Origin: Bodo saltans
Taxonomy: Eukaryota > Euglenozoa > Kinetoplastea > Eubodonida > Bodonidae
Assembly: GCA_001460835.1 (NCBI GenBank)
Contig: CYKH01002220.1
Coordinates: 114,868-178,867, forward strand
Length of the DNA stretch: 64,000 nt
Direction: 5' to 3'
Part shown: piece by piece, positions 1 through 64,000 of the stretch
How positions within the stretch are numbered: the first letter of the stretch is position 1
How the letters are laid out: the number at the start of each line of letters is the position of its first letter
Translations under genes and position numbers: made by a program
The notes under the pieces: generated by a model
Database searches by the model: none
The model's input: the letters and a program-made list of their open reading frames with translations, nothing else
Told to the model about the DNA's origin: nothing

Positions 1-160
1 AATTTCTTGTGATCTTATCTTGTATCATGTTGCTTGACAATGACACAAACACGGTGTTGCCTCGGTGTTTTTTTTTTAAATTGTCAGCCAATTTTTTGTT
101 TCTTGCTGCCTATTGCGTATTTTTTGTTCGTAATAAAAAGAGGATCCACTAGGACACATA

Positions 161-667
161 ATGGGCAAGCCAGAAATTACACTTCAGCACCTCGATGAGT
201 GGATGATCCGCTGGCGCAAGTACCAGACTGAGTCCGACTGGCAGATTGAGGTCAACCGCCAGTGGTGGCGCCAGACCAACTACGGCATTGCGTCGTCCGT
301 CTTTGTCCTCACCGGCCTGTGGACCGCTGGTACTGCAACCGTGAATCGTTGGTTCAGCGCTCCTCACTTCTTTGATATCGGCATCGATGTTGCTATCAAG
401 GACAAGCTGAAGACCACCCTGAACAGCACCTACCGCTACACCCCCCAGGGCTTCGGTCGTGTCGCTATTATTGGCCTCCCCACCTACTTCACCTTCGTGG
501 GCCTCGAGCACTGGCAAGAGGGCCGCCGTCTGAATTCATACCTCAAGCAGAGCACCGTCTTCGGTGAGCAGGCCCGCCGCTTCGTCAACAACGGCAAGAT
601 TGAGGAATTCCTTGCCGTCAATATCAAGGCCTCCCTCCCCGAGTCCCAGTCCAAGGTCTATGCTTGA
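161..667 (+). CDS. Small probable mitochondrial membrane protein, unknown function
   Basis: This 168-residue protein is not recognised. It has a Trp-rich basic N-terminal third (four Trp within residues 14-36). Hydrophobic stretches lie around residues 40-60 and 98-118, suggesting one or two membrane passes, and the C-terminal tail is soluble. There is no clear cleavable presequence. Codon choice is biased to C/G-ending codons, as in the complex I subunit at 33841, which suggests high expression. Size, bias and membrane segments fit a kinetoplastid-specific accessory subunit of a respiratory complex, but that is inference only. The start is the first ATG after T-rich tracts and AG dinucleotides at 86-87 and 139-140. 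A pseudogene is unlikely because the frame is clean and strongly biased. Confidence 0.75.
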   Translation: MGKPEITLQHLDEWMIRWRKYQTESDWQIEVNRQWWRQTNYGIASSVFVLTGLWTAGTATVNRWFSAPHFFDIGIDVAIKDKLKTTLNSTYRYTPQGFGRVAIIGLPTYFTFVGLEHWQEGRRLNSYLKQSTVFGEQARRFVNNGKIEEFLAVNIKASLPESQSKVYA

Positions 668-950
668 TATCACACAATAGTTCATTAGCACTCCCCTCAT
701 TCTTGATTGTTCGAAAAAGAGCACAACCAGTGTGACTGTCTTTTCAACGTTGTTTCGTGGTTCTTCACGTCTGTTTTGTTTCGGGCTTTGGGTGTGAACA
801 ATCAAGAATTCGCTGGCATCGTTGATGAATGGAATGTATTTCTTTTCTGAACTGAGACGAATTGCATATGAACTTCTTTGACTTTGTTTTTCGTGGCATG
901 GAGGAGGTGAGTCCCTCACATTAGATCTAGTAAAGGAAAAGGTTTGGATT

Positions 951-2240
951 ATGTCATCTTCGGCAGAGGATGGGGACTGGAGAAGAAAGCTCCAAAAGAG
1001 CGAGACAAAGCGTGCTGAGATGGTGATGGAGAACCACCGCCTCAAAGATGAAGTCGACCAGCTGCGCGTGTCTGATGCGATGCATCGTCAAGCATCTGCG
1101 TCGCCACCGGGTCCTTATGCTACCGTTGGTGGTGGTAGTGCATCGCCGCAACGGGGTCACGTACAAGAAGCTTGGACCCCAGGAGGCGCGTCTATTGCAG
1201 GAATGTTTGCATCGCCCATCCATAAAGGGGGTGAGGGGTCACCAACAGCAGACCGCCGCGTGGAGGCTCTGGAAAAGCTGCTGCATGAGAAAAGTGAACA
1301 GCTTGACGTTGCGCAACGTCTCCTTGGACAATCATCGCCTCAAAACAGGACTCACCAACAGCACGCAGGCCACGCACCATCCCAGCGTCACGGAGGCGTT
1401 GGGTTTGTCACGATTGCACCACTCCCCCAAGCTTCTGAGGAAGACTATGGGTTCGCGGAGGAAGACCACGCAAAGCAATGCGCTGAAGAGATTATGGCGA
1501 GACTTCTTCGTGCGCTGCATGCCCAGCGCGAGGCGCAAGACAAGCTTGCGGCTGCTCAGTTGGCTAACGTGCGCCTGCAGTCGCTTCTTGACGAAAGCAG
1601 AGGGCGCGAAGTGGTACTCTCTCAAATGATGGGAGCATACAGCGAAGTCGTCAACAGCGGCGGTGCTGGGGCAGCGGGAAGCAGTGGTGGTCCGTCGTCG
1701 CGTTCCCGAGCTCATGGAGTCCATGCCGACGGCTCGAGTGGTGGCGGCCCTCAACAGGTGGAGGCGTACCTTCAACAATGCGTGCAGAACTTGACGAGGC
1801 TAGATGGCGTCAAGCGACGACTGGTAGACGAGAAACTGAAAGAAGTGACTGAGGAATGTGCTCGGCTGAAGGAGAAGCGGCTGAACTCGTCAGGCGGCAC
1901 ATTGGCGGGGATCTCTGGCAGTGGTCATCGACTTCTAGGCGACGTGGTTCAATCGCAATTTGGAGGCGATTTCATAGCCGCAGCTTCTTCAACTGCACCT
2001 GCCCGCAGTAGCGCTACGAAGTTTGGGGATGTTACATCGCAACATTCATCTGACATTCCTTTGTTGAGTGATGAACGGGCTCTTCTGCTTCAGCTTCTCG
2101 AGCGAGACAAGGAGTACCAGTCTCGCATGCAGAAGATGAAAGATATGATTATCGACAAAGAGAAACAAAACCAGGATCTCAAGAAGCTGCTTGCAGTCAG
2201 AGTCGCCAACAATGCTCCTCAAAAGCGTGGTCATTATTAG
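951..2240 (+). CDS. Coiled-coil protein, unknown function
   Basis: The gene encodes 429 residues of alternating coiled coil and low complexity. Heptad-like charged helices lie near residues 8-45, 90-112, 158-225, 265-310 and 370-415. They are separated by Gly/Ser/Ala-rich linkers, for example around residues 230-265. There are no signal peptide, membrane segment or catalytic motifs. The composition is typical of kinetoplastid cytoskeletal, basal-body or flagellar scaffold proteins, but no specific family is recognised. The ATG directly follows a short leader with a T-rich tract near 881-892. A 193-codon frame overlapping the 5' half is a shadow of this gene. Confidence 0.8.
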   Translation: MSSSAEDGDWRRKLQKSETKRAEMVMENHRLKDEVDQLRVSDAMHRQASASPPGPYATVGGGSASPQRGHVQEAWTPGGASIAGMFASPIHKGGEGSPTADRRVEALEKLLHEKSEQLDVAQRLLGQSSPQNRTHQQHAGHAPSQRHGGVGFVTIAPLPQASEEDYGFAEEDHAKQCAEEIMARLLRALHAQREAQDKLAAAQLANVRLQSLLDESRGREVVLSQMMGAYSEVVNSGGAGAAGSSGGPSSRSRAHGVHADGSSGGGPQQVEAYLQQCVQNLTRLDGVKRRLVDEKLKEVTEECARLKEKRLNSSGGTLAGISGSGHRLLGDVVQSQFGGDFIAAASSTAPARSSATKFGDVTSQHSSDIPLLSDERALLLQLLERDKEYQSRMQKMKDMIIDKEKQNQDLKKLLAVRVANNAPQKRGHY

Positions 2241-2544
2241 GGAAGAATGAAGAACACCTATCATCATTGTTCACTCGCTGTTTTTTTCTTCTTCTGAATC
2301 ACCATCGCTCGCAAGACATGAATTTTGGAGTTGTTTCATACCTCCTCAACGACAACGCTTTAGTTCGTTACGTTCAAATTAAAGAAAATACCTGTACGAA
2401 TTTTGAAAAAACCGAATCACTGAACTCAGTTGATGTTGAACGACACTGCATCTTTTGTCGGAGATTGTTCGTACTTTTCCCGTTGCAATGTGAATCAAAA
2501 TAGAAGCACCAGGGAAATTGACTGTCACCACAACAGGGAGTCAC
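2241..2544 (+). other. Intergenic region with probable splice acceptor
   Basis: This AT-rich spacer holds the 3' UTR of the coiled-coil gene and the leader of the next gene. A pyrimidine tract at 2281-2296 is followed by AG at 2316-2317. A second pyrimidine-rich stretch at about 2471-2487 is followed by AGs near 2503 and 2511. Several ATGs follow the first AG, so the second site would give the cleaner leader. No gene is seen here. Confidence 0.5.
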
Positions 2545-5379
2545 ATGTCGTCGGCGAAGTTGCTAGTACCCTCTGCAGTTGCAGTTGCCCAAAACGCATC
2601 GTCAATTATAGATGACGATGCGTTTTCTGACACTCTTGTATCCACTGCCATCCACGGCGATGACGATGATCGTGATGATTCCACCAACAATGATGCTGTC
2701 AACGTGCTTCTTGATCGATTTCTTTACGAAGCCGCTCTGTTGTTCGCCACGGTGCACCAAGGGTCGTACTTGTGGAATTTAGTAGAATCACTAGGTGCTC
2801 CTCGTGGCAAAGGAACGAAGGGAGACTTGACACAGGTTCGTGACGTGTTCATCGGCTCATATGTTGGGAATAGAGCCCTTGTGGCACTATGTAGTACGAT
2901 TCGCATCATGCTTCCAAATGTCGCCACGATTAGCATGGTCAACGCGTCCCTTTACGCTGGAGATTCGGAGCCGAGCAACATCAACGGTAACACAACCATT
3001 CAGGCCATGTGCTCTTTGCTTTGTGGTCATCCTTCACTAAAGCACTGGGATTTGTCGAAGAACGATATTGGAGTCGCCGCTTTGCAAAGCCTCGTTGCAT
3101 TGGTGAAGGGAACGCCGTCGATACTTTCCATAGATCTCCGTGACACGTTTGTGAAGGAAAGCGATCGATGGCAGCTTGATGCCGTATTGGCAGTCAACAA
3201 GAGAAAGGCAGAACGCGTGGCGGCATCATCTCCGCTCAATCAACACGGCAAACCCACCACTAATTCATCATCCACCAATGCGAACCACGAGGATGGGGTC
3301 CAAAGGCATCTTTCTTTAAAACTGCCCATCAACGGCGTTGCTAGCCTGCTTTCAACATCGATGCTGATGCACGCGTCCCAGAAAATGAGCTCGTCTCAAC
3401 TGCTTTCCCCCAAAAAGTCTGTTGCCTCGGCGGCTGCAGGTGCAATCGCGGCATCCCCATCTCAAATTATTGTCACAGATGACATGGGCTCGTTGCGCCA
3501 CTTGAAGTCCGTTCCTGGCAGCCCCCATGGTGGTCCTGCTAGCCCCGGTGGAGCGACCACCAACGCGGGAAGTGGTGCTGTGCTCAAGCGAACGCCAGTT
3601 TCGATCCCGTACCTACGCAGCAAGAAAGATCCGCATTGCCTTGCCGCGTCAACCATGAGGTACATTCGTAATCGTGTTCCGCCACCAACTGCAGCACTAG
3701 CATCTGCACAAACGGCGTCGAACTTGAAAGAAGGTTCTTCGTCGCTCGTTCCCTGGCCACGCGTCTTGTCTAACCTTGACATGACGAAATCTGCTGATGG
3801 AAAAGCTCGTGCAAATATTGCTCAGTTGTTGACGCCTGCGTGGCTCAAAGGAGCGGCCGCACCACAAACAGATGCCCAACGAATTATGATGAGAGAAGTG
3901 GTGCGCCGAACTTGTGTGTTCCAGGCAGTGTCTCAGCAATTGTTCCTAGCACCGCCGAGGCCACCCGCTGAAAACGGTGGGATTCCGTTGTCTGTACAAG
4001 CAGTGGGGGGCATGGTCGGAAAGTCTCTTGCGCAAGCCGACTATGAAGCTGTCCTTTATCGCCAACGTCTTCAGCAGGACCTCATTTTAGATGCCGTGGT
4101 GGAGTGTATGTCGTTGGTGCAGCTTACGGTTGGGGAGCCGGTGTGGGAAAAGGGGGACAAGGCTCGTAACGTCTATCTCATTCCACTTCCTGCGCCGCTC
4201 AAAGAGAACAAGTCTGGTTCGCCCTCCTCCGCGCGAAAATCGCGTGGAAATGGCGGCGCTGCCTCTTTTAGCTCCTCACCTGACTTAAAATCAGACGCTT
4301 CCATTGCAGAGTCTGCACCGCCACCACCGCGACAATTGCGGTTTGGTGCTGTGATGTCGAGCGGCGAAGTGCCATCCAGTGGCAAATCTTCTCCGAGCCT
4401 TCTCAGCCCAATGATGAGCTCGACACGAACTCAAGGAGGTGGTGGGTCTATGAGGCTTGCACAGATCCCGCCACTCCCAACACAGAGTATTGAATCCCGT
4501 ACGATGCCCCAGGGCCAATTCTTTGGGTATGACGAAGCCCTTCCGTTAGATTCCACTGCAGGGCCTGGACGTGTACGTACCACTCTTTGCACTTTGTGCC
4601 TTGAGGAGGGTGACGTCCCGCAACATTTGCTGATGCAATCCCCACTCACACCTAATCAGAAAACGACGCCGCCCGCGGAAGCAACAACTGCTACTGCTAC
4701 TGAGGACGTTGCACGTGAAGGTGCACCTCAGCTTCCATCGCTCGGTAGTGACCTCAACAACGAATCGGTGAAGAGTGTATCCGTATGGTGTATGCGTCGT
4801 GAGGCGTTCGAAATGTTCTTCTCGGAGCCGTTGTTTGCGCAGCGTGTCGTGTCACGCCGCATCATTGACGCAATGCCATGCATGCTCGGCGTCGACGCAC
4901 AACTTCGGTTGTACCTTGGAGACCTTCTTATGAACCCAACTGTGATTTATGAGCGTGAGTTGCCGCTGTCTACATCGGAAGGCAATCATGGACGTGTGCC
5001 ACCAGAGTCCGTGGATGTCGTTCCTTTCACACAGCTCCTTGATCACGTTATTCTTGTAGAAGAGGGTTCGATGTGTGTGCGGCGACAAGGGCAAGAAATG
5101 TCTGTCTTTGGACGTGGAGATGTGATTGCGTTCGATGGAAAGCGAGACACTGCGACAGCCACAAAGGGTGAGATTTGTGAAGGGCTGCGTTGCGTGTTGA
5201 AGACTGGAAATATGCCTTCATGGAAGTTTCACGTGCTGTCTCTTGTTGAGCTGCGGCGATCCCTCCCAAGTGAACTTGTAGAGACGATTGCCGTTCAAAC
5301 TCAAAAGAACTTCAAAGAAGTTGACGCGCGCTTAGACAACTCTGGCTGGGGTCGCCGCAGCAAGCGTACACCAATGTAA
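2545..5379 (+). CDS. Leucine-rich repeat and divergent cyclic-nucleotide-binding-like protein
   Basis: The protein is 944 residues counted from ATG 2545; the open frame upstream begins only at a TTG. Residues about 96-215 contain LRR/RNI-like helices and strands (pattern LxxWDLSxNDIG, then LxSIDLRDT). Residues about 510-550 resemble the start of a cNMP-binding beta barrel (ILDAVVECMSLVQL, then GEPVWEKGD). A Ser/Pro-rich insertion follows. Residues about 835-876 resemble the second half of the barrel (VEEGSMCVRRQ, FGRGDVIAF, then RDTATATK in the place of the phosphate-binding cassette). The cassette is degenerate, so nucleotide binding is uncertain. LRR and cNMP-fold proteins in kinetoplastids are often flagellar or cAMP-response proteins; a role here is not established. 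Confidence 0.8.
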   Translation: MSSAKLLVPSAVAVAQNASSIIDDDAFSDTLVSTAIHGDDDDRDDSTNNDAVNVLLDRFLYEAALLFATVHQGSYLWNLVESLGAPRGKGTKGDLTQVRDVFIGSYVGNRALVALCSTIRIMLPNVATISMVNASLYAGDSEPSNINGNTTIQAMCSLLCGHPSLKHWDLSKNDIGVAALQSLVALVKGTPSILSIDLRDTFVKESDRWQLDAVLAVNKRKAERVAASSPLNQHGKPTTNSSSTNANHEDGVQRHLSLKLPINGVASLLSTSMLMHASQKMSSSQLLSPKKSVASAAAGAIAASPSQIIVTDDMGSLRHLKSVPGSPHGGPASPGGATTNAGSGAVLKRTPVSIPYLRSKKDPHCLAASTMRYIRNRVPPPTAALASAQTASNLKEGSSSLVPWPRVLSNLDMTKSADGKARANIAQLLTPAWLKGAAAPQTDAQRIMMREVVRRTCVFQAVSQQLFLAPPRPPAENGGIPLSVQAVGGMVGKSLAQADYEAVLYRQRLQQDLILDAVVECMSLVQLTVGEPVWEKGDKARNVYLIPLPAPLKENKSGSPSSARKSRGNGGAASFSSSPDLKSDASIAESAPPPPRQLRFGAVMSSGEVPSSGKSSPSLLSPMMSSTRTQGGGGSMRLAQIPPLPTQSIESRTMPQGQFFGYDEALPLDSTAGPGRVRTTLCTLCLEEGDVPQHLLMQSPLTPNQKTTPPAEATTATATEDVAREGAPQLPSLGSDLNNESVKSVSVWCMRREAFEMFFSEPLFAQRVVSRRIIDAMPCMLGVDAQLRLYLGDLLMNPTVIYERELPLSTSEGNHGRVPPESVDVVPFTQLLDHVILVEEGSMCVRRQGQEMSVFGRGDVIAFDGKRDTATATKGEICEGLRCVLKTGNMPSWKFHVLSLVELRRSLPSELVETIAVQTQKNFKEVDARLDNSGWGRRSKRTPM

Positions 5380-5524
5380 AAAAACACCGTTAGTGTTGTG
5401 AGTTGTTCGTTGTTCACCCAAATTTTTTTTTTTAGAAAGAAGTTCTTCTGTGTGTCTGTCCACGACAACAATGTGACGTGCGTTGCCCTCGTTTTCAGAC
5501 GCCAACGCAGATTGGCCTTTTCTC

Positions 5525-5561
5525 ACTTTTTTCCTGTTGATTTTTTTTCCACCATACGAAG
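5525..5561 (+). promoter_or_regulatory. Predicted trans-splice acceptor for RRM paralogue 1
   Basis: A T/C-rich tract at 5525-5550 is followed by AG at 5560-5561, giving a 92-nt leader before ATG 5654. A second T-run with AG lies at 5423-5435. This is the usual spliced-leader addition context in kinetoplastids, predicted by eye. Confidence 0.5.
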
Positions 5562-5653
5562 GCTTCTGCAATCAATCCCCAAACAGCATTCCACCAACCA
5601 AACAACCACCAACAACAACCCCAATCCACCCAACCACCACCACCACCACACTC

Positions 5654-6787
5654 ATGATCATGGACCAATCGATGACATCTCAGCACCTGGGCGAGGTCAA
5701 CAGCCACAACACCAGCACCACGACTCCAACCGACCGCATCTCCCCAAAGATGGGGCGCGTTGGGTGCCACGACCCGTACAGCCCAAAAGTGCTGCGAGGA
5801 GGAAATGAAACAGCCGAGGCAATCCAGTGGGAGGCGCGCAAGGCGGAAATCGCAGAACTTGCGCCCTCTTCAAGGCCCTCCACGACATGGTCGCCAAAGT
5901 TACCTCAGTTTCTTCAAGCATCGACCCCAAGTTCCCTAAACCACCACGCTGCACCGCACCATCATCATTCCCCCAATCCATCGATGTTTGCCCCAATGAT
6001 GATGCCTGGCATGCAGCAACAACAACAGTTTCCGCCCCCTGCGTACATCAGCTTCCCCAACAACTCAACTGCCAACGTCCATCACAACGCTTTGTCAGAG
6101 GTGTGTACCTTTGTTAGCATTCCTGCTGGCCGTCGCGAAGTTGTGGTTGCTGAAGATTCCAACGCGCTTGCAGAACTGATGCGCTCTCACACCGCCCCAC
6201 CTCGCCCGCTGTTCGTCGGACAGTGCCGCTTCGAAATGTCATCCGGTGAGCTACACTGGCTCCTTGAGCACATTCTTGGAGTCCGTGCACTAAAGATTGA
6301 GCCCCGCGGCCCTGGTTGCTTCGTTGTAGTGCTACGCGATGAGGAAAGCTCCAACAAAGTCCTCCAGCTCCACCGCTGTGTTCTTTTTGATCACGACGGT
6401 GTCTGGTGGGCGAACACCCCCGCTGCTCAGCACCACCTTGAAGCATACGTGCGAGAGTTTTTGTCTGGCCACTACACTCGCCGATCTCGTCTTCCTCGTG
6501 ATACGATGATCGTTGAGCGTCAACGCGGGTCACTCAATCCCCTCCGCACACTGGCGACTGCCACCAACACCGTCACCCACCATCCCATGTCTCGCCATCA
6601 TCACGCCAACGGTGACGACGCCACGAACCGCATTGTTTCGTTGTCGTCGGGGATGAGCACGCCCGCTGACCTACACCAGCGCCAACACCAGCGCCATCAA
6701 CTTCCGTCGTCCGGATCAGCTGCGAGCTCCATCGGCTCATCACCGTCGAACTCGGTGTCTCTTCAAGACTCGTTCCGTTACGACTGA
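5654..6787 (+). CDS. RRM-like RNA-binding protein, array member 1, with HDPY motif
   Basis: This is the first of six tandem paralogues; it has 377 residues. The longer open frame starts at TTG 5483, upstream of a splice-acceptor-like AG at 5560-5561, so ATG 5654 is preferred. Residues 39-42 are HDPY within GCHDPYSPKVLR. This resembles the H(N/D)PY element known in trypanosomes to bind MKT1. A divergent RRM spans about residues 186-255: an RNP2-like LFVGQ strand, an RNP1-like CFVVVL strand, and the family ending VLFDHDGVW. A further conserved strand, LPRDTMIVE, lies at about 279-287. Flanks are Pro/Thr/His-rich and Ser-rich, probably disordered. Likely a cytoplasmic mRNA regulator. Confidence 0.85.
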   Translation: MIMDQSMTSQHLGEVNSHNTSTTTPTDRISPKMGRVGCHDPYSPKVLRGGNETAEAIQWEARKAEIAELAPSSRPSTTWSPKLPQFLQASTPSSLNHHAAPHHHHSPNPSMFAPMMMPGMQQQQQFPPPAYISFPNNSTANVHHNALSEVCTFVSIPAGRREVVVAEDSNALAELMRSHTAPPRPLFVGQCRFEMSSGELHWLLEHILGVRALKIEPRGPGCFVVVLRDEESSNKVLQLHRCVLFDHDGVWWANTPAAQHHLEAYVREFLSGHYTRRSRLPRDTMIVERQRGSLNPLRTLATATNTVTHHPMSRHHHANGDDATNRIVSLSSGMSTPADLHQRQHQRHQLPSSGSAASSIGSSPSNSVSLQDSFRYD

Positions 6788-8628
6788 ACGTAACGCTCAT
6801 ATGGAGACTGATCATCTCGTTGTTCCAAATTCTTTGGGGGAAAAATTGCAGAGTCGAACTATTTATCAAACAGAGAACGGACGAACAACTCGGGCCTCTT
6901 TTTCACAAATGCTGTTGACTGTGTGTTTGCGGTTTGTGCAAAAAAATCATCAGCACTTTGAATTGAACGTCGAGTTTTTTTGAAAGTTCCTTGTTTTTCG
7001 GTGTGGCATAACGCCATACCTTGCATGTTACCAGTTGCACGCAACAAAATCGCGCAGCTTTTCGTGGTCAGATCTATTTATTTTCTTGTTGGTCTCGCTT
7101 CCGTTGCGCCTTTTCCGTTTTTTGACCCTCGGGGCCCCAGTCGTTTTCCTTCAAAAATCCCGACTGACATGTCACAAACTCTTTTTCTTGTCAACGAGAT
7201 TTACGCGCCGCTTACCACGTTTTCTCTCTCATCGCCACGTGCAACTGCGTCTTGTCCCGCGAACGCCCCCATGGGTTGTGGCATTCTTCGCGGTGGTTTG
7301 TATGAGAGTGTTTTTGCGTGCTCTGATCAGCGTGCATGAAGAGGAAAGCGAATTTGTATGAGACGATGCTCGTGTTGCTTGACGAGTGTTGTGATAGTAC
7401 CGCTTTCTGAAGTCTCTTGGCACGTGACATTTTGCCCTTACCTCTGTCAAATGAAAAGTAGAATCAAGTACAACAGCAACGTGATGAGCGAGTGTGAGAG
7501 TTGATGTTTTGTTTTGTGTTTTCTTGTTGGGAGATTCAATTCTATTCCAACAATTGCGACCGGCACATCATCAATTTATTCACCGCCTTCAAGATTTAAT
7601 GAAGTCTCGACGTACCGAAAACCAACACGATTTCTTTTTTTTATCTGTTTTCTGTTGTTCAAACCATTTACCCTCTGTGTTCTTTGAGAGAGGCCTGCAC
7701 TTTCCCCTCCATTTTTTTTATTATATTTTTTTATTGATTATTGGTTGTCGCACCTAAGAAACACTCTTTCTTGTTTTTTCTCACTTTGATTTCCTGCGCG
7801 TGTGTGATTGTTTTCACTAAGTGGGCAAAAGAACGTCAATCACGTGTCAAGTCGAATTGGAATTGTGTATGCCTGGCCGACTTTTTACTGTGATGATGAC
7901 CGTTTGTCGCAAGAGTTACTTGCCTCACTACGTCTAAAAACTTCCCCCTTTTCCCCCTTGCAGAGCCTTTTCTCCCCACTTTTCTCCCCACAAGAATAAT
8001 TCCGTTGTATCCCCTCCCGGGAGCGTTGAGAGGAACATTACACCCTTCGAGAATGTGACAGAAGGGGAGTACCTTGAGAATGCAACTGAGTGGAAAGTGG
8101 AAATGACAACGAAGAAGCGGCAAAATTCAATTGAAGTGAAACATCAAGGAAAGTACAAGAAACAAAGACCAAGTAAGAAACAAAACAAAAAAAATCAAAG
8201 CACAGCACCACAAAATAAAACAAAGCAAAACAAACAAAACACACGATTCTATCACTACCAACGGCGATGGATTTCCGAAGAAAAGGCGACCACGACTTAT
8301 GTGCAAACAAAACAGAGACAAAATACTATCAATTAGGTGAGCACAACAACAAAACAACGTGACATCTATTTTCTCTTCAGTGTCGTGCTGTATCAGTCGC
8401 GTTATAAAACAATGCGAATGATATTGAAGATGCAGTTGAAAATTTCTGAACCGCACGAATCCAAAGTAGCTTCGACTGACTACTCAGTAATTCTCTTACG
8501 CGATGGCATTTGACCTATTGACATTGGTCGCTTCCTTTTTTTTCTCCCACCCCTACCCTCACGGTAGGCTGCGAACAAGAGCAACAGAACTAACTCGACC
8601 ACCCAAAACAAACCATAAAACAGCAAAG
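6788..8628 (+). other. Long (1.8 kb) spacer between RRM paralogues 1 and 2
   Basis: The spacer is T-rich and holds only short frames, most starting at TTG or GTG and lacking coding character. It probably contains a long 3' UTR, which is typical of regulatory genes in kinetoplastids. A strong pyrimidine tract at about 7950-7998 with AGs near 7965 and 7999 is followed by an A-rich, AAAC-repeating island (about 8150-8250). That island lies in a 77-codon Lys/Gln/Asn-rich frame (8103-8336), treated separately in the findings. A second acceptor-like signal at 8531-8567 serves the next gene. Confidence 0.5.
8531..8567 (+). promoter_or_regulatory. Predicted trans-splice acceptor for RRM paralogue 2
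   Basis: A long pyrimidine tract (8531-8560) is followed by AG at 8566-8567, 61 nt before ATG 8629. An in-frame ATG at 8503 lies upstream of this AG and would be removed by splicing here. That is the reason for the chosen start. Confidence 0.55.
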
Positions 8629-9948
8629 ATGAGTGCCCCAATCCGCGTGAATAACAACAACATCAGCAGCAGTGGCAACAATCTACATAACTCCCCTGCC
8701 ACGTTCTCGCGTCTGAGCGGTACGCCTATGATGCTCAGCGGAAGCCCGCGGCTATCCTCTGGCACCCCAGTGGGAACGCCTCCCTCATCTACCAAGATGA
8801 TGGGATGCCACTCACCGTACACTGCAGTGGTGTTGCGCAGTACCGACAGCAGCAAAGTGGCGTCTCCCATCTCGTTACCCCCGTCATCGGCTGAATGGGA
8901 TGCTGCCACGAAATCTGCATCATCGCAGCACCGCGGAAGTGCGACACAGTTGAGTGTGTCGCCACCGGCGTACACGTCTGCTCATGCAGGTATGGGCTCC
9001 CCATCATCGTCGTTCCGCGGCGGCAACAGCAGCAGCAGCAACCATCATCATCATCACCAAACCCAACCGAACGCGTCGCTGCGCAAGCTTGCAGGCCGCG
9101 CGCAGTTTCTGCGATTGGAGGATGTGCCGCTTATTCACTCTCCCTTTGAGGATGTTTCCGCCGACTTGTCCGCTGCACCAATGCAGCACCCATACGAGCT
9201 TCCCACGTTGTTCGTTGGCCAGTTGAAGTACGAGATTACCCCCACACAGCTTGCTCAGATCGTGGAGCACTTTTCGGGTGTCAGGCCTCTGCGAGTGGAG
9301 TACCGCCCGAAGGGATGTGCAATGCTCTTCCTTAAGTCTCGTGGAGACGCTGGTGCCGTGATGCAGCTCCACAAGCGTCTTCTCTTCGACTACAACGGCG
9401 TTTGGTTCGCTGCAGACGAATCACAGCGTGCTGCGTTGGATGAGGCCGCACGAGTTCGGCTTGAACGACTGCCAAATGACTGCGTTTCAGTGGAAGAACC
9501 ACGAAACCGACCACAGTACACAATTCTAGATGGCCGCGTCGTTCCTTGCCAGCAATTCGGCAACCCCACCTCCCAACACCACCAGCACCTGCAGCAGCAC
9601 CACTCGAACAACAGCAGCACCACCTCCTACAGTCCGAGCGTTGCCCACGCTCAAAGCCCTCCGAACGCGCCATCGTGGTGCTCTCAGCTGCCACCTCCTC
9701 CTCCCTCCTACGTCGAGACGACCACCACGACGCACCCCAATCCCCAGCGTAGCAGCGGAAATGACCACTCCATGGGTGCCACCGCAACTCAGTCGCTAGC
9801 GAGCACACCTCGTCAGTCGTTGTGTGGGAGTCCAGTTGCGCGCTCACGTATTGGAAGCGATCCGATTGCGCCGTCAAGCCCGAGTGCGCATGTTATGGCG
9901 AGCTCAGTAACCTCGAACTCGGGTCTGCAAAGATCGTATCACCTCTAA
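8629..9948 (+). CDS. RRM-like RNA-binding protein, array member 2, with HSPY motif
   Basis: The protein has 439 residues. HSPY lies at residues 61-64 within GCHSPYTAVVLR, closely matching the HDPY box of member 1. The RRM-like domain spans about residues 194-263: LFVGQLKYEIT, then an RNP1-like CAMLFLKS, ending LLFDYNGVWFA. The conserved downstream strand LPNDCVSVE is at about 281-289. The N-terminal 180 residues are Ser/Thr/Pro/His-rich with a His run. The C-terminal 150 residues are rich in Gln, His, Ser and Pro. An in-frame ATG 42 codons upstream was rejected because a pyrimidine tract and AG lie between it and 8629. Members 1 and 2 are the closest pair by their boxes. Confidence 0.85.
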   Translation: MSAPIRVNNNNISSSGNNLHNSPATFSRLSGTPMMLSGSPRLSSGTPVGTPPSSTKMMGCHSPYTAVVLRSTDSSKVASPISLPPSSAEWDAATKSASSQHRGSATQLSVSPPAYTSAHAGMGSPSSSFRGGNSSSSNHHHHHQTQPNASLRKLAGRAQFLRLEDVPLIHSPFEDVSADLSAAPMQHPYELPTLFVGQLKYEITPTQLAQIVEHFSGVRPLRVEYRPKGCAMLFLKSRGDAGAVMQLHKRLLFDYNGVWFAADESQRAALDEAARVRLERLPNDCVSVEEPRNRPQYTILDGRVVPCQQFGNPTSQHHQHLQQHHSNNSSTTSYSPSVAHAQSPPNAPSWCSQLPPPPPSYVETTTTTHPNPQRSSGNDHSMGATATQSLASTPRQSLCGSPVARSRIGSDPIAPSSPSAHVMASSVTSNSGLQRSYHL

Positions 9949-11003
9949 AGAAAATAAAGAAAATGGGCTTCTAACACAAGCTCTTTCTCATTTTTCTTTA
10001 GATTGATCCGATTTTTGACGCAAACGAGTTCCGTGTTTAGTGTGTCTCCCTACTTTCATTGGAGGGGCGTTGCTCTTGCACACACTTCCGCATTTCATCT
10101 CAAGGAGGAATCATTTCAGCTCAAAAAGTCTTGCAACAAACAGTCTTAATGCAGACGCACTTCCACTGCAACCGGCGCGTGCCGATGGAGAGCCAAAAAA
10201 AAAAATTTCGGTATCCCTCCTCTTTGTTTTTCATGAAGGTCGATCATTGTTTTGGTTCCTCTGTTTTGCGTTCGCTCCGTTTATCTTCCCCCCCTCCTCC
10301 CGTTGCGCGCGCCATTCTTAGGTTCCTCGGTTGTTGCTTGTCGTCGTTTCAAAATGATGAGAAATGTTCAACCGAAGCATCTTTTGTTGAGACAATCAAC
10401 AGTTTGGCTATGAGTTGTGTTGCACCCGTTTCTCTTTCCCCCCTTTCCCTCATTGGCGCCGTCAAATCTTGCACATAAACAGAACAAGATTTCGACGAAG
10501 CTGAGTCGCGTGTGTGCTTTCTCTCTCTTATTTGTTTTGTTTTGAGAATACAGCAGTGGTTATTTTCCCCCCTTTCTCTTTTCACTTCCCGAGCGGCCTT
10601 ATTATCGTTCAACACACTTGAGCTTTTTTTTTTTTTGCATGTATGTGTGGTGACATCCACATGTTCAATACAAAGAAAAAATGATTCGAAAGTGAACGGG
10701 CTGTGTTAGTCCTGGGGGAGAAGTGATGTGTTGTGGTTTTAATGATGGCGTTGTCACGTAGTGATAACCAAAGAACACTGCTTCTACTTTTTTTTTTTTT
10801 GCTTTTCACTACAGCGCGTGTTCTCCTTTCCGTTTCATTTTCTTTTTTACAGGCACACAAGTAAATTCGTCCAAAACCTTTCGTTGCTTGCCGCTGATTT
10901 TTTCTTTCCTTTCTATGTGTTATGTGGAGTTGTTCTTGTTCTTTTTATTTCTTTGTGCGGGTTAGGCGAAACCATCACCACCAGACAACACAACACATCA
11001 GTC
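9949..11003 (+). other. 1.05 kb spacer between RRM paralogues 2 and 3
   Basis: The spacer is T-rich noncoding DNA with many T-runs (for example 10623-10635 and 10788-10801). It is presumed to be 3' UTR of member 2 plus the leader of member 3. Frames here are short, T-rich and lack conserved character. A pyrimidine-rich stretch at 10931-10954 with AG at 10964-10965 is the likely acceptor for the next gene. Confidence 0.45.
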
Positions 11004-11726
11004 ATGTCATACACTTCTTCTGCTTCAGCAAACTGCCCACGTGAGCGACGAACCAACTCGCGAAGTCCTGACGGACGCCACAACCCATATCACAAGCCAC
11101 TGCTTGGCCGTGAAGAGTTATTGTCTTCGCTGAACGAGTCGCTGCGGTACATTCCGTATTCCGCACCTCAAAGCGATCGCAGTGCGAATTATTTTTCACG
11201 GGACTACAACGGCGGCGATCTCAACTCCGCTACGTGGGTGTTTATTGGTCAGTCGTCTGCAGAGCTGTACCCAAGCCAAATGGCGAAGCTGTTGATTGCC
11301 ACCGCCGGAGTCGATCCAGTTGTGGCCACAAAGAACCACACAGTGAACTGCATGTTCGTCAACCTCCGCAGTCATGCGGACGTCAACAAAGTTCTCAACA
11401 CCTTAAAGCGACGTTTGCTTTTGGACTACGACGGTGCGTGGCTTGCGTCGAGCATCGAGGGGGAGTTGACCCTTGCTCAGCATTGCTCCGCATGGAAGTT
11501 GCCAAATTTGCCAACGAAGCCGATCACTGTGGAAGTCTGCGAACACCCGCCTCACTGCATGCGTGCACGGGCCCCTGTCAGCTCCAGCTCAGTGCCGCCG
11601 ATGTTGTTCCTCTCCGCCACAACCTCAAGTCAACACGCAATGAACCACGTAGAGCGGGGTGGACGTACCATGCGCAACGTCACTTGGACCACGCCACAAG
11701 CGCAAGCCAACACTCGTCCTCTCTAG
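11004..11726 (+). CDS. RRM-like RNA-binding protein, array member 3, with HNPY motif
   Basis: The protein has 240 residues counted from the first ATG after the acceptor-like AG at 10964-10965; the longer open frame begins only at GTG 10761. Residues 26-29 are HNPY, the canonical form of the MKT1-contact motif known from trypanosomatid RNA-binding proteins. The RRM-like domain spans about residues 77-151: TWVFIGQ as RNP2, CMFVNLRS as RNP1, and the ending LLLDYDGAW. The strand LPTKPITVE is at about 169-177. A segment YIPY... NYFSRDY... SATWVF just before the RRM is shared with member 4, making these two sister copies. The C-terminal tail is short and polar. Confidence 0.85.
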   Translation: MSYTSSASANCPRERRTNSRSPDGRHNPYHKPLLGREELLSSLNESLRYIPYSAPQSDRSANYFSRDYNGGDLNSATWVFIGQSSAELYPSQMAKLLIATAGVDPVVATKNHTVNCMFVNLRSHADVNKVLNTLKRRLLLDYDGAWLASSIEGELTLAQHCSAWKLPNLPTKPITVEVCEHPPHCMRARAPVSSSSVPPMLFLSATTSSQHAMNHVERGGRTMRNVTWTTPQAQANTRPL

Positions 11727-12573
11727 ACAAATTGTAACGCGCTCCTTCTTTCATCGCGCGCCATTTGCGGCACAGAAGAGGAACAAACAAACAAACAAAA
11801 CAAAACATCTACGACAAACACACACCCACAGTCAGTGCAATGATCCTTCGAACCTCGAGTTGCCCTTAGTGCACATTATGTGTGGGCGATCATGCTACTT
11901 TCCCTGCATGAACGCTTTCATCATTTTGCTGTGCTCAGAGGTGTTGCTTCTCAAATTCTCGTGGCTTTCGACCAGGAATTCATTTTTCACGTTCTGCTTC
12001 TTTTTGTTTTTATCATTGATTTATTTTGCACACTTCCTCCCGGCTCATACACATCATTTTTTTCTTGTTTCTCCGAGAGTCACTGTCCTGTCTTGCTTCC
12101 CTCCAGTTGAACGAGCTGCCTATTTCTAGTCGTGTGGTAATTGCGGTGATGAATCGTGTGGGTGCGTGTTATGTGCACGTTTCTCTTCACCAACTCGCGA
12201 CAAAAGTGAACGTAGGTGTTGCAAGCAAAAAAAAGTTCGTTACAAGTGCGAGGGGAGGTGAACTCAGTGCTCTAGTTTTTTGCTTTCCCAACCTCCCTTC
12301 GGCAGTGCTTGTTACCAATTGCAGTTGCCCTTTTTAACAGAAAAAAAATGAACTAAGAGGTTTTTCAAGCACATGTTGATGGCGAAAGGTAGTTTTACAC
12401 ACTGGCTGATCTTGGATGCCTGGTCTGACTAGCGTTTATTTCCTTTGGAGTGACATTTTCCCCCTCTCATTTGTCCTTATTTCCACTGCAACAAACAGGC
12501 GTTGAAACGAAATTGACATTCTCCCCGGGCAAGAACGACCGGTTTAGCAAAAAACAAAAGCAAAAACATCCCG
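11727..12573 (+). other. 0.85 kb spacer between RRM paralogues 3 and 4
   Basis: The spacer is noncoding and T-rich. A short AAAC-repeat island lies at about 11781-11808, similar in kind to the A-rich island before member 2. A pyrimidine tract at about 12455-12484 with AG at 12497-12498 is the likely splice acceptor of the next gene. No supported gene is seen. Confidence 0.45.
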
Positions 12574-13401
12574 ATGCACTCTGTCAACTTTGACCCAGCC
12601 GTCGATTCCCACGGTGATGCTCCTCCGTCCTCCACGAACGAACTCATTGGACGCCAAGATCTGCTCGATTTGCTTGGTCCTTCGCTTCACTACATTCCTT
12701 TCGCAGTTCATGAGGTAGATGACGTTGTCAACTACTTTTCGCATGACTTTGACAGCTCACGGGTTCACTCCGCGACGTGGGTTTTCTTCAGCGTTCTTTC
12801 GTCTGAACTTCAACCTTCGCAGTTGGCCAAGCTCCTTATTGCCACTGTTGGAGTTGAGCCTGCCATAGTGATGAAAACGTCCAACCATCGCATGTTCGTA
12901 AACCTCAAGTCTCGATCAGACTTGAAGAAAGTCATTCGACTCAATCGCACGCTGTTGCTCGATCACCATGGTGCTTGGTTCGCCACTGACGCAGATGGAC
13001 AGAGCATCCTTACCACTCACATGAAAACTTTCAACCGTCGCTGCAGCACACAAAGTCGTTTGTTGCCTGCTGCCTGCGTGTCGGTTGACCTTTGCACAAA
13101 ACTGATTCGCCGTTTACTGACTGCTGGTTCGGGAATGATCGGTGCGGAGCCTCCTCCACCCTGTTCGAGTGACGCTACCCATCATCATCACTTCACCAAC
13201 CACCTTTCATTGGTTCAGTACAGAGAGCGAGTATTAAAGCTCGGCCAACGACTACTTTCGATGAAATCTGCTGGAGGCACGTCCGTTCACCAAGGAGGAA
13301 TGAGCTGTTGCTCTGTCCCTCCTTCAGCAACACAGTGGCTCGCTCCCGGCGTGTTTCTTGGGATCACCCTCAAACCAGCGTTGAAAGCAGCATTTCTCTA
13401 A
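12574..13401 (+). CDS. RRM-like RNA-binding protein, array member 4, lacking the HNPY-type motif
   Basis: The protein has 275 residues. The pre-RRM segment (YIPF... NYFSHDF... SATWVF) and the RRM-like core (about residues 68-139, with RMFVNLKS as RNP1 and the ending LLLDHHGAW) match member 3. The downstream strand LPAACVSVD is at about 164-172. Two features have changed. No HxPY motif remains in the N-terminal 65 residues. The RNP2-like strand reads VFFSVLSSEL, so the GQ dipeptide shared by the other five is gone. The frame is intact and the core conserved, so the gene is probably functional but specialised. The start is the ATG 76 nt after AG 12497-12498. Confidence 0.82.
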   Translation: MHSVNFDPAVDSHGDAPPSSTNELIGRQDLLDLLGPSLHYIPFAVHEVDDVVNYFSHDFDSSRVHSATWVFFSVLSSELQPSQLAKLLIATVGVEPAIVMKTSNHRMFVNLKSRSDLKKVIRLNRTLLLDHHGAWFATDADGQSILTTHMKTFNRRCSTQSRLLPAACVSVDLCTKLIRRLLTAGSGMIGAEPPPPCSSDATHHHHFTNHLSLVQYRERVLKLGQRLLSMKSAGGTSVHQGGMSCCSVPPSATQWLAPGVFLGITLKPALKAAFL

Positions 13402-13827
13402 ATGGCCCCTCAACAATAACCAAACCCTCCTCGCTCATGATACAATTCCTCCTCGCACTACCTATCTTTTTTGTTTCTGTTTTTCTCCGTCATTGATCTC
13501 TCATTCCACTTTTTCTCGCGTGCGCCTTCGCCGAAGTGTGGCCTGATTCATCGTCCCGTGCCTCCCACGAGTGAGGACTGAAGAACTTCAGGTATTTGCC
13601 CCAAGTACACTTCGCTGCAAAGACTGCACAGAAAAGTGATTTTTTATTTTGTCCACACAGTGCGCCATAGGCTTCGTTTGGATCACACAGAGGAATCTTT
13701 TTTTTTTTTTTGACTTGAGAACAGTTGACGCTCATTTATTGCTAGTTTGCGTTACATTTTTCTTCCAAACCTATTGCTGTTTTTAGAACAGCATTCACAC
13801 GCGAATCAAAAAGAAAAAAAAACGAAA
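13402..13827 (+). other. Spacer between RRM paralogues 4 and 5
   Basis: The spacer is noncoding and T-rich, with T-runs near 13698-13711. A pyrimidine tract at 13755-13784 is followed by AG at 13785-13786, giving a 41-nt leader to the next gene. Nothing else is seen. Confidence 0.45.
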
Positions 13828-14517
13828 ATGCACATGTCATCGATATTTCGCTCTTGCGCACGATCCAGCGCGTTCCCAGCAGCTGATCTCGTTCATAGCC
13901 TGTGTGGAGTTGACGAAAGCGCTTGCGTGACCCCGCATGTACCCTCAACTCGCTCTTTCGCACGGCAAATTCAACGGATTGAGGAGCAAGGCCGCAAGAG
14001 TCTTTGCGCGTCAGCCGTGGCGTTTTATCCATTGTCACTGCCCGTTGGCCACAAGAGTGCACCATACCGAGCTTTGGACTTCACTGGGAGCATCGACCCT
14101 GAGCACCACCAGTGGGTGTTTTTCGGACAGCTTCGCAAAGAGCTGATGAGCCATCAACTTGCAAACCTCCTCATTGACCTGGTTGCGGTTGAGCCGCTGC
14201 TGATTGTGAAGAAAATGCAGTGTATGCATGTCTTGCTCCGGTCTGCAGATGAAGCTGAAGCTGTGAAGAGCCTCAGTGGCTGTTTGCTGTTGGATTACCA
14301 AGGTGCGTGGTTTGCCGACAATGCTGAAAAAATGCAACTCCTGTCCAGAGAGAGCGAGGGCAATCCAATCCGCTTTCTCCCGAAAGCTCCAGTGACTATT
14401 GAACCGTGTGCGAAGCCTCCTGTCATTCACGGTGCGATTGGAAAGCTGCGACGATCGCCTTCAGCGTCATCGTCGGCTTCCAACTCGTCGACCTCCTCGT
14501 TGCCACTGCCACATTAA
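13828..14517 (+). CDS. RRM-like RNA-binding protein, array member 5, lacking the HNPY-type motif
   Basis: The protein has 229 residues from ATG 13828; the upstream open frame begins at TTG 13747, before the acceptor-like AG at 13785-13786. The RRM-like core spans about residues 95-165: QWVFFGQL, then CMHVLLRS, ending LLLDYQGAWFA. The strand LPKAPVTIE is at about 184-192. The N-terminal 90 residues do not align with the other members and have no HxPY box; HKSAPY near residue 79 is only a distant resemblance. The tail is a short Ser-rich run. Inferred to be an RNA-binding regulator that has lost or replaced the presumed recruitment motif. Confidence 0.8.
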   Translation: MHMSSIFRSCARSSAFPAADLVHSLCGVDESACVTPHVPSTRSFARQIQRIEEQGRKSLCASAVAFYPLSLPVGHKSAPYRALDFTGSIDPEHHQWVFFGQLRKELMSHQLANLLIDLVAVEPLLIVKKMQCMHVLLRSADEAEAVKSLSGCLLLDYQGAWFADNAEKMQLLSRESEGNPIRFLPKAPVTIEPCAKPPVIHGAIGKLRRSPSASSSASNSSTSSLPLPH

Positions 14518-15156
14518 TGAGGATTTTCGTAATGACAGGGAGAGTGAGAGCGTGTATGTGAGTAACTGTGCTTAAGTGCCTCCCTATTCTTCACGTCCCC
14601 CCTCTCTTGCGTCACCTAGCCACGTTGCGAGGCGTAGTTTGGCGAAAATGAAGTGAAAAAGTTACTGAACCCACTCTCTCAATTTCCTTTCTCCTTTTAT
14701 TATTCTGACTTGCTCTGCTGATTGCCGCCTCTGTTTCCAGCAGATAGTTCCAACGTGTGCTGGGATCAGTTGTCAGGCATGCTCAACGCAGTGGTGCATC
14801 GTCGTCCTCCCCTCATTTCTGTTTGCGCAGTCCGCTTCGTTTTGTTGTTGAGCCGGGTCTGGTGATAACCATCCAAGGTGCGTTCACCAGCGGCCTCTGC
14901 CGTTTTCGTTTGCGCTGCGCTGTCATTTTCCACTAGTGTGCCAATAGAGTGGTCTGCAGTGACAGCTGACTATGAAAAAATCGCTCAACGCATTGTCGGT
15001 CACAATGACTGTCTGCTATTTTTGACAAATGTATATGTACTGAGGTTCCCTTTCCCACCTCGCTACTGTTTTTTTTGTTCTGCTCATGTTGCACCGTGAA
15101 TTAAAAAAAAGAAAGAAAGAAATAAAGAAAGGAAGCACCAACCAAAACACACAAAG
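14518..15156 (+). other. Spacer between RRM paralogues 5 and 6
   Basis: The spacer is noncoding and pyrimidine-rich. Near its end a T/C-rich stretch (about 15046-15083) is followed by a purine-only run, mostly A and GAAA units, at 15103-15136. This run probably forms part of the leader of member 6. No supported gene is seen. Confidence 0.4.
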
Positions 15157-15897
15157 ATGTTCTCTGAGCATCGACGCAACGATCCGTACAACACACGAGT
15201 CACAACCAACCCCGTGCACCGTGCGCTGCTTAAGCACTTGAGAACAAATGACGTCGGATTCGTCAGAGTGCGTAACATGACCCCAACGACCCGAGAAGAC
15301 TATGAGTGCCCACAACATGACAGTGACTCAGAGTTAGATTCGACGCAGTCATTTAATGTGACGGAGACATCGCAACATTTGTTTGTTGGTCAATTGCCCT
15401 CTGAGCTTGCTCCCACTGAACTCGCACGATTGATCCGTAACGTGATGGGTGTAGATCCACTGCGCGTGACGCGAGGGAACAACAGAACATGCATGTTTGT
15501 GCAACTTAGGAACAGCCACGAGGCAGATAGAATGTTAAGCTTCAACAAGAGGTTGTTGATGGATACTGATCTCGTCTGGATCGACAAGTCCGATAGTGAT
15601 ATACTGGTCGAACACATGGCCCGGGATAGGCCATGCCAGTGCGCTGGGAGGTCAGCCCTACCGAAGCATTGCGTGACGATAGAAAAGCGAAATATTCGAC
15701 AACAGGTGATGAGCCTCCCACTGCGACCAAGTGATGGACCAATGCCGAATCCAAGAGCCCAATCTGCTCCTCAGCTACAACCAGCTCCCTCGACAGTAGA
15801 AGCTGCGCTTTATGAGCCAGATCGTTACTTCGGTGAAGATCAAGAGGTAGACGACGAGGATGTGCTCGTGTTTGACGACTTTGGTGGCTTGAACTAG
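15157..15897 (+). CDS. RRM-like RNA-binding protein, array member 6, with NDPY motif
   Basis: The protein has 246 residues. Residues 8-11 are NDPY (context RRNDPYNTRV), which looks like the HDPY box with His replaced by Asn. The RRM-like core spans about residues 74-145: LFVGQLPSEL, then CMFVQLRN. The ending is LLMDTDLVW, the most altered of the six, lacking the usual G before VW. The strand LPKHCVTIE is at about 168-176. The C-terminus is acidic. The gene sits at the 3' end of the array, next to the unrelated giant surface protein gene. Confidence 0.84.
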   Translation: MFSEHRRNDPYNTRVTTNPVHRALLKHLRTNDVGFVRVRNMTPTTREDYECPQHDSDSELDSTQSFNVTETSQHLFVGQLPSELAPTELARLIRNVMGVDPLRVTRGNNRTCMFVQLRNSHEADRMLSFNKRLLMDTDLVWIDKSDSDILVEHMARDRPCQCAGRSALPKHCVTIEKRNIRQQVMSLPLRPSDGPMPNPRAQSAPQLQPAPSTVEAALYEPDRYFGEDQEVDDEDVLVFDDFGGLN

Positions 15898-16380
15898 TGC
15901 AGCAGAATATTACGAAGCATCAACGCATCTAACGCGCTCCATCGAAATAGACTCCTCGCGCTGTGCGAGACTCGCGGTTCAACCTGTTTTTTATTCTATT
16001 GAAGCTAAACAGGAATATTTTTGAAACTCCCAAAGACCCCCACTTGCAGTGAAAAAAATTAGAATTTGATTGTAAGGAACCATGCTGCACTTTTTGACAC
16101 TTGAAGTGTGACTTCCCTCCTGTGACGAAAACAACCGCCAAATTTCATCCTTCTTAAATTTATCACGAATAACGATTCGTCGCTCAGTAGCATCTGTCGC
16201 ATCCTAACAAACTAATCACCACAGGTTTCGTTTGTCACTATGGATTGGATTCTGGTGCACATGAATTTGTAGTTCCACTTGCGTGTTTTTTTTTTTTCCT
16301 TCACAGCAAACAGAAGGAAAACAGAAGGAAAACAACTGAATATACAAAAACAACGAAAAGTCAAACTCACAAACACTCAA
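15898..16380 (+). other. Intergenic region before the giant surface-protein gene
   Basis: This AT-rich noncoding spacer ends in a strong acceptor-like signal (T/C run at 16286-16302, AG at 16305-16306). The leader after the AG contains a short tandem duplication of a CAGAAGGAAAA-type unit at about 16311-16335. No gene is seen. Confidence 0.45.
16286..16306 (+). promoter_or_regulatory. Predicted trans-splice acceptor for the giant surface protein
   Basis: An almost pure T/C run is followed by CAG at 16304-16306. The first ATG downstream is 16381, giving a leader of 74 nt. This decides the start codon against the TTG at 16279. Confidence 0.6.
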
Positions 16381-19300
16381 ATGAGCAGAATATTAGAAAT
16401 CCCAGCGAAGGTTGCTTTCGAACAGAAAGCAGAAGCTTCGCTGCGCCGCCAGCGCCACTCTTTCAACTCGTTGGTGGCATTGTTCTCTTTACTTTGCCTA
16501 TTATTTAGTATTCCAGCGAAGGCTCAGACTGCTCCAGACGCATGCAGCACTTGGGTTCCTCTCGCTTGCAACGATTACGTCTCGGATCGAGCTACTGCAG
16601 CAATCCTGTGCACACTAGAAAACAAAACCATTTCTGGCGCTGTCAACAGCTTCGATACGGGCCTTCGCCCGACGACTCCAACAAGTCCTCTCACGTATTG
16701 TGTGCAAGCATCGTATTATGAGTTCAACATTCCTGCTGCTGTGCGAAATACAACGAGAACTCTCGTCACGCTGATTGGAAGTATCGGTGGTGTCCGATTG
16801 AACGAGCCTACCGACGCCACGAAGCTCCACGTTGTGACCAACCTGGGCGTCGAGTACCCGCTAGGGCAGCTTGTGCATGGGTACAACACGGTAATTGGGC
16901 AGCAGGCGGATATCTCGCGCCCATTGCCTCAGTACATGTCGAGCACGGCGTATTCGTACCCCTACAACGGTGTCCTGACGTGCTTTAACCAAGCCGCGTA
17001 TCAGCCATGGCGCATTCCAGTTGCACTACAAAATCTTGGCATTGCGAAGGTCCGAATCTACGACCCCTCGTTGACTCTCAAAGTGTACAGCATCACTGTA
17101 GACACTTGTGATTCCTACAGCGGCTTCACGGAGGTTGACACGTGGATGGGCACGAGCACCACCAATTCATCGGTAGCACTTGACCCGAAGCAGACCAGCA
17201 CAGTTGCGCCGTTAGATGTGAATATTGTCAACGTGTGGCCCATTTGTGCAGCTGCGTGTTATTCGCAGCAAGTGGTCACACCGGGTTCCGGTGGTGTCCC
17301 TTGCGTTGGATGGTTTCTGAACAGCACATCGCGTTTGTGCTACTTACTCCAAAACATGGCGGCACTACGAACGCCGTTGTCGACCGACTCCACATGGAGA
17401 AATAATTCTGTAGGTTGGGTTGGCATTCTGCCACCACGCGTCCGCTGGGCAAGTGCCATATTCTCCCCTGGGTCGCTCAACCCCTCATTCCCTACCATCA
17501 TGTTCTCTCGCCCTGACCTCCTTGGTGGGTTTTCTCAGATGGCGCTTCTTTTTACATATCGAGCAGATGTAAGGCGAACTCGGAAGTTATTCCTGCGAAG
17601 CTCATCCCGATTTGCGGTGGCGTCTACGCAGCCAGCCATCTCATTTTTGACGCTAAACAAGTTGACGTCGTACGTCACTGACTTCGCAACAGGGACTGGC
17701 GGAAGAATTTCAGATTGCGGCTCACCCACTCGACAGGCGACAGTCGGAGCGCCGCTCGTAAACAATGCGTCCATTTCCCGCTGTACGCAGTTCGGCTACT
17801 GCCCCCCTCAAACGGTCGGAACGTCAAGCGGCTCTCTCGTGGGACGCTTGACGATGGTGTATCAAGAGAACCCAGCAACTGCAGTGAGCTGCGGTGGTGG
17901 TTCGGCAAGGATGGCGTCGATGCTCTTGGTGGCGTTCGATGGCGTAGATTACCAAGGAGCCACCTACTCCCTTGCCACCCTTGTGTCCTCCTCCACCGCC
18001 ACGACAAGTGTATTCACTACGCTGGTGGCGAACCACTATCTCACGTCGTCGGCATCGTTGTCTATTATTGACCGATCAGATGTGTCACTGGTAGACAGCG
18101 GCGGCGCGGTGACCGCACAGTCACTCGTGATGTACCAAGTCACCGGCCTTCTCCCCTCAGGCGGTGCGACCTACTTCAAATCACCCACGTGGTTCTGGAC
18201 GGATAGTGATCAGCGCCCCTCCTTCACCTCGGTCCAGTGCACCCTAGAAACCGCTTTCTCATACAGCATCGTGCAAGGCAATGCGGGCTACCCTACGAGC
18301 CGGTACAACTGCAACATCTCTTCGTCGTTGATGGATATCGTTGACTTGTGCAACAGTGATCTCAACTGCACTGGCGTGACAACCCTTGCCGTGAACAGCA
18401 CGACGGAGATTCCTTGGTGCATGATCTCAAACCAAACGGTAGATACCACGAACCCAGATGTTTTAAACAGTAACGCAACTCTTCTGGTGAAGGGATGGAA
18501 TCGAACCTCTGATAACCCCGACGCTCTCCTGTGCCGATTTCCAACATACGGCAGCTACGGTGTGACAGTCCGCGTTGCCCAGGGCGTTTCAAACGGCAAC
18601 ATTATCATCAAGGCAGACAATACTACCGTCGCCACATGCCCAGGCTTGACAGGCCAGGTTGGAGAGGACAGCTGCCTCACGTTCACCTCATGCTTCAGCG
18701 GAACAGTGCCAAAGGAAACCAACGAGATCGTCGTACAATTTATTCCTGGGTCGTTCCCTCTCATGTGGCAGTGCAGCGCCACCGCCATGCGCGCCATTGT
18801 CACATTCGATGGCCTCGCGATTGTGCCGATTCCAACATCGAATTGTATCTACACGGCAAACACGTCACTGATGACGTCGTGTAATACCCGCGTACCGATG
18901 ACATCGTCTGTCATGAACGGTTCTTGCGGTGCTACGGGAGGAAGTCGGTACGCGGCCGGTATTCCCTCACCGAGCGGTTCTGCTTGCTCAAGCTCAACCG
19001 CAGCGGAAACGTCTGTGTCGTTTACGCTGCCTGGCGCTGGAGCAGTTCTCCAAACGTTGTATCTCTCGCTAGACCTCTCCAACGCAACCGATGAGCAGAA
19101 GCGGTCTGCGATGCTATCTGTTCATGCAACGGACGGCTTGCATCGTGAGGTGACCCTTGGGTACGTCACCGCGTCGACCACTTCAGGCATGTCAACACTT
19201 TCCAGCAGTGCCATTGGTTGGTCTCCTTACCAGTCCACAAAGTTATGTTCTAACGCTACATTCTGCGACATCGACTGGGGGGCGCAGATCACTGAATTGC

Positions 19301-22300
19301 CCGTCAGTCAACCGTTGTTCATCAATGGAATCACAAAAGTCACAGTCCGTGGTGCCAATGTCACGACTCTAGGACTGTCTGGTTTGATCACCAACATTGC
19401 CAACTGTCCCCTTCCTCTACGCCGCAATGCCTCGGCCAATGAACTGATGTTCTACTTTGTTGCTCCTGGGACTGTGCCAACCACTGGTCTTGTCATCTCA
19501 ACGTCAAGCCCCGTTGCTGACTTTATGGCGTGCGCCGTGCTCTGCGGAGACAATGCATACTGTGGTGTGTACACCTACGACCCAGCGACGCAAGCGTGCA
19601 CTCTGCGGAATGCCGCGGGCCGCTGGATGCCGGCTGCATGGCCAATGGCAACGGGCTCCGTGGTCTCTGGGACACGTGCACGTGGCTCATACCTTCGATC
19701 ATTTTCTACCATTTCTGCTCCCACCGGATTTGCATCGACGGTGGATCTTCTTGCGGGTCAATTCCAGTACGTTCTGCTGTTCTCTGCCCAGACGCTTCCA
19801 GACGACTATTCTGTTGTTCTCCAGTTTCCGTCGCTGACCGCATACCAAATTTCTGTCCTTCAGACTGGTTTTGCTGGCAACGGTGCCGTGATGTCAGGGC
19901 TGGATTCCTACGGTGCCGCTCAAGTATGCGGAAACGATTTTGACGCTTTTATTACCTCCGGCGGTGCTGCCGGCGTCAACAACGACTGCTCGAATTTTAT
20001 CACCTGCCAAGTTGTCTACCCGACCGTAGCAACGACATCTCCACTCCACATCCGTGCTGTGATGAGTTCCACTGGGGGCAACACCACCACTTGCGGCGGT
20101 GGGCCGTTGATGGGCCTCGTTGGGTACAACGGAGGCGCAGCCCCTAGCTCCAACGCCGAATATTCTCGTGTCACGTTTGTTGCCCAATCCGCCGTTGTCT
20201 CTCCTCAGCCCCTTGGCACCGTCGTGACGGAGGTGTTTAACGTGACGTACAAGGGTGCCGCGACGAAGTTCGTTCTGCGTGAGTCTGCCTCGGCCAGCCC
20301 CACCATTCTCAGCTCTACCGTTGGTCAGTCGTCCTACTGCCGCATTCGCACAAAGACGACATATCAAGTGTACCAACTCAGCGGACTGATCACCGGCACC
20401 TCCTACGGATGCGGCACCGCGACCACGCTGGCCGCAGCCATGAACGCGTGCAACTTGGATGCATTGTGTCTGGGCTTCACCATGTCCTCCACCAATACGT
20501 TTGGCTGTTACACCACATCGGCAAGCTACGCGACCGCACCATCGATGTTTATGAGGAAGATCTCGACGACATCATGCACGTTCACTGTTCAAAGCTTTTC
20601 GATGGTGTCTGTGAGTGTCCTCGATAACGGAGTGTATCAAGGCTCTGGCAACAACGTCCAAGTAAAATGGAACGGAAGGGTTGTGCGCATGTGCGGATCT
20701 TCGCGGCCGTTTGTGACACCCGCGGCATACTCCACTTCCACAACAGCACAGTGTTCCACGTACTTGGAGTGCTTCAATGATCTGCTTCCAGGGGTGGGCA
20801 CGGTGGAGGTTGTGTTTCCTAGCCTCGCCACGTCAACTTGCTCCGTGTATCAGTCGGCGGTGGTTGTGATTACACCGCAATCCTCTGGCTCGCAACAAGT
20901 TGCCACGAATGCTGGAGCCGCTTTGACGGGCGTTCGAACCATCAAGTACTCCCCATCGGATATTTCATTCAACATCTTGCAGTATGGTGCCACCAGAGTA
21001 GGTGTGCATATCAAACAAGATCGATTTTTCGCCGTTGGCAGCGTGCAAACATTCGCTCTCAATGTGTCCGTAGGCAGCCAGGTCATGAGTTTGTGCGGAG
21101 GAACCGTCGGCTTCACGGAGGGCTTGGGCATGGACAGCCAGTGCCAGACGTACTACTACTGCGGTCCCACCACTCAAAACAATCCCATCGCGTACCCCTC
21201 CTTGACCGGCCCCATCACGATCACTATGGAGAACAAGACTCTGTGCGTCACCACCAACTGCAACGGTCGATTTGATGCGCTCGTCCTTACGGACGGGATG
21301 TTGCTCACTGCCATGCCGTCCCAGTCATACTTCCGTTCCATGTCTGTGTACACAGTCACTTCCGGAAACTACACGGCGCAGTTTGGATCCAATCCTTCTA
21401 ATATTTTGTCGTACCTGCGGTCCAACACCACGAGGCTTGGCCTCCTGTTCCCAAGCCTCAACGCATCGCGAACGACCGTGTACGGGACCGTTTTTACGCA
21501 CTACACAGGTGTTACCAACACCGCCGATGAGTACCTTGCCATCGTCGACGACAGATTCACGAATGAAGAAACCAAGACGCTTACCAATGCACGTGGTGCT
21601 TGCATCATCGACGACTTTACCGATGAAACCATTGATCAGGGCTGCCAATTTCAACTTGGAGCAACGCAGAATAAAATTCTTGTCTCCGCTGCACAGACAA
21701 ACTTCAATCAAATTGGTCGCACCATTTCTGTGATTGTGAACGACGTCACTGTCGCAACGTGCGGTGGCGACAATCAATTTCAAGGGTACCAAGGTCTAAC
21801 AGGCTTATGCAACAATTACTTTACGTGCTACAACGATTGGGTCACGGCCGGTGCCCTTGTGCGCCTCGTCTTTTCTTCTGCAATGGCGTCCACGTCGACC
21901 TGCAGCCCAGCTGCGATGGCACTTATTGACGCCAGCAGCGCGCCTTACGTTGCCCCTTTGAATTGCTCAAACCCCGCGTTCCCGTTCGCGTGCCAAGCGG
22001 ACCGTAAATGTCTTGCTGCGAGCCTCGTGTGTAACGACGTGAACGATTGCAGCGATCGTTCCGATGAGGGCCGCTGCCAGAACTGGCGGTTTGCAGGAAC
22101 GGACTTGGGCTTCCCGGCGTCGTGCCCGCCCCTATCAACAGTCACTGACGTCACTCGTGAAGAGTGCGTGCGAAACGCGGTGATTCTGCAGAGCCCTACT
22201 GTGTTTCAATTCAACGCATCTGTTTGCCGACTATTCTCATGCGTCGACTTTAGTGCTCCGAATGCATCCGTTGTCACAATTCCGGGCGATTCCTTTGAAA

Positions 22301-25300
22301 CGTGGGTGTACACCACTGACCCCACCAGCTTCTTGTACTGCACGGATGCACTCCACTGTAACAACAACGGAGTCGTTGCTTCGTCAGTGCCGCCCTGCAC
22401 GTGCAGTTGTCTCGACGACTACACTGGGGATGACTGCGGATCGCAGCTGCAGTTGTACTTGGTCGAGAGCGTTGTCGGAGTCCTCCAACCTGGAGTGGCT
22501 CCCAACAGCTCTGTCTCGTCATTTTTCCTTGCGGCGTTGTTGAATTATTTAGCCACTGGCTCGATTGTTTCACTAAGTGCCGTTGAGCAGTTCAATTTGA
22601 ACAAGACGTCTGCGGCCAACTCACAACTCGGCATGTATGTGGTGATCACCGACTACACCGGCGCGGCACTGACAACGTTCCAGCTGAACACATTGCTCGT
22701 GTACAACACACGGGCCTCCATTGTATCCCTTGTGCCTGGGTTGGAGTCACTCACTGCCACAAGTGTTGTGGGGCCAATGGCTCGACTCAACTGCTACAAA
22801 ACGTCCATTGCACTAGAAGGCACTAACTGCTCCGTTACCACGTTCATCAACAACTCGAAAACCATTTTTGTGACCGTGGTTGGAATCTCCTTCACATCTT
22901 CGTCACAGTATGTGGATGTCACCCTTTACGAAGCGGACGGCAGCAACTCCACGAGTCGATGTGGTGCGTCGGACTTTACCCAGTACCGTGATACAACGCT
23001 TGCAGGTGTGTGCTCGTACCGATCGATCTGCGCACTCACCGTCGAGGGGGTTCGTGTTACGAAGTTCGAGGTGAACATCAGCCCAAACATCAATCCAGGA
23101 AATATTGTGTGCAACGGCTACGAGCTTGTCTCTAATTCTCGAGTGGTTGGTGCGATCCAGTCGGCAAACACAGGTGCACTCCTCACCTCAGCCAATCCGT
23201 CATACAGCGAGTCGCATGATATTAGTTACACCATTATCACCGCAGCACTTTGCGCCATCGGTATTGTGTGCATCGCATTACTCATTTCGTGGTTCCGCCT
23301 ACGTCGAAAGTACGAGAAACTGAAGTACATGGGTCCTCCCATTGGCTTCTTTGCGTTTGCGTTTATCTTCGGTGGCCTTTGCGGGCTTGCGTTTTACGTG
23401 GGCAGCGCAACACAAACGTACACGCACAGAGTGCTTTTTGAGGAGTACCGTGAGCCAACGTGTGAGGAAAGCTTCTTCGCAAGCATCCCAACGCGCGTGT
23501 CGTACTTGGAGGCGCAGGCACCTCAGTGTGAACTGATTAACGCCATCGGTCCAGCGGAAGGCTTGACGTACGCAATGATCGAGGTTTACTCCAATGGGAC
23601 GACCCCATACGCTCTTTTCCGCCGCGGCTCTCGCCACTCGTGTTCTACTGAAACCACAATTGTGGTTCCTCTCGGAGTGTGCATCAAAGAGTCATTGATA
23701 TTCCCAGAAAAAAGTTCTTGGGAACTTTCCTACATGCGGATCAACGCGGATACCCTTGCAGGTGCAGATGCCAGACTTTCCCTTCTCAGTGCTTACAATC
23801 CAACACTGCTACTCACCACCACCACCACAACCGAATCCGTCAGCATTGGTGAGAGGTTCAGTGGGCAGAGTGGGCTTTACGGGTACTTCCAGTCTGGCAC
23901 TCTGACGTACCAAGACTTCACCCTGTCAGGAGCCACTGAGGATCATTTCGCACTGCTCGGTCAACAAGATTTGTCAGCGGCTCAGCAGCAGACGCCCACA
24001 TTGCCGCAGTACGTCACGTACAACGCTGTCATTACCACTGCCTCCACCGCATTGTCCAGTGCGGAGACCATCACTGTACACTCCCTCCCGTTCGTTGCCA
24101 CACGAAATAACTTCACTGCGTTTGGCCAAACATTCAACAACTTCAACAGCACCTCGGAAGACGCATTGGAGACATCTGGTCCGTACGCGACGGACTTTTA
24201 CTCGTTCTTTGGCATGAGAGGCACCTCGACGGATGGAGGGCGAGGAAAGGGATTCACAGTTGCATTTTGGGTGCAAGCCAGCAATCAAACTCGAGGCTTC
24301 GTGTACGCGCTTGTCGATGGTTGGATCACCTCGTTAGACTATGCATCGAAGATATTTGACCGCCTCTGCAGCACAGTGGAGAGTGGATCGACATACAATA
24401 GTTGGTTTGAGAAGAATTGGCAATGCTACCACGCAGTCTACCTCTCTGGTCAATCTGAAACACTGGCGTTCGTGACGGCGTCCCCGGAGAACGGCCTCGT
24501 TAGTGTCATTTGGGATCTAAAACAAATCGGCCTTGAGCGTGTATTTGATGGCGGCTGGCATTACGTCAGCGTCGTCGTGGACAACAGCGTCGCAACGAGC
24601 CCAACTGCACGTTTGTACGTGGACGGCCAAACAGAGACCAATCAAGAGGGTTGGTATCAGTGCATCACGAATCAAGTGAAATCCGTGCAGCACTATGGGT
24701 CTGGTGCCACCGTCAGCGTCATCAACAATCGTCAAGAAAGTGTGAAGGATGATGGTGCGCTTCTTCTAGGCGCGTTGAATGCTCGCATCTTTGATTTGTC
24801 TGTCCATGATTCCGCGTGGACACAAGAGGAACTGGTAAGAGAGGGTGCTCCTGGCATGGAGCTGTACAGCTCGATTGCGAGAGTAGAGTCATTGGGTCTG
24901 GGTATCACCACTCTGCTGTTTGCGCTGATCAACTTGTTCTTCACGGGGCGCCACTTGTACAATCACTTTTTCGCGCTTGACATGAGCGAGTTGGAACAAT
25001 CGTCCGATGACGAGCTCGATGTTGCAAAGACCGCAGGCTCGTACGGTGCCAAGAAGGGCGATGATGTGAACCTCGACGACCCCGCCGCTGCTGCCGCCGC
25101 CGTCTCTGGTGGGACGGGTCTGACAGCTATCTTCAATCAAAACGTCCCATTTTATCAATTCATTCAGCCTGTCCTCCTTACGATCCAAGTGATGGCGCTA
25201 TACATGTATGCATGGGACTGGCCCACTGCGTACACAGATCAGTTCTTCCCCGGGTTTGCCATTGTTTCCATTGACTTCCAAGTGATGTATCCCACAACTT

Positions 25301-26946
25301 CTCCAGTGACGTGGCCACTTGTGCAGTTCGCACTTGCCTCGATTCTGCTTCTGCTGCTGATTGCACTTGCATGGAGGGATCGGGACAACTTCCGATCAAT
25401 TGTCGTTCAATTTACAGAACTCTTGCGAATTCGGCGAAAGCGTGCAAATCCATTTGGTGGCGCCCATGGCCCAACGGAGGCGCGATCTGCAAAACCAAAC
25501 TACCAATGGGTGTATCATCAGGACGACGGCACTGTGCCCCTCACAGACGAGCAAGAAGAAACTCTTGTTCGAAATCTTCAGGCGCTCATGGCTCGTCGCT
25601 TGAAGACCGATGCGAACATGCGCCTGCACACCCCACGCCTTGTGGATATGGGTAGCCTCGGTACTGGCATTCTTTTGTATGAGCGGCTGAACGGCAAGGT
25701 TTTTATCAGCTTTCGCGCCTCTGATCACACAGCATTGGAAGACCGTGATGCACGAAAAATCACCCTCACACAGACGACCATCGAGTGCGTTGCCGATAAT
25801 TCCCGCTGCCCGGAACACGACTTGCTCCTCCTTCCGGATGACCTGATGCAGTACAGTTGCGTCCACAGCTCCAACCCGTACTATCGGTCGATGGAGTGCC
25901 CCAAGAAGTGCGTCATGTACGCCTGCCCCCATGAACTTTGCGACTATGCAGTCTGCGAATACTGTTACAACGGCGGAACCATGAAGGCAGCTGTTTCTGG
26001 TGCCATTGCGGCATTCAATCAGCTTAAGCGACGAGGATTTTTCAAAATTGTTGGCATGGCTCTTGTTGAGTTAGCGTCGGCCGTGTATCTCCCAGTCGTG
26101 AAGTCAGCGATGATGGTCATGGGTTGCCACTCGATCTACATCTGCACCTTTGGGGAGTGCTGGAATTCATTTACATGGGAGTACGTCCTTGGTTTGCTGT
26201 TTGCCTTTACGGCATTGATCTTCTTCGGCGCTGGCTACTTTGTGATCAACGCTGTGATTACGTTCGAGCGCCACTTTCTGTTGCGTGAGTCCTTGCCACA
26301 TCGTCCCATTCATAAGAGGTTGTTTTCTTTCCTGCCTGAGTTTATGGTCCGTGAGGTGGACTACGACGACTTTATGCAAATCGACGACTCCCTCTTTGTG
26401 ACGTTGTACGAGCCCTTCCGCTTCCGGACACAATGGTTCCCTGTTGTGTTGTACGTCTTCCGTTTTGCTCTTCCTGGTGCTGTTTTTATCACCGACACCG
26501 GCGGTCTTCCGCAGCTGCTAGCGGCAGTCGTCCTTGAGGCATTCTTGTCACTCTCGGTGGTCATCACAGCACCGTTCAAGTCTGTGTGGATTGAATTGAC
26601 ATCTCGACTGGGCTCCATTCATCAGTTTGTGCTGCTGGGGCTGATGTCGCTTCACCGCGTGTACATCAGAGATAACCCAGGAAGTGTGGGATACGGAACT
26701 CAAATGGTAACCGCGACGGTGGTGTACCTTATCCTCGTGGGTATTCTACTGGTCATTCTTGTCATTGTGCCAACCATCCAAGGGTTTATCGAGGCTCGAC
26801 GCCGCAAGCAACGAGAAGAAGCAAATAGCAATCAAAATGAGAACTACGACATTGGGGTGTGGGGTGAACCCACATCGAGAGCCATGCGAGAACTCGAGGA
26901 AAAGAAGAAACGAAAGAACGGAGATGACTTTACGTCGATTTCGTAG
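16381..26946 (+). CDS. Giant multi-pass surface glycoprotein with LDLa, EGF-like, LamG-like domains and ZZ-like finger
   Basis: The protein has about 3521 residues. A signal peptide is visible (basic stretch to about residue 26, hydrophobic 29-44, AKA before Q49). The ectodomain to about 2279 has many N-glycosylation sequons, repeated four-Cys modules and PAN-like Cys segments. It also has an LDL-receptor A domain at about 1861-1900 (six Cys, DCSDRSDE calcium motif) and an EGF-like domain at about 1987-2021. Two membrane segments follow at about 2280-2304 and 2319-2341. A second extracellular part carries a LamG/concanavalin-like domain at about 2618-2816. Then come about nine further hydrophobic segments: near 2837, 2924 and 2978, then from 3223 to 3467. 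A Cys/His-rich ZZ-like finger (about 3141-3200) sits between them, presumably cytosolic. Probably a cell-surface receptor, adhesin or channel-like protein; the exact function is unknown. Confidence 0.88.
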   Translation: MSRILEIPAKVAFEQKAEASLRRQRHSFNSLVALFSLLCLLFSIPAKAQTAPDACSTWVPLACNDYVSDRATAAILCTLENKTISGAVNSFDTGLRPTTPTSPLTYCVQASYYEFNIPAAVRNTTRTLVTLIGSIGGVRLNEPTDATKLHVVTNLGVEYPLGQLVHGYNTVIGQQADISRPLPQYMSSTAYSYPYNGVLTCFNQAAYQPWRIPVALQNLGIAKVRIYDPSLTLKVYSITVDTCDSYSGFTEVDTWMGTSTTNSSVALDPKQTSTVAPLDVNIVNVWPICAAACYSQQVVTPGSGGVPCVGWFLNSTSRLCYLLQNMAALRTPLSTDSTWRNNSVGWVGILPPRVRWASAIFSPGSLNPSFPTIMFSRPDLLGGFSQMALLFTYRADVRRTRKLFLRSSSRFAVASTQPAISFLTLNKLTSYVTDFATGTGGRISDCGSPTRQATVGAPLVNNASISRCTQFGYCPPQTVGTSSGSLVGRLTMVYQENPATAVSCGGGSARMASMLLVAFDGVDYQGATYSLATLVSSSTATTSVFTTLVANHYLTSSASLSIIDRSDVSLVDSGGAVTAQSLVMYQVTGLLPSGGATYFKSPTWFWTDSDQRPSFTSVQCTLETAFSYSIVQGNAGYPTSRYNCNISSSLMDIVDLCNSDLNCTGVTTLAVNSTTEIPWCMISNQTVDTTNPDVLNSNATLLVKGWNRTSDNPDALLCRFPTYGSYGVTVRVAQGVSNGNIIIKADNTTVATCPGLTGQVGEDSCLTFTSCFSGTVPKETNEIVVQFIPGSFPLMWQCSATAMRAIVTFDGLAIVPIPTSNCIYTANTSLMTSCNTRVPMTSSVMNGSCGATGGSRYAAGIPSPSGSACSSSTAAETSVSFTLPGAGAVLQTLYLSLDLSNATDEQKRSAMLSVHATDGLHREVTLGYVTASTTSGMSTLSSSAIGWSPYQSTKLCSNATFCDIDWGAQITELPVSQPLFINGITKVTVRGANVTTLGLSGLITNIANCPLPLRRNASANELMFYFVAPGTVPTTGLVISTSSPVADFMACAVLCGDNAYCGVYTYDPATQACTLRNAAGRWMPAAWPMATGSVVSGTRARGSYLRSFSTISAPTGFASTVDLLAGQFQYVLLFSAQTLPDDYSVVLQFPSLTAYQISVLQTGFAGNGAVMSGLDSYGAAQVCGNDFDAFITSGGAAGVNNDCSNFITCQVVYPTVATTSPLHIRAVMSSTGGNTTTCGGGPLMGLVGYNGGAAPSSNAEYSRVTFVAQSAVVSPQPLGTVVTEVFNVTYKGAATKFVLRESASASPTILSSTVGQSSYCRIRTKTTYQVYQLSGLITGTSYGCGTATTLAAAMNACNLDALCLGFTMSSTNTFGCYTTSASYATAPSMFMRKISTTSCTFTVQSFSMVSVSVLDNGVYQGSGNNVQVKWNGRVVRMCGSSRPFVTPAAYSTSTTAQCSTYLECFNDLLPGVGTVEVVFPSLATSTCSVYQSAVVVITPQSSGSQQVATNAGAALTGVRTIKYSPSDISFNILQYGATRVGVHIKQDRFFAVGSVQTFALNVSVGSQVMSLCGGTVGFTEGLGMDSQCQTYYYCGPTTQNNPIAYPSLTGPITITMENKTLCVTTNCNGRFDALVLTDGMLLTAMPSQSYFRSMSVYTVTSGNYTAQFGSNPSNILSYLRSNTTRLGLLFPSLNASRTTVYGTVFTHYTGVTNTADEYLAIVDDRFTNEETKTLTNARGACIIDDFTDETIDQGCQFQLGATQNKILVSAAQTNFNQIGRTISVIVNDVTVATCGGDNQFQGYQGLTGLCNNYFTCYNDWVTAGALVRLVFSSAMASTSTCSPAAMALIDASSAPYVAPLNCSNPAFPFACQADRKCLAASLVCNDVNDCSDRSDEGRCQNWRFAGTDLGFPASCPPLSTVTDVTREECVRNAVILQSPTVFQFNASVCRLFSCVDFSAPNASVVTIPGDSFETWVYTTDPTSFLYCTDALHCNNNGVVASSVPPCTCSCLDDYTGDDCGSQLQLYLVESVVGVLQPGVAPNSSVSSFFLAALLNYLATGSIVSLSAVEQFNLNKTSAANSQLGMYVVITDYTGAALTTFQLNTLLVYNTRASIVSLVPGLESLTATSVVGPMARLNCYKTSIALEGTNCSVTTFINNSKTIFVTVVGISFTSSSQYVDVTLYEADGSNSTSRCGASDFTQYRDTTLAGVCSYRSICALTVEGVRVTKFEVNISPNINPGNIVCNGYELVSNSRVVGAIQSANTGALLTSANPSYSESHDISYTIITAALCAIGIVCIALLISWFRLRRKYEKLKYMGPPIGFFAFAFIFGGLCGLAFYVGSATQTYTHRVLFEEYREPTCEESFFASIPTRVSYLEAQAPQCELINAIGPAEGLTYAMIEVYSNGTTPYALFRRGSRHSCSTETTIVVPLGVCIKESLIFPEKSSWELSYMRINADTLAGADARLSLLSAYNPTLLLTTTTTTESVSIGERFSGQSGLYGYFQSGTLTYQDFTLSGATEDHFALLGQQDLSAAQQQTPTLPQYVTYNAVITTASTALSSAETITVHSLPFVATRNNFTAFGQTFNNFNSTSEDALETSGPYATDFYSFFGMRGTSTDGGRGKGFTVAFWVQASNQTRGFVYALVDGWITSLDYASKIFDRLCSTVESGSTYNSWFEKNWQCYHAVYLSGQSETLAFVTASPENGLVSVIWDLKQIGLERVFDGGWHYVSVVVDNSVATSPTARLYVDGQTETNQEGWYQCITNQVKSVQHYGSGATVSVINNRQESVKDDGALLLGALNARIFDLSVHDSAWTQEELVREGAPGMELYSSIARVESLGLGITTLLFALINLFFTGRHLYNHFFALDMSELEQSSDDELDVAKTAGSYGAKKGDDVNLDDPAAAAAAVSGGTGLTAIFNQNVPFYQFIQPVLLTIQVMALYMYAWDWPTAYTDQFFPGFAIVSIDFQVMYPTTSPVTWPLVQFALASILLLLLIALAWRDRDNFRSIVVQFTELLRIRRKRANPFGGAHGPTEARSAKPNYQWVYHQDDGTVPLTDEQEETLVRNLQALMARRLKTDANMRLHTPRLVDMGSLGTGILLYERLNGKVFISFRASDHTALEDRDARKITLTQTTIECVADNSRCPEHDLLLLPDDLMQYSCVHSSNPYYRSMECPKKCVMYACPHELCDYAVCEYCYNGGTMKAAVSGAIAAFNQLKRRGFFKIVGMALVELASAVYLPVVKSAMMVMGCHSIYICTFGECWNSFTWEYVLGLLFAFTALIFFGAGYFVINAVITFERHFLLRESLPHRPIHKRLFSFLPEFMVREVDYDDFMQIDDSLFVTLYEPFRFRTQWFPVVLYVFRFALPGAVFITDTGGLPQLLAAVVLEAFLSLSVVITAPFKSVWIELTSRLGSIHQFVLLGLMSLHRVYIRDNPGSVGYGTQMVTATVVYLILVGILLVILVIVPTIQGFIEARRRKQREEANSNQNENYDIGVWGEPTSRAMRELEEKKKRKNGDDFTSIS

Positions 26947-27302
26947 GCGATCTTGCCACACCTTTTTCTTGTTAGCGAGAGAAGAGGTTTGATTTCAGAC
27001 AGGCGCTCGATCTCGATCCAATTCATGTGTGTGCAAACAATAAATCAGGTAGGAACTCCGCCCTCCCAAGCAAATAGTACGAACAATGTCTACCATTCAT
27101 ATGTGAGCTCCCCTTCGCCCCTCCGCATAAAGCCCTTCCTCCCCACTTCCCCCACACAAGTTTTGCTGATGCGTTTGCTTTCCTCCCCCATCTCCATCCC
27201 AAACACACAATATTGCTAATGACTGAAACTGCAACTTTAATATTTTCAGTTTTTTTTAAAATTTGTCCTGCTCAAATAAGTCATGCTGGTGTTTTTAGGA
27301 CT
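26947..27302 (+). other. Intergenic region with alternative acceptor sites
   Basis: The spacer is noncoding. A C/T-rich stretch at about 27111-27155 is followed by AG near 27159-27160. T-rich tracts at about 27237-27270 are followed by AGs at 27247-27248, 27279-27280 and 27297-27298. Which one is used decides the start of the next gene. No gene is seen. Confidence 0.4.
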
Positions 27303-28592
27303 ATGAACAAACGCCAAAACCTTCTGACGAAGCTGGCGTTGAAGACACCTGCTGCGTTGGTGGGCGCAACAGTTAGAATGGCGGCGACACCAGAAAGCAG
27401 CATACATGAAAGGGGAGTTGATCCTGCAGCGAAAAGAGCAAGTTATGATAGTTTGAGCCGTCGTCACAGTTTTGTGCGAGATATTGTGGAAGCCGCGTTT
27501 CCGTTTGCTGAAGTCGTTTTTCGCCCAGAGCAAGATCTTGTCGATGTCAGTGCATCTAATCCAACTAAGAAACTGATGTCCCAGTCCAAATCTCACCTCG
27601 ATGTGCACCACGCCTCAAGGCAGAGCTACCTGGCGCTTCCCTCCGTCCCGCATGCTTGGTATCACACCGTACGAGATACTCCGTGGTACGACAGTCTGCG
27701 CTCTCATGGTGGCCCGGCTATCAACCAACCCCCACCATTGTTTCCTGCGCTCCCACAGAGGAGCGGTGGTGGTGGTGCACATGACGATGCACGCTGCAGA
27801 GTCTCGATTGGAACCGACGCGATTGTATTCTTGGGTGGCTATGCCCCAACAGATTTATCGTTGAGGGTCATCGACAAGTTAACGCTGGCAATTCCCATTG
27901 ACGAGACCGTCGCGCGGCGCAGTCGTGATGCCGTGAAAGAGCGGCACATGCTGGAGGAGGAGCGAGTGCAAGCGTACCTGAGGCGTGGTGCGGTCGCCGG
28001 ACTGATGAAAGATAAAGGTTGTGTCCTTCATAACGACGTGCTTCTTGAGCTCTCCGTCCCATGGCGAAGCCGTAGGCGCCGAACTGGTGGACTCAACTCA
28101 ACTGCGGTGGAGGACGACGAGACTTCAGAACGCAAAAGCATATTTCTCACGGTTGGTGACCCCGAAGCGTTTCCTTCGCAACTGAATCTCATCGATCGAG
28201 ATGAGGACCGTGTCCTGCTTCGTCCAGCATTTGGTTACTCTGAATACCTTCTCTTGCAGCGGTTACCAACAGCGATGACAGGAGCAGCACGACTCCTCTG
28301 CCGTCTGTTTGAGTCAAAAAGCGTGGCTGGTCGTGCACCGCCCTTGTGCTTTTGGTTGTCGTGCGTGGCTCATGCTTGGCATGCGACGCCTGAATTTGCC
28401 TCCGGAGAGCAGAGCACGTCTGCTGAAGCATTGGTGGAGCGAGCAAAACAACTGGCAAGAAACAGCTACGATACCGTGTTGGTGTCATGGCGTTGGAATT
28501 TCTTTTTAATGTCAGAGTGTTTCCAGTCGCTTCCATGGTGGGAGAGTATTTTCTGTGAAAGCTCTCCGTTGCTGGCTTCGGACTCTCGATGA
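27303..28592 (+). CDS. Hypothetical protein, possibly mitochondrial
   Basis: The protein has 429 residues from ATG 27303. An in-frame ATG at 27219 would add 28 residues but lies upstream of T-rich/AG signals, so the start is uncertain. The first 33 residues are basic and free of acidic residues until about 35 (MNKRQNLLTKLALK...), compatible with a mitochondrial presequence. The remainder mixes alpha and beta segments, with an Arg-rich stretch around residue 260 and a Trp-rich C-terminus. No membrane segment or catalytic motif is recognised. Mitochondrial RNA-processing and ribosomal proteins of kinetoplastids often look like this, but no function can be assigned. Confidence 0.72.
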   Translation: MNKRQNLLTKLALKTPAALVGATVRMAATPESSIHERGVDPAAKRASYDSLSRRHSFVRDIVEAAFPFAEVVFRPEQDLVDVSASNPTKKLMSQSKSHLDVHHASRQSYLALPSVPHAWYHTVRDTPWYDSLRSHGGPAINQPPPLFPALPQRSGGGGAHDDARCRVSIGTDAIVFLGGYAPTDLSLRVIDKLTLAIPIDETVARRSRDAVKERHMLEEERVQAYLRRGAVAGLMKDKGCVLHNDVLLELSVPWRSRRRRTGGLNSTAVEDDETSERKSIFLTVGDPEAFPSQLNLIDRDEDRVLLRPAFGYSEYLLLQRLPTAMTGAARLLCRLFESKSVAGRAPPLCFWLSCVAHAWHATPEFASGEQSTSAEALVERAKQLARNSYDTVLVSWRWNFFLMSECFQSLPWWESIFCESSPLLASDSR

Positions 28593-28805
28593 AGTACGAA
28601 GTCGATACCTATTAGTCTTGTTTGTCATCAGTTTCCTTTTCGTTGATGACCTCGCTGTTTTTTTTCGTATGGAATGCGGTAATGAACTGTGATACGCTGC
28701 TCCATTTTCGATTGTCTTTCCACTGTAGTGAAAACGTCCGCGGTAGCTCCGCGTCATTATATTTGAATATCCAATTTTTTTTAAAAAAGCCTCTCACCAC
28801 TATCT

Positions 28806-30059
28806 ATGGCGTCATCGGATTCGGACGATGATGATCAGCACGTGAAGAAACTAGCCCTGCAAGTCATCACGAACAGAGGGGACAAATTTCAGTACGTTGT
28901 CGAGCCGCACACGACTGTGCAAGAGCTGCGAACCATCGTTCAAGAAATGGGAAGGGGAGGAGGCTCCTCTGTGACCACAAAGATGTCTATTCGTGGGTTG
29001 CAGCTCGTGGATGATCACGCGAAGTGGGCGCATCTTCCACTTCCCCATGCTTCGATGATTGACGGTGAAAAGCTGTATGTGCACTTCTCCAGTTCAGCGG
29101 CCGCTGAGGGGCGCAACGGTGGAAACATTCCCCAAGGGGCGTCAAGTTTTTTGTTTGATCAAGCTGGCGCGCCTGCTGGAGCATCGGCCTCAGCGAGAAA
29201 AGAGGCCGAGAGCGCTGCTCGAGCGAGGGCAGCCATGATGGAACCTATGCTAGATGCAATGGTTCGGAACCCAGCGTTTGTGGACAATCTTATCGCGATG
29301 CAGCCGGAATTGAAGGCAATGATTCGAGAGCATCCTCAAGTGGAAAGCGAACTGCGCAACCCGGAGACGTTGAAGCAAATCATGATGTCCCAAATTGATC
29401 CAGATCGGAGACGCGACGCCAATCGAACGATGCAGCTTCAACTGGCGCAACTGTCAAACATTCCTGGTGGGACAGCAATGATTGAGCGGTACATGTCCAA
29501 AGCGCTTCAACAACCAGAGGGCAAGCGAACCGTGGCCGACCTTCGAGATGCACTTGAGGAGCACTCGAAACCCGATCCGACACTCTCTTCCAACGCTGCG
29601 GCCCTTCCAAACCCTTGGGATGCAAGGACAGCGGCACCAGCAGCTCCTCCGGCAGCATTCCCACCGTCGGCAGCGTATTTAAACTCTGCCCTGAATCCGT
29701 TTGGGGGTCAAAACTTCCAACCTCAGACACATTCTGCTAGCGCTCAGTCGCACCCTTCACAGTCTTCGTTGCAACAGCTATTTGGAGCAATGCCGCGTGC
29801 TCTTCCCACCCAAACTCAGCCACATTCCTTTGCTTATGTTCCACCTCAGCAACAAGACGTACTCGCGACTTCCTCCCCTCCACTCGACGAAAGTGGCGAC
29901 GCGGATTTCAGCGAGCAGCTTGTGGTGTTACTGGAGATGGGATTTGAAGACGACGAAGCATGTATGAGAGCCTTGAAGGTGTGTCGAGGCGATATTGATG
30001 CGGCTGTGTGCTTCCTCGCAGATGAAGCGGATAAGCGAAACCAAAGTGGCAAAAAGTGA
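28806..30059 (+). CDS. Ubiquilin/Dsk2-family UBL-UBA shuttle protein
   Basis: The protein has 417 residues with the three-part ubiquilin layout. An N-terminal ubiquitin-like domain lies at about 12-98 (LALQVITNRGDKF, then a central LRTIVQ helix and a final LYVHF strand). An STI1-like helical region lies at about 145-225, with the typical DAMVRNPAFVDNLIAMQP and LRNPETLKQIMM. A C-terminal UBA domain lies at about 366-408 (LLEMGFEDDEACMRAL, then GDIDAAVCFL). Known members carry ubiquitinated or hydrophobic clients to the proteasome in the cytosol. Only one STI1 segment is obvious, and the linker is Pro/Gln/Ser-rich. A short T-tract and AG at 28788-28789 precede the ATG. Confidence 0.92.
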   Translation: MASSDSDDDDQHVKKLALQVITNRGDKFQYVVEPHTTVQELRTIVQEMGRGGGSSVTTKMSIRGLQLVDDHAKWAHLPLPHASMIDGEKLYVHFSSSAAAEGRNGGNIPQGASSFLFDQAGAPAGASASARKEAESAARARAAMMEPMLDAMVRNPAFVDNLIAMQPELKAMIREHPQVESELRNPETLKQIMMSQIDPDRRRDANRTMQLQLAQLSNIPGGTAMIERYMSKALQQPEGKRTVADLRDALEEHSKPDPTLSSNAAALPNPWDARTAAPAAPPAAFPPSAAYLNSALNPFGGQNFQPQTHSASAQSHPSQSSLQQLFGAMPRALPTQTQPHSFAYVPPQQQDVLATSSPPLDESGDADFSEQLVVLLEMGFEDDEACMRALKVCRGDIDAAVCFLADEADKRNQSGKK

Positions 30060-30407
30060 GTCGCATGAGTTCGAGTGATCAGTTGCAGTGTCACACAGAT
30101 TTTGCTTGACGTGTGTGTTTTCATTTTTTGCTCTCTGAACAACAATTATACATGTGCCTCCTTCCCTATTCGTGTATTCACACGTGCGACCTCCCGCGAC
30201 AAGACTGCGCGGAAGTGGAGTGTCCTCTCCACAACCCCCATATTTTCTATCTAGCATCTTTGGAATTTTGTTCACACTGAGGTCAATCGATAGAAATTTC
30301 AAAAGAGGCAAAAACAAATATTTTACTTGTCACTTAGACGTTCTACTTTCTTGGATATTTCTTTTGAACTTTCTCTGTTTTTCCTGCCTGACCAGACAAG
30401 GTAGACC
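30060..30407 (+). other. Intergenic region with splice acceptor
   Basis: The spacer is noncoding. A pyrimidine-rich stretch of about 50 nt (30339-30390) is followed by AGs at 30394-30395 and 30399-30400, directly before ATG 30408. No gene is seen. Confidence 0.5.
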
Positions 30408-32138
30408 ATGCGCTCCGAAGTTGCGGTGCAGCTATCAGGCATCTACTGTAGCTCGTCAAAGCAGGTGGGCGAGAAAGTTCGCGTTGGATGTGCGTGGAGC
30501 AATGGTGGCGGGAAAGCACAAGTTAGCTCTTCAGTGTTTTGGACTCCGCTGTGCATTCTTCAAAAGCCACAGACGCTGCCACCCACCCAGTCCGGCGCTG
30601 GGTGGTCCTCTGCCGCCGAGTCACCCCTCTCACGTGGTGCGGCCACATCTTTCCCCAACGTCGAGGTCTCCAATCAAGCGCAATTGTCATTTTCAATCGA
30701 AGTACGAGGTATCTTTTCATCTACAGTGGTATGTACCATAGTTGTGGATGTGCATGAGCTTGTCTTCAGCGGAACCCTCAGCGGCCCGTTTTTGGGCGCC
30801 TCGACCACCAACGGGGGCAAGACGAAGTGGATGGTGACTGGAGTGATTCAGCTGAAGGAAATGGAGGGTGCGACGACGGCCCCAATCGTTGGAAATATGG
30901 CAGCGATGGCAGTACCACCTTTACAGCAACCGCAACTTGTCATTCCACCTAGCATACTTCTCACACCAATGCTACGATCTGTGACACCACCACCACTACT
31001 CGCTGCATCGGCTCCTGTTGCTGTTGCTCCTGCCGTGATACCAGAGTTTACGGGATGTGTGCAAGGGGAACACAATGATCGTGTCGAGACGGGAGCTCCA
31101 CAGACTCAGGCGTCGACGAGCGAGCTCGATTTGCCAAAGTCGGTGCGAGATGCGCTAGATGCCTTGGAGTTTCCTCCCTTTGTTGCCGCGAAGATCTTTG
31201 CTCGTGGAGGAGAGCCTCCTTCGAAATCTCTGAGCTTGGGAAACCGTCGACAGCCCACATCTTCATCTCGAATTGCCGCCATCATTCTCGCTCCATGCCG
31301 CGATGCGACTCTTTCTGAGGAGGACCTCGCGTTCATGTGCGACTCATTCAGCGTTGAGCTCGGGCACAGTGTTGTGACGACGGTGGGCGGGAATTCTGCA
31401 ATCAGCAGCGCCTTGTGGAGGCCTGAACTGGCCAGCTCACTAAACACTGCTGGAAAAGAGTTTGGCACCAACGCACGGACTGATGTAGCGACGCAAACAG
31501 GAGACCTCGCCCAGCTGCTGAGCAGAGAATACGTAGCGCAATTCGATTCTGCGGCGGCTGTCTCTCTCCGAACAGACGCCAAGGAGAAACTCGAGAATAG
31601 CAGAGCGTTTCAGATCCTCAAGCACGACATCGCTGAGGCGAATCGTCGTGAAATGCAAGCTGTTGCGGAGGCTCAGCAGCTGAGGGTATCGTTGGCGAAA
31701 GCCATGCAGCAAATTGATGAATTACGAAACGGTAGCACCGAGGATGACGATGAAGAAAGTGGCCTGTATGGGGTGCCAGCTGCATACCGAACAAGTCGAC
31801 GACAGCGCGCAGGCAGCTCAGCATCGTCATACAGTCGTGGTGGTTTGCGTAACGTCTGGAACGACGTTCTCTCAAGCTCAGCGCAGAGCGCTGTCTCCAC
31901 GCCATCGAACCGCAAGCAGCAACGGCCCTTGTCGCAGTCTCCACCCACTGTACGACCACTTACCTCGAGCCAGCAGTCCAGTTTCAAAAGCAAAACAAGT
32001 GTGACAAAATCATCATCTGCTCAGCCTCATCAGGCTGTGAAGACCCCGCTGTCCCAACATGTGTTCCAAACTGGGTCACAAGTGGGCGTGCGTGGGCGGT
32101 CACGATCGATTGGTTTCAGTGATGACGACATTCTTTAA
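30408..32138 (+). CDS. Hypothetical protein with beta-rich N-terminus and coiled coil
   Basis: The protein has 576 residues and is not recognised. Residues 1-150 look like a compact beta-rich domain with alternating hydrophobic strands. A Pro/Ala-rich linker follows. A short mixed domain lies at about 235-330 (starting SVRDALDALEFPPF). A coiled coil lies at about 390-440 and contains the repeated EANRREMQAVAEAQQLR type of helix. The C-terminal 130 residues are Ser/Gln-rich and probably disordered. There is no signal peptide or membrane segment. This layout suits a scaffold or cytoskeletal adaptor, but no family is claimed. The start follows the acceptor-like AGs at 30394-30400 closely. Confidence 0.8.
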   Translation: MRSEVAVQLSGIYCSSSKQVGEKVRVGCAWSNGGGKAQVSSSVFWTPLCILQKPQTLPPTQSGAGWSSAAESPLSRGAATSFPNVEVSNQAQLSFSIEVRGIFSSTVVCTIVVDVHELVFSGTLSGPFLGASTTNGGKTKWMVTGVIQLKEMEGATTAPIVGNMAAMAVPPLQQPQLVIPPSILLTPMLRSVTPPPLLAASAPVAVAPAVIPEFTGCVQGEHNDRVETGAPQTQASTSELDLPKSVRDALDALEFPPFVAAKIFARGGEPPSKSLSLGNRRQPTSSSRIAAIILAPCRDATLSEEDLAFMCDSFSVELGHSVVTTVGGNSAISSALWRPELASSLNTAGKEFGTNARTDVATQTGDLAQLLSREYVAQFDSAAAVSLRTDAKEKLENSRAFQILKHDIAEANRREMQAVAEAQQLRVSLAKAMQQIDELRNGSTEDDDEESGLYGVPAAYRTSRRQRAGSSASSYSRGGLRNVWNDVLSSSAQSAVSTPSNRKQQRPLSQSPPTVRPLTSSQQSSFKSKTSVTKSSSAQPHQAVKTPLSQHVFQTGSQVGVRGRSRSIGFSDDDIL

Positions 32139-32486
32139 CGAGAAAATGCAACAACACTCCGAAGGTGGAAAAAAACAATTTTTTTTTCCCGCACGTGCAT
32201 TTTAATTACTCCAACATTGAGCTTTCTCCCCCCATTTTGATGTGAATTGTGCAATGAGTTCAGATGTGATCGAGTTCGATTATTAACAGTGTTGTACATC
32301 TTTGTTATTTTTCATTTCCACCATTTTATGAAAAAGCACGCAGTTGCTGCTTGGCGCAGTTGCTGCTTGGCGCAGTTGCTGCTTGGCGCAGGTATCGTAT
32401 TTTCATTTTATCAAATCTGCTTTCCTTTCTAAGCTACTGATGTTGTTCTTGCATTGCGAGTTGGATAGGTAAGAACCATCAACCAA
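32139..32486 (+). other. Intergenic region containing a 16-bp tandem repeat
   Basis: This noncoding spacer holds the 16-bp repeat listed separately. A pyrimidine tract at about 32417-32430 with AG at 32432-32433 would give a 53-nt leader to ATG 32487. The repeat ends in CAG and could itself supply weaker AG sites. Confidence 0.5.
32341..32391 (+). repeat. Tandem repeat, 16-bp unit, 3.2 perfect copies
   Basis: The unit CAGTTGCTGCTTGGCG is repeated at 32341-32356, 32357-32372 and 32373-32388, followed by CAG. The copies are identical, so the expansion is young or still variable. It lies in the spacer before the cytochrome b5 reductase gene, upstream of its likely splice site. Confidence 0.95.
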
Positions 32487-33554
32487 ATGAAGGTATTCCT
32501 TTCTGGTGCAGCGTTAGGCTTCACAGGAAAGTTGCTCTACCGTGGATACGACGCGGCCCATCCTGACGAATCATCGTCTCTCTCCTTCTCCTCATCTTCT
32601 GTGTCATCATCACCGGGAAGCGAAGGAAGTTGGCTGCCGAGCGTTTCCTGCTATAAATCCATCGAGAACTCTCTTCAATTCACGTTCAAACCTGCCGAAG
32701 TGTTTAGCGCACGATTTCAGCCGTACACCCTCGGTGAAGTCATTCCTATCACCCACGACGTGGCCCTGTTCCGATTTCTTCTTCCAAATCCGAATGATGA
32801 ATTCAATTTGAAGCCTTGCAGTACTCTTCAAGCGTGCTACAAACATGGCGTGCAGGCAATGGATCAGTGCTATCGCTTTTACACACCTGTGACCGCGAAT
32901 CACACGAAAGGATACTTCGATATTATTGTCAAGCGAAAGAACAGCGGCCTCATGACGACTCATTTGTTTGGAATGCATATCGGAGACAAGCTACTCTTCC
33001 GGAACGTAGCCTTCAAGATTCAATACCGGCCCAACAAGTGGGAGCATATTGGCATGATTGCAGGTGGAACAGGCTTCACGCCGATGCTGCAAATTATTAG
33101 GCACGCACTTACAGAGCCGCTCGAGCCCGGTACTGTGGACAAAACCAGACTAAGCTTTTTGTATTGCAACCGCACTGAGAATCATATTTTGTTGAAAGGT
33201 TTGTTTGACCGACTTGCCAAAGATTACCCGAAGCGCTTCAAGCTCTTCTTCACTGTAGACCGAGCCGTGAATGAGAAAGAGTGGAAGAAGCAACCCAATA
33301 CGTACTTAGGCTACGTCACTGAACAGATGATTAAGGACACGATGCCAGCCCCAAACACGAAGAACAGTGTCATCATGCTGTGCGGCCCAGACCATTTGTT
33401 GCATCACGTTGCTGGAACACCGATGCACACCATGTCGGCGATGAGTGGAGGTCTTAACATTCAACCCGGTGCACCTGATTTGAACAACTTGGTTCAGTTG
33501 GGTGGCGTTCTGGCCGCGCTCGGTTATCAGGATGAACAGATTTACCGCTTCTAG
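32487..33554 (+). CDS. NADH-cytochrome b5 reductase family protein
   Basis: The protein has 355 residues. An N-terminal hydrophobic stretch (residues 1-18) and a Ser-rich linker precede a ferredoxin-reductase-type fold. The FAD domain shows RFYTPVT at 130-136 (the RxYT flavin signature). The NAD(P)H domain shows GGTGFTP at 193-199 and CGPD from residue 299, and ends in the usual aromatic-basic YRF. Known enzymes pass electrons from NADH through FAD to cytochrome b5 for lipid desaturation and related reactions; a membrane-anchored form in the ER or mitochondrial outer membrane is likely. All cofactor motifs are intact. An unusual feature is the Ser-rich spacer (about residues 28-50) between anchor and domain. 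Confidence 0.93.
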   Translation: MKVFLSGAALGFTGKLLYRGYDAAHPDESSSLSFSSSSVSSSPGSEGSWLPSVSCYKSIENSLQFTFKPAEVFSARFQPYTLGEVIPITHDVALFRFLLPNPNDEFNLKPCSTLQACYKHGVQAMDQCYRFYTPVTANHTKGYFDIIVKRKNSGLMTTHLFGMHIGDKLLFRNVAFKIQYRPNKWEHIGMIAGGTGFTPMLQIIRHALTEPLEPGTVDKTRLSFLYCNRTENHILLKGLFDRLAKDYPKRFKLFFTVDRAVNEKEWKKQPNTYLGYVTEQMIKDTMPAPNTKNSVIMLCGPDHLLHHVAGTPMHTMSAMSGGLNIQPGAPDLNNLVQLGGVLAALGYQDEQIYRF

Positions 33555-33757
33555 AGTTGAAGTTGGGGAGCTGTAACACCTGAGCTTCCGAATTGTTCAC
33601 ACACAAAACCCACAGTGAGCAAAGAAAGTTTATCTCTCTGTGAATTTCACATAACCTCGCTTGTCGAGCATTTTCTTGTTGACTCGCTAGCGCTATCAAA
33701 AAATATCGTTGTTGTGGCGTCTTTCTTCCATTACCTTGCACCCCTTCGCGTATCATC

Positions 33758-33794
33758 ATTTTTTTTCTTTTTTCCTTCTTTTATTAACCACCAG
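33758..33794 (+). promoter_or_regulatory. Predicted trans-splice acceptor for the complex I PSST gene
   Basis: A long T/C tract (33758-33783) is followed by CCACCAG, with AG at 33793-33794. The leader to ATG 33841 would be 46 nt. This is one of the clearest acceptors in the window. Confidence 0.6.
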
Positions 33795-33840
33795 TAACGT
33801 AAGTGTAGTCCCTTTTAAAACAACTTAGTTCTGCAAATCA

Positions 33841-34470
33841 ATGCTTCGCTTGACCCGCGGAAACCTCACCGGTCGTGCACTGATCTCTCGTGGTAGCCCC
33901 GAATGGTCCCACCGTCTGGACTTGAAGAAAGGCAAGAAGCTGGACTTGAAGAAAGGCAAGAAGCCAACGCTCATGCACAAACTTGGTACCAGCAAGCCCA
34001 ATAATGCTCTGCAGTACGCTCAGATGACCATTCACGATCTCGTGGAGTGGGGCATCTCGTACTCTCCCTGGCCTCTGACGTTCGGTCTTGCGTGCTGCGC
34101 CGTGGAAATGATGCACGGTTACACGGCCCGTTACGATTTGGATCGTTACGGTATCGTGCCTCGCCCTACCCCACGTCAGGCAGAAATTATTATCGTGTCC
34201 GGTACCGTCACAAACAAAATGGCGCCGATTCTTCGTAATATTTACCAGCAAATGGTCAACCCAAAGTGGGTCATTTCTATGGGTAGCTGCGCGAACGGTG
34301 GTGGTTACTACCACTTTTCCTACGCGACGCTTCGAGGCTGCGAGCGTGCGATTCCTGTAGACTTCTGGATTCCCGGCTGCCCTCCCTCCGCTGAGGCGAT
34401 GGTGTTCTGCCTGCATACTCTGCAGAAGAAGATCCGCTGGCATGAAATTCAAAAGTACTCTGTCCGATAA
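33841..34470 (+). CDS. NDUFS7: NADH:ubiquinone oxidoreductase PSST subunit (NDUFS7/NuoB)
   Basis: The protein has 209 residues: the complex I subunit that carries iron-sulfur cluster N2, the last electron donor to ubiquinone, in the mitochondrial inner membrane. All four cluster ligands are visible: Cys85-Cys86 (LACCAVEMM), Cys150 (GSCANGG) and Cys180 (PGCPPSAE). Their spacing (64 and 30) is that of the family. The N-terminus is a basic presequence ([18 protein letters not shown]). Residues 26-41 are an exact tandem duplication of LDLKKGKK, just before the mature domain. It is nuclear-encoded, as expected for PSST in kinetoplastids. Confidence 0.97.
33916..33963 (+). repeat. In-frame 24-bp tandem duplication in the PSST gene
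   Basis: Bases 33916-33939 and 33940-33963 are identical, each encoding LDLKKGKK. The lack of any synonymous change points to a recent duplication, an actively varying tract or an assembly artefact. Confidence 0.95.
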
Positions 34471-34948
34471 ACAGGGCAGATGTGCAACTGATAGATCAAA
34501 CCTGCAGTAGGCGCCGTTTTTTTTTTTTTTTTTTTTGCCCCTCCAGCTTCTTCAATTGTGATTTTGCATTGGGTTCAGTTTTGTTTATGCGTATGCTTTT
34601 TGGGGTTTGGGAATTTCTTGGTGTTCACTTCGCAGCTTTTTCTCCCTTTCTTTAGGTTTCTTCCCGCCCCCCAAAAGATTGCTCGTCAATACTGTTGTCA
34701 CTCTTCGAAATCAGAAAAAAAGAAAAAAAGACATTGTTAAATGAACGTGTCAATAAGATGCATTTCTTGATTCGCTTCATTGATGATCAATTTTCTTTTT
34801 AGTCTCACCAGTGGCTTCAACTTTGCGCCAGACACGAATACGAAAGGATCGGTGTACATATCTTTTCTAGAGAAGAAGAAATTCAGTAAAGCAGGAAAAA
34901 AGACAGCAAAGGAAAAAAGTAAAACCTTTTGAAAGGAAATCTGTCGCT
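34471..34948 (+). other. Intergenic region with 20-T run
   Basis: The spacer is noncoding. A run of 20 T lies at 34517-34536, and further T-rich stretches follow. A T-rich tract at 34790-34800 leads directly into AG at 34801-34802, with another AG at 34810-34811, the likely acceptor for the giant gene at 34949. The leader after it is purine-rich. No gene is seen. Confidence 0.45.
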
Positions 34949-37900
34949 ATGACCTCTATTCACGACGACGATACGATCGCACCAGCTCACTTAGAACAAC
35001 TTGATGCATTCGACGACCCCATATCTTCTGACCACGAAGGGTTTCGAGACGAGCACGACGAATGTGCCGATGACGATGATGATGCTGCTAATGATGATGA
35101 TGATGATTTTGTTGGAGAAGACGACAACGATTCATCCGCGGCATCACATCAATCCGAGAATGATGCGCTTACTCCTGTCAATACGGAGCATCACCACCAA
35201 ACTGGCGACCCGTCCATCGAACCAACATCGTTTCCACGAATCAACTCCGCATCCGCTCAGCGCCAGTCGCAACAACAACAAGGAAGTGAGGGCCGCTCAT
35301 CATCGCGTCACCCAAGTGACTCAAGCAGCAAGAAGAAGTTGGTGACGATGCCGCGCATCCGGGAAACACGATCTGCCGCCGCGCAGCGATACGCACAGCC
35401 GATTCCCCAATCGGCATTCTTATCGGCTCTTCGAGAACGCGAGCGTGTTCTTCACAAGCGAATTACGTCTTCCTCCGTGGAGGGGGACAACGCACTGAGT
35501 CGCGGTGTGGACATTGGCGGTGGCCGCCCTGTGACGGCGGAAGCTCACCAGGAAGTGAAGCAGCATGTCAACAGTCACGATCAGAAAAGGGTCCAGAAGG
35601 TACTGAGATCATTTCCGACGACATCAGTTCGCGACCCATTTTGTCCAAAGCCGCCTGTGCATGCCTCTGCAATCCGCCTTGAGGCCTCAGTGCTCGCGGC
35701 ACAACGAATGTTTCGCCCAGCAACAGAGCCGGTCCCCTCCGAGAGGAACCGCGCTGCGTCAGCGAAGGGATCGACGAGCACAGTAAGAAACCTGATGCCC
35801 AACAACACTGTTGCACTACCACCGTCGTCGTCCCAGCTGAACACTAGCTCCCCAACCACCACGGCTCACAACACCACCAGCAACAACAGTGTGAACCGAG
35901 GCACGCTGGAACTCCCGATTCTAGTGACGAGTTACGCCGATGACGACGAGTCAAGCGTCGCGAGCCCTCTTCGACACTCTACCGCCCAAAGCCCAAATTC
36001 TAAGAAAGGTGAGCGGCTGACGTTGCGCGCTGGCGGTAGGCCCTTCAGCGGGAGAACACATGACGACGATCAGCACTTGGGTCCTGCAGGGATGGATGCA
36101 TTGTTGCAATATCTGCCGAAGGGGTACGCCGAACCTGAAGTGCTCATGACAAGGAAGCCCCTTGACCACCCAAACGATCCAGTCACGGGAAAGCCGCGCC
36201 CTTCGCGGCACTATCGGTTAGGGTTCACAAAAGATCCCGCGAACGACATGACGCCTGCGGAAGCTGCTGCTGCCCTTCAACATAGAGGACTACCCACCAC
36301 CCTGAGCGTCGCGTCCACGGATCCTGCTGTTCTCGCGATTGTAGATTCATTTATCGAGAGCTCACCTGGATTAGAACACGTGGAACTTGGCGCAATGGAC
36401 GATCGATACGAAATGGTCCTGCGCAACGTCTTTGCTGCGCTTAGCCGAAACGTAAGTGTAGAGGACGTGAAGGGTGTGTTCCCAAAAGAAGCAACCAAGG
36501 CGTTTAAGAGCACTATCTCAGCCAATAGCGAACTGCGCAAGAAACGATTAGATCAACTTGCGAGCAAAGAAATGGAGCTGAAGATATCGGACATGGAACA
36601 GAGAATTCTCAAGGAGCGACAAGATCATAAGAAACGTTACTTTGAGCACATGCGGCAACGAACTCGTTTGTGTGATCAGCACATGCGAGGGTATCGTGAT
36701 TTGTTGCGCGACGAGGCTTTTGCCTGGGAGCGGTTGTACGGTCACGAGGACGCATCACTGCAAGATGTTCGTGAAAAAGAACGCCGCCGTTTTGAGTGGT
36801 GGTCAGCTGGAGTGGATGCACTGGAGCAAGAAATGTCTGCCTTGAGGCTCTTCGACAGTCGAGAGGAGCACCAAATCCGTGAGAGACTTCGCCTTGATGA
36901 GGTGAATCAACGAATGGCTGCCCAGGTGGAGCTTCGCCGCTTTCAGAAACAACTTGACAACGATCGCCACGTCATCATGGCCGAGCAGTTTGAATTACGG
37001 AAGAGAATTCGGCAAGATGAAAAGACATTGCGACGTTCGATGGAGCAGGTCATGCAGGAACACCTTCGACTATTTCTCGAACACCGCGCCAAGGAAGATC
37101 GCCGAAAGAAAGATGAAGAAAACCTTAGGCGTCAAGACGAAGCGTACAAAGCAGAGCGCATCCGCCGACTGCAGCAGGCGCAAGAGATTTTAGAAACCAA
37201 TGAATTCGAAAAACGAAAGACCACAGAAGTAGAAGCATGGAAGGCGTACGATGTCTTCAAGCGGAAGCATTTTGAAGGAATCGTTGTCGCAAAGAACCAG
37301 CAACGCGTTCGAGAAATCCGCGAGAAGCGCCAAGCCGCATTTACCGCAGCAGATAATGCAGTCCCAATGCTACACTTCCGCATGACACCACAGTCTGTGT
37401 CAACAGCAGGCATCCCCTCCGCGATTCAATCCGCGAACAACACACTGGCGTATTATCTCAATCCCGTTGGTGATTTCCTTGTGCTCAACTCTAACGCTAT
37501 CCTTGGAGTGGGGTTTGACGCCGATATGACGCCGTTGATGGGCAAACAAAAGTTGGCGAAGGTGGAGCCCCAGGGTGGCGTCATTTCATGTTTTATCCAA
37601 CGAGGACAGCAGCACGACATTGACGAAGGGCGCGAAGGCATTGCGCTGTTTGTGAGTACCTCCATGACGAACGACCCTAACGTCGCCGTGTTGAATCACA
37701 CAGAGAAAGAGGTGGGCCGCGTCATCCTTCCACCATCCAGCTCCATGCGTGATAGAAGCCCAGAGACGACAAGAATCCCGTCACCAAACGAAGGGTCGCC
37801 AGTCACCCGCGTTGGAAGTGGAGGTGCAGGTAGCCCTGCCAATCGCCGAACAAGTCTTTTAGCCTCTGCCAGCGATCCACAATCAGGCAAGGGGAACATT

Positions 37901-40900
37901 CGTCGCGGCAGAAGTGGTTCACTTATCGGTCAGCTCAAGTCACACGGTTTGCTTGGCAGCGGTGGTGGTGGCGGCGGCTCATCACAGTCACCCTCACGTC
38001 CCAACGACGAATTGGAAGTGGAACGCACCCTCCATCAGTTATGCGGCGAAGATCGAGTGTGTGGCACGATTCGAATTAGGGACGAGATGGAGGACTCAAG
38101 TCTTCGAGGCAAAGAGGTCTCTTCTGTCGCGAATAATAAAAGCGGCACGACGGACTTTTTGCAAGATGCAAAGAAAGGTCATGCTGAAGTCACAACCATG
38201 TTTGACGGTGGAGACGTGCAGATGGAGACGGAGTCGGATGGAAGCGACGACTCGTTCTCGTCGACTTCGTCTAAAGACAAGAAAGGGTCTGCTGGCACGA
38301 CGCGCAAACCAAGAACAGGTTTCGGGTCTATGATGACGTTAAACTCTTCTCCGACTATCGCAAAACGTCCGAAGCGTCGTGTCGTCACATGGAATGGGAT
38401 CGATGTTGGTGTGGTAGAACTTGGGTATGCGGGAGCGCCAATGGAAAGCAGCGGCGTTATTCCCTACTACAACAACACTGCCATCCAGCGCATCCGTACT
38501 CGTCAATCGGCGATCGCGGTGCAAGTAGAAAAACGCAGAGGAACGATTGATGTTCGAGAAACGACGAGTCCGAACGACGCCGCAGCACCTTTGAAGCCAC
38601 TGAAACGCTCTTCTAGCGAGGCGCCAAATTCTGGGATCGGTGCTGCAGATGATGCCTCAGCAAGCAACGCAGGGCAACCGCAGGGGGTTGAAGTGTTCCG
38701 CATTCGATTGTTCCCCAACGTTCCTCGACACGCCATGAGCGACATTTTAGGGCATCTCAGTTACTTCAACAGCGCCGGTGTGACCAGCCTGCGTCACAGC
38801 GCGATGGAGCAGCTGGCCTCCAACGAAGTGGTACAGGTGTGCACACACGTCAGCATTGCGTACCGCCGATCCTGCCTTCCACCTCCGTCCCCGGTGACCG
38901 CTGCTGCAACCCAACTTTCACCAACGAGTCCGTTTTTGAAAACCCGTGGAAGTGGAGAGCGAGGATTTTCTCATTCGCCTGCGCGTGATTCTGGTGTGGT
39001 TGGGTTCATTACCACCGCAAAAGAGAAGGAAGTGTTCCTTAAGACACCAGAGACTGATGAACTTCGAAAAGTCTCGGACTTGAGCGACATGTCAGTCTCG
39101 CGGCGACGTGGACAGGGTCGTCGAAAGTCATGCGACCCCAGCATTTTTTATGGAATGGACACATCACAGCTCGTGTGGTCAACACGATCGACGAATAGCT
39201 ACGTGAAGCTCCATCTCCCGTTGTTTTTTGGTGTCCCTCAGCGCGAGCCGGTGTACTTTTTGGAAGACCAGCCCCCCATGCGGCTTGTCAACCCAAATAA
39301 ATTCGGCTACTGCTTCCCGGTGGCTTCGTCATACGCATCGACTGCTGCGGTGGACGCGTTGCTTGCGGGTGGTGGTGCTATCCCCCCTACTTCTATCAAC
39401 CAAGACGCCTCGGTCGCTTCGTTCGGCTTCGGGGGCTCAGAGGCCTCGTCTAACTTCCCACCACAGAATTACCTTACGAATGGTGGAAAAAGCATCGTCG
39501 TGCGAGACATGACCGACCTTGATCCAGTGGACGTGATTGCCGGGCGAGGTGCAACTTGTGGTATGCACGTCATGCTCTCGATTATTGGGCACAGCCGTGG
39601 AGATGTGTTCGTACTTCTCAATCATGCCGGCCTCACCCTTGGTCCGGAATGCGACGTTCCCCACACGCCGCAGGAATCGGAAGTTGGGGCACTGCTTCCT
39701 TACGGCCGGCGCATGGTCGACCGCCTAGGTGATTGTACACGCAAACAAGTCGGCATTGAGGTGATGAAGCAAATGAGAGAAGTGTATTATCATGGCGAGC
39801 TTGTCGCGTATGTCACCGGGATGATCTTGACGCCAAAAGAGTTTGAGGACTTTGGGCCATGGTTCGTGGAAGATGCGGCAGCCGCCCCCTCCGAGTCGAG
39901 CATGAGCACCACACTGTTCCCCACAACAAGGACAACACCGCCATCGCTTTCGCCGCCACAGGTAGGGCACGTTCTCAGTCCCGTCCTTGCGACACCCCCA
40001 TCAGGTCTACATACAACAAATAGCGGCCGCAACCTAAAGGCTCTCAGCAGAACGCTTTCATCAGCTGCTTGCAAACGTGGCCCAGTTGAGATTGTACTGC
40101 TCTCCACACGGTTTGTCACGATGGCGTGCCTTCGCGACATCATTGGCAGCTGTGCCTACGCCAATTTGAACAAAGATCCTTCACCTGTGAAGCGGTATGT
40201 CGACGTTTGCGTTGCAGACAAGAACCGGCGCAACAGTGCACTGAGCCGCTCGGAGATAACAGTGGTTCCTGTCGACGACATCACTGAGATCAATCTGAAA
40301 ACTCCCGCCTGGGGCTTCCGTGTGTGCCGAGCGCCAGCGGAAACAAAACCAGAGCTTGCTCAATACCTCCCCGCGGAGCTACCGTTTTTTATTGCACCTG
40401 ATGCCGTGGCGGTCGATCCGGACACGGTGTACTTCGAGGGCGGGTGGTTGGAGGTGGAAATCGTTGAAGGTGCGAAGGATGGAGATGTGTTGTACATTCT
40501 TCAAGACGATCGCATGTTCATTGATCAAGCACATACGTGGTCAGTGGAAACTGTTCGACAATGCAGCCGACTGTATGCTGAGCGACGTGCGGGTGGTGGA
40601 GGGAATCGATTCGACGGTAACCACTCGCGAGATGCCAGAGCCCTTTCTGTTGCTCCTGAAGCAGAAATGTTTAGTTTTGGTGGCCGGCTGCTATCAGCGT
40701 CAACAGAGTTTCAAGGCGCTACTGGCGGGGGCCCCTTGGGTATCTCACCTGCGGTGTCGCCTTTAGGCCCGCCAGTGCGGCACGGTTCAGGAGAGGTGTT
40801 TGTCGTCGGTGACTCCGGCAGCCTAGGTGGAAGTGCCGAACACAAGTCCCCCACCACAATTCATCCTATCCTGTCCATGGGTGTCTTTTCGGATGATGAG

Positions 40901-43900
40901 GACGAGCCCCATTCTGAGATGGTCGTCACCAGCGGGTTGGCTCTGGAGGAAATTCCACCGATGGTGAGCAGACGAGAAATGAGCAAAGGCCGAAGTAGCT
41001 TTGCCACGACCGGACCAGGAGGTGCCGCGGCTGGTGCTGGATTTCCCAATGGCGGTGGCAGTTTTAGCCTCTCAAATACTCCAGCCGCAAATCCACTGGG
41101 ATCCCCAGACTCATCCATTTTGCGGCCGCCCCTTCCGATGCTCAGCATTCCTCAAGGTCGACCTTCTTTAGCCCCCGATATGGGCACCCCCGGGCTCGAG
41201 AACATGGAGCGTAACACTGGCAGCTCTGGGCTTCACTACACATCTCCCATGCTTCGCATCGAGTTTAGATCTCTGAGCTTAGCGGGCCTTCAGTACCTTC
41301 TTCGGCATATCGCCTTCAAATCCGTCGCCGCCACGGAAAAGAATCCAAAGTACTTTGGACAGCGCACAATTGAATTCCGCACCATTGTGGGTGACCCTAA
41401 CGTCCCAAAGTTCCGCAAGTTTGATCCATTTGTTCCTATTGTTAATCGAACCTGCATTAAAGTGTGCGAGCCGCTCCTTAAAACGGTTTCCACGCAAGTG
41501 CATTACAAAGAGGGCCAGGGTACCATGGGAATTCCTGTGGGACTGTGTGAACCAGGAACAGACGGATATCGGTGCTTCAATCGTGGGCACTTTTCTGCGT
41601 CGATCGTGAAAGGAGCGACCCCAGATGATCGGTTGATTATTCGCTCGATTGATCCCTCTCAGTTTGACTTTGGACTTTCGTTCCTTGATATCGACCCATT
41701 GACGATGTTTCAGCCGAAGCGCGCTCAAAGTTTGTACAACCTGAAACGGCAGTCATCGATGCGCAGTGGTGGGGGAGGGCATCCACCTCCACAGCAACTC
41801 GCTCCTGCACAACAAACATACGTCCCCGGCGCCGGTGGGGTGGGGCCAGACGGGGAAATCAACGCCAATTGCCCACCGCCTCCGGCGTCCCTTAGTGCCC
41901 AATGGGTGAAGTCCATTGTGTCGGGCAAGTACAAATTTCAACAGTGGAAATGTGCAGAATTGTACAACAACGAGCGCGCCATGGTAGGATTCCTAACGGC
42001 GACATTCTCTGAAGTTTACGTCGGGTTTCGTGAAGCAGATAAAGTTCGAAAATTTGGACGAGCGGTTGCCACTGCCTCCACCCCAGCCGCAGGAGCAGCT
42101 TCATCTACTACTGCAGGTGCAGGTGGTGGAGGCGTACCTCTCGTCGCCACCGCTAGCCTCACCAACAGTGGACTGCCATCACCGCCGACAAAATTCGCTG
42201 CAAGCGCTTCCGCAACGATGGACCAATCTGTGATGTCAATGTCACCACTCCCTCCATCCTCGGCGTCATTGAAGAAGAAGAAACCTGGTAAAGAGAAATC
42301 ACTGACGCAGAGCTTAAACGCTGAAAAAGAAAGCCGTGCCATCCCGATCCCCCTACCAGAGGGTGCAACTCCTGTTCGGTATTCCGACGTCCTTAGCATC
42401 ACAAAGCTGATTTCTTACGAGAATCGCAGCAACAATCCAACGGACCTTAAGAAAGTGATTTTAATTTCCCTCAGCGATGAGCACACAACGTCGCACATCG
42501 TGGTGGAGCTCACCGTCCAGCCCGTCGATGACGTCACGGAGATTCGCAAGAGTTTCCAAGGCCCATTGTCATACCGCAACGGCTTTGTGGGGTCGTATGT
42601 GCCAATGTTTGATCATTGCAGCCTGTTCGACCCCGATACAGAGTTTTTCAACGGTGGCCACATGAACATCTCTATGGCGCAAGTCCCAACGGAAGGGGAC
42701 TCGCTGCGCTTCCTCTCGCTTGATGAGCAGCGAAAGCACCGGGAGATTGTGGGCAAGGATGCATTCAGCAAATACCGCACGAAGCCAGGAATAGGTGGGA
42801 AGGGAGAGCAATCCTCTGCGGGATCACAAAGGTCTGATGGAGGTGGTGCAGCAGCGGCGGGAGTACGGAAGCTGTCACCTGGGGCGGTGCGCAGTGGACT
42901 GACTGCTCCTGCTGCAGCACCGCGTGGTGGCGCAGCAGGAAAGTCACCCATCCGAGCGGCACCTAAGTCTCCAAACAGGCGGGGGACAAATGTCGGAGCA
43001 GACGCAACCGGTGCAGTGCTCGATCCTATGTCTCCTGTAAAGCCCCCCGAGCCACCGAAGGAGAAAGACCCCAACGAGCCGTACGAGTTTGTCCTTGATC
43101 ACAAGCGAAAGGTGATCTATTGGGTAGACCGCAACAAAGACGGCGGCAACAACGCCCCTAAGCTCAACCAAAGCGGTTCATCGCACCTCCCACACATGCT
43201 GGAGATTACTGCGCCAACACCATCGCATGGAGGGCGTTACATTCAGTCTGGTGCGTTCCAGCGGGAAACGCCAGTGAACGCGACTGCTCCCATGACCTTT
43301 GGTGCATTCGCGCGACAAGAGCTGAAACTTCCCGACGAAAGCGTCCTGCGGCGCATCGCAACTTACGTCACCAACGTCGAGTCCAAGTCCAAACAGAAGG
43401 CATCGCCTACTGGGACCACGTTGATCACTGCGCCCCCAACAGCGATGCACAGTAGGAACGCAAGCGATGGAAACCTTGCAGATGCGTCGCCGCCCCCAGG
43501 CATTCACATCACCGATTCCAACGCAGCCACCGGTAGTGAATTTGATGCGACTGCCCTTGTCGACCCCAGCCTCGCATTTTCCATGATGGACTTGCACTCT
43601 CTTTCCCAGATCCCCAGCATTCCGGTCGTTGCCACGTCCATCAACATTCAGATCAAATTGGAGCCCATCATTGATGAAGACGACATGGAGGAGGGTGATA
43701 CGTCGGAGCGTGCAGCACCAGTCAACATCAACATGCTGCAAGCACTCATGCGCTCTGTGGTCTACCAATGCACGACGGGAGGGACACGAACGAAGACTGG
43801 ATCTCGACTGTTTAGCGCGCGAATCGGCTCTGCTGGTGGCGGTGAGGATGGAAAGGCAAAGGTTGCGGTACAAGTTGCAGGCGCACTGATTGGGTGGATT

Positions 43901-46354
43901 GACAACATCACCCCCACCATGACGTTCCGACCAAGGATGGGTCAAATTCTTCCTCTTGCTCGGATGTTGTTCCTCAGTGACCTTATCCTTAAGACTGGGT
44001 TCGTTTTGATTGAGGTGTGCGAAGGATTCGAACCGTCGGAGGACGTCATCAAACTCAACGATATCGGCCGCATGATGATTGTCAAGAATGGAAAAATATT
44101 CTTGCAGCCTAAAGATCAACTCATCGGAAACCTCATTCCTCAGGAGGTGGACGGGACTCCATACGGGTTCTTGATCGCCATCGACCAAAACTGCCGAGTC
44201 TCAGGATCCGTGTTGCAGTCTCTCTGTCGATCCTTTTCCTACACGAATACCTCTCGGCGCACCAGTCAGAGAAAGATTCGCGTGACGGTGTGCGACGGGA
44301 CCATCTACGACACGTCCATCATCGAAGTTCCTATCACGATTGAACAAGATGAACACACCGTACCAGCAAGGTTTGGCCCCAGCAACGGCTCTGTTGTGTG
44401 GATGGATGGCGGCAACCCTGTCCGTGTATTCCCTGACTTGACATTAACCCTTAAAGGACAGAATACAGATCGCATTCTAGAGCCTCCAAATCTTTTGGAT
44501 TTTGAGACGCAACCTGGCGGTATGCTGAACATCGTATCGACAGATAACGTTGACGTGGATGCTCAAGGAACGAAGATCACCATCGACGGTGAAGAAGTTG
44601 CGAAACTGTATCAAGCAGATCTGACGGAGGGGTACGATCGCGACTCGATCCTGACGCCGCGTCACCCTCAGGGCTCTAGAAAGAGCTTTTCGAGGATGTC
44701 CATGTCCACGGGAGCTGGACGACGCATGACGCGCGACGGGAGTGTTGTGTCGTTAGCTGCAGGTTCCACGAATAACAGCTCAGGTGGCGCGACAACTTCC
44801 TTGGGTGGATTGGTCTCTCCCAACGTGACCACCTCCCAGCCTCGGCTGTCACCTCGTTCTCCTATTGCAACCTTCGCGAATGCTGGTAGTGCCAACGCCA
44901 CCCTTTTGAGTTCGTCTGGCAACAGTGGAAGCATCAATCAAAGCGCAAGCATGATTGAGAGGCCTCCTCCAAATAGTCTGCGTGTTGAGTTCACTTCGTG
45001 TAAGATGGAGTACCTTGAGAAAATCATCAAATGCCTGCGGTTTTCGTGTCCATCGTCCACGCCAGCCAACAACGCGATTGTGTCGCCCACCAACGCCAAT
45101 GGTAGCGGCACTACGACCGTTGCACTGTCAACAGTAGGGAACCATCGTGATTCGATTGAAGAAAGCGCAACGATTCTAGCACCTGTGACGACCTTTAATC
45201 ACATTCAGCAGCTTGTCACTCGGCCACCAGCACCGCATCCACCACAAGCTCCCTCGTCCAACAACAGAGATGCACGTCGTTCGATTGTGAGATTCGGTGC
45301 GGCGACGGACGGAGAGGGGGCTGGAAGTGTAGGAGGCCTTGGAGGGTCGGCGTCTATGGCCTTCACAGCGCCGTCCCTTCCCTCCCAATTCACAGTCACC
45401 CTTCAACTCACTGGCATTGCCAATGATGTTGGGAGAATCTCCAACACTGCGTCGTTGCACCTTCAAGCGATGGTGCGAATTTGTGAGTCAACGGCGTTGT
45501 TCACAGTGCCGCCAAGTGCTATCTCTCAAGGAATCGCTGGTGATGTGTTCAATGGTATCAATGTTCGCTTTACGCCACGGTGGATCCGTCTTAACTGGCG
45601 AGCGCCACTTGAGCTTCAACGTGGAGAAGAGGATTTCGAGGAAGCGCAAGAACTCAATGCACGAAACGCAGCAGCTGCAGCAGCGGCATCAAGTTTGCAA
45701 GTGTTTGTCAGCAATCGTCTTGGGCTAGTGGTATCTGCTTCCGGTGATGAGATTTCCTACGGCCGTGATAAAATTGCGAGTGTTATCACAAAGACGTCAT
45801 ATAACCGTTCCCATTCCATTTGCCGCAGCAAGTCAGTCACTGCACTTGGATCGTCGTCGTCTCCCTCAGACTTAGCTGAGCTGTCCTCAAAGGACTCTCC
45901 ACTGTTTACGATGCAAGAGGCTATCGACGATGACTTCAACCTGACAGACCAAATGAATCGGTCGGCAAATAGTGAAGCGCAACAGCTCATCTTTGAGCTC
46001 TCCACCACCCGTCGGATTCCACCAGAAACGATCTCTCGCCTACTCAGGAGCATTGTCACACACCCTACCCTCACGCTACCAGTGCAATTCTCGCTGAGCC
46101 TCGAAGCGTCCGATGAGGTCAGCACCACACGCACACTGGTTGTCATTCCTCACGGGTCTGGAACTCGGCGATCGTCGCATCGCGGCTCGGTTGGCGGGAT
46201 GGTGCGCGGTGTTGTTGGGTTGGCTCGGCTTGGGAGTCAGCGTAGGTCTGTCACTGCTCCGATGCCCCCTGTAGCAGCACCTCCCGCCGCCCCCGCGAAA
46301 GGTGTCGTTGAAAAGGTTGGTCGACAGCGCCGACCCAAGAAAGCTGAAGAGTAA
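34949..46354 (+). CDS. Giant protein with coiled-coil N-terminal region and repeated cadherin-like beta modules
   Basis: The protein has 3801 residues with no signal peptide or membrane segment. Residues 1-130 are acidic and Ser-rich (Asp run near 40-55). A long charged coiled coil spans about 528-800. From about 1250 to the end there are at least eight diverged beta-rich modules. One recurrent element is a hydrophobic strand, then L..LLR.I.Y (examples near residues 1250, 1712, 2103, 2897, 3090, 3345 and 3680). A second is a VDD(I/V)TEI segment (near 1775 and 2526). A third is GG.(L/M).(V/I).I...GD.L.I (near 1828 and 2567). These resemble large cadherin-like tandem repeats otherwise known from secreted proteins. 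Low-complexity linkers separate the modules. It is probably a cytoskeletal or flagellar scaffold; no specific family name is justified. Confidence 0.85.
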   Translation: MTSIHDDDTIAPAHLEQLDAFDDPISSDHEGFRDEHDECADDDDDAANDDDDDFVGEDDNDSSAASHQSENDALTPVNTEHHHQTGDPSIEPTSFPRINSASAQRQSQQQQGSEGRSSSRHPSDSSSKKKLVTMPRIRETRSAAAQRYAQPIPQSAFLSALRERERVLHKRITSSSVEGDNALSRGVDIGGGRPVTAEAHQEVKQHVNSHDQKRVQKVLRSFPTTSVRDPFCPKPPVHASAIRLEASVLAAQRMFRPATEPVPSERNRAASAKGSTSTVRNLMPNNTVALPPSSSQLNTSSPTTTAHNTTSNNSVNRGTLELPILVTSYADDDESSVASPLRHSTAQSPNSKKGERLTLRAGGRPFSGRTHDDDQHLGPAGMDALLQYLPKGYAEPEVLMTRKPLDHPNDPVTGKPRPSRHYRLGFTKDPANDMTPAEAAAALQHRGLPTTLSVASTDPAVLAIVDSFIESSPGLEHVELGAMDDRYEMVLRNVFAALSRNVSVEDVKGVFPKEATKAFKSTISANSELRKKRLDQLASKEMELKISDMEQRILKERQDHKKRYFEHMRQRTRLCDQHMRGYRDLLRDEAFAWERLYGHEDASLQDVREKERRRFEWWSAGVDALEQEMSALRLFDSREEHQIRERLRLDEVNQRMAAQVELRRFQKQLDNDRHVIMAEQFELRKRIRQDEKTLRRSMEQVMQEHLRLFLEHRAKEDRRKKDEENLRRQDEAYKAERIRRLQQAQEILETNEFEKRKTTEVEAWKAYDVFKRKHFEGIVVAKNQQRVREIREKRQAAFTAADNAVPMLHFRMTPQSVSTAGIPSAIQSANNTLAYYLNPVGDFLVLNSNAILGVGFDADMTPLMGKQKLAKVEPQGGVISCFIQRGQQHDIDEGREGIALFVSTSMTNDPNVAVLNHTEKEVGRVILPPSSSMRDRSPETTRIPSPNEGSPVTRVGSGGAGSPANRRTSLLASASDPQSGKGNIRRGRSGSLIGQLKSHGLLGSGGGGGGSSQSPSRPNDELEVERTLHQLCGEDRVCGTIRIRDEMEDSSLRGKEVSSVANNKSGTTDFLQDAKKGHAEVTTMFDGGDVQMETESDGSDDSFSSTSSKDKKGSAGTTRKPRTGFGSMMTLNSSPTIAKRPKRRVVTWNGIDVGVVELGYAGAPMESSGVIPYYNNTAIQRIRTRQSAIAVQVEKRRGTIDVRETTSPNDAAAPLKPLKRSSSEAPNSGIGAADDASASNAGQPQGVEVFRIRLFPNVPRHAMSDILGHLSYFNSAGVTSLRHSAMEQLASNEVVQVCTHVSIAYRRSCLPPPSPVTAAATQLSPTSPFLKTRGSGERGFSHSPARDSGVVGFITTAKEKEVFLKTPETDELRKVSDLSDMSVSRRRGQGRRKSCDPSIFYGMDTSQLVWSTRSTNSYVKLHLPLFFGVPQREPVYFLEDQPPMRLVNPNKFGYCFPVASSYASTAAVDALLAGGGAIPPTSINQDASVASFGFGGSEASSNFPPQNYLTNGGKSIVVRDMTDLDPVDVIAGRGATCGMHVMLSIIGHSRGDVFVLLNHAGLTLGPECDVPHTPQESEVGALLPYGRRMVDRLGDCTRKQVGIEVMKQMREVYYHGELVAYVTGMILTPKEFEDFGPWFVEDAAAAPSESSMSTTLFPTTRTTPPSLSPPQVGHVLSPVLATPPSGLHTTNSGRNLKALSRTLSSAACKRGPVEIVLLSTRFVTMACLRDIIGSCAYANLNKDPSPVKRYVDVCVADKNRRNSALSRSEITVVPVDDITEINLKTPAWGFRVCRAPAETKPELAQYLPAELPFFIAPDAVAVDPDTVYFEGGWLEVEIVEGAKDGDVLYILQDDRMFIDQAHTWSVETVRQCSRLYAERRAGGGGNRFDGNHSRDARALSVAPEAEMFSFGGRLLSASTEFQGATGGGPLGISPAVSPLGPPVRHGSGEVFVVGDSGSLGGSAEHKSPTTIHPILSMGVFSDDEDEPHSEMVVTSGLALEEIPPMVSRREMSKGRSSFATTGPGGAAAGAGFPNGGGSFSLSNTPAANPLGSPDSSILRPPLPMLSIPQGRPSLAPDMGTPGLENMERNTGSSGLHYTSPMLRIEFRSLSLAGLQYLLRHIAFKSVAATEKNPKYFGQRTIEFRTIVGDPNVPKFRKFDPFVPIVNRTCIKVCEPLLKTVSTQVHYKEGQGTMGIPVGLCEPGTDGYRCFNRGHFSASIVKGATPDDRLIIRSIDPSQFDFGLSFLDIDPLTMFQPKRAQSLYNLKRQSSMRSGGGGHPPPQQLAPAQQTYVPGAGGVGPDGEINANCPPPPASLSAQWVKSIVSGKYKFQQWKCAELYNNERAMVGFLTATFSEVYVGFREADKVRKFGRAVATASTPAAGAASSTTAGAGGGGVPLVATASLTNSGLPSPPTKFAASASATMDQSVMSMSPLPPSSASLKKKKPGKEKSLTQSLNAEKESRAIPIPLPEGATPVRYSDVLSITKLISYENRSNNPTDLKKVILISLSDEHTTSHIVVELTVQPVDDVTEIRKSFQGPLSYRNGFVGSYVPMFDHCSLFDPDTEFFNGGHMNISMAQVPTEGDSLRFLSLDEQRKHREIVGKDAFSKYRTKPGIGGKGEQSSAGSQRSDGGGAAAAGVRKLSPGAVRSGLTAPAAAPRGGAAGKSPIRAAPKSPNRRGTNVGADATGAVLDPMSPVKPPEPPKEKDPNEPYEFVLDHKRKVIYWVDRNKDGGNNAPKLNQSGSSHLPHMLEITAPTPSHGGRYIQSGAFQRETPVNATAPMTFGAFARQELKLPDESVLRRIATYVTNVESKSKQKASPTGTTLITAPPTAMHSRNASDGNLADASPPPGIHITDSNAATGSEFDATALVDPSLAFSMMDLHSLSQIPSIPVVATSINIQIKLEPIIDEDDMEEGDTSERAAPVNINMLQALMRSVVYQCTTGGTRTKTGSRLFSARIGSAGGGEDGKAKVAVQVAGALIGWIDNITPTMTFRPRMGQILPLARMLFLSDLILKTGFVLIEVCEGFEPSEDVIKLNDIGRMMIVKNGKIFLQPKDQLIGNLIPQEVDGTPYGFLIAIDQNCRVSGSVLQSLCRSFSYTNTSRRTSQRKIRVTVCDGTIYDTSIIEVPITIEQDEHTVPARFGPSNGSVVWMDGGNPVRVFPDLTLTLKGQNTDRILEPPNLLDFETQPGGMLNIVSTDNVDVDAQGTKITIDGEEVAKLYQADLTEGYDRDSILTPRHPQGSRKSFSRMSMSTGAGRRMTRDGSVVSLAAGSTNNSSGGATTSLGGLVSPNVTTSQPRLSPRSPIATFANAGSANATLLSSSGNSGSINQSASMIERPPPNSLRVEFTSCKMEYLEKIIKCLRFSCPSSTPANNAIVSPTNANGSGTTTVALSTVGNHRDSIEESATILAPVTTFNHIQQLVTRPPAPHPPQAPSSNNRDARRSIVRFGAATDGEGAGSVGGLGGSASMAFTAPSLPSQFTVTLQLTGIANDVGRISNTASLHLQAMVRICESTALFTVPPSAISQGIAGDVFNGINVRFTPRWIRLNWRAPLELQRGEEDFEEAQELNARNAAAAAAASSLQVFVSNRLGLVVSASGDEISYGRDKIASVITKTSYNRSHSICRSKSVTALGSSSSPSDLAELSSKDSPLFTMQEAIDDDFNLTDQMNRSANSEAQQLIFELSTTRRIPPETISRLLRSIVTHPTLTLPVQFSLSLEASDEVSTTRTLVVIPHGSGTRRSSHRGSVGGMVRGVVGLARLGSQRRSVTAPMPPVAAPPAAPAKGVVEKVGRQRRPKKAEE

Positions 46355-46571
46355 GTTGTTTCGTCAAGGTCAAAGCATATGCCGAAAAAAAAATGTAGAA
46401 ACAGTGGAGTGATGTACAGTGTGTAGTCATCAGCTCAAGTCTTGGGATATGTTAGTGTGCAAACTGATACCTTGGTGCTGGACAGCTTTTTTTTTTTCTT
46501 ATGCCTCATTATGTCAAAGAGAAAAGGTCACTTCTTTCCACCACTCATTTTTTTTCTTCTCCACTTTGAAA

Positions 46572-46901
46572 ATGTCTAAACAAGAGCCCGTCACTCACGT
46601 CGTCATTTTCAAGCTCGACAAGAATAAGTTTCGTCCCGTTCACTGCGCTCAGCTTCTCGCACAGATGCGTGGCAGCATTCCTGGAATGATTGCGCTTAAG
46701 TTTGGCCCAGCCAACACGCAACCATTCGGCGACTACACGGATCGCAGCCAAGGGTACACACATGTTCTTGTTTCAAAGCACGTCGAACCTGCAGCCTTGC
46801 ATCACTACCAAGATCATCCACTGCACATCGCGCTCGTGAAGTACCTGCGCTCTGTAACGGTCGACAAACCCCTTGCCATTGATGTCACATCGCACCTCTA
46901 A
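46572..46901 (+). CDS. Dabb (stress-responsive A/B barrel) domain protein, copy 1
   Basis: The protein has 109 residues, all one Dabb ferredoxin-like domain: HVVIFKL strand, IPGMIALKFGPAN, GYTHVLVSKH strand, then the YQDHPLHIALVKYL helix that typifies the family. Known Dabb proteins form dimeric alpha/beta barrels and act as small enzymes or stress proteins; the substrate is not predictable. The reading frame extends upstream to a GTG at 46419, but the ATG at 46572 matches the domain start and follows a T-tract (46486-46500) with AG at 46518-46519. The C-terminal DVTSHL is shared with copy 2. Confidence 0.9.
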   Translation: MSKQEPVTHVVIFKLDKNKFRPVHCAQLLAQMRGSIPGMIALKFGPANTQPFGDYTDRSQGYTHVLVSKHVEPAALHHYQDHPLHIALVKYLRSVTVDKPLAIDVTSHL

Positions 46902-47390
46902 AAGGAAAAAAAAGAGATGACGCTTTCCATTCCAGGAGTAGTTTCCTGTTTGAACTACAGTAGTATTGCTCGTTGTGTTGTGCTTCATACTTTCCAACTT
47001 CCTCCCAACAACTCACGCACCACCCCTTTTGACATCACCAATTTCTGCACGCGAGGAGCGTGACATTTTTTGATTCCGAGTTGCTGCTGAACGAGCGAGC
47101 ACTCCACGTAGTTACCATTCACAATCCCCCTTTTTACCCAAGATGCATGAACTTTCGAAAAAGAGCCTCATTCACATGCAACGAAAACTCGGAAGGGGGC
47201 CCTTTCTGCCATTCCTTCCCATCAAATGATCTGACTTTTTGAGCGACGATGCCGCATTTGCGAACTGCAACAAAAACTGTTTCGAATGATGATTACTTTT
47301 TGCAACTGTGTTCCAAGACGTGTTGATCTGATTTGTTGTGTAATTGCATTTTCCGTTTCAGGACAACACCCTAACTATCGCTTGGAGAAT
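46902..47390 (+). other. Spacer between Dabb copies 1 and 2
   Basis: The spacer is noncoding. It contains the 3' UTR of copy 1 and ends with a pyrimidine-rich stretch at 47348-47358 followed by CAG, with AG at 47360-47361. The resulting leader for copy 2 is 29 nt. No gene is seen. Confidence 0.45.
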
Positions 47391-47729
47391 ATGTTTCATC
47401 AGAAGTCAGCGACGGAACCGCTTACCCATGTTGTGGCGTTCAAATTTGACGTCAAGCAGTTCAATGTCCCACAGGTCAAAGCTGGGCTCGCGAAATTGCG
47501 CAAGATCCCTGGTGTGATTTCCCTCGAATTTGGCCCTATCAACACAGCACTTTTTGAAGGCTATCCTGATCGTAGCCAAGGATACACGCATCTTCTCGTG
47601 TCCAAGCATACCGACGCGGAGGCACAGCGGGTGTACTTGGTGCATCCCCTTCACATCGAATGGGTGGCGTTAGTGAAGCCAATGACCATCCAAAAGCCAA
47701 TTGCATTTGATGTGACGTCTCACCTCTAA
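47391..47729 (+). CDS. Dabb domain protein, copy 2
   Basis: The protein has 112 residues and is the close paralogue of copy 1: THVVAFKF, IPGVISLEFGPIN, DRSQGYTHLLVSKH, then HPLHIEWV and the same DVTSHL end. The start is the ATG 29 nt after AG 47360-47361; the longer frame, from 47286, includes a pre-splice hydrophobic stretch and is rejected. Sequence between the last helix and the end is more altered than elsewhere, so the copies have diverged in that part of the barrel. Confidence 0.9.
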   Translation: MFHQKSATEPLTHVVAFKFDVKQFNVPQVKAGLAKLRKIPGVISLEFGPINTALFEGYPDRSQGYTHLLVSKHTDAEAQRVYLVHPLHIEWVALVKPMTIQKPIAFDVTSHL

Positions 47730-47947
47730 CAAAGCAATCATCCCTCACCAGCAGCGAAGTGAAGAGGCCCTTAGCTATATCGGGTTTGATCCTTTTGCAA
47801 AGAAAAAGACATGACTTGCCCGCCACCTACGAACGCCCTTGTCAATACCCTTTTTTTCTAACGAAAATGGTTGCTTAATTGCGAAACATCTCGAAGTTAG
47901 TTTAGCAGTGTTGTTGTTTTCGTAGAACAAAGGTTGCTAATCGCAAA

Positions 47948-48274
47948 ATGCCCCCCGTGTGCCACGTTGTACTTTTGACTCTCCGCGAGGATGCCATCGA
48001 TCACGACAAAGCTGTTGCACTCATCGATCGATGCTTGAAGTTCGTACCTGGCCTCATCGAACTTCATTTTGGCAAGAATGATGCAAATATCTACGATGGA
48101 AAGACCGAGACTTCAGGAGGTCCCAACTACGCCATTTCTTCCCGTCACACCTCAGGGAAAGCGTTGGGTGACTATCAAGCCCACCCAGATCACATTGCAC
48201 TTGCAAATTACATCGTTAGCGTTGCCACAAAGCCACCTCAGGTCATTGATTTCGTGAGTCTGTCGAAGCTGTAA
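47948..48274 (+). CDS. Dabb domain protein, copy 3 (diverged)
   Basis: The protein has 108 residues. The fold is the same (CHVVLLTLREDA, VPGLIELHFGKND, then YQAHPDHIALANYI and a final IDF strand). It lacks the DVTSHL terminus and the RSQGYTH box of copies 1 and 2, having GGPNYAISSRH instead. It is therefore the oldest split of the trio. A pyrimidine-rich stretch with AG at 47924-47925 gives a 22-nt leader. Confidence 0.9.
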   Translation: MPPVCHVVLLTLREDAIDHDKAVALIDRCLKFVPGLIELHFGKNDANIYDGKTETSGGPNYAISSRHTSGKALGDYQAHPDHIALANYIVSVATKPPQVIDFVSLSKL

Positions 48275-48779
48275 GCGACATCTCTGTGTGCCGTACGCTG
48301 CTTTTTCCGTCTTTGAATTCTGTCTGTACAGAGAGAAATGCTTGCGCGTTGTTACTTGACGAGGAGGTGATACAGGGAAGCCAATTATCCCTGACATATT
48401 CCTGCATTTCCAATCTCCCCCTTGGTTACGCAGTGGGATCACTTTCTCCCCGCCTTCCTCTTGTTTGCTTCGATTGATGTCCACACCGGTGCTAACCATA
48501 TATGATATTACGACAGAAGAGTGAAAGAAAGTTGGAGGGCGAGAGTTTTTTTTTGTCTCGTTTGTTTCTAAATGAAACACTTTGTGAACCGGTCTCTCAT
48601 CATCTTGACGGTGGGGGGTTTCTTGAGGACAACATGACACATAAACACTTTAGTTGATAACTGAATGGATTCTCCGCATTGAGAGCCGTAAATAAAAACT
48701 TTTCCTCGCATTTGTACAAACAAAATTTCAGGTCAGAGTTTAGAAACATAAGAACGGCATCATCCCTACACACAGTGAA
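48275..48779 (+). other. Intergenic region before the kinase gene
   Basis: The spacer is noncoding. A T-run lies at about 48547-48554. The nearest AG in an acceptor-like context is 48730-48731 after a weak AATTTC stretch, giving a 48-nt leader. No gene or repeat is seen. Confidence 0.4.
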
Positions 48780-51700
48780 ATGTTCAGCCGAGTTGTTGGC
48801 GCGGGTGCACAGGCGCTCGTGCTACAGCTCAGAGACGCATCTTTGATTGACACGAGTGGCGTTCCCGACGTTCATCAACAGCAGGCTAAGAATCGAGGCT
48901 GCGTGGTAAAAATTATTCGAACGGAGCCTTGGCTGGATTGGCTGGAATCCAACTATCCCTCCACTATCAACACTCCCCCTCACCTAACCAAAGAAGCACT
49001 GAACCGACAGCTTTGCTGTGTGAGCCGAGTTGATGTTGCGAGAATGGCCGCTGGAGCAAAGAGAATATCAACGCTACGCAGCAACTTCGTTGTCCCATAC
49101 CTCAGCGTCCTTGCCACTGACGACGAGGTACGTATCACCATGCCAAAATACAGCATGAGTTTGCAAGATTGGGCGTATGGTCATCAGAAGGAACTGACAG
49201 AGGTAGGGTTGCTCAAAATTGCATCGCAACTTGCACTCGGTCTGATTGATCTTCATGATGAAGGTATCTTTCATTTAGATTTCCATGGAGGGAACGTGTT
49301 TGTGGCAAACAGCAAGTCCAGTGAACCGCATTGTGTGATTGCTGACCTAGAAGCAAGTTATTATGACGGCATTAACCACGACGTTCCACGAGAATTCACA
49401 GAAAACTTTGCTGCCCCGGAAAGGAGAGATATTCGAGCACCCCGTTCATTACCCGCCGGCGCAGGCCCACCGGTTGGAGTTGCGCTCGAGGCGACACTCG
49501 GCAAGTGTGATGTTTGGAGTTTAGGACTCGTCCTGTTTTCAATGGGCGCCGGCCACGAATTTCCAGGTCTAGCGGAATCCACCGACGAACTCGGCAGCAT
49601 CCTCATGAACCACGAGAAACTGACACCCACTCGCATCGCCGCGATTGTCCGCCGTGATTTGACAGTCGGCCACGATGGTCATCGGACGATGGCGGCCTTT
49701 AGTGAAGGACTGATCAGCTTGCTTACCATGATGCTGAATCACGATGCCGCCACAAGGCCTTCCTTGTACAACGTCATGGATTCTATTCAAAAGTTGTTAG
49801 AGAACACAAGCAGCAGATCGTCGCAACAACGATCGCTCCCATTCCCTCTAGCACTTGCTCCTTTTCAATTAGTCGTATTGCCAGACGAGCTAGCTCGCCG
49901 CGTGGAGTGGTACCCAGGGAGCTCCATGTACGATGTGCATGCCCCCTGCGCGCGCTGCAAGAAGAACAGGAGTCTTTCAAGGCGGCAGCGGTCTGATTGC
50001 CTCAAGGACCAGTCGATGCACTTGCCGAGTCACACGTCACACCACTGGGGCGGCAGTACCGCATTGCCCACACTTCCGCTATTGCCTGGATTGCCGCATC
50101 ATCATTCAAGCGACATTGCATGTTTTTTGTATCCGATGTACTGCGATGGTGCAGCGAGCCATGAAGCACTTGCTGAGTTGCAGCGAGGGCAGTATTCACC
50201 ACCCTCTGGCAGTGATGTATTGGTCCGTTTGCTGCAGCTTCAAGGTGGGTTCGCATTTGCTGGCGCTGGAGATTCGGCCTGCGAGTCTGTTCGGCCAAAA
50301 GTAATTTTTACCTTTGTTCCCCTGGAAACGAGGGTACCACCACCTCTTGCAGGTGGTTCCGCTCAATTTCTTCAATTTACGGCCGCTCAGTCGTGGCCAA
50401 GCTCATGCACGGAGGGGCTGAAGCAAGCAGGGCGGATTCACACAGACGTACCATCTCTGCTTGGTACCACAGCACAGTGCTTCAGTTGGATCATGCCAGG
50501 CGAGCAATTTCTTTTGCCCAATGATGAGGCATGGACACCGGCACCGTATGGTGGATTTGTATTTTGGTTTGAGCCTGACGCGCGTCAACCCAATGATCAA
50601 GACCGCTATTTTGCCCTTTGTGAAACAACTGGGTTGGAAGTAGGCAACACACAGCGAGGGCTACGAACAGAAGCCCTAGCAATCGCATCAAGAGCGTCAA
50701 GTGTGCTCAGCAGCGCTGCGGGTTCGATTGTGGGGGCAATTGCTTCCAAAGTGCACTCCGCTGGTGGTGGCCGCACTCAGCACCAACCTTCGTCTTCTGT
50801 GCAACCCTACGCAAACTTTCCGATTGCTCGAGACGGTGAGCCCATGGAATCCCCAGCGCACGTGACGAACTTGACGGACAGAACTCCTGCTGGGCGCATG
50901 TACTTTAATGATCTTGATGCAGTCTCGCCCGCTACTTACGTGAACCGATCGGATGTGTCCTCCTCGATTGCAGAGCCACCTGGGATGCCTCGGCCCGTGA
51001 CGCACTCTCCCGAAGTTGTAGCACGTTTGACTCGCACAAATATTGAGGGCTACCGGATTCATGTCCCCGATAGTCGCGAGGGGTCGTTGCGAACAGCCAC
51101 GACAACTGCAGACAGTTCTCGTCACGCGTCAGAAAGTAGACCTTCTACTCTCGCCCAGACTGCTGCGAACAGCGCCGCTGGCAGTCGAGCGCCAAGCCAG
51201 TCTCAGTCGTCGTCAATTCATGTCCACTCCGCGGTTTTTCAGCAACAAGGTAGCAGTCACCACCACAAACATGACGTTGCTGGAAATCGTATCCCCTCAC
51301 GGTACCCGTCAGAAGCTTCTGCAACTGACGACGTGATAAGGGGTAGGCGATCGACCAGTATGTTGAATTCTAGCCAGCCTGATCATCTCGTTGCGTCGGG
51401 TAGTCTGCTTGCATTTGGGCTGCCTCCCAAACATTCTCAATCGTCGGATGCCGCACATGCTCGCCAAGAAGGAGCACCTCCTCTCCGCTTTTCTTCGACT
51501 GATGCGGTGTCCACTCGGCCCGCGTCGTACATTGACGGCGTGATGCCACCGCCGACGAGAACGGGCACGCCGGTAGACCAACTCAGAGGTGCTGGTGGCG
51601 GTGCTGAAACGGACGACGTATTATCACGGGCGAGCTCTGTCCTAACAGATGCCAGCCCTGTGATTGTCCGAGGAAACCAGCCTGGTCCTAGAAGCACACC

Positions 51701-52736
51701 TTCCGCAGCGTATCCATCGCAACAACTTCGCTTTGACCCGTCTCCGAGTGTTGGTGCACCACCTGTCGTCGAGGATCCTTTTGGTCGCAGAACTGCGAGC
51801 CTTGGTAGTGGTACCATGCCGCTGGGCACCTCGCCCAATCGCGTTGTTTCTATGCCTGGATCCTCCCTCGACATCAAACCCAAAGCAACAGCACAGGCAC
51901 CAGCTGCTCCGTGGACAGAGTGGAGTTTCCCTGTCGTGGAAGCAACGTTGTACTTTCCAGGCCCCGAGTTGACTCACAGCACAAATGAAACGATTGGCTC
52001 CTCACGCTTTCGGATTGTGCAGTCAGGTGAGTTTGGATCATGCGGCCCAGTGGTGCCCATGACCCCCTCTAGCCTTCTCTTCCGCCGTCTGCAACTGCCC
52101 TCCAATCGTGGCATCTCCTTTGCGTGCTTCTGTGCTGTCGACATGCACAGTGAGCAGTTGGGGGCGTCATCTGTGGGTCCTGGAGGGGCGAGAGCTGCAT
52201 CCGCGTACCATGCCAATGAACGGTTCCTTCAGCATCACGGGATGATCTTGTTTGACGATGATTTCCGCCCTCGAGGCTTGGTGACGTTTCGAGTATTTGT
52301 GAAGCAACCTGGAGACGCCGCCACATCATTGTCCAGTGGCGGAAGTACTTCTTCAAGTCCCTTTCCCACAACAGTCTTGCTGCCCATCATGCCGAGGGCA
52401 GTGATACCGGGCGACCAAGTCACAAATTATTATCACCCCGTTGGGGACATGGTAGAGTTCGATCCGTTCTTATCTCCGCCCCAATTGAATGCACAACCAC
52501 AGTCACAACGATACAGCCGAGGAACTGCAGGTGGTATGAGCACAGGTTCATCCACGATGATGTCATCACGGGCCTCCTCTGCAGTAACAAGTGCACACAG
52601 TTCCTTCACCTCTGGTCGGGTGTTCGCTGCTGGCCTTGGGGGATCACCAACACGACTTGCGCTGGATTTAAACAACAACCAGTTATTTGTTGGGTGCTCC
52701 TCAAGTACCTCGTGGTTGCAGTTATGCTTCACATAA
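48780..52736 (+). CDS. Divergent protein kinase with long disordered C-terminal region
   Basis: The protein has 1318 residues. The kinase domain starts at the very N-terminus: Gly-rich loop GAGAQALV at 7-14, Lys44 (CVVK), catalytic loop HLDFHGGN at 165-172 with Asp167 and Asn172, Ala-Pro-Glu at 212-214, and DVWSLG near 244. The metal-binding DFG is DLE at 189-191. Asp189 is kept but Phe and Gly are not, so it may still be active. The HxD arginine is replaced by leucine, so activation-loop phosphorylation control is unlikely. Residues about 345-1030 are Ser/Pro/Gln-rich with some ordered stretches. A second, unrecognised beta-rich domain lies at about 1035-1250. Substrate unknown. Confidence 0.87.
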   Translation: MFSRVVGAGAQALVLQLRDASLIDTSGVPDVHQQQAKNRGCVVKIIRTEPWLDWLESNYPSTINTPPHLTKEALNRQLCCVSRVDVARMAAGAKRISTLRSNFVVPYLSVLATDDEVRITMPKYSMSLQDWAYGHQKELTEVGLLKIASQLALGLIDLHDEGIFHLDFHGGNVFVANSKSSEPHCVIADLEASYYDGINHDVPREFTENFAAPERRDIRAPRSLPAGAGPPVGVALEATLGKCDVWSLGLVLFSMGAGHEFPGLAESTDELGSILMNHEKLTPTRIAAIVRRDLTVGHDGHRTMAAFSEGLISLLTMMLNHDAATRPSLYNVMDSIQKLLENTSSRSSQQRSLPFPLALAPFQLVVLPDELARRVEWYPGSSMYDVHAPCARCKKNRSLSRRQRSDCLKDQSMHLPSHTSHHWGGSTALPTLPLLPGLPHHHSSDIACFLYPMYCDGAASHEALAELQRGQYSPPSGSDVLVRLLQLQGGFAFAGAGDSACESVRPKVIFTFVPLETRVPPPLAGGSAQFLQFTAAQSWPSSCTEGLKQAGRIHTDVPSLLGTTAQCFSWIMPGEQFLLPNDEAWTPAPYGGFVFWFEPDARQPNDQDRYFALCETTGLEVGNTQRGLRTEALAIASRASSVLSSAAGSIVGAIASKVHSAGGGRTQHQPSSSVQPYANFPIARDGEPMESPAHVTNLTDRTPAGRMYFNDLDAVSPATYVNRSDVSSSIAEPPGMPRPVTHSPEVVARLTRTNIEGYRIHVPDSREGSLRTATTTADSSRHASESRPSTLAQTAANSAAGSRAPSQSQSSSIHVHSAVFQQQGSSHHHKHDVAGNRIPSRYPSEASATDDVIRGRRSTSMLNSSQPDHLVASGSLLAFGLPPKHSQSSDAAHARQEGAPPLRFSSTDAVSTRPASYIDGVMPPPTRTGTPVDQLRGAGGGAETDDVLSRASSVLTDASPVIVRGNQPGPRSTPSAAYPSQQLRFDPSPSVGAPPVVEDPFGRRTASLGSGTMPLGTSPNRVVSMPGSSLDIKPKATAQAPAAPWTEWSFPVVEATLYFPGPELTHSTNETIGSSRFRIVQSGEFGSCGPVVPMTPSSLLFRRLQLPSNRGISFACFCAVDMHSEQLGASSVGPGGARAASAYHANERFLQHHGMILFDDDFRPRGLVTFRVFVKQPGDAATSLSSGGSTSSSPFPTTVLLPIMPRAVIPGDQVTNYYHPVGDMVEFDPFLSPPQLNAQPQSQRYSRGTAGGMSTGSSTMMSSRASSAVTSAHSSFTSGRVFAAGLGGSPTRLALDLNNNQLFVGCSSSTSWLQLCFT

Positions 52737-52878
52737 TTGCTTGTGCCACCCATTTTTTTTGTCATACAGTACAGCATCCATTTTTTCCCCCTATCGTGAC
52801 ACGCGCCATTTTAGTTTCTTAATTGCTCCCAAAAATGTAACGTCTTTTATTTACTGACCTCAGGTAATTCAACAATAC

Positions 52879-53679
52879 ATGCTTCGCGGTGTATCGCTAT
52901 CGGCGGCGAGGTCAGTTTCCGCCTTGACATCTGCTGCCTCTCATTTAACGACTAGCAAGCGTTCTTTGTCGAGCGAAGAATTTGCCGCCACCGGCCCTAT
53001 GATCCTGGTGCACGCAAAACTCCGAACGACCAAGCAGGCTGTCTTGACAAAAGACGCCTTCACGAACCTCCTGAGAGAATGCCATGTGGTTGACGTTCCA
53101 GCGGCAACCAGTGCTCTTGCGGATGCAGGATGCGTTCTCGCTATTGATGGCGGCGCGCACTACCACATCAAGCCCGCACAGTGGCTGCATGACGTTGCCA
53201 CCATCAGCACTGGCAGCGATGATGCCGCGGGTCCGTTCGCCAACTTGAGAATCGTCGAAGATGCCCAGGAGAGCGTGGTCAATGCAGAGGCGCGCCACAA
53301 CGAGCTATTGAAATCACTCGATGGAGCTGTTAGCAAAGCGTCAAGGTGGCGTAAGACAATTTGGGGAGGCGCGATGCTCTTTTCTGGAGCACAATTGGCC
53401 ATTATTTCTCGCCTCACGTACGTTGATTTAGACTGGGATATCATGGAACCGGTGAGTTACTTCTTAGGCACCGGGACGTCGCTTGTGTTTTTCTTGTACG
53501 TATTGCGGTTCAAGCGAGATCACTCCTATGAAGATTTTGATCGAACGTTCTTGCCCGCACGTGTTCGGAAATACGCCCCGAAAGACTTCGATTGGAACGA
53601 ATACGAAGCGTCCAAAGAGAATGTCGTCAAAGCACGAGCACATCTGCAATACGTCAAAGAGTGGGCTTCTGTGCACTAA
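52879..53679 (+). CDS. MCU: Mitochondrial calcium uniporter pore subunit (MCU family)
   Basis: The protein has 266 residues. The family signature WDIMEPVSYF begins at residue 186: Asp187 and Glu190 of the DIME selectivity filter are intact, placed between two membrane helices (about 158-178 and 193-212). A presequence-like N-terminus (MLRGVSLSAARSVSALTSAA) is present, then an N-terminal domain and a helix at 132-155 before the first membrane segment. Known MCU proteins form the calcium channel of the mitochondrial inner membrane; trypanosomes have several paralogues assembling together. An intact filter argues for a pore-forming member rather than an MCUb-like one. The leader begins after AG 52862-52863. 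Confidence 0.95.
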   Translation: MLRGVSLSAARSVSALTSAASHLTTSKRSLSSEEFAATGPMILVHAKLRTTKQAVLTKDAFTNLLRECHVVDVPAATSALADAGCVLAIDGGAHYHIKPAQWLHDVATISTGSDDAAGPFANLRIVEDAQESVVNAEARHNELLKSLDGAVSKASRWRKTIWGGAMLFSGAQLAIISRLTYVDLDWDIMEPVSYFLGTGTSLVFFLYVLRFKRDHSYEDFDRTFLPARVRKYAPKDFDWNEYEASKENVVKARAHLQYVKEWASVH

Positions 53680-53696
53680 CAAGCGAGGAATGAGCC

Positions 53697-53713
53697 GAGA
53701 GAGAGAGAGAGAG
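53697..53713 (+). repeat. GA dinucleotide microsatellite
   Basis: Seventeen bases of pure GA repeat lie just after the MCU stop codon, in its 3' UTR. Confidence 0.9.
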
Positions 53714-53955
53714 GCATTTGTGTGACCTTCGAACTTGAGATGGATTGTACCCAATGAAACCGAAAGAAAAGTGTAAAAATGAGCGTGCGCACACTTAGTT
53801 GTCACTTCGTGAATTGTGTTTTGGTTGGGCGGAAGGGAGCTCACACGTTCGTGTAAGTGATGACTTGCATCAGATTTTTCCTTTATCGATTCAACTCTCA
53901 AATAAAGATTCACCCTTAGTCAAAGACAGACAAAAAAACCGCTCCTAAGCTACTC

Positions 53956-55062
53956 ATGAGCACATCAACTGCACCTGAGCGAATATTGATTGTTCGTCAC
54001 AGTATTCGACTTGACAAAGAGCAACGTGACTGGAGTCGCGGTGCCAAGCGGCCGCAAGACCCTCCCATCACTGAGGGCGGAAAGGATCTCGCAAGACAGC
54101 TGGGGAGCTACCTTCGCAGCGCTCGCCTGATTGACTTTAAGAACACTGTGTTTCTCGTCTCCCCACTGGGCCGCTGCATTCAAACAGCCCACGCAATTGC
54201 CGAGGGGCTCACAGAAGTGGTCGGAAAAGAGGCGCTGCCAACAGTCCCCATTCACATTGAAGAAAGCCTCTGTGAGGGCGCCTACTGGATATACCAAGAC
54301 ATTGTCAGGAACAGGGGCCTGCGCGGGGATAACTTTCCACCCCTCCCCATTTATCACAATGCGGCGTTTCACAAAGAAAACACGTCGCCTCTGGTGGTCC
54401 TTCACGACCAGCAGAATCCGTCGTTTGCTCTTGGACCCGCACCGACGTTTATCAAAACTGGGAATGATGAGCTGGTCGAGGAGCCGCGAGTCCAACAACG
54501 CTGCCGCAGCGGTGTCGTCGGTTTGTTGAACGAAAAAAGGCTTGCTGGTAAGGTGGTGATTTGCGTTGGCCACGGCGAGACCTGCCAACTGTGGGCGCAT
54601 TCCCTCTCGGCGGTGCCCATCAACGAGGCTCCAACATACACTGGCTTCTTGGAGTTTAGACCACAGCCCGTAGACGCTGCCACTTCCCAGCAGCAGCAAC
54701 AACAGCAACAAGTCGCTGCTGGAAAGGACAAGTACACAACGGTTTGTGGTGGTTCCCCCAGGGAAAGTCTTTTGAAACGCCACACATCGCACCGCAACTG
54801 CCCGCTTCTGGAAGCCGCACATGATCATCGTGTGCGATATTTTTGTTCCCTCCCTCGAACTTTGCAAGAATTTGAATTTGTTTATCATTGCAGCTTAAGA
54901 ATTTATGACGATGATAAGATTTGTTCCTGCACGCATGTATCACAATTAAATGAAGTTTTTTTGTTTTTATTTTGTGCAGAAACCAATACTCAGGGAAGAC
55001 TCCCCCCTTTTAGCAGTAGACAGGAAAAAGTAACCCCAGTTCATCAGTGTTCACTGATTTGA
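53956..55062 (+). CDS. Histidine phosphatase (phosphoglycerate-mutase-like); 3' end doubtful
   Basis: The open frame is 368 codons. Residues 8-235 form a histidine phosphatase domain: Arg14-His15 (RHS in place of RHG), Arg73 (SPLGRCIQTA), and the second catalytic His206 (VGHGE). Known relatives include the UBASH3/Sts phosphatases and metabolic phosphatases. Around residues 245-252 there is a run of eight Gln encoded by CAG/CAA. After it the frame reads into sequence without protein-like character. It also continues past a strong splice-acceptor-like signal (54956-54979) that belongs to the next gene. The other two frames give short protein-like tails stopping at 54775 and 54824. The true C-terminus is therefore probably altered by an indel in or near the Gln run, either real or an assembly error. 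Confidence 0.78.
   Translation: MSTSTAPERILIVRHSIRLDKEQRDWSRGAKRPQDPPITEGGKDLARQLGSYLRSARLIDFKNTVFLVSPLGRCIQTAHAIAEGLTEVVGKEALPTVPIHIEESLCEGAYWIYQDIVRNRGLRGDNFPPLPIYHNAAFHKENTSPLVVLHDQQNPSFALGPAPTFIKTGNDELVEEPRVQQRCRSGVVGLLNEKRLAGKVVICVGHGETCQLWAHSLSAVPINEAPTYTGFLEFRPQPVDAATSQQQQQQQQVAAGKDKYTTVCGGSPRESLLKRHTSHRNCPLLEAAHDHRVRYFCSLPRTLQEFEFVYHCSLRIYDDDKICSCTHVSQLNEVFLFLFCAETNTQGRLPPFSSRQEKVTPVHQCSLI
54688..54711 (+). repeat. CAG/CAA (polyglutamine) tract
   Basis: Eight consecutive CAG or CAA codons lie in the histidine phosphatase frame. Such tracts slip easily, and this one is the suspected site of a frame change. Confidence 0.85.
54956..54979 (+). promoter_or_regulatory. Predicted trans-splice acceptor for the beta-helix giant gene
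   Basis: A T-dominated tract (54956-54973) is followed by GCAG, with AG at 54978-54979, leaving a 95-nt leader before ATG 55075. It lies inside the nominal 3' end of the phosphatase reading frame. Confidence 0.55.
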
Positions 55063-55074
55063 GACGTTTCAAAG

Positions 55075-58000
55075 ATGCTGCTTGAAGAGTGCACAACCTT
55101 CAGCGTATGGCAGCGCAAAACAGTTCCGACCATCAAAGTGCACCCACCTGCAGATGACACGCCCACGGGCGGTGGCCTACCACAGACACGGCTCCAGGAG
55201 GTGATTGACAGTGCCCCTCATTACTCCAAGGTATTGATTCTCGGAGGGTCGTACAACGAGCACCTCATGATTTCAAAAGCGATTGAGATCTGCGGCGAGG
55301 ATGGTGATGAACCGATCATCTCCAGCAGAGGCCCTACCATTACCGTCAACTCTGACGTTCCTTGCTTCTTCTCCTCACTGAAGATCAAAACGAAATCAAT
55401 TTCAACCTCATCCACACGAGCAGACCCGCCAGCAATCTCTATGAGCACAGGCAAAGCAGTGTTCTTCCGGTGCGAGATGACCTCTATTTACGTGTGTGGT
55501 ACTGCACAACCTGTCATCGAGCGCTGCCTTATTCAAGGGAACGGCGGTGGGTCGGGACTTGTGGTTCGAGACTCGGCTGGCGGCAGTTACTTAACAAATG
55601 AAATTACAGACCACAGCTTGTTCTGTTTGGAGGTCCTTTCACGAGGGAAGCCGAAGTTTGTGAACAACGACATCCATACCTCATCCGACGATCCGAACGT
55701 GAACCCAGGAACAGGCCTTTTACGCATTAGTGGCGGTGGTGCAGGTGCACTTTCTCAAGCGCTCCATGGCGAGGTTGCGCCGACATTTATTGGCAACAAA
55801 TTTCAAGATTCCTTTTCAGATGAGCAACGGAACAACGCACAAGCAGTCTTTGGTTCAGATACGAAAAAAATGTTCTTCGCTACCGAAATTACCACCCAGA
55901 GAGTTGCATTGGCCATAGAGTACGCCAATCCAACGTTCAAAAACAATTCTGTGGACGGTGGCGTTGTTGCAATGTCCATCGTCGGTGGGACAGGGACTTA
56001 CACCTCCAACACGGTGCAGTTGTCCATGCTCTGTGGCGTGTTCGTGTCTCGTGGAGCCCAATCTAAGTTTGAAAACACGAAATTCACTCAACATGGAGGA
56101 GGCGGACTTTACATAGATGGCTGTTCACCAACGATCACTGCTTGCAACATTGTCCAGTGCCGTGGCGTTGGTATTTCCGTCAACAACAGCAAAGAATTCG
56201 TCGTCAGCAACTGCCTGATTGAGAAGAATCGTGTGGGGGTTAGCATCCTCGGTGTCAGCGGTGGCACTGTGAAGGAAAATCAAATTCAGCGAAACGAAAT
56301 GATCGGCCTGAGAACATCAGATATTGGCGTCAAGACACTCATCACAGACAATCTGCTCCAAATGAACGGTGGATGTGGTGTCTATGTCCTTGGAGGCGCC
56401 ATGCCAAAGTTAATGCGCAACGTCATTCACTCTCAGAAGGCTGGCCTTGTTGCGGCCTCTGGGGCGTATCCCACCGTTATCGACAATCACATCTACGGAA
56501 ACGAACAATTCGCCGTTAGCGTTCAAGAACGCACGCGTGGCGTGTTCCAAAAGAATAAATTAGCCAACGGAGCTATTGCGGCTGTCAAGGTCACGGATCA
56601 CAGCTCGCCCTTGTTTGAAGAAAACAAAATCGACGATGCAACAGTTGGCATTTTCGTGTCCACCCAAGCTACTGGGATTTTTGTCAACAATTCACTTCGT
56701 GGGCATGGTGACGGCATTAACTTGTCTAACTTTGCGGATCCCTTCATCGACGGCAACTCGTTTCAGAATTGTAGTCGGTATGGAGCGTTCTGCGTCGAAG
56801 AAGCGCTTGGTACCGTCACGAACAACACGTTCACGAATACCATGATTGGAATTGGTTGCTTCAAGGGTGCGCAGACAGTATTCCGTGCTAATGTTGTTGA
56901 CTCTGCGATGCACGTAGGGGGGGTGCTTGGTGAAGAGAGTCGGGCCGTCCTAGAAAAGAATACCTTCACAGACTCCAAAGGTCACGGGCTGGTGATGACG
57001 GGATATTTGTCCAAGTCTCGTGTTCGAAAGTGCAACTTCCACAACTGCCAGGGATACGGCGTCTTGTCTGAGAAGCAAAGCAGTGGGATTGTCGAGTGGA
57101 GTTTTTTCTCCGGCAATCATCAAGCTGGTTTTGGCAGTGAAGAGGAAGGCGAGACTGTCTTCCGAGATAACCGCTCGCTCGAAGACTTGGGACCCGGCAT
57201 GATGTGCACCAACAACGGCAGTGGCACATTTCTGAGAAATCAAATTGAGGAGGGACGGACTGTTGGTTGTAGAGTCGACGGCAACGGTCGTCCATCCATT
57301 CAACACTGTTCGTTCTTGCGTTGCTTCACCGCTGGAATTATGTTGGATGAAGGAGCAGAGGGCGAGATTAGCGATTGCATTGTCGAGGGGAATCGAGTAG
57401 GCATGCAAATGAAAGGCTCTGGTTGCAAAACGAAAATATTGCGAACCGTGACCAAGAACAGTCTAGAGACTGGCATGTCCCTTGGCCCCAGCATTCAAGT
57501 CACCATGATCGAGTGCCACTTCGACGACCAGCCTGTGGGGGCACGCCTCAGCAATTGCGGACCTGCGACACTAGAGTCGTGCACGATGACTCGATGTGGA
57601 AAAGGAGTGGTATGTGAGAAGGGTGGCCAAGCAAGTTTTCACAAATGCACTATAACGCAGAGTACTTTGTGCTTTATGGAATTGTCAGATGGAGGCCACC
57701 TCACCGCGCAAGAGTGCACCATGACAGGTTGCGGAGGCAATGGTATCATCGCAAAGTCGAAGTGCAAAGGTCATTTTATCGAGACGAAGATTACTGGCTG
57801 CAAAGACACTGGTGTTGTCATTGAGAACCACGCTGATCCGAAGTTTGAACTCTGCACGGTGGCGGAAAACAGCGTAGGTGTTCACGCAAGGGACAATGCG
57901 GCAGGCCATTTGACAGACACTTCCATCATAGAAAATACAACGACCAATGTCATCGGCAGGCAACGGTCCGTCACATCGTTTACCAAATGCATAATTGCGG

Positions 58001-61000
58001 TGTGCAAAGAAGGTCCAGGTGTGGTGTGTGGCGGCGACAATTCCAAGTTTACAGACTGTCAAGTGCAACGGAATTTTACACACGGCTTTTTGTTAGAGAG
58101 TGGAAGTCGAGTGATGATCCGAGGCTGCACCGTGCTCCACAACAAGATGAGTGGTATGTACGCTCTCCCTCGCAGCGAACCTACCTGCACAGGCTGTAAG
58201 CTCATCGAAAATGACCATTCTGCGTTGGTCATCGCCGGAGGAGCCAATCCCAACTTTTCTGAAAACGAAATGCAAGACAATGCCGACGGCGGTGTATTAT
58301 GCCTCACAGGAAGTTTAGGCATGTTGCAGCGGAACACCATCAAAGGAAATCACTTATGCAACATCCGTGCACTGTTTCAATCGAGAACCACATTTCTAGG
58401 GAACACGATTACCACCGGAAAAGATTGTGGGATTATCGTTGAGGGGAGTGCCTGTCGTTTTGACGGGAACACCATCTCACACCACAACCACGCAGCAGTG
58501 TACATCACTGGGCCCTCAAGTGTAGAACTGGCGCACAATTCAATTGTGAACAACAGCAACGGGATTGTGTTCGAAGCAGTCGGTGTGAATCAGTTCCGCG
58601 GCCCTTTGGGAGTGGATCGCAACCAACCAAACTCGGATGACCAGCAAGATACGTTCGCGTTCCGCAATCAGCCAGCGGTTTCACCTCGCAATGCACCGTC
58701 ACAGACAGGAACATCGCATCATCAGCAGCATGTCACTGTACCGGCTTCGCCCGCAGCACCACCCATCAGTGGAAGCAGTGCTATCGTGACTGAGAACTCA
58801 TTTTCTCACAACAGACTCTGTGCTGTGGTTCTTGCGCGGAAATCAGCAGCGACCATCACCCAAAACAATTTTCATGAAGGAGAGGTGGGAGTGAAGATTC
58901 AAACCCAAGCACTTGGCAATGTTGAGAACAATACATTCTCTGGGCACAAAGTGGCTGCGATGCAAGTTTTCGGAAACCTGATAGAGACCAAAATCCGATT
59001 GAACACGTTTGAAAAGAACGAAATTGGTATTGAAATTCGTCACAACAACAAAACGAGTGTGTTTGCCGCCGGGAAAGGATGGACACCTTCGCAAAATGCA
59101 CTCGGAGCAAAGAGCGACGCAGGCACAACAGTGCTCAAAACCAGAAAGAAGAAGACACTCCTGGACTCAGTCGCGATCATGTTCGCATCGGGAACCGACC
59201 ACGCCGCAATACACGCTTCTCGTGCCTCCTTCGACGATCCGTTGGAGCAGTCAGAGAGGCGCTCGTCTCATCCGGGAGACGACGGCGAGACAGACAGCCT
59301 GGCCGACTCGTCGTTCGATGAGGGAAGCAGTAACTCCTCAGATGACAGCGATGAGAGTCACGCAACGTCACGTGCTAAGAAGCGGCGTCAAGCTGCAGCG
59401 GCAAAACCTGCAGCACTTTCAAAACATCGAATCACGACGGTTGTGATAAAGAACCGATTTATCGACAACATTAAGTATGGTATCTACGCACTTGAGGGCA
59501 GCGAGACGCAAATTATCTCCAACGAGTTTCAGGGAGAGTTGTGTGGTGTCGGTGGAGGAAGTGGTTCCTCGATTCAAATTTCGGAAAATACATTTGCCAA
59601 ATGTTGTGTGGGCGTTCATCTTGCCACCGACACTAATTTTCAAGTCATTCGCAACCAATTCACCGACGCCAATGAACTTGGTGTGTATTCCAGCGGTGGG
59701 ACGGGGAACATCCTCCGTAACGTCTTCAGCTTATGCATTATTGCCGGTGTGTGCGTTGAACAGAATGGAGCCCCAACCGTATCACGAAACCTTTTCGCGT
59801 ACAACGTTTCAACCGAGTTCACTTCAGGTATCTTCACTCGAAGGGGTGGCGGTGGTTTCTTCAGTGACAATGATATCCACGAAAACGCCATTGGCATTCG
59901 CTGTGACAACGGAGGCCTTGGCACGTTCTCGAATTGTTTTGTGCACGATAACACTCTTGGCTTGCACGCAATGTCTGGCGGAAAGTGTACCATTAGCCAA
60001 ACCTTTTTTACGCAAAACAAAATTGCTGATGTGTACAGCTCTCACGGAGGTGCCCCAATCCTGAATCGATGTGTTCTTTATGACTCCCCGAAACCGTTTT
60101 TGATTCGTGATTTCGGCGGTGGCATTTTCTCATTTAACGTGATGAAGAACGTCGACGGATCCGCTGTGCTTGTGCAGTTCCCTGCGATGGCAGCCCACGA
60201 TACGCGAGTGGCCGCAATTACAGCAAGGAAGAAGAAAGAGCTGCACGACACAGCGCAACTTCTGCGGATGGTGCTCAATATGGACGATACCATCAGCAGG
60301 GCCGGCGTTGCGATGCTGAGTACTGTCGAATCAAAAACGATGAACACGGTGTATCGTGTGGCGCCAACATTTTCGAGCAATTTGATCGTAAATTGTGGAG
60401 CAGGAATAGAAATCGACCTGGGCGACGCACCCAAAGACCGACTCTTGACAAAGAAGAAAGGCCCCCCTCAGGAAAGCGAGAGTGGTGCCGCGAAGCCCGG
60501 CGGTAAAATGAGTCGACAAAAAAGTTCGTTGGCATCTGTGGCGTCGGCAGCCAGCCTCAAGAAAAGTCAAAACGAGGACGACGACGTTGCCATGGGAGCT
60601 AACCAAACGCGAAAAGCCAAAGCAGAGCAGCAAGCTCGCTACATCTCCCCCCTACCGGACCTTCAAACACTGACTCGCGGCGACTATTGGGCGTTTTTCA
60701 CTCAGAATGTAGTGCAGCAGTGCATCACCGGTATTTTAGTCCACAAAGGAAACGTCGACAGGCCACCAAAGTTCCGCCCGTTGTACGATGCGCATGCGAA
60801 TCAACAAACTGCTGGCGACGAGAAAGAAACGTACAGCGGCCCAAGCATGGAGGAGTTCGACGGCGACTCTGACCCCAAAACCGCCACGCTCATGACCGAT
60901 GATGTGTTCATGGTTCACTTCGACGGAAACACCATTTTTAACGATGACGTTGGCGTTACCGTGCGTCATGGAGGCAACGCTCGATTTGAGCGGAATTACA

Positions 61001-64000
61001 TCACCAAGTGTATGCGCGCAGGAATTCTCGTCACCGATGAGGGGCGAGGGGAATTTTTCGAGAACGTTGTCACAGACTGCACCACTGGCTACGCGTTGAA
61101 CGTGTTAGGTGACACCATGCGAAGTGTGCTAAGCTCCTCGATACTTCCCTGCTACGCGAATTTTCAGTGCAATGTGTTCAGCAACAGCAAAACATGTGCC
61201 ACAATCTCTGCCCCAGAAATCCGAATGACAAAGAATCGATTCTATGGTGCAGAGCAGGGGCTCATGGTCTACCCTGCAGCAAGTGGTTTGTTCCAGCTGA
61301 ATATTATTTACGAGAATCGGCGCGTTGGTTGTGTGTGCATGAGCGAGTCAGCCATTTTGACAGCCAACTGGTTCTATTCTCCACAAGAAAACTCTGCCAT
61401 TGAGATGCAAATTGACAGCAGCAGTTCTGTAGGAAATCGAATTCCACCTGGGAACGCAGTGAAAAATCAGTTTACACCGCGCCTCGCGAAACCAGAACCC
61501 GCAAACAAAATCTCGTTGACGTCTGATCACGTGAGCGAGACAAAGTCTGCGAAAGATCAACGGGACTTGTTTCATGTTTTACGAGAGTTACACGACGCCC
61601 AACTGCCCTCCTGTGGTGCTACTGGTTGTAACCGAATTGGCGTCTACGCGTCCAAGGACCAACTCGAAGCATTTGTGCAAGCAAAGCGTCGTGTCATGGC
61701 GACAAAAGTTGTGGTCACAGAAAACGGCCTCCTTCGCGAGCCGCCGAAAGACGCCGCAACATCATCCTTACGAGGAGGTGCGACTGCAACTGAAGCGTCA
61801 GCGCGTGGCATTCAATTTCACGAACCAGGAGGCGCCGCAAAGACCCAACCTCATCGTTATACTGGATCCACCCACACAGATGACAATGGAGGGGGCTCAG
61901 CTATGAACACGAGTGACAATAACATTGACGTGTTTGGTGGATTATCTGCTCATACGAATCACTTGACTGGGACAATGTTCAGAGCCTCCAGCAGCCGCTT
62001 TGGTCGTCAAACAGAGGGTGGGCTAGCACCCGCTGGTTCTCAGCGCCTCAAGAGCATTGTGACAATGGAGGAGATGCGACAGGAGTTACGTAAGAAACGA
62101 GAAGATCGTGAACAGTCCAAGCATGCTCAAGATGAACCACCTGCGCGCCGACGCTCTAGTGCGGCGTCGAAGAAACGCCGCAAGTCGTCTTCTGCACGAC
62201 GCCAGTCTACCGTGTCGTCTGATGTCGAGACCCAGCGTGCCGTCTCCCCCTTGTCTCCAACTGCTGCCACTAAAGTGCCCCAAACGAAGTCAGGCAACAC
62301 TGTGTCGCCAACCTCACACGAGTTGATCAAGCCCAAAGGGACAACTTCACCGCGTCATGACGTCAAAGCAACCAATCCATCTGCGTGGACGACGGCGGGA
62401 GAAGACGAACAACGTGAAACGTTTACGAGGGTGGCGCCTTTGTCTCTCTCCGCATCCGAGCGGGAGGATGCATCGTTGCTGCTGGACCCAGAGCGAGGCT
62501 CACAGCTCAATAGCAACGTCCCAGAGGTGTACTCACGTAAGTCGTCTACCGTTGCATTTCCGAATCAAGCGGAGCGTACAACCTCACCCACAATTGCCAC
62601 TGTCGCGACAGCTACGAATCTTGATGCAGGGGGTACTGAACCGACGACTGCCGCGATGATAAAGTCGCCCTCTACGTTGACTCCACGAACGCGTACGAAC
62701 TCCATCTCAGGACGAGAACGCCGTCAATCCGCTCCGCGCCAAGTGATGAGCATGACGCCACGCTCTGCAGCAGCCTTGGAGCCCCCGCAACCCACCTCTG
62801 AATCGGACGCTGAGGGAACTAAGTCCGCACTGCGAGTCTCACCACCGCCACCACCAATTCCAGGGGCGCCGCCTGTGTTTGACATTGGGGGCTTGTCATT
62901 ACGCAGCGCCGCAGCGAGCCCCACATCAGCGACGAAGATGTCAACTGCCGACAGGATGAAGGCGTTAGATGCATCGTTTGGAGGTGGCGCCAGTCAACTG
63001 GAGGACTCGACCAGCCATCATTCTGGCGGGCTGGGTTCGAGTCAAAAGTCAGGCTCTCGCTTGGTCACAGCAGCAACTGCTATTATGGCAGGCCTGGCGC
63101 TGGATTCAAGGAAGAAGAGCCCACCACCACCACCATCGCAGCCAGCGCAAACAGGTGGTCGAGAAATTGCTGCCAAGAAAATCAAAGATGCACAAGAGAG
63201 CCGCAAAGCAGCGCCTCTCCCTGCGGCTGGTCTCTCGGGCACAAAACCACAAAATGCTCCGTCCATACGTGCGAGTGACGCTAGTGCGCCGGCGGATAAG
63301 TGGACCATGAACAAAGCCGCAACGAAACCCGCGGCGCGGCCAGTGTCATACCCCAGCAAGGCGTTGCACACTTCAAGTAGCGCCGCAACGTTTAAACTGG
63401 ACGACCCTCCACCACCACCTAGCGTTGCTGCAACAGCTCCAGCCAGCATGGCTCCGAAATATGGAGTGCTTGAGACGGTCGAAGCGCCAAATTTTACTGT
63501 TGCCGCCGCTGCTCCTCGACGACAAGGGGATGCGCATTCTCCTCCTAGTTCTCCGAATGCGTCTCGAAGCTCTCGACGCGAAAGTGTTCGTTTTGGAAGC
63601 TCAGCGAGGGAGCCATCTGCGGTCCTGGAATCGTCAGGGAAAAACAACATTATCACCGAGCCTGAAGCTGAAATATTTGTGACAGCGGACCCTGTGGTTG
63701 CCGCTCCTGACGCTGGTTCTCCCATTGTTGCACATGATGCGATGCCGAGTATCTCTGTACCAAACACGACTCTCGTGCAACAAGTTCCGGCTGCTGCTGC
63801 CGCTGCTGCTGTTTCTACTTCAACTACGTTTGTCTCCAGACTTGCTGCCACACTAGACATCACGCCGTATGTGTTCAACTACGCGTCTACTAACATAACA
63901 TTTCGCCTCGAATTGCAAGGGGCCAACAACTACCTCGTGTACAATCGCATTATGAGCTTTTCAGTGGCAAAATTGATTGCGCTTGGTGCGCTAGATATTC
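55075..64000 (+). CDS. Giant right-handed beta-helix repeat protein, 3' end beyond window
   Basis: The frame opens at ATG 55075 and stays open to the right edge: at least 2975 residues, incomplete at the C-terminus. Residues about 40-80 resemble the start of a pectate-lyase-like helix as in FBXO11/SHCBP1 (LQEVIDSA, then ISKAIEICGEDG). From there to about residue 2150 (nt 61520) short repeats of 22-25 residues recur: a Gly-hydrophobic turn, then a strand with N.(I/F)..N. Repeated Asn residues suggest an Asn ladder. Two charged, probably disordered insertions interrupt the helix near nt 59128-59410 and 60420-60650. The last 800 visible residues are Ser/Pro/Ala-rich; a more ordered segment resumes near 63840. 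There is no signal peptide, so it is presumably cytosolic or cytoskeletal. Confidence 0.85.
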   Translation, partial: MLLEECTTFSVWQRKTVPTIKVHPPADDTPTGGGLPQTRLQEVIDSAPHYSKVLILGGSYNEHLMISKAIEICGEDGDEPIISSRGPTITVNSDVPCFFSSLKIKTKSISTSSTRADPPAISMSTGKAVFFRCEMTSIYVCGTAQPVIERCLIQGNGGGSGLVVRDSAGGSYLTNEITDHSLFCLEVLSRGKPKFVNNDIHTSSDDPNVNPGTGLLRISGGGAGALSQALHGEVAPTFIGNKFQDSFSDEQRNNAQAVFGSDTKKMFFATEITTQRVALAIEYANPTFKNNSVDGGVVAMSIVGGTGTYTSNTVQLSMLCGVFVSRGAQSKFENTKFTQHGGGGLYIDGCSPTITACNIVQCRGVGISVNNSKEFVVSNCLIEKNRVGVSILGVSGGTVKENQIQRNEMIGLRTSDIGVKTLITDNLLQMNGGCGVYVLGGAMPKLMRNVIHSQKAGLVAASGAYPTVIDNHIYGNEQFAVSVQERTRGVFQKNKLANGAIAAVKVTDHSSPLFEENKIDDATVGIFVSTQATGIFVNNSLRGHGDGINLSNFADPFIDGNSFQNCSRYGAFCVEEALGTVTNNTFTNTMIGIGCFKGAQTVFRANVVDSAMHVGGVLGEESRAVLEKNTFTDSKGHGLVMTGYLSKSRVRKCNFHNCQGYGVLSEKQSSGIVEWSFFSGNHQAGFGSEEEGETVFRDNRSLEDLGPGMMCTNNGSGTFLRNQIEEGRTVGCRVDGNGRPSIQHCSFLRCFTAGIMLDEGAEGEISDCIVEGNRVGMQMKGSGCKTKILRTVTKNSLETGMSLGPSIQVTMIECHFDDQPVGARLSNCGPATLESCTMTRCGKGVVCEKGGQASFHKCTITQSTLCFMELSDGGHLTAQECTMTGCGGNGIIAKSKCKGHFIETKITGCKDTGVVIENHADPKFELCTVAENSVGVHARDNAAGHLTDTSIIENTTTNVIGRQRSVTSFTKCIIAVCKEGPGVVCGGDNSKFTDCQVQRNFTHGFLLESGSRVMIRGCTVLHNKMSGMYALPRSEPTCTGCKLIENDHSALVIAGGANPNFSENEMQDNADGGVLCLTGSLGMLQRNTIKGNHLCNIRALFQSRTTFLGNTITTGKDCGIIVEGSACRFDGNTISHHNHAAVYITGPSSVELAHNSIVNNSNGIVFEAVGVNQFRGPLGVDRNQPNSDDQQDTFAFRNQPAVSPRNAPSQTGTSHHQQHVTVPASPAAPPISGSSAIVTENSFSHNRLCAVVLARKSAATITQNNFHEGEVGVKIQTQALGNVENNTFSGHKVAAMQVFGNLIETKIRLNTFEKNEIGIEIRHNNKTSVFAAGKGWTPSQNALGAKSDAGTTVLKTRKKKTLLDSVAIMFASGTDHAAIHASRASFDDPLEQSERRSSHPGDDGETDSLADSSFDEGSSNSSDDSDESHATSRAKKRRQAAAAKPAALSKHRITTVVIKNRFIDNIKYGIYALEGSETQIISNEFQGELCGVGGGSGSSIQISENTFAKCCVGVHLATDTNFQVIRNQFTDANELGVYSSGGTGNILRNVFSLCIIAGVCVEQNGAPTVSRNLFAYNVSTEFTSGIFTRRGGGGFFSDNDIHENAIGIRCDNGGLGTFSNCFVHDNTLGLHAMSGGKCTISQTFFTQNKIADVYSSHGGAPILNRCVLYDSPKPFLIRDFGGGIFSFNVMKNVDGSAVLVQFPAMAAHDTRVAAITARKKKELHDTAQLLRMVLNMDDTISRAGVAMLSTVESKTMNTVYRVAPTFSSNLIVNCGAGIEIDLGDAPKDRLLTKKKGPPQESESGAAKPGGKMSRQKSSLASVASAASLKKSQNEDDDVAMGANQTRKAKAEQQARYISPLPDLQTLTRGDYWAFFTQNVVQQCITGILVHKGNVDRPPKFRPLYDAHANQQTAGDEKETYSGPSMEEFDGDSDPKTATLMTDDVFMVHFDGNTIFNDDVGVTVRHGGNARFERNYITKCMRAGILVTDEGRGEFFENVVTDCTTGYALNVLGDTMRSVLSSSILPCYANFQCNVFSNSKTCATISAPEIRMTKNRFYGAEQGLMVYPAASGLFQLNIIYENRRVGCVCMSESAILTANWFYSPQENSAIEMQIDSSSSVGNRIPPGNAVKNQFTPRLAKPEPANKISLTSDHVSETKSAKDQRDLFHVLRELHDAQLPSCGATGCNRIGVYASKDQLEAFVQAKRRVMATKVVVTENGLLREPPKDAATSSLRGGATATEASARGIQFHEPGGAAKTQPHRYTGSTHTDDNGGGSAMNTSDNNIDVFGGLSAHTNHLTGTMFRASSSRFGRQTEGGLAPAGSQRLKSIVTMEEMRQELRKKREDREQSKHAQDEPPARRRSSAASKKRRKSSSARRQSTVSSDVETQRAVSPLSPTAATKVPQTKSGNTVSPTSHELIKPKGTTSPRHDVKATNPSAWTTAGEDEQRETFTRVAPLSLSASEREDASLLLDPERGSQLNSNVPEVYSRKSSTVAFPNQAERTTSPTIATVATATNLDAGGTEPTTAAMIKSPSTLTPRTRTNSISGRERRQSAPRQVMSMTPRSAAALEPPQPTSESDAEGTKSALRVSPPPPPIPGAPPVFDIGGLSLRSAAASPTSATKMSTADRMKALDASFGGGASQLEDSTSHHSGGLGSSQKSGSRLVTAATAIMAGLALDSRKKSPPPPPSQPAQTGGREIAAKKIKDAQESRKAAPLPAAGLSGTKPQNAPSIRASDASAPADKWTMNKAATKPAARPVSYPSKALHTSSSAATFKLDDPPPPPSVAATAPASMAPKYGVLETVEAPNFTVAAAAPRRQGDAHSPPSSPNASRSSRRESVRFGSSAREPSAVLESSGKNNIITEPEAEIFVTADPVVAAPDAGSPIVAHDAMPSISVPNTTLVQQVPAAAAAAAVSTSTTFVSRLAATLDITPYVFNYASTNITFRLELQGANNYLVYNRIMSFSVAKLIALGALDI

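Follow-up and report, generated by a model that had tools for sequence, protein, structure and literature searches.

A multiplied family of divergent RRM genes with N-terminal boxes that putatively dock on MKT1

Six RRM genes in tandem

The stretch of 64,000 nucleotides analyzed here (referred to as the window) contains an array of six consecutive forward-strand open reading frames (ORFs), all of them intact and requiring no introns (Table 1). One domain of approximately 105 residues is common to the six members (pairwise identity, 25 to 46%), and within the genome member 4 matches member 3 best, with 46% identity between their RRMs. The start of member 2 was set at position 8629, which is preceded by a polypyrimidine tract and an AG (approximately 8567), and the upstream ATG at 8503 was not used. 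A pseudogene array was ruled out for the six window genes, every one of which is open.

Table 1. Genes, boxes, and RRMs of the array (positions in the window)
Feature	Position	Strand	Description
Member 1 (W1)	5654..6787	+	377 aa; Q/H/N-rich linker, RRM, low-complexity C-terminus
Member 1 box HDPY	5768..5779	+	Within GCHDPYSPKVLR; residues 39-42
Member 1 RRM	6203..6523	+	
Member 2 (W2)	8629..9948	+	439 aa
Member 2 box HSPY	8809..8820	+	Within GCHSPYTAVVLR; residues 61-64; variant
Member 2 RRM	9202..9498	+	AlphaFold predicted structure, pLDDT 91.8
Member 3 (W3)	11004..11726	+	240 aa
Member 3 box HNPY	11079..11090	+	Within GRHNPYHKPLL; residues 26-29
Member 3 RRM	11232..11537	+	
Member 4 (W4)	12574..13401	+	275 aa; no box
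Member 4 RRM	12775..13092	+	
Member 5 (W5)	13828..14517	+	229 aa; no box
Member 5 RRM	14107..14406	+	
Member 6 (W6)	15157..15897	+	246 aa; acidic C-terminus
Member 6 box NDPY	15178..15189	+	Within HRRNDPYNTRV; residues 8-11; variant without His
Member 6 RRM	15370..15690	+	

The beta-alpha-beta-beta-alpha-beta fold of the domain is present according to structure prediction, profile matches to solved RRMs, and structural comparison, and the solved structures closest to the predicted RRM of member 2 were RRMs. When full-length proteins were searched against Pfam RRM_1, two members scored 18.5 and 18.3 bits (i.e., under the cutoff of 20.7), and the other four of the six had no listed match; the member 2 domain alone scored 22.7 bits, which is over the cutoff. 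The claim of the initial annotation that six neighboring genes have one divergent RRM in common was borne out by the ORFs, the alignment, and the fold prediction.

The RNP residues were taken from 19 domains of the wider family described below (C484 was left out). Phe occupied RNP2 position 2 in 17 of these domains, while RNP1 position 5 was His in 11 and Phe in 5. At RNP1 position 3, Cys was present in 15 of the 19 domains, i.e., RNP1 is degenerate, and RNA binding by the family is therefore not assured. Compared with the RRMs of CELF/CUGBP and hnRNP A1, the family has this Cys where an aromatic residue is usual, and its model contains an extra helix (residues 80 to 91) that follows the hairpin and precedes the last strand. 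The family domain was 13 to 21% identical to CELF/CUGBP RRMs in the CELF rows of the structural comparison. A CPEB-like RRM2 identity is not claimed; no CPEB chain was among the matches listed. Comparing the profile of the family with that of the canonical two-RRM protein encoded in the same genome yielded no information (probability, 2%).

Boxes in the array and in the wider family

The family consists of at least 19 genes for probable RNA-binding proteins, 13 of which lie outside the window at four other places. Because five places in the genome are occupied, the earlier description of the array as locally expanded is too narrow. Most of the proteins are small, with a low-complexity N-terminus followed by one divergent RRM (two RRMs in two genes). 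Identity between the window members and the C459/C460, C928, and C197 clusters was 12 to 35%, and dN/dS was 0.23 to 0.36 in the second cluster (four gene pairs) and 0.63 for the C197 pair.

The tetrapeptides HDPY, HSPY, HNPY, and NDPY that had been noted in members 1, 2, 3, and 6 were confirmed, starting at residues 39, 61, 26, and 8, respectively, and all lie N-terminal of the RRM. The N-termini of members 4 and 5 contained no [HN][NDS]PY. With the MKT1-docking consensus reported as H(E/D/N/Q)PY (PMC6597758), the reading of all four as MKT1-type boxes holds for HDPY and HNPY, while the other two are variants: HSPY falls outside the consensus, and NDPY has no His, yet is like the NNPY variant of ZC3H32.

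Shuffling of each N-terminus gave an expectation of 0.048 for [HN][NDS]PY, compared with four of six window members observed (P = 2.6e-8), and of 0.008 for the strict H[ND]PY, compared with two of six (P = 2.8e-5); for [HN][NDS]PY in the 12 paralogues outside the window, P was 1.7e-17, and all of these P values count paralogues as independent. Across the family, H[NDS]PY was present in 11 of 18 N-termini (0.053 expected by shuffling), including 8 of the 12 outside the window (0.031 expected), and strict H[ND]PY was present in 9 of the 18. The remaining 7 N-termini tested and the 19th gene (C484) had no H[NDS]PY. The window tetrapeptides might be functionless chance matches in low-complexity sequence, given that members 1 and 2 have long N-termini with an abundance of H, N, P, and S, that two of the four boxes depart from the consensus, and that HSPY also occurs in an unrelated ORF (L031, 1982-2671). 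We disfavor this explanation as very improbable, because the above enrichments in the six members and the 12 paralogues were obtained with composition-keeping shuffles, because GCHxPYxxxVLR is common to members 1 and 2 despite N-termini that otherwise mostly align poorly, and because [HN][NDS]PY was absent from a background of 41 other forward-strand ORFs of at least 250 aa (31,984 residues from 11 loci).

Outside the window, canonical boxes (YRHNPY and WRHDPY) are found in paralogues at the N-terminus or close to it. Several paralogues have residue 4 or 5 as the first residue of the box (MYRHNPY, MFCHNPY, MYCHNPY, and MRWRHDPY), and MTYRHNPY and MTYRHSPY place it further in. In one paralogue of the second cluster (L030:4605-5318), an in-frame TAG separates the box and the RRM.

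MKT1 docking as the favored reading

The pattern Y[RS]H[ND]PY, which was itself suggested by the two family members among its matches, had five forward matches in the whole genome (four YRHNPY and one YSHNPY) and none in reverse; among the controls, the reversed peptide had 0 matches and the nucleotide-reversed pattern had 2 forward matches. All five matches were in frame and in proteins with RNA-binding domains, i.e., two in the RRM family and three outside it (one two-RRM protein and two CCCH zinc-finger proteins, whose fingers were read by eye, Pfam listing no family for either). The pattern KRN[ND]PY (the Bodo ZC3H32 form) had two genome matches, as did its reversed-letter control. An MKT1 gene is present (L048:1583-3823; 746 aa), with MKT1_C (E = 4.1e-24) and MKT1_N (E = 1.8e-12) in the same protein, which had no match to solved structures at an E value of 0.001. 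An LsmAD domain was found at one place (C92; E = 3.9e-18) and was taken as PBP1-type from the domain match. A second gene with MKT1_N was also detected (C898).

In Trypanosoma brucei, H(E/D/N/Q)PY is reported to be necessary and sufficient for the interaction with MKT1, and of 21 RNA-binding proteins associated with MKT1, all but 3 were activators in tethering assays (PMC6597758). Reported MKT1-docking regulators of T. brucei and T. cruzi include ZC3H11 (HNPY), CFB2 (RYRHDPY), and TcZC3H12 (HNPY) (PMC4055773, PMC8051951, PMC8312218). As in these regulators, part of the family has a short box of the H(N/D)PY type that lies apart from the RNA-binding domain (in the window, strictly in members 1 and 3 and as variants in members 2 and 6), and both MKT1 and an LsmAD domain of PBP1 type are encoded in the genome. 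These regulators are described as CCCH or F-box proteins that carry the box in their C-terminal part, whereas the family combines one RRM type with a box on the N-terminal side, often with Cys before the His, and numbers at least 19 genes, most of which stand in arrays. The box of member 6 (RRNDPY) is close to the His-less boxes reported for ZC3H32 of T. brucei (KHTNNPY) and Bodo saltans (KRNNPY) (PMC5435347). In contrast to member 6, T. brucei ZC3H32 is described as having three CCCH fingers, and with its NNPY variant it represses when tethered (PMC5435347); a box is thus no guarantee of activation.

The initial proposal of MKT1 docking is strengthened by the canonical boxes of the paralogues, the matches in RNA-binding proteins outside the family, and the MKT1 and LsmAD genes, and it is weakened by the two window boxes that are off consensus. 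On balance, we consider it probable, with moderate confidence, that these genes encode an expanded set of RRM adaptors, which putatively dock on MKT1 to stabilize or translate chosen mRNAs. The RRM would select an mRNA, and the H(N/D)PY box would dock MKT1, which would bring PBP1 and its partners (in T. brucei, LSM12, XAC1, PABP2, and EIF4E6/EIF4G5); the bound mRNA would then become more stable or more translated. Duplication would have multiplied the targeting domain, with the same recruiter tag kept in most copies.

The box may be real and its partner different, e.g., the second MKT1_N protein (perhaps MKT1L) or another reader of short motifs, in which case the MKT1-PBP1 route may not apply. 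Besides the C898 gene, the residues around the boxes are consistent with such a partner: Cys precedes the His in many of them (GCHDPY, GCHSPY, FCHNPY, and YCHNPY), compared with (Y/W/T)(R/T/Q) in the reported consensus (PMC5435347), and in 6 of 10 genes V[LI] comes after the box, versus 0.55 expected (P = 2.7e-6, post hoc and uncorrected; 10 of the 12 boxed genes were used, leaving out the TAG copy and a copy cut by a contig gap). However, the family itself also includes the canonical forms YRHNPY and WRHDPY, and the motif recurs in CCCH and two-RRM proteins encoded elsewhere in the genome; we regard a different partner as rather unlikely.

The term mRNA activators, applied earlier to the whole array, cannot hold for members 4 and 5 as far as activation through the box is concerned, since they have none. 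Under the MKT1-docking reading, such untagged members may bind related sites without recruiting MKT1 and could act as competitors. In a tree of 21 RRM domains, members 3, 4, and 5 formed a clade (support, 98/96) with 40 to 46% identity among their RRMs and the box in member 3 alone. This arrangement would suit a mixed family, in which boxed members recruit MKT1 and box-less ones (4, 5, and others) block overlapping RNA sites, giving an on/off pair built on one RRM type. We consider this unlikely, as binding sites may differ at such identity and box-less members may use another activator. The box takes six changes on the tree, and 140 of 500 shuffled labelings were as low; it is therefore no better clustered than shuffled labels, and a single origin is not shown. 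More tentatively, the genes could be an adaptor family of at least 19 members in which the tag was repeatedly lost or gained, each paralogue would send its own set of mRNAs to one activator hub, and copies with and without the tag would form activator/competitor pairs; we hold this to be possible but doubtful.

Implications for kinetoplastid gene control

In the parasitic kinetoplastids, the MKT1 complex has an important activating role. The mechanism proposed here is of a known kind, and among the open-licence papers listed, no title or abstract start described an RRM family of bodonids that carries an MKT1 box. Gene control in kinetoplastids is reported to be mainly post-transcriptional, and RNA-binding proteins therefore fill the role of transcription factors (PMC5568443). 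One review asks that the interaction networks of free-living kinetoplastids be compared with those of parasitic ones, as a way to understand complex life cycles (PMC4413820). Our results suggest a multiplied adaptor set in the post-transcriptional gene control of this organism. The 19-gene family, coupling one RRM type to an MKT1 tag, offers a testable piece of such a network, with tagged and untagged paralogues as natural controls. If the more tentative reading of an adaptor family with repeated loss or gain of the tag were true, this large family would have a role analogous to that of a transcription-factor family; if, in addition, the organism is a free-living bodonid, an elaborate MKT1 code would predate the origin of parasitism.

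The tandem array and its box

Members 1 to 6 adjoin one another as consecutive plus-strand genes (see the table below). All six starts are preceded, within 500 bases, by a polypyrimidine tract and then AG, as expected under trans-splicing, and the position of these signals led us to favor 8629 over the ATG at 8503 as the start of member 2. Both the arrangement and the content of the genes point to a kinetoplastid. The initial annotation had assigned an MKT1-recruitment-type box to members 1, 2, 3, and 6. The tetrapeptides are indeed present in these four and absent from the scanned N-termini of members 4 and 5. In Trypanosoma brucei, H(E/D/N/Q)PY is reported to be necessary and sufficient for MKT1 interaction (PMC6597758), and a second published rule reads (Y/W/T)(R/T/Q)H(N/D)PY (PMC5435347). 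Members 1 and 3 satisfy the first rule, while the Ser of member 2 lies outside it; the NDPY of member 6 resembles the related NNPY reported for ZC3H32, the Bodo form of which is KRNNPY (PMC5435347). Compared with shuffled N-termini, the window set was strongly enriched in [HN][NDS]PY (4 seen versus 0.048 expected; P, 2.6e-8) and in H[ND]PY (2 versus 0.008; P, 2.8e-5). Members 1 and 2 have GCHxPYxxxVLR in common, and the remaining N-terminal sequence mostly aligns poorly.

Members 3, 4, and 5 also have another stretch in common ahead of the RRM (ESLRYIPYS, PSLHYIPFA, and AVAFYPLSL, respectively), which is retained even in the box-less ones. Downstream of the array, the neighboring gene encodes an LDL-receptor class A repeat within a very large product of about 3,500 aa.

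Features of the RRM family and of other sequences discussed (C, contigs of the same genome; L, loci read there)
Feature	Location	Strand	Length (aa)	Box or remark
Member 1	5654-6787	+	377	HDPY, residue 39, before RRM
Member 2	8629-9948	+	439	HSPY, residue 61, before RRM
Member 3	11004-11726	+	240	HNPY, residue 26, before RRM
Member 4	12574-13401	+	275	
Member 5	13828-14517	+	229	
Member 6	15157-15897	+	246	NDPY, residue 8, before RRM
Shared pre-RRM stretch, members 3/4/5	window about 11120-11230, 12670-12770, 14000-14110			
LDL-receptor repeat protein	window 16279-26946		about 3,500	
Paralogue with in-frame TAG	L030:4605-5318			MFCHNPY
V[LI] after box	window members 1 and 2; L030:2145; L031:789; L047:2509; L047:4297			
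D[MF]WGA starts	L046:4210; L046:5789			box-less, C928
Shorter unrelated ORF	L031:1982-2671			HSPY
Second MKT1_N gene (C898)	L049:12-2114 and 2059-3720			overlapping ORFs
Two-RRM protein (C138)	L050:625-1605			YRHNPY near C-terminus
CCCH protein (C789)	L054:3-608			YRHNPY near C-terminus
Adjacent CCCH zinc-finger genes (C216)	L052:106-921 and L052:1018-1944			each with Y[QS]HNPY
KRNNPY match	C236:2459-2476	+		
KRNNPY match	C888:17373-17390	-		

Paralogues elsewhere in the genome

Members 2, 4, and 6, followed by three paralogues, served as queries against the same genome; combined with reading of the DNA around the matches, these searches revealed 13 further family genes. Six lie where the ends of contigs C459 and C460 face each other (the second cluster); of these, one encodes two RRMs, another has an in-frame TAG, and a third is truncated by the gap between the contigs. 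Four more are on C928 (E1 to E4), two on C197, and one, encoding a two-RRM protein, on C484. A profile built from the six window domains alone and run against 18 proteins matched the second-cluster proteins at 3.1e-12 or better, E4 at 9.3e-8, the C197 proteins at 4.5e-5 or better, and the other three C928 proteins weakly (0.001 to 1.4); E1 and E3 are putative members, assigned through a chain via E2 and the C459 genes. A joint profile built without C484 recovered it at 2.8e-15 among 1,312 ORFs. The paralogue interrupted by TAG ahead of its RRM may be a pseudogene, an allele, or a read error.

Because the paralogues had not been seen when the box was proposed, they provide a separate test of it. 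In the second cluster, the proteins begin with MYRHNPY, MFCHNPY (twice), MYCHNPY (twice), and MDREMSHHQNPY, the last with His not in place. MRWRHDPY is found on C928, and MTYRHNPY and MTYRHSPY occur slightly inside the C197 proteins. Outside the window, 8 of the 12 N-termini tested, which are separate from the window set though not mutually independent, carried H[NDS]PY (0.031 expected); overall it was present in 11 of 18 (0.053 expected; C484, the 19th gene and without a box in the motif listing, is outside the count). [HN][NDS]PY was absent from 41 other plus-strand ORFs of at least 250 aa (31,984 residues; 11 loci); HSPY occurs in one shorter unrelated ORF.

V[LI] follows within 10 residues of the box in 6 of 10 tested cases (0.55 expected), a pattern spotted post hoc that perhaps represents an extended docking motif. 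Two box-less C928 members start alike (MLAEDKSYDMWGAPM and MATIDASDFWGAAP), and this D[MF]WGA stretch is possibly another docking tag.

MKT1, a PBP1-type domain, and the motif genome-wide

MKT1_N and MKT1_C were both detected in one 746-aa protein. MKT1_N was also found in a second gene, which seems to be split over two overlapping ORFs; H, N, and Q are very abundant in the first of them. The split may reflect a frameshift (in gene or assembly) or two genes. LsmAD was detected at one place, suggesting a PBP1/ataxin-2 type protein.

As a less family-dependent test, Y[RS]H[ND]PY was written as a degenerate DNA pattern and scanned over 29.3 Mb. It gave five forward matches (four YRHNPY and one YSHNPY) and no reverse matches; the nucleotide-reversed control gave two forward matches and the reversed peptide none. 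Two of the five are family members (C197 and C459) from which the pattern was derived. The others are a two-RRM protein (Pfam RRM_1; E, 1.7e-21) and two proteins, on C216 and C789, in which a CX8CX5CX3H finger was recognized by eye and for which Pfam listed no family. Since all five matches are in frame inside proteins with RNA-binding domains, the motif marks RNA-binding proteins in the genome analyzed, as in trypanosomes. A second CCCH protein, carrying YQHNPY, adjoins the C216 match; the two form a further tandem pair whose products, of a different fold, probably dock on MKT1. KRNNPY had two matches, as did its reversed-letter control.

Box history and proposed function

Members 3, 4, and 5 formed a supported clade (98/96) in the tree inferred from 21 domains, with the box in member 3 only. 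Over the whole tree the box required six changes, and 140 of 500 shuffled labelings were as low, indicating no excess clustering. Such a distribution is consistent with a short motif that was lost, or gained, repeatedly; it does not demonstrate a single origin. dN/dS was 0.23 to 0.36 in four second-cluster pairs and 0.63 in the C197 pair; members 3 and 4 were saturated.

The analysis established the domains, the box and its enrichment, and the presence of MKT1 and of a PBP1-type domain. A likely scheme for the family is targeting by the RRM, which would select an mRNA, and recruitment by the box, which would bring MKT1 and then PBP1 and partners, leading to stabilization and translation of the bound mRNA; RNA specificity, MKT1 binding, and activation are what we infer here. 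A scheme of this kind is described for ZC3H11 and CFB2 (PMC4055773, PMC8051951, and PMC6597758). As a caution, ZC3H32, with its box variant, is reported to repress when tethered (PMC5435347). Members that lack the box may act as competitors of those that have it. According to the initial annotation, the family belongs to a free-living relative of the parasites. None of the titles and abstract openings listed in our searches of open-licence literature gives an account of such an RRM family. Its way of working would be that of an already known kind of protein, and the family is notable for its size and its natural tagged and untagged members.
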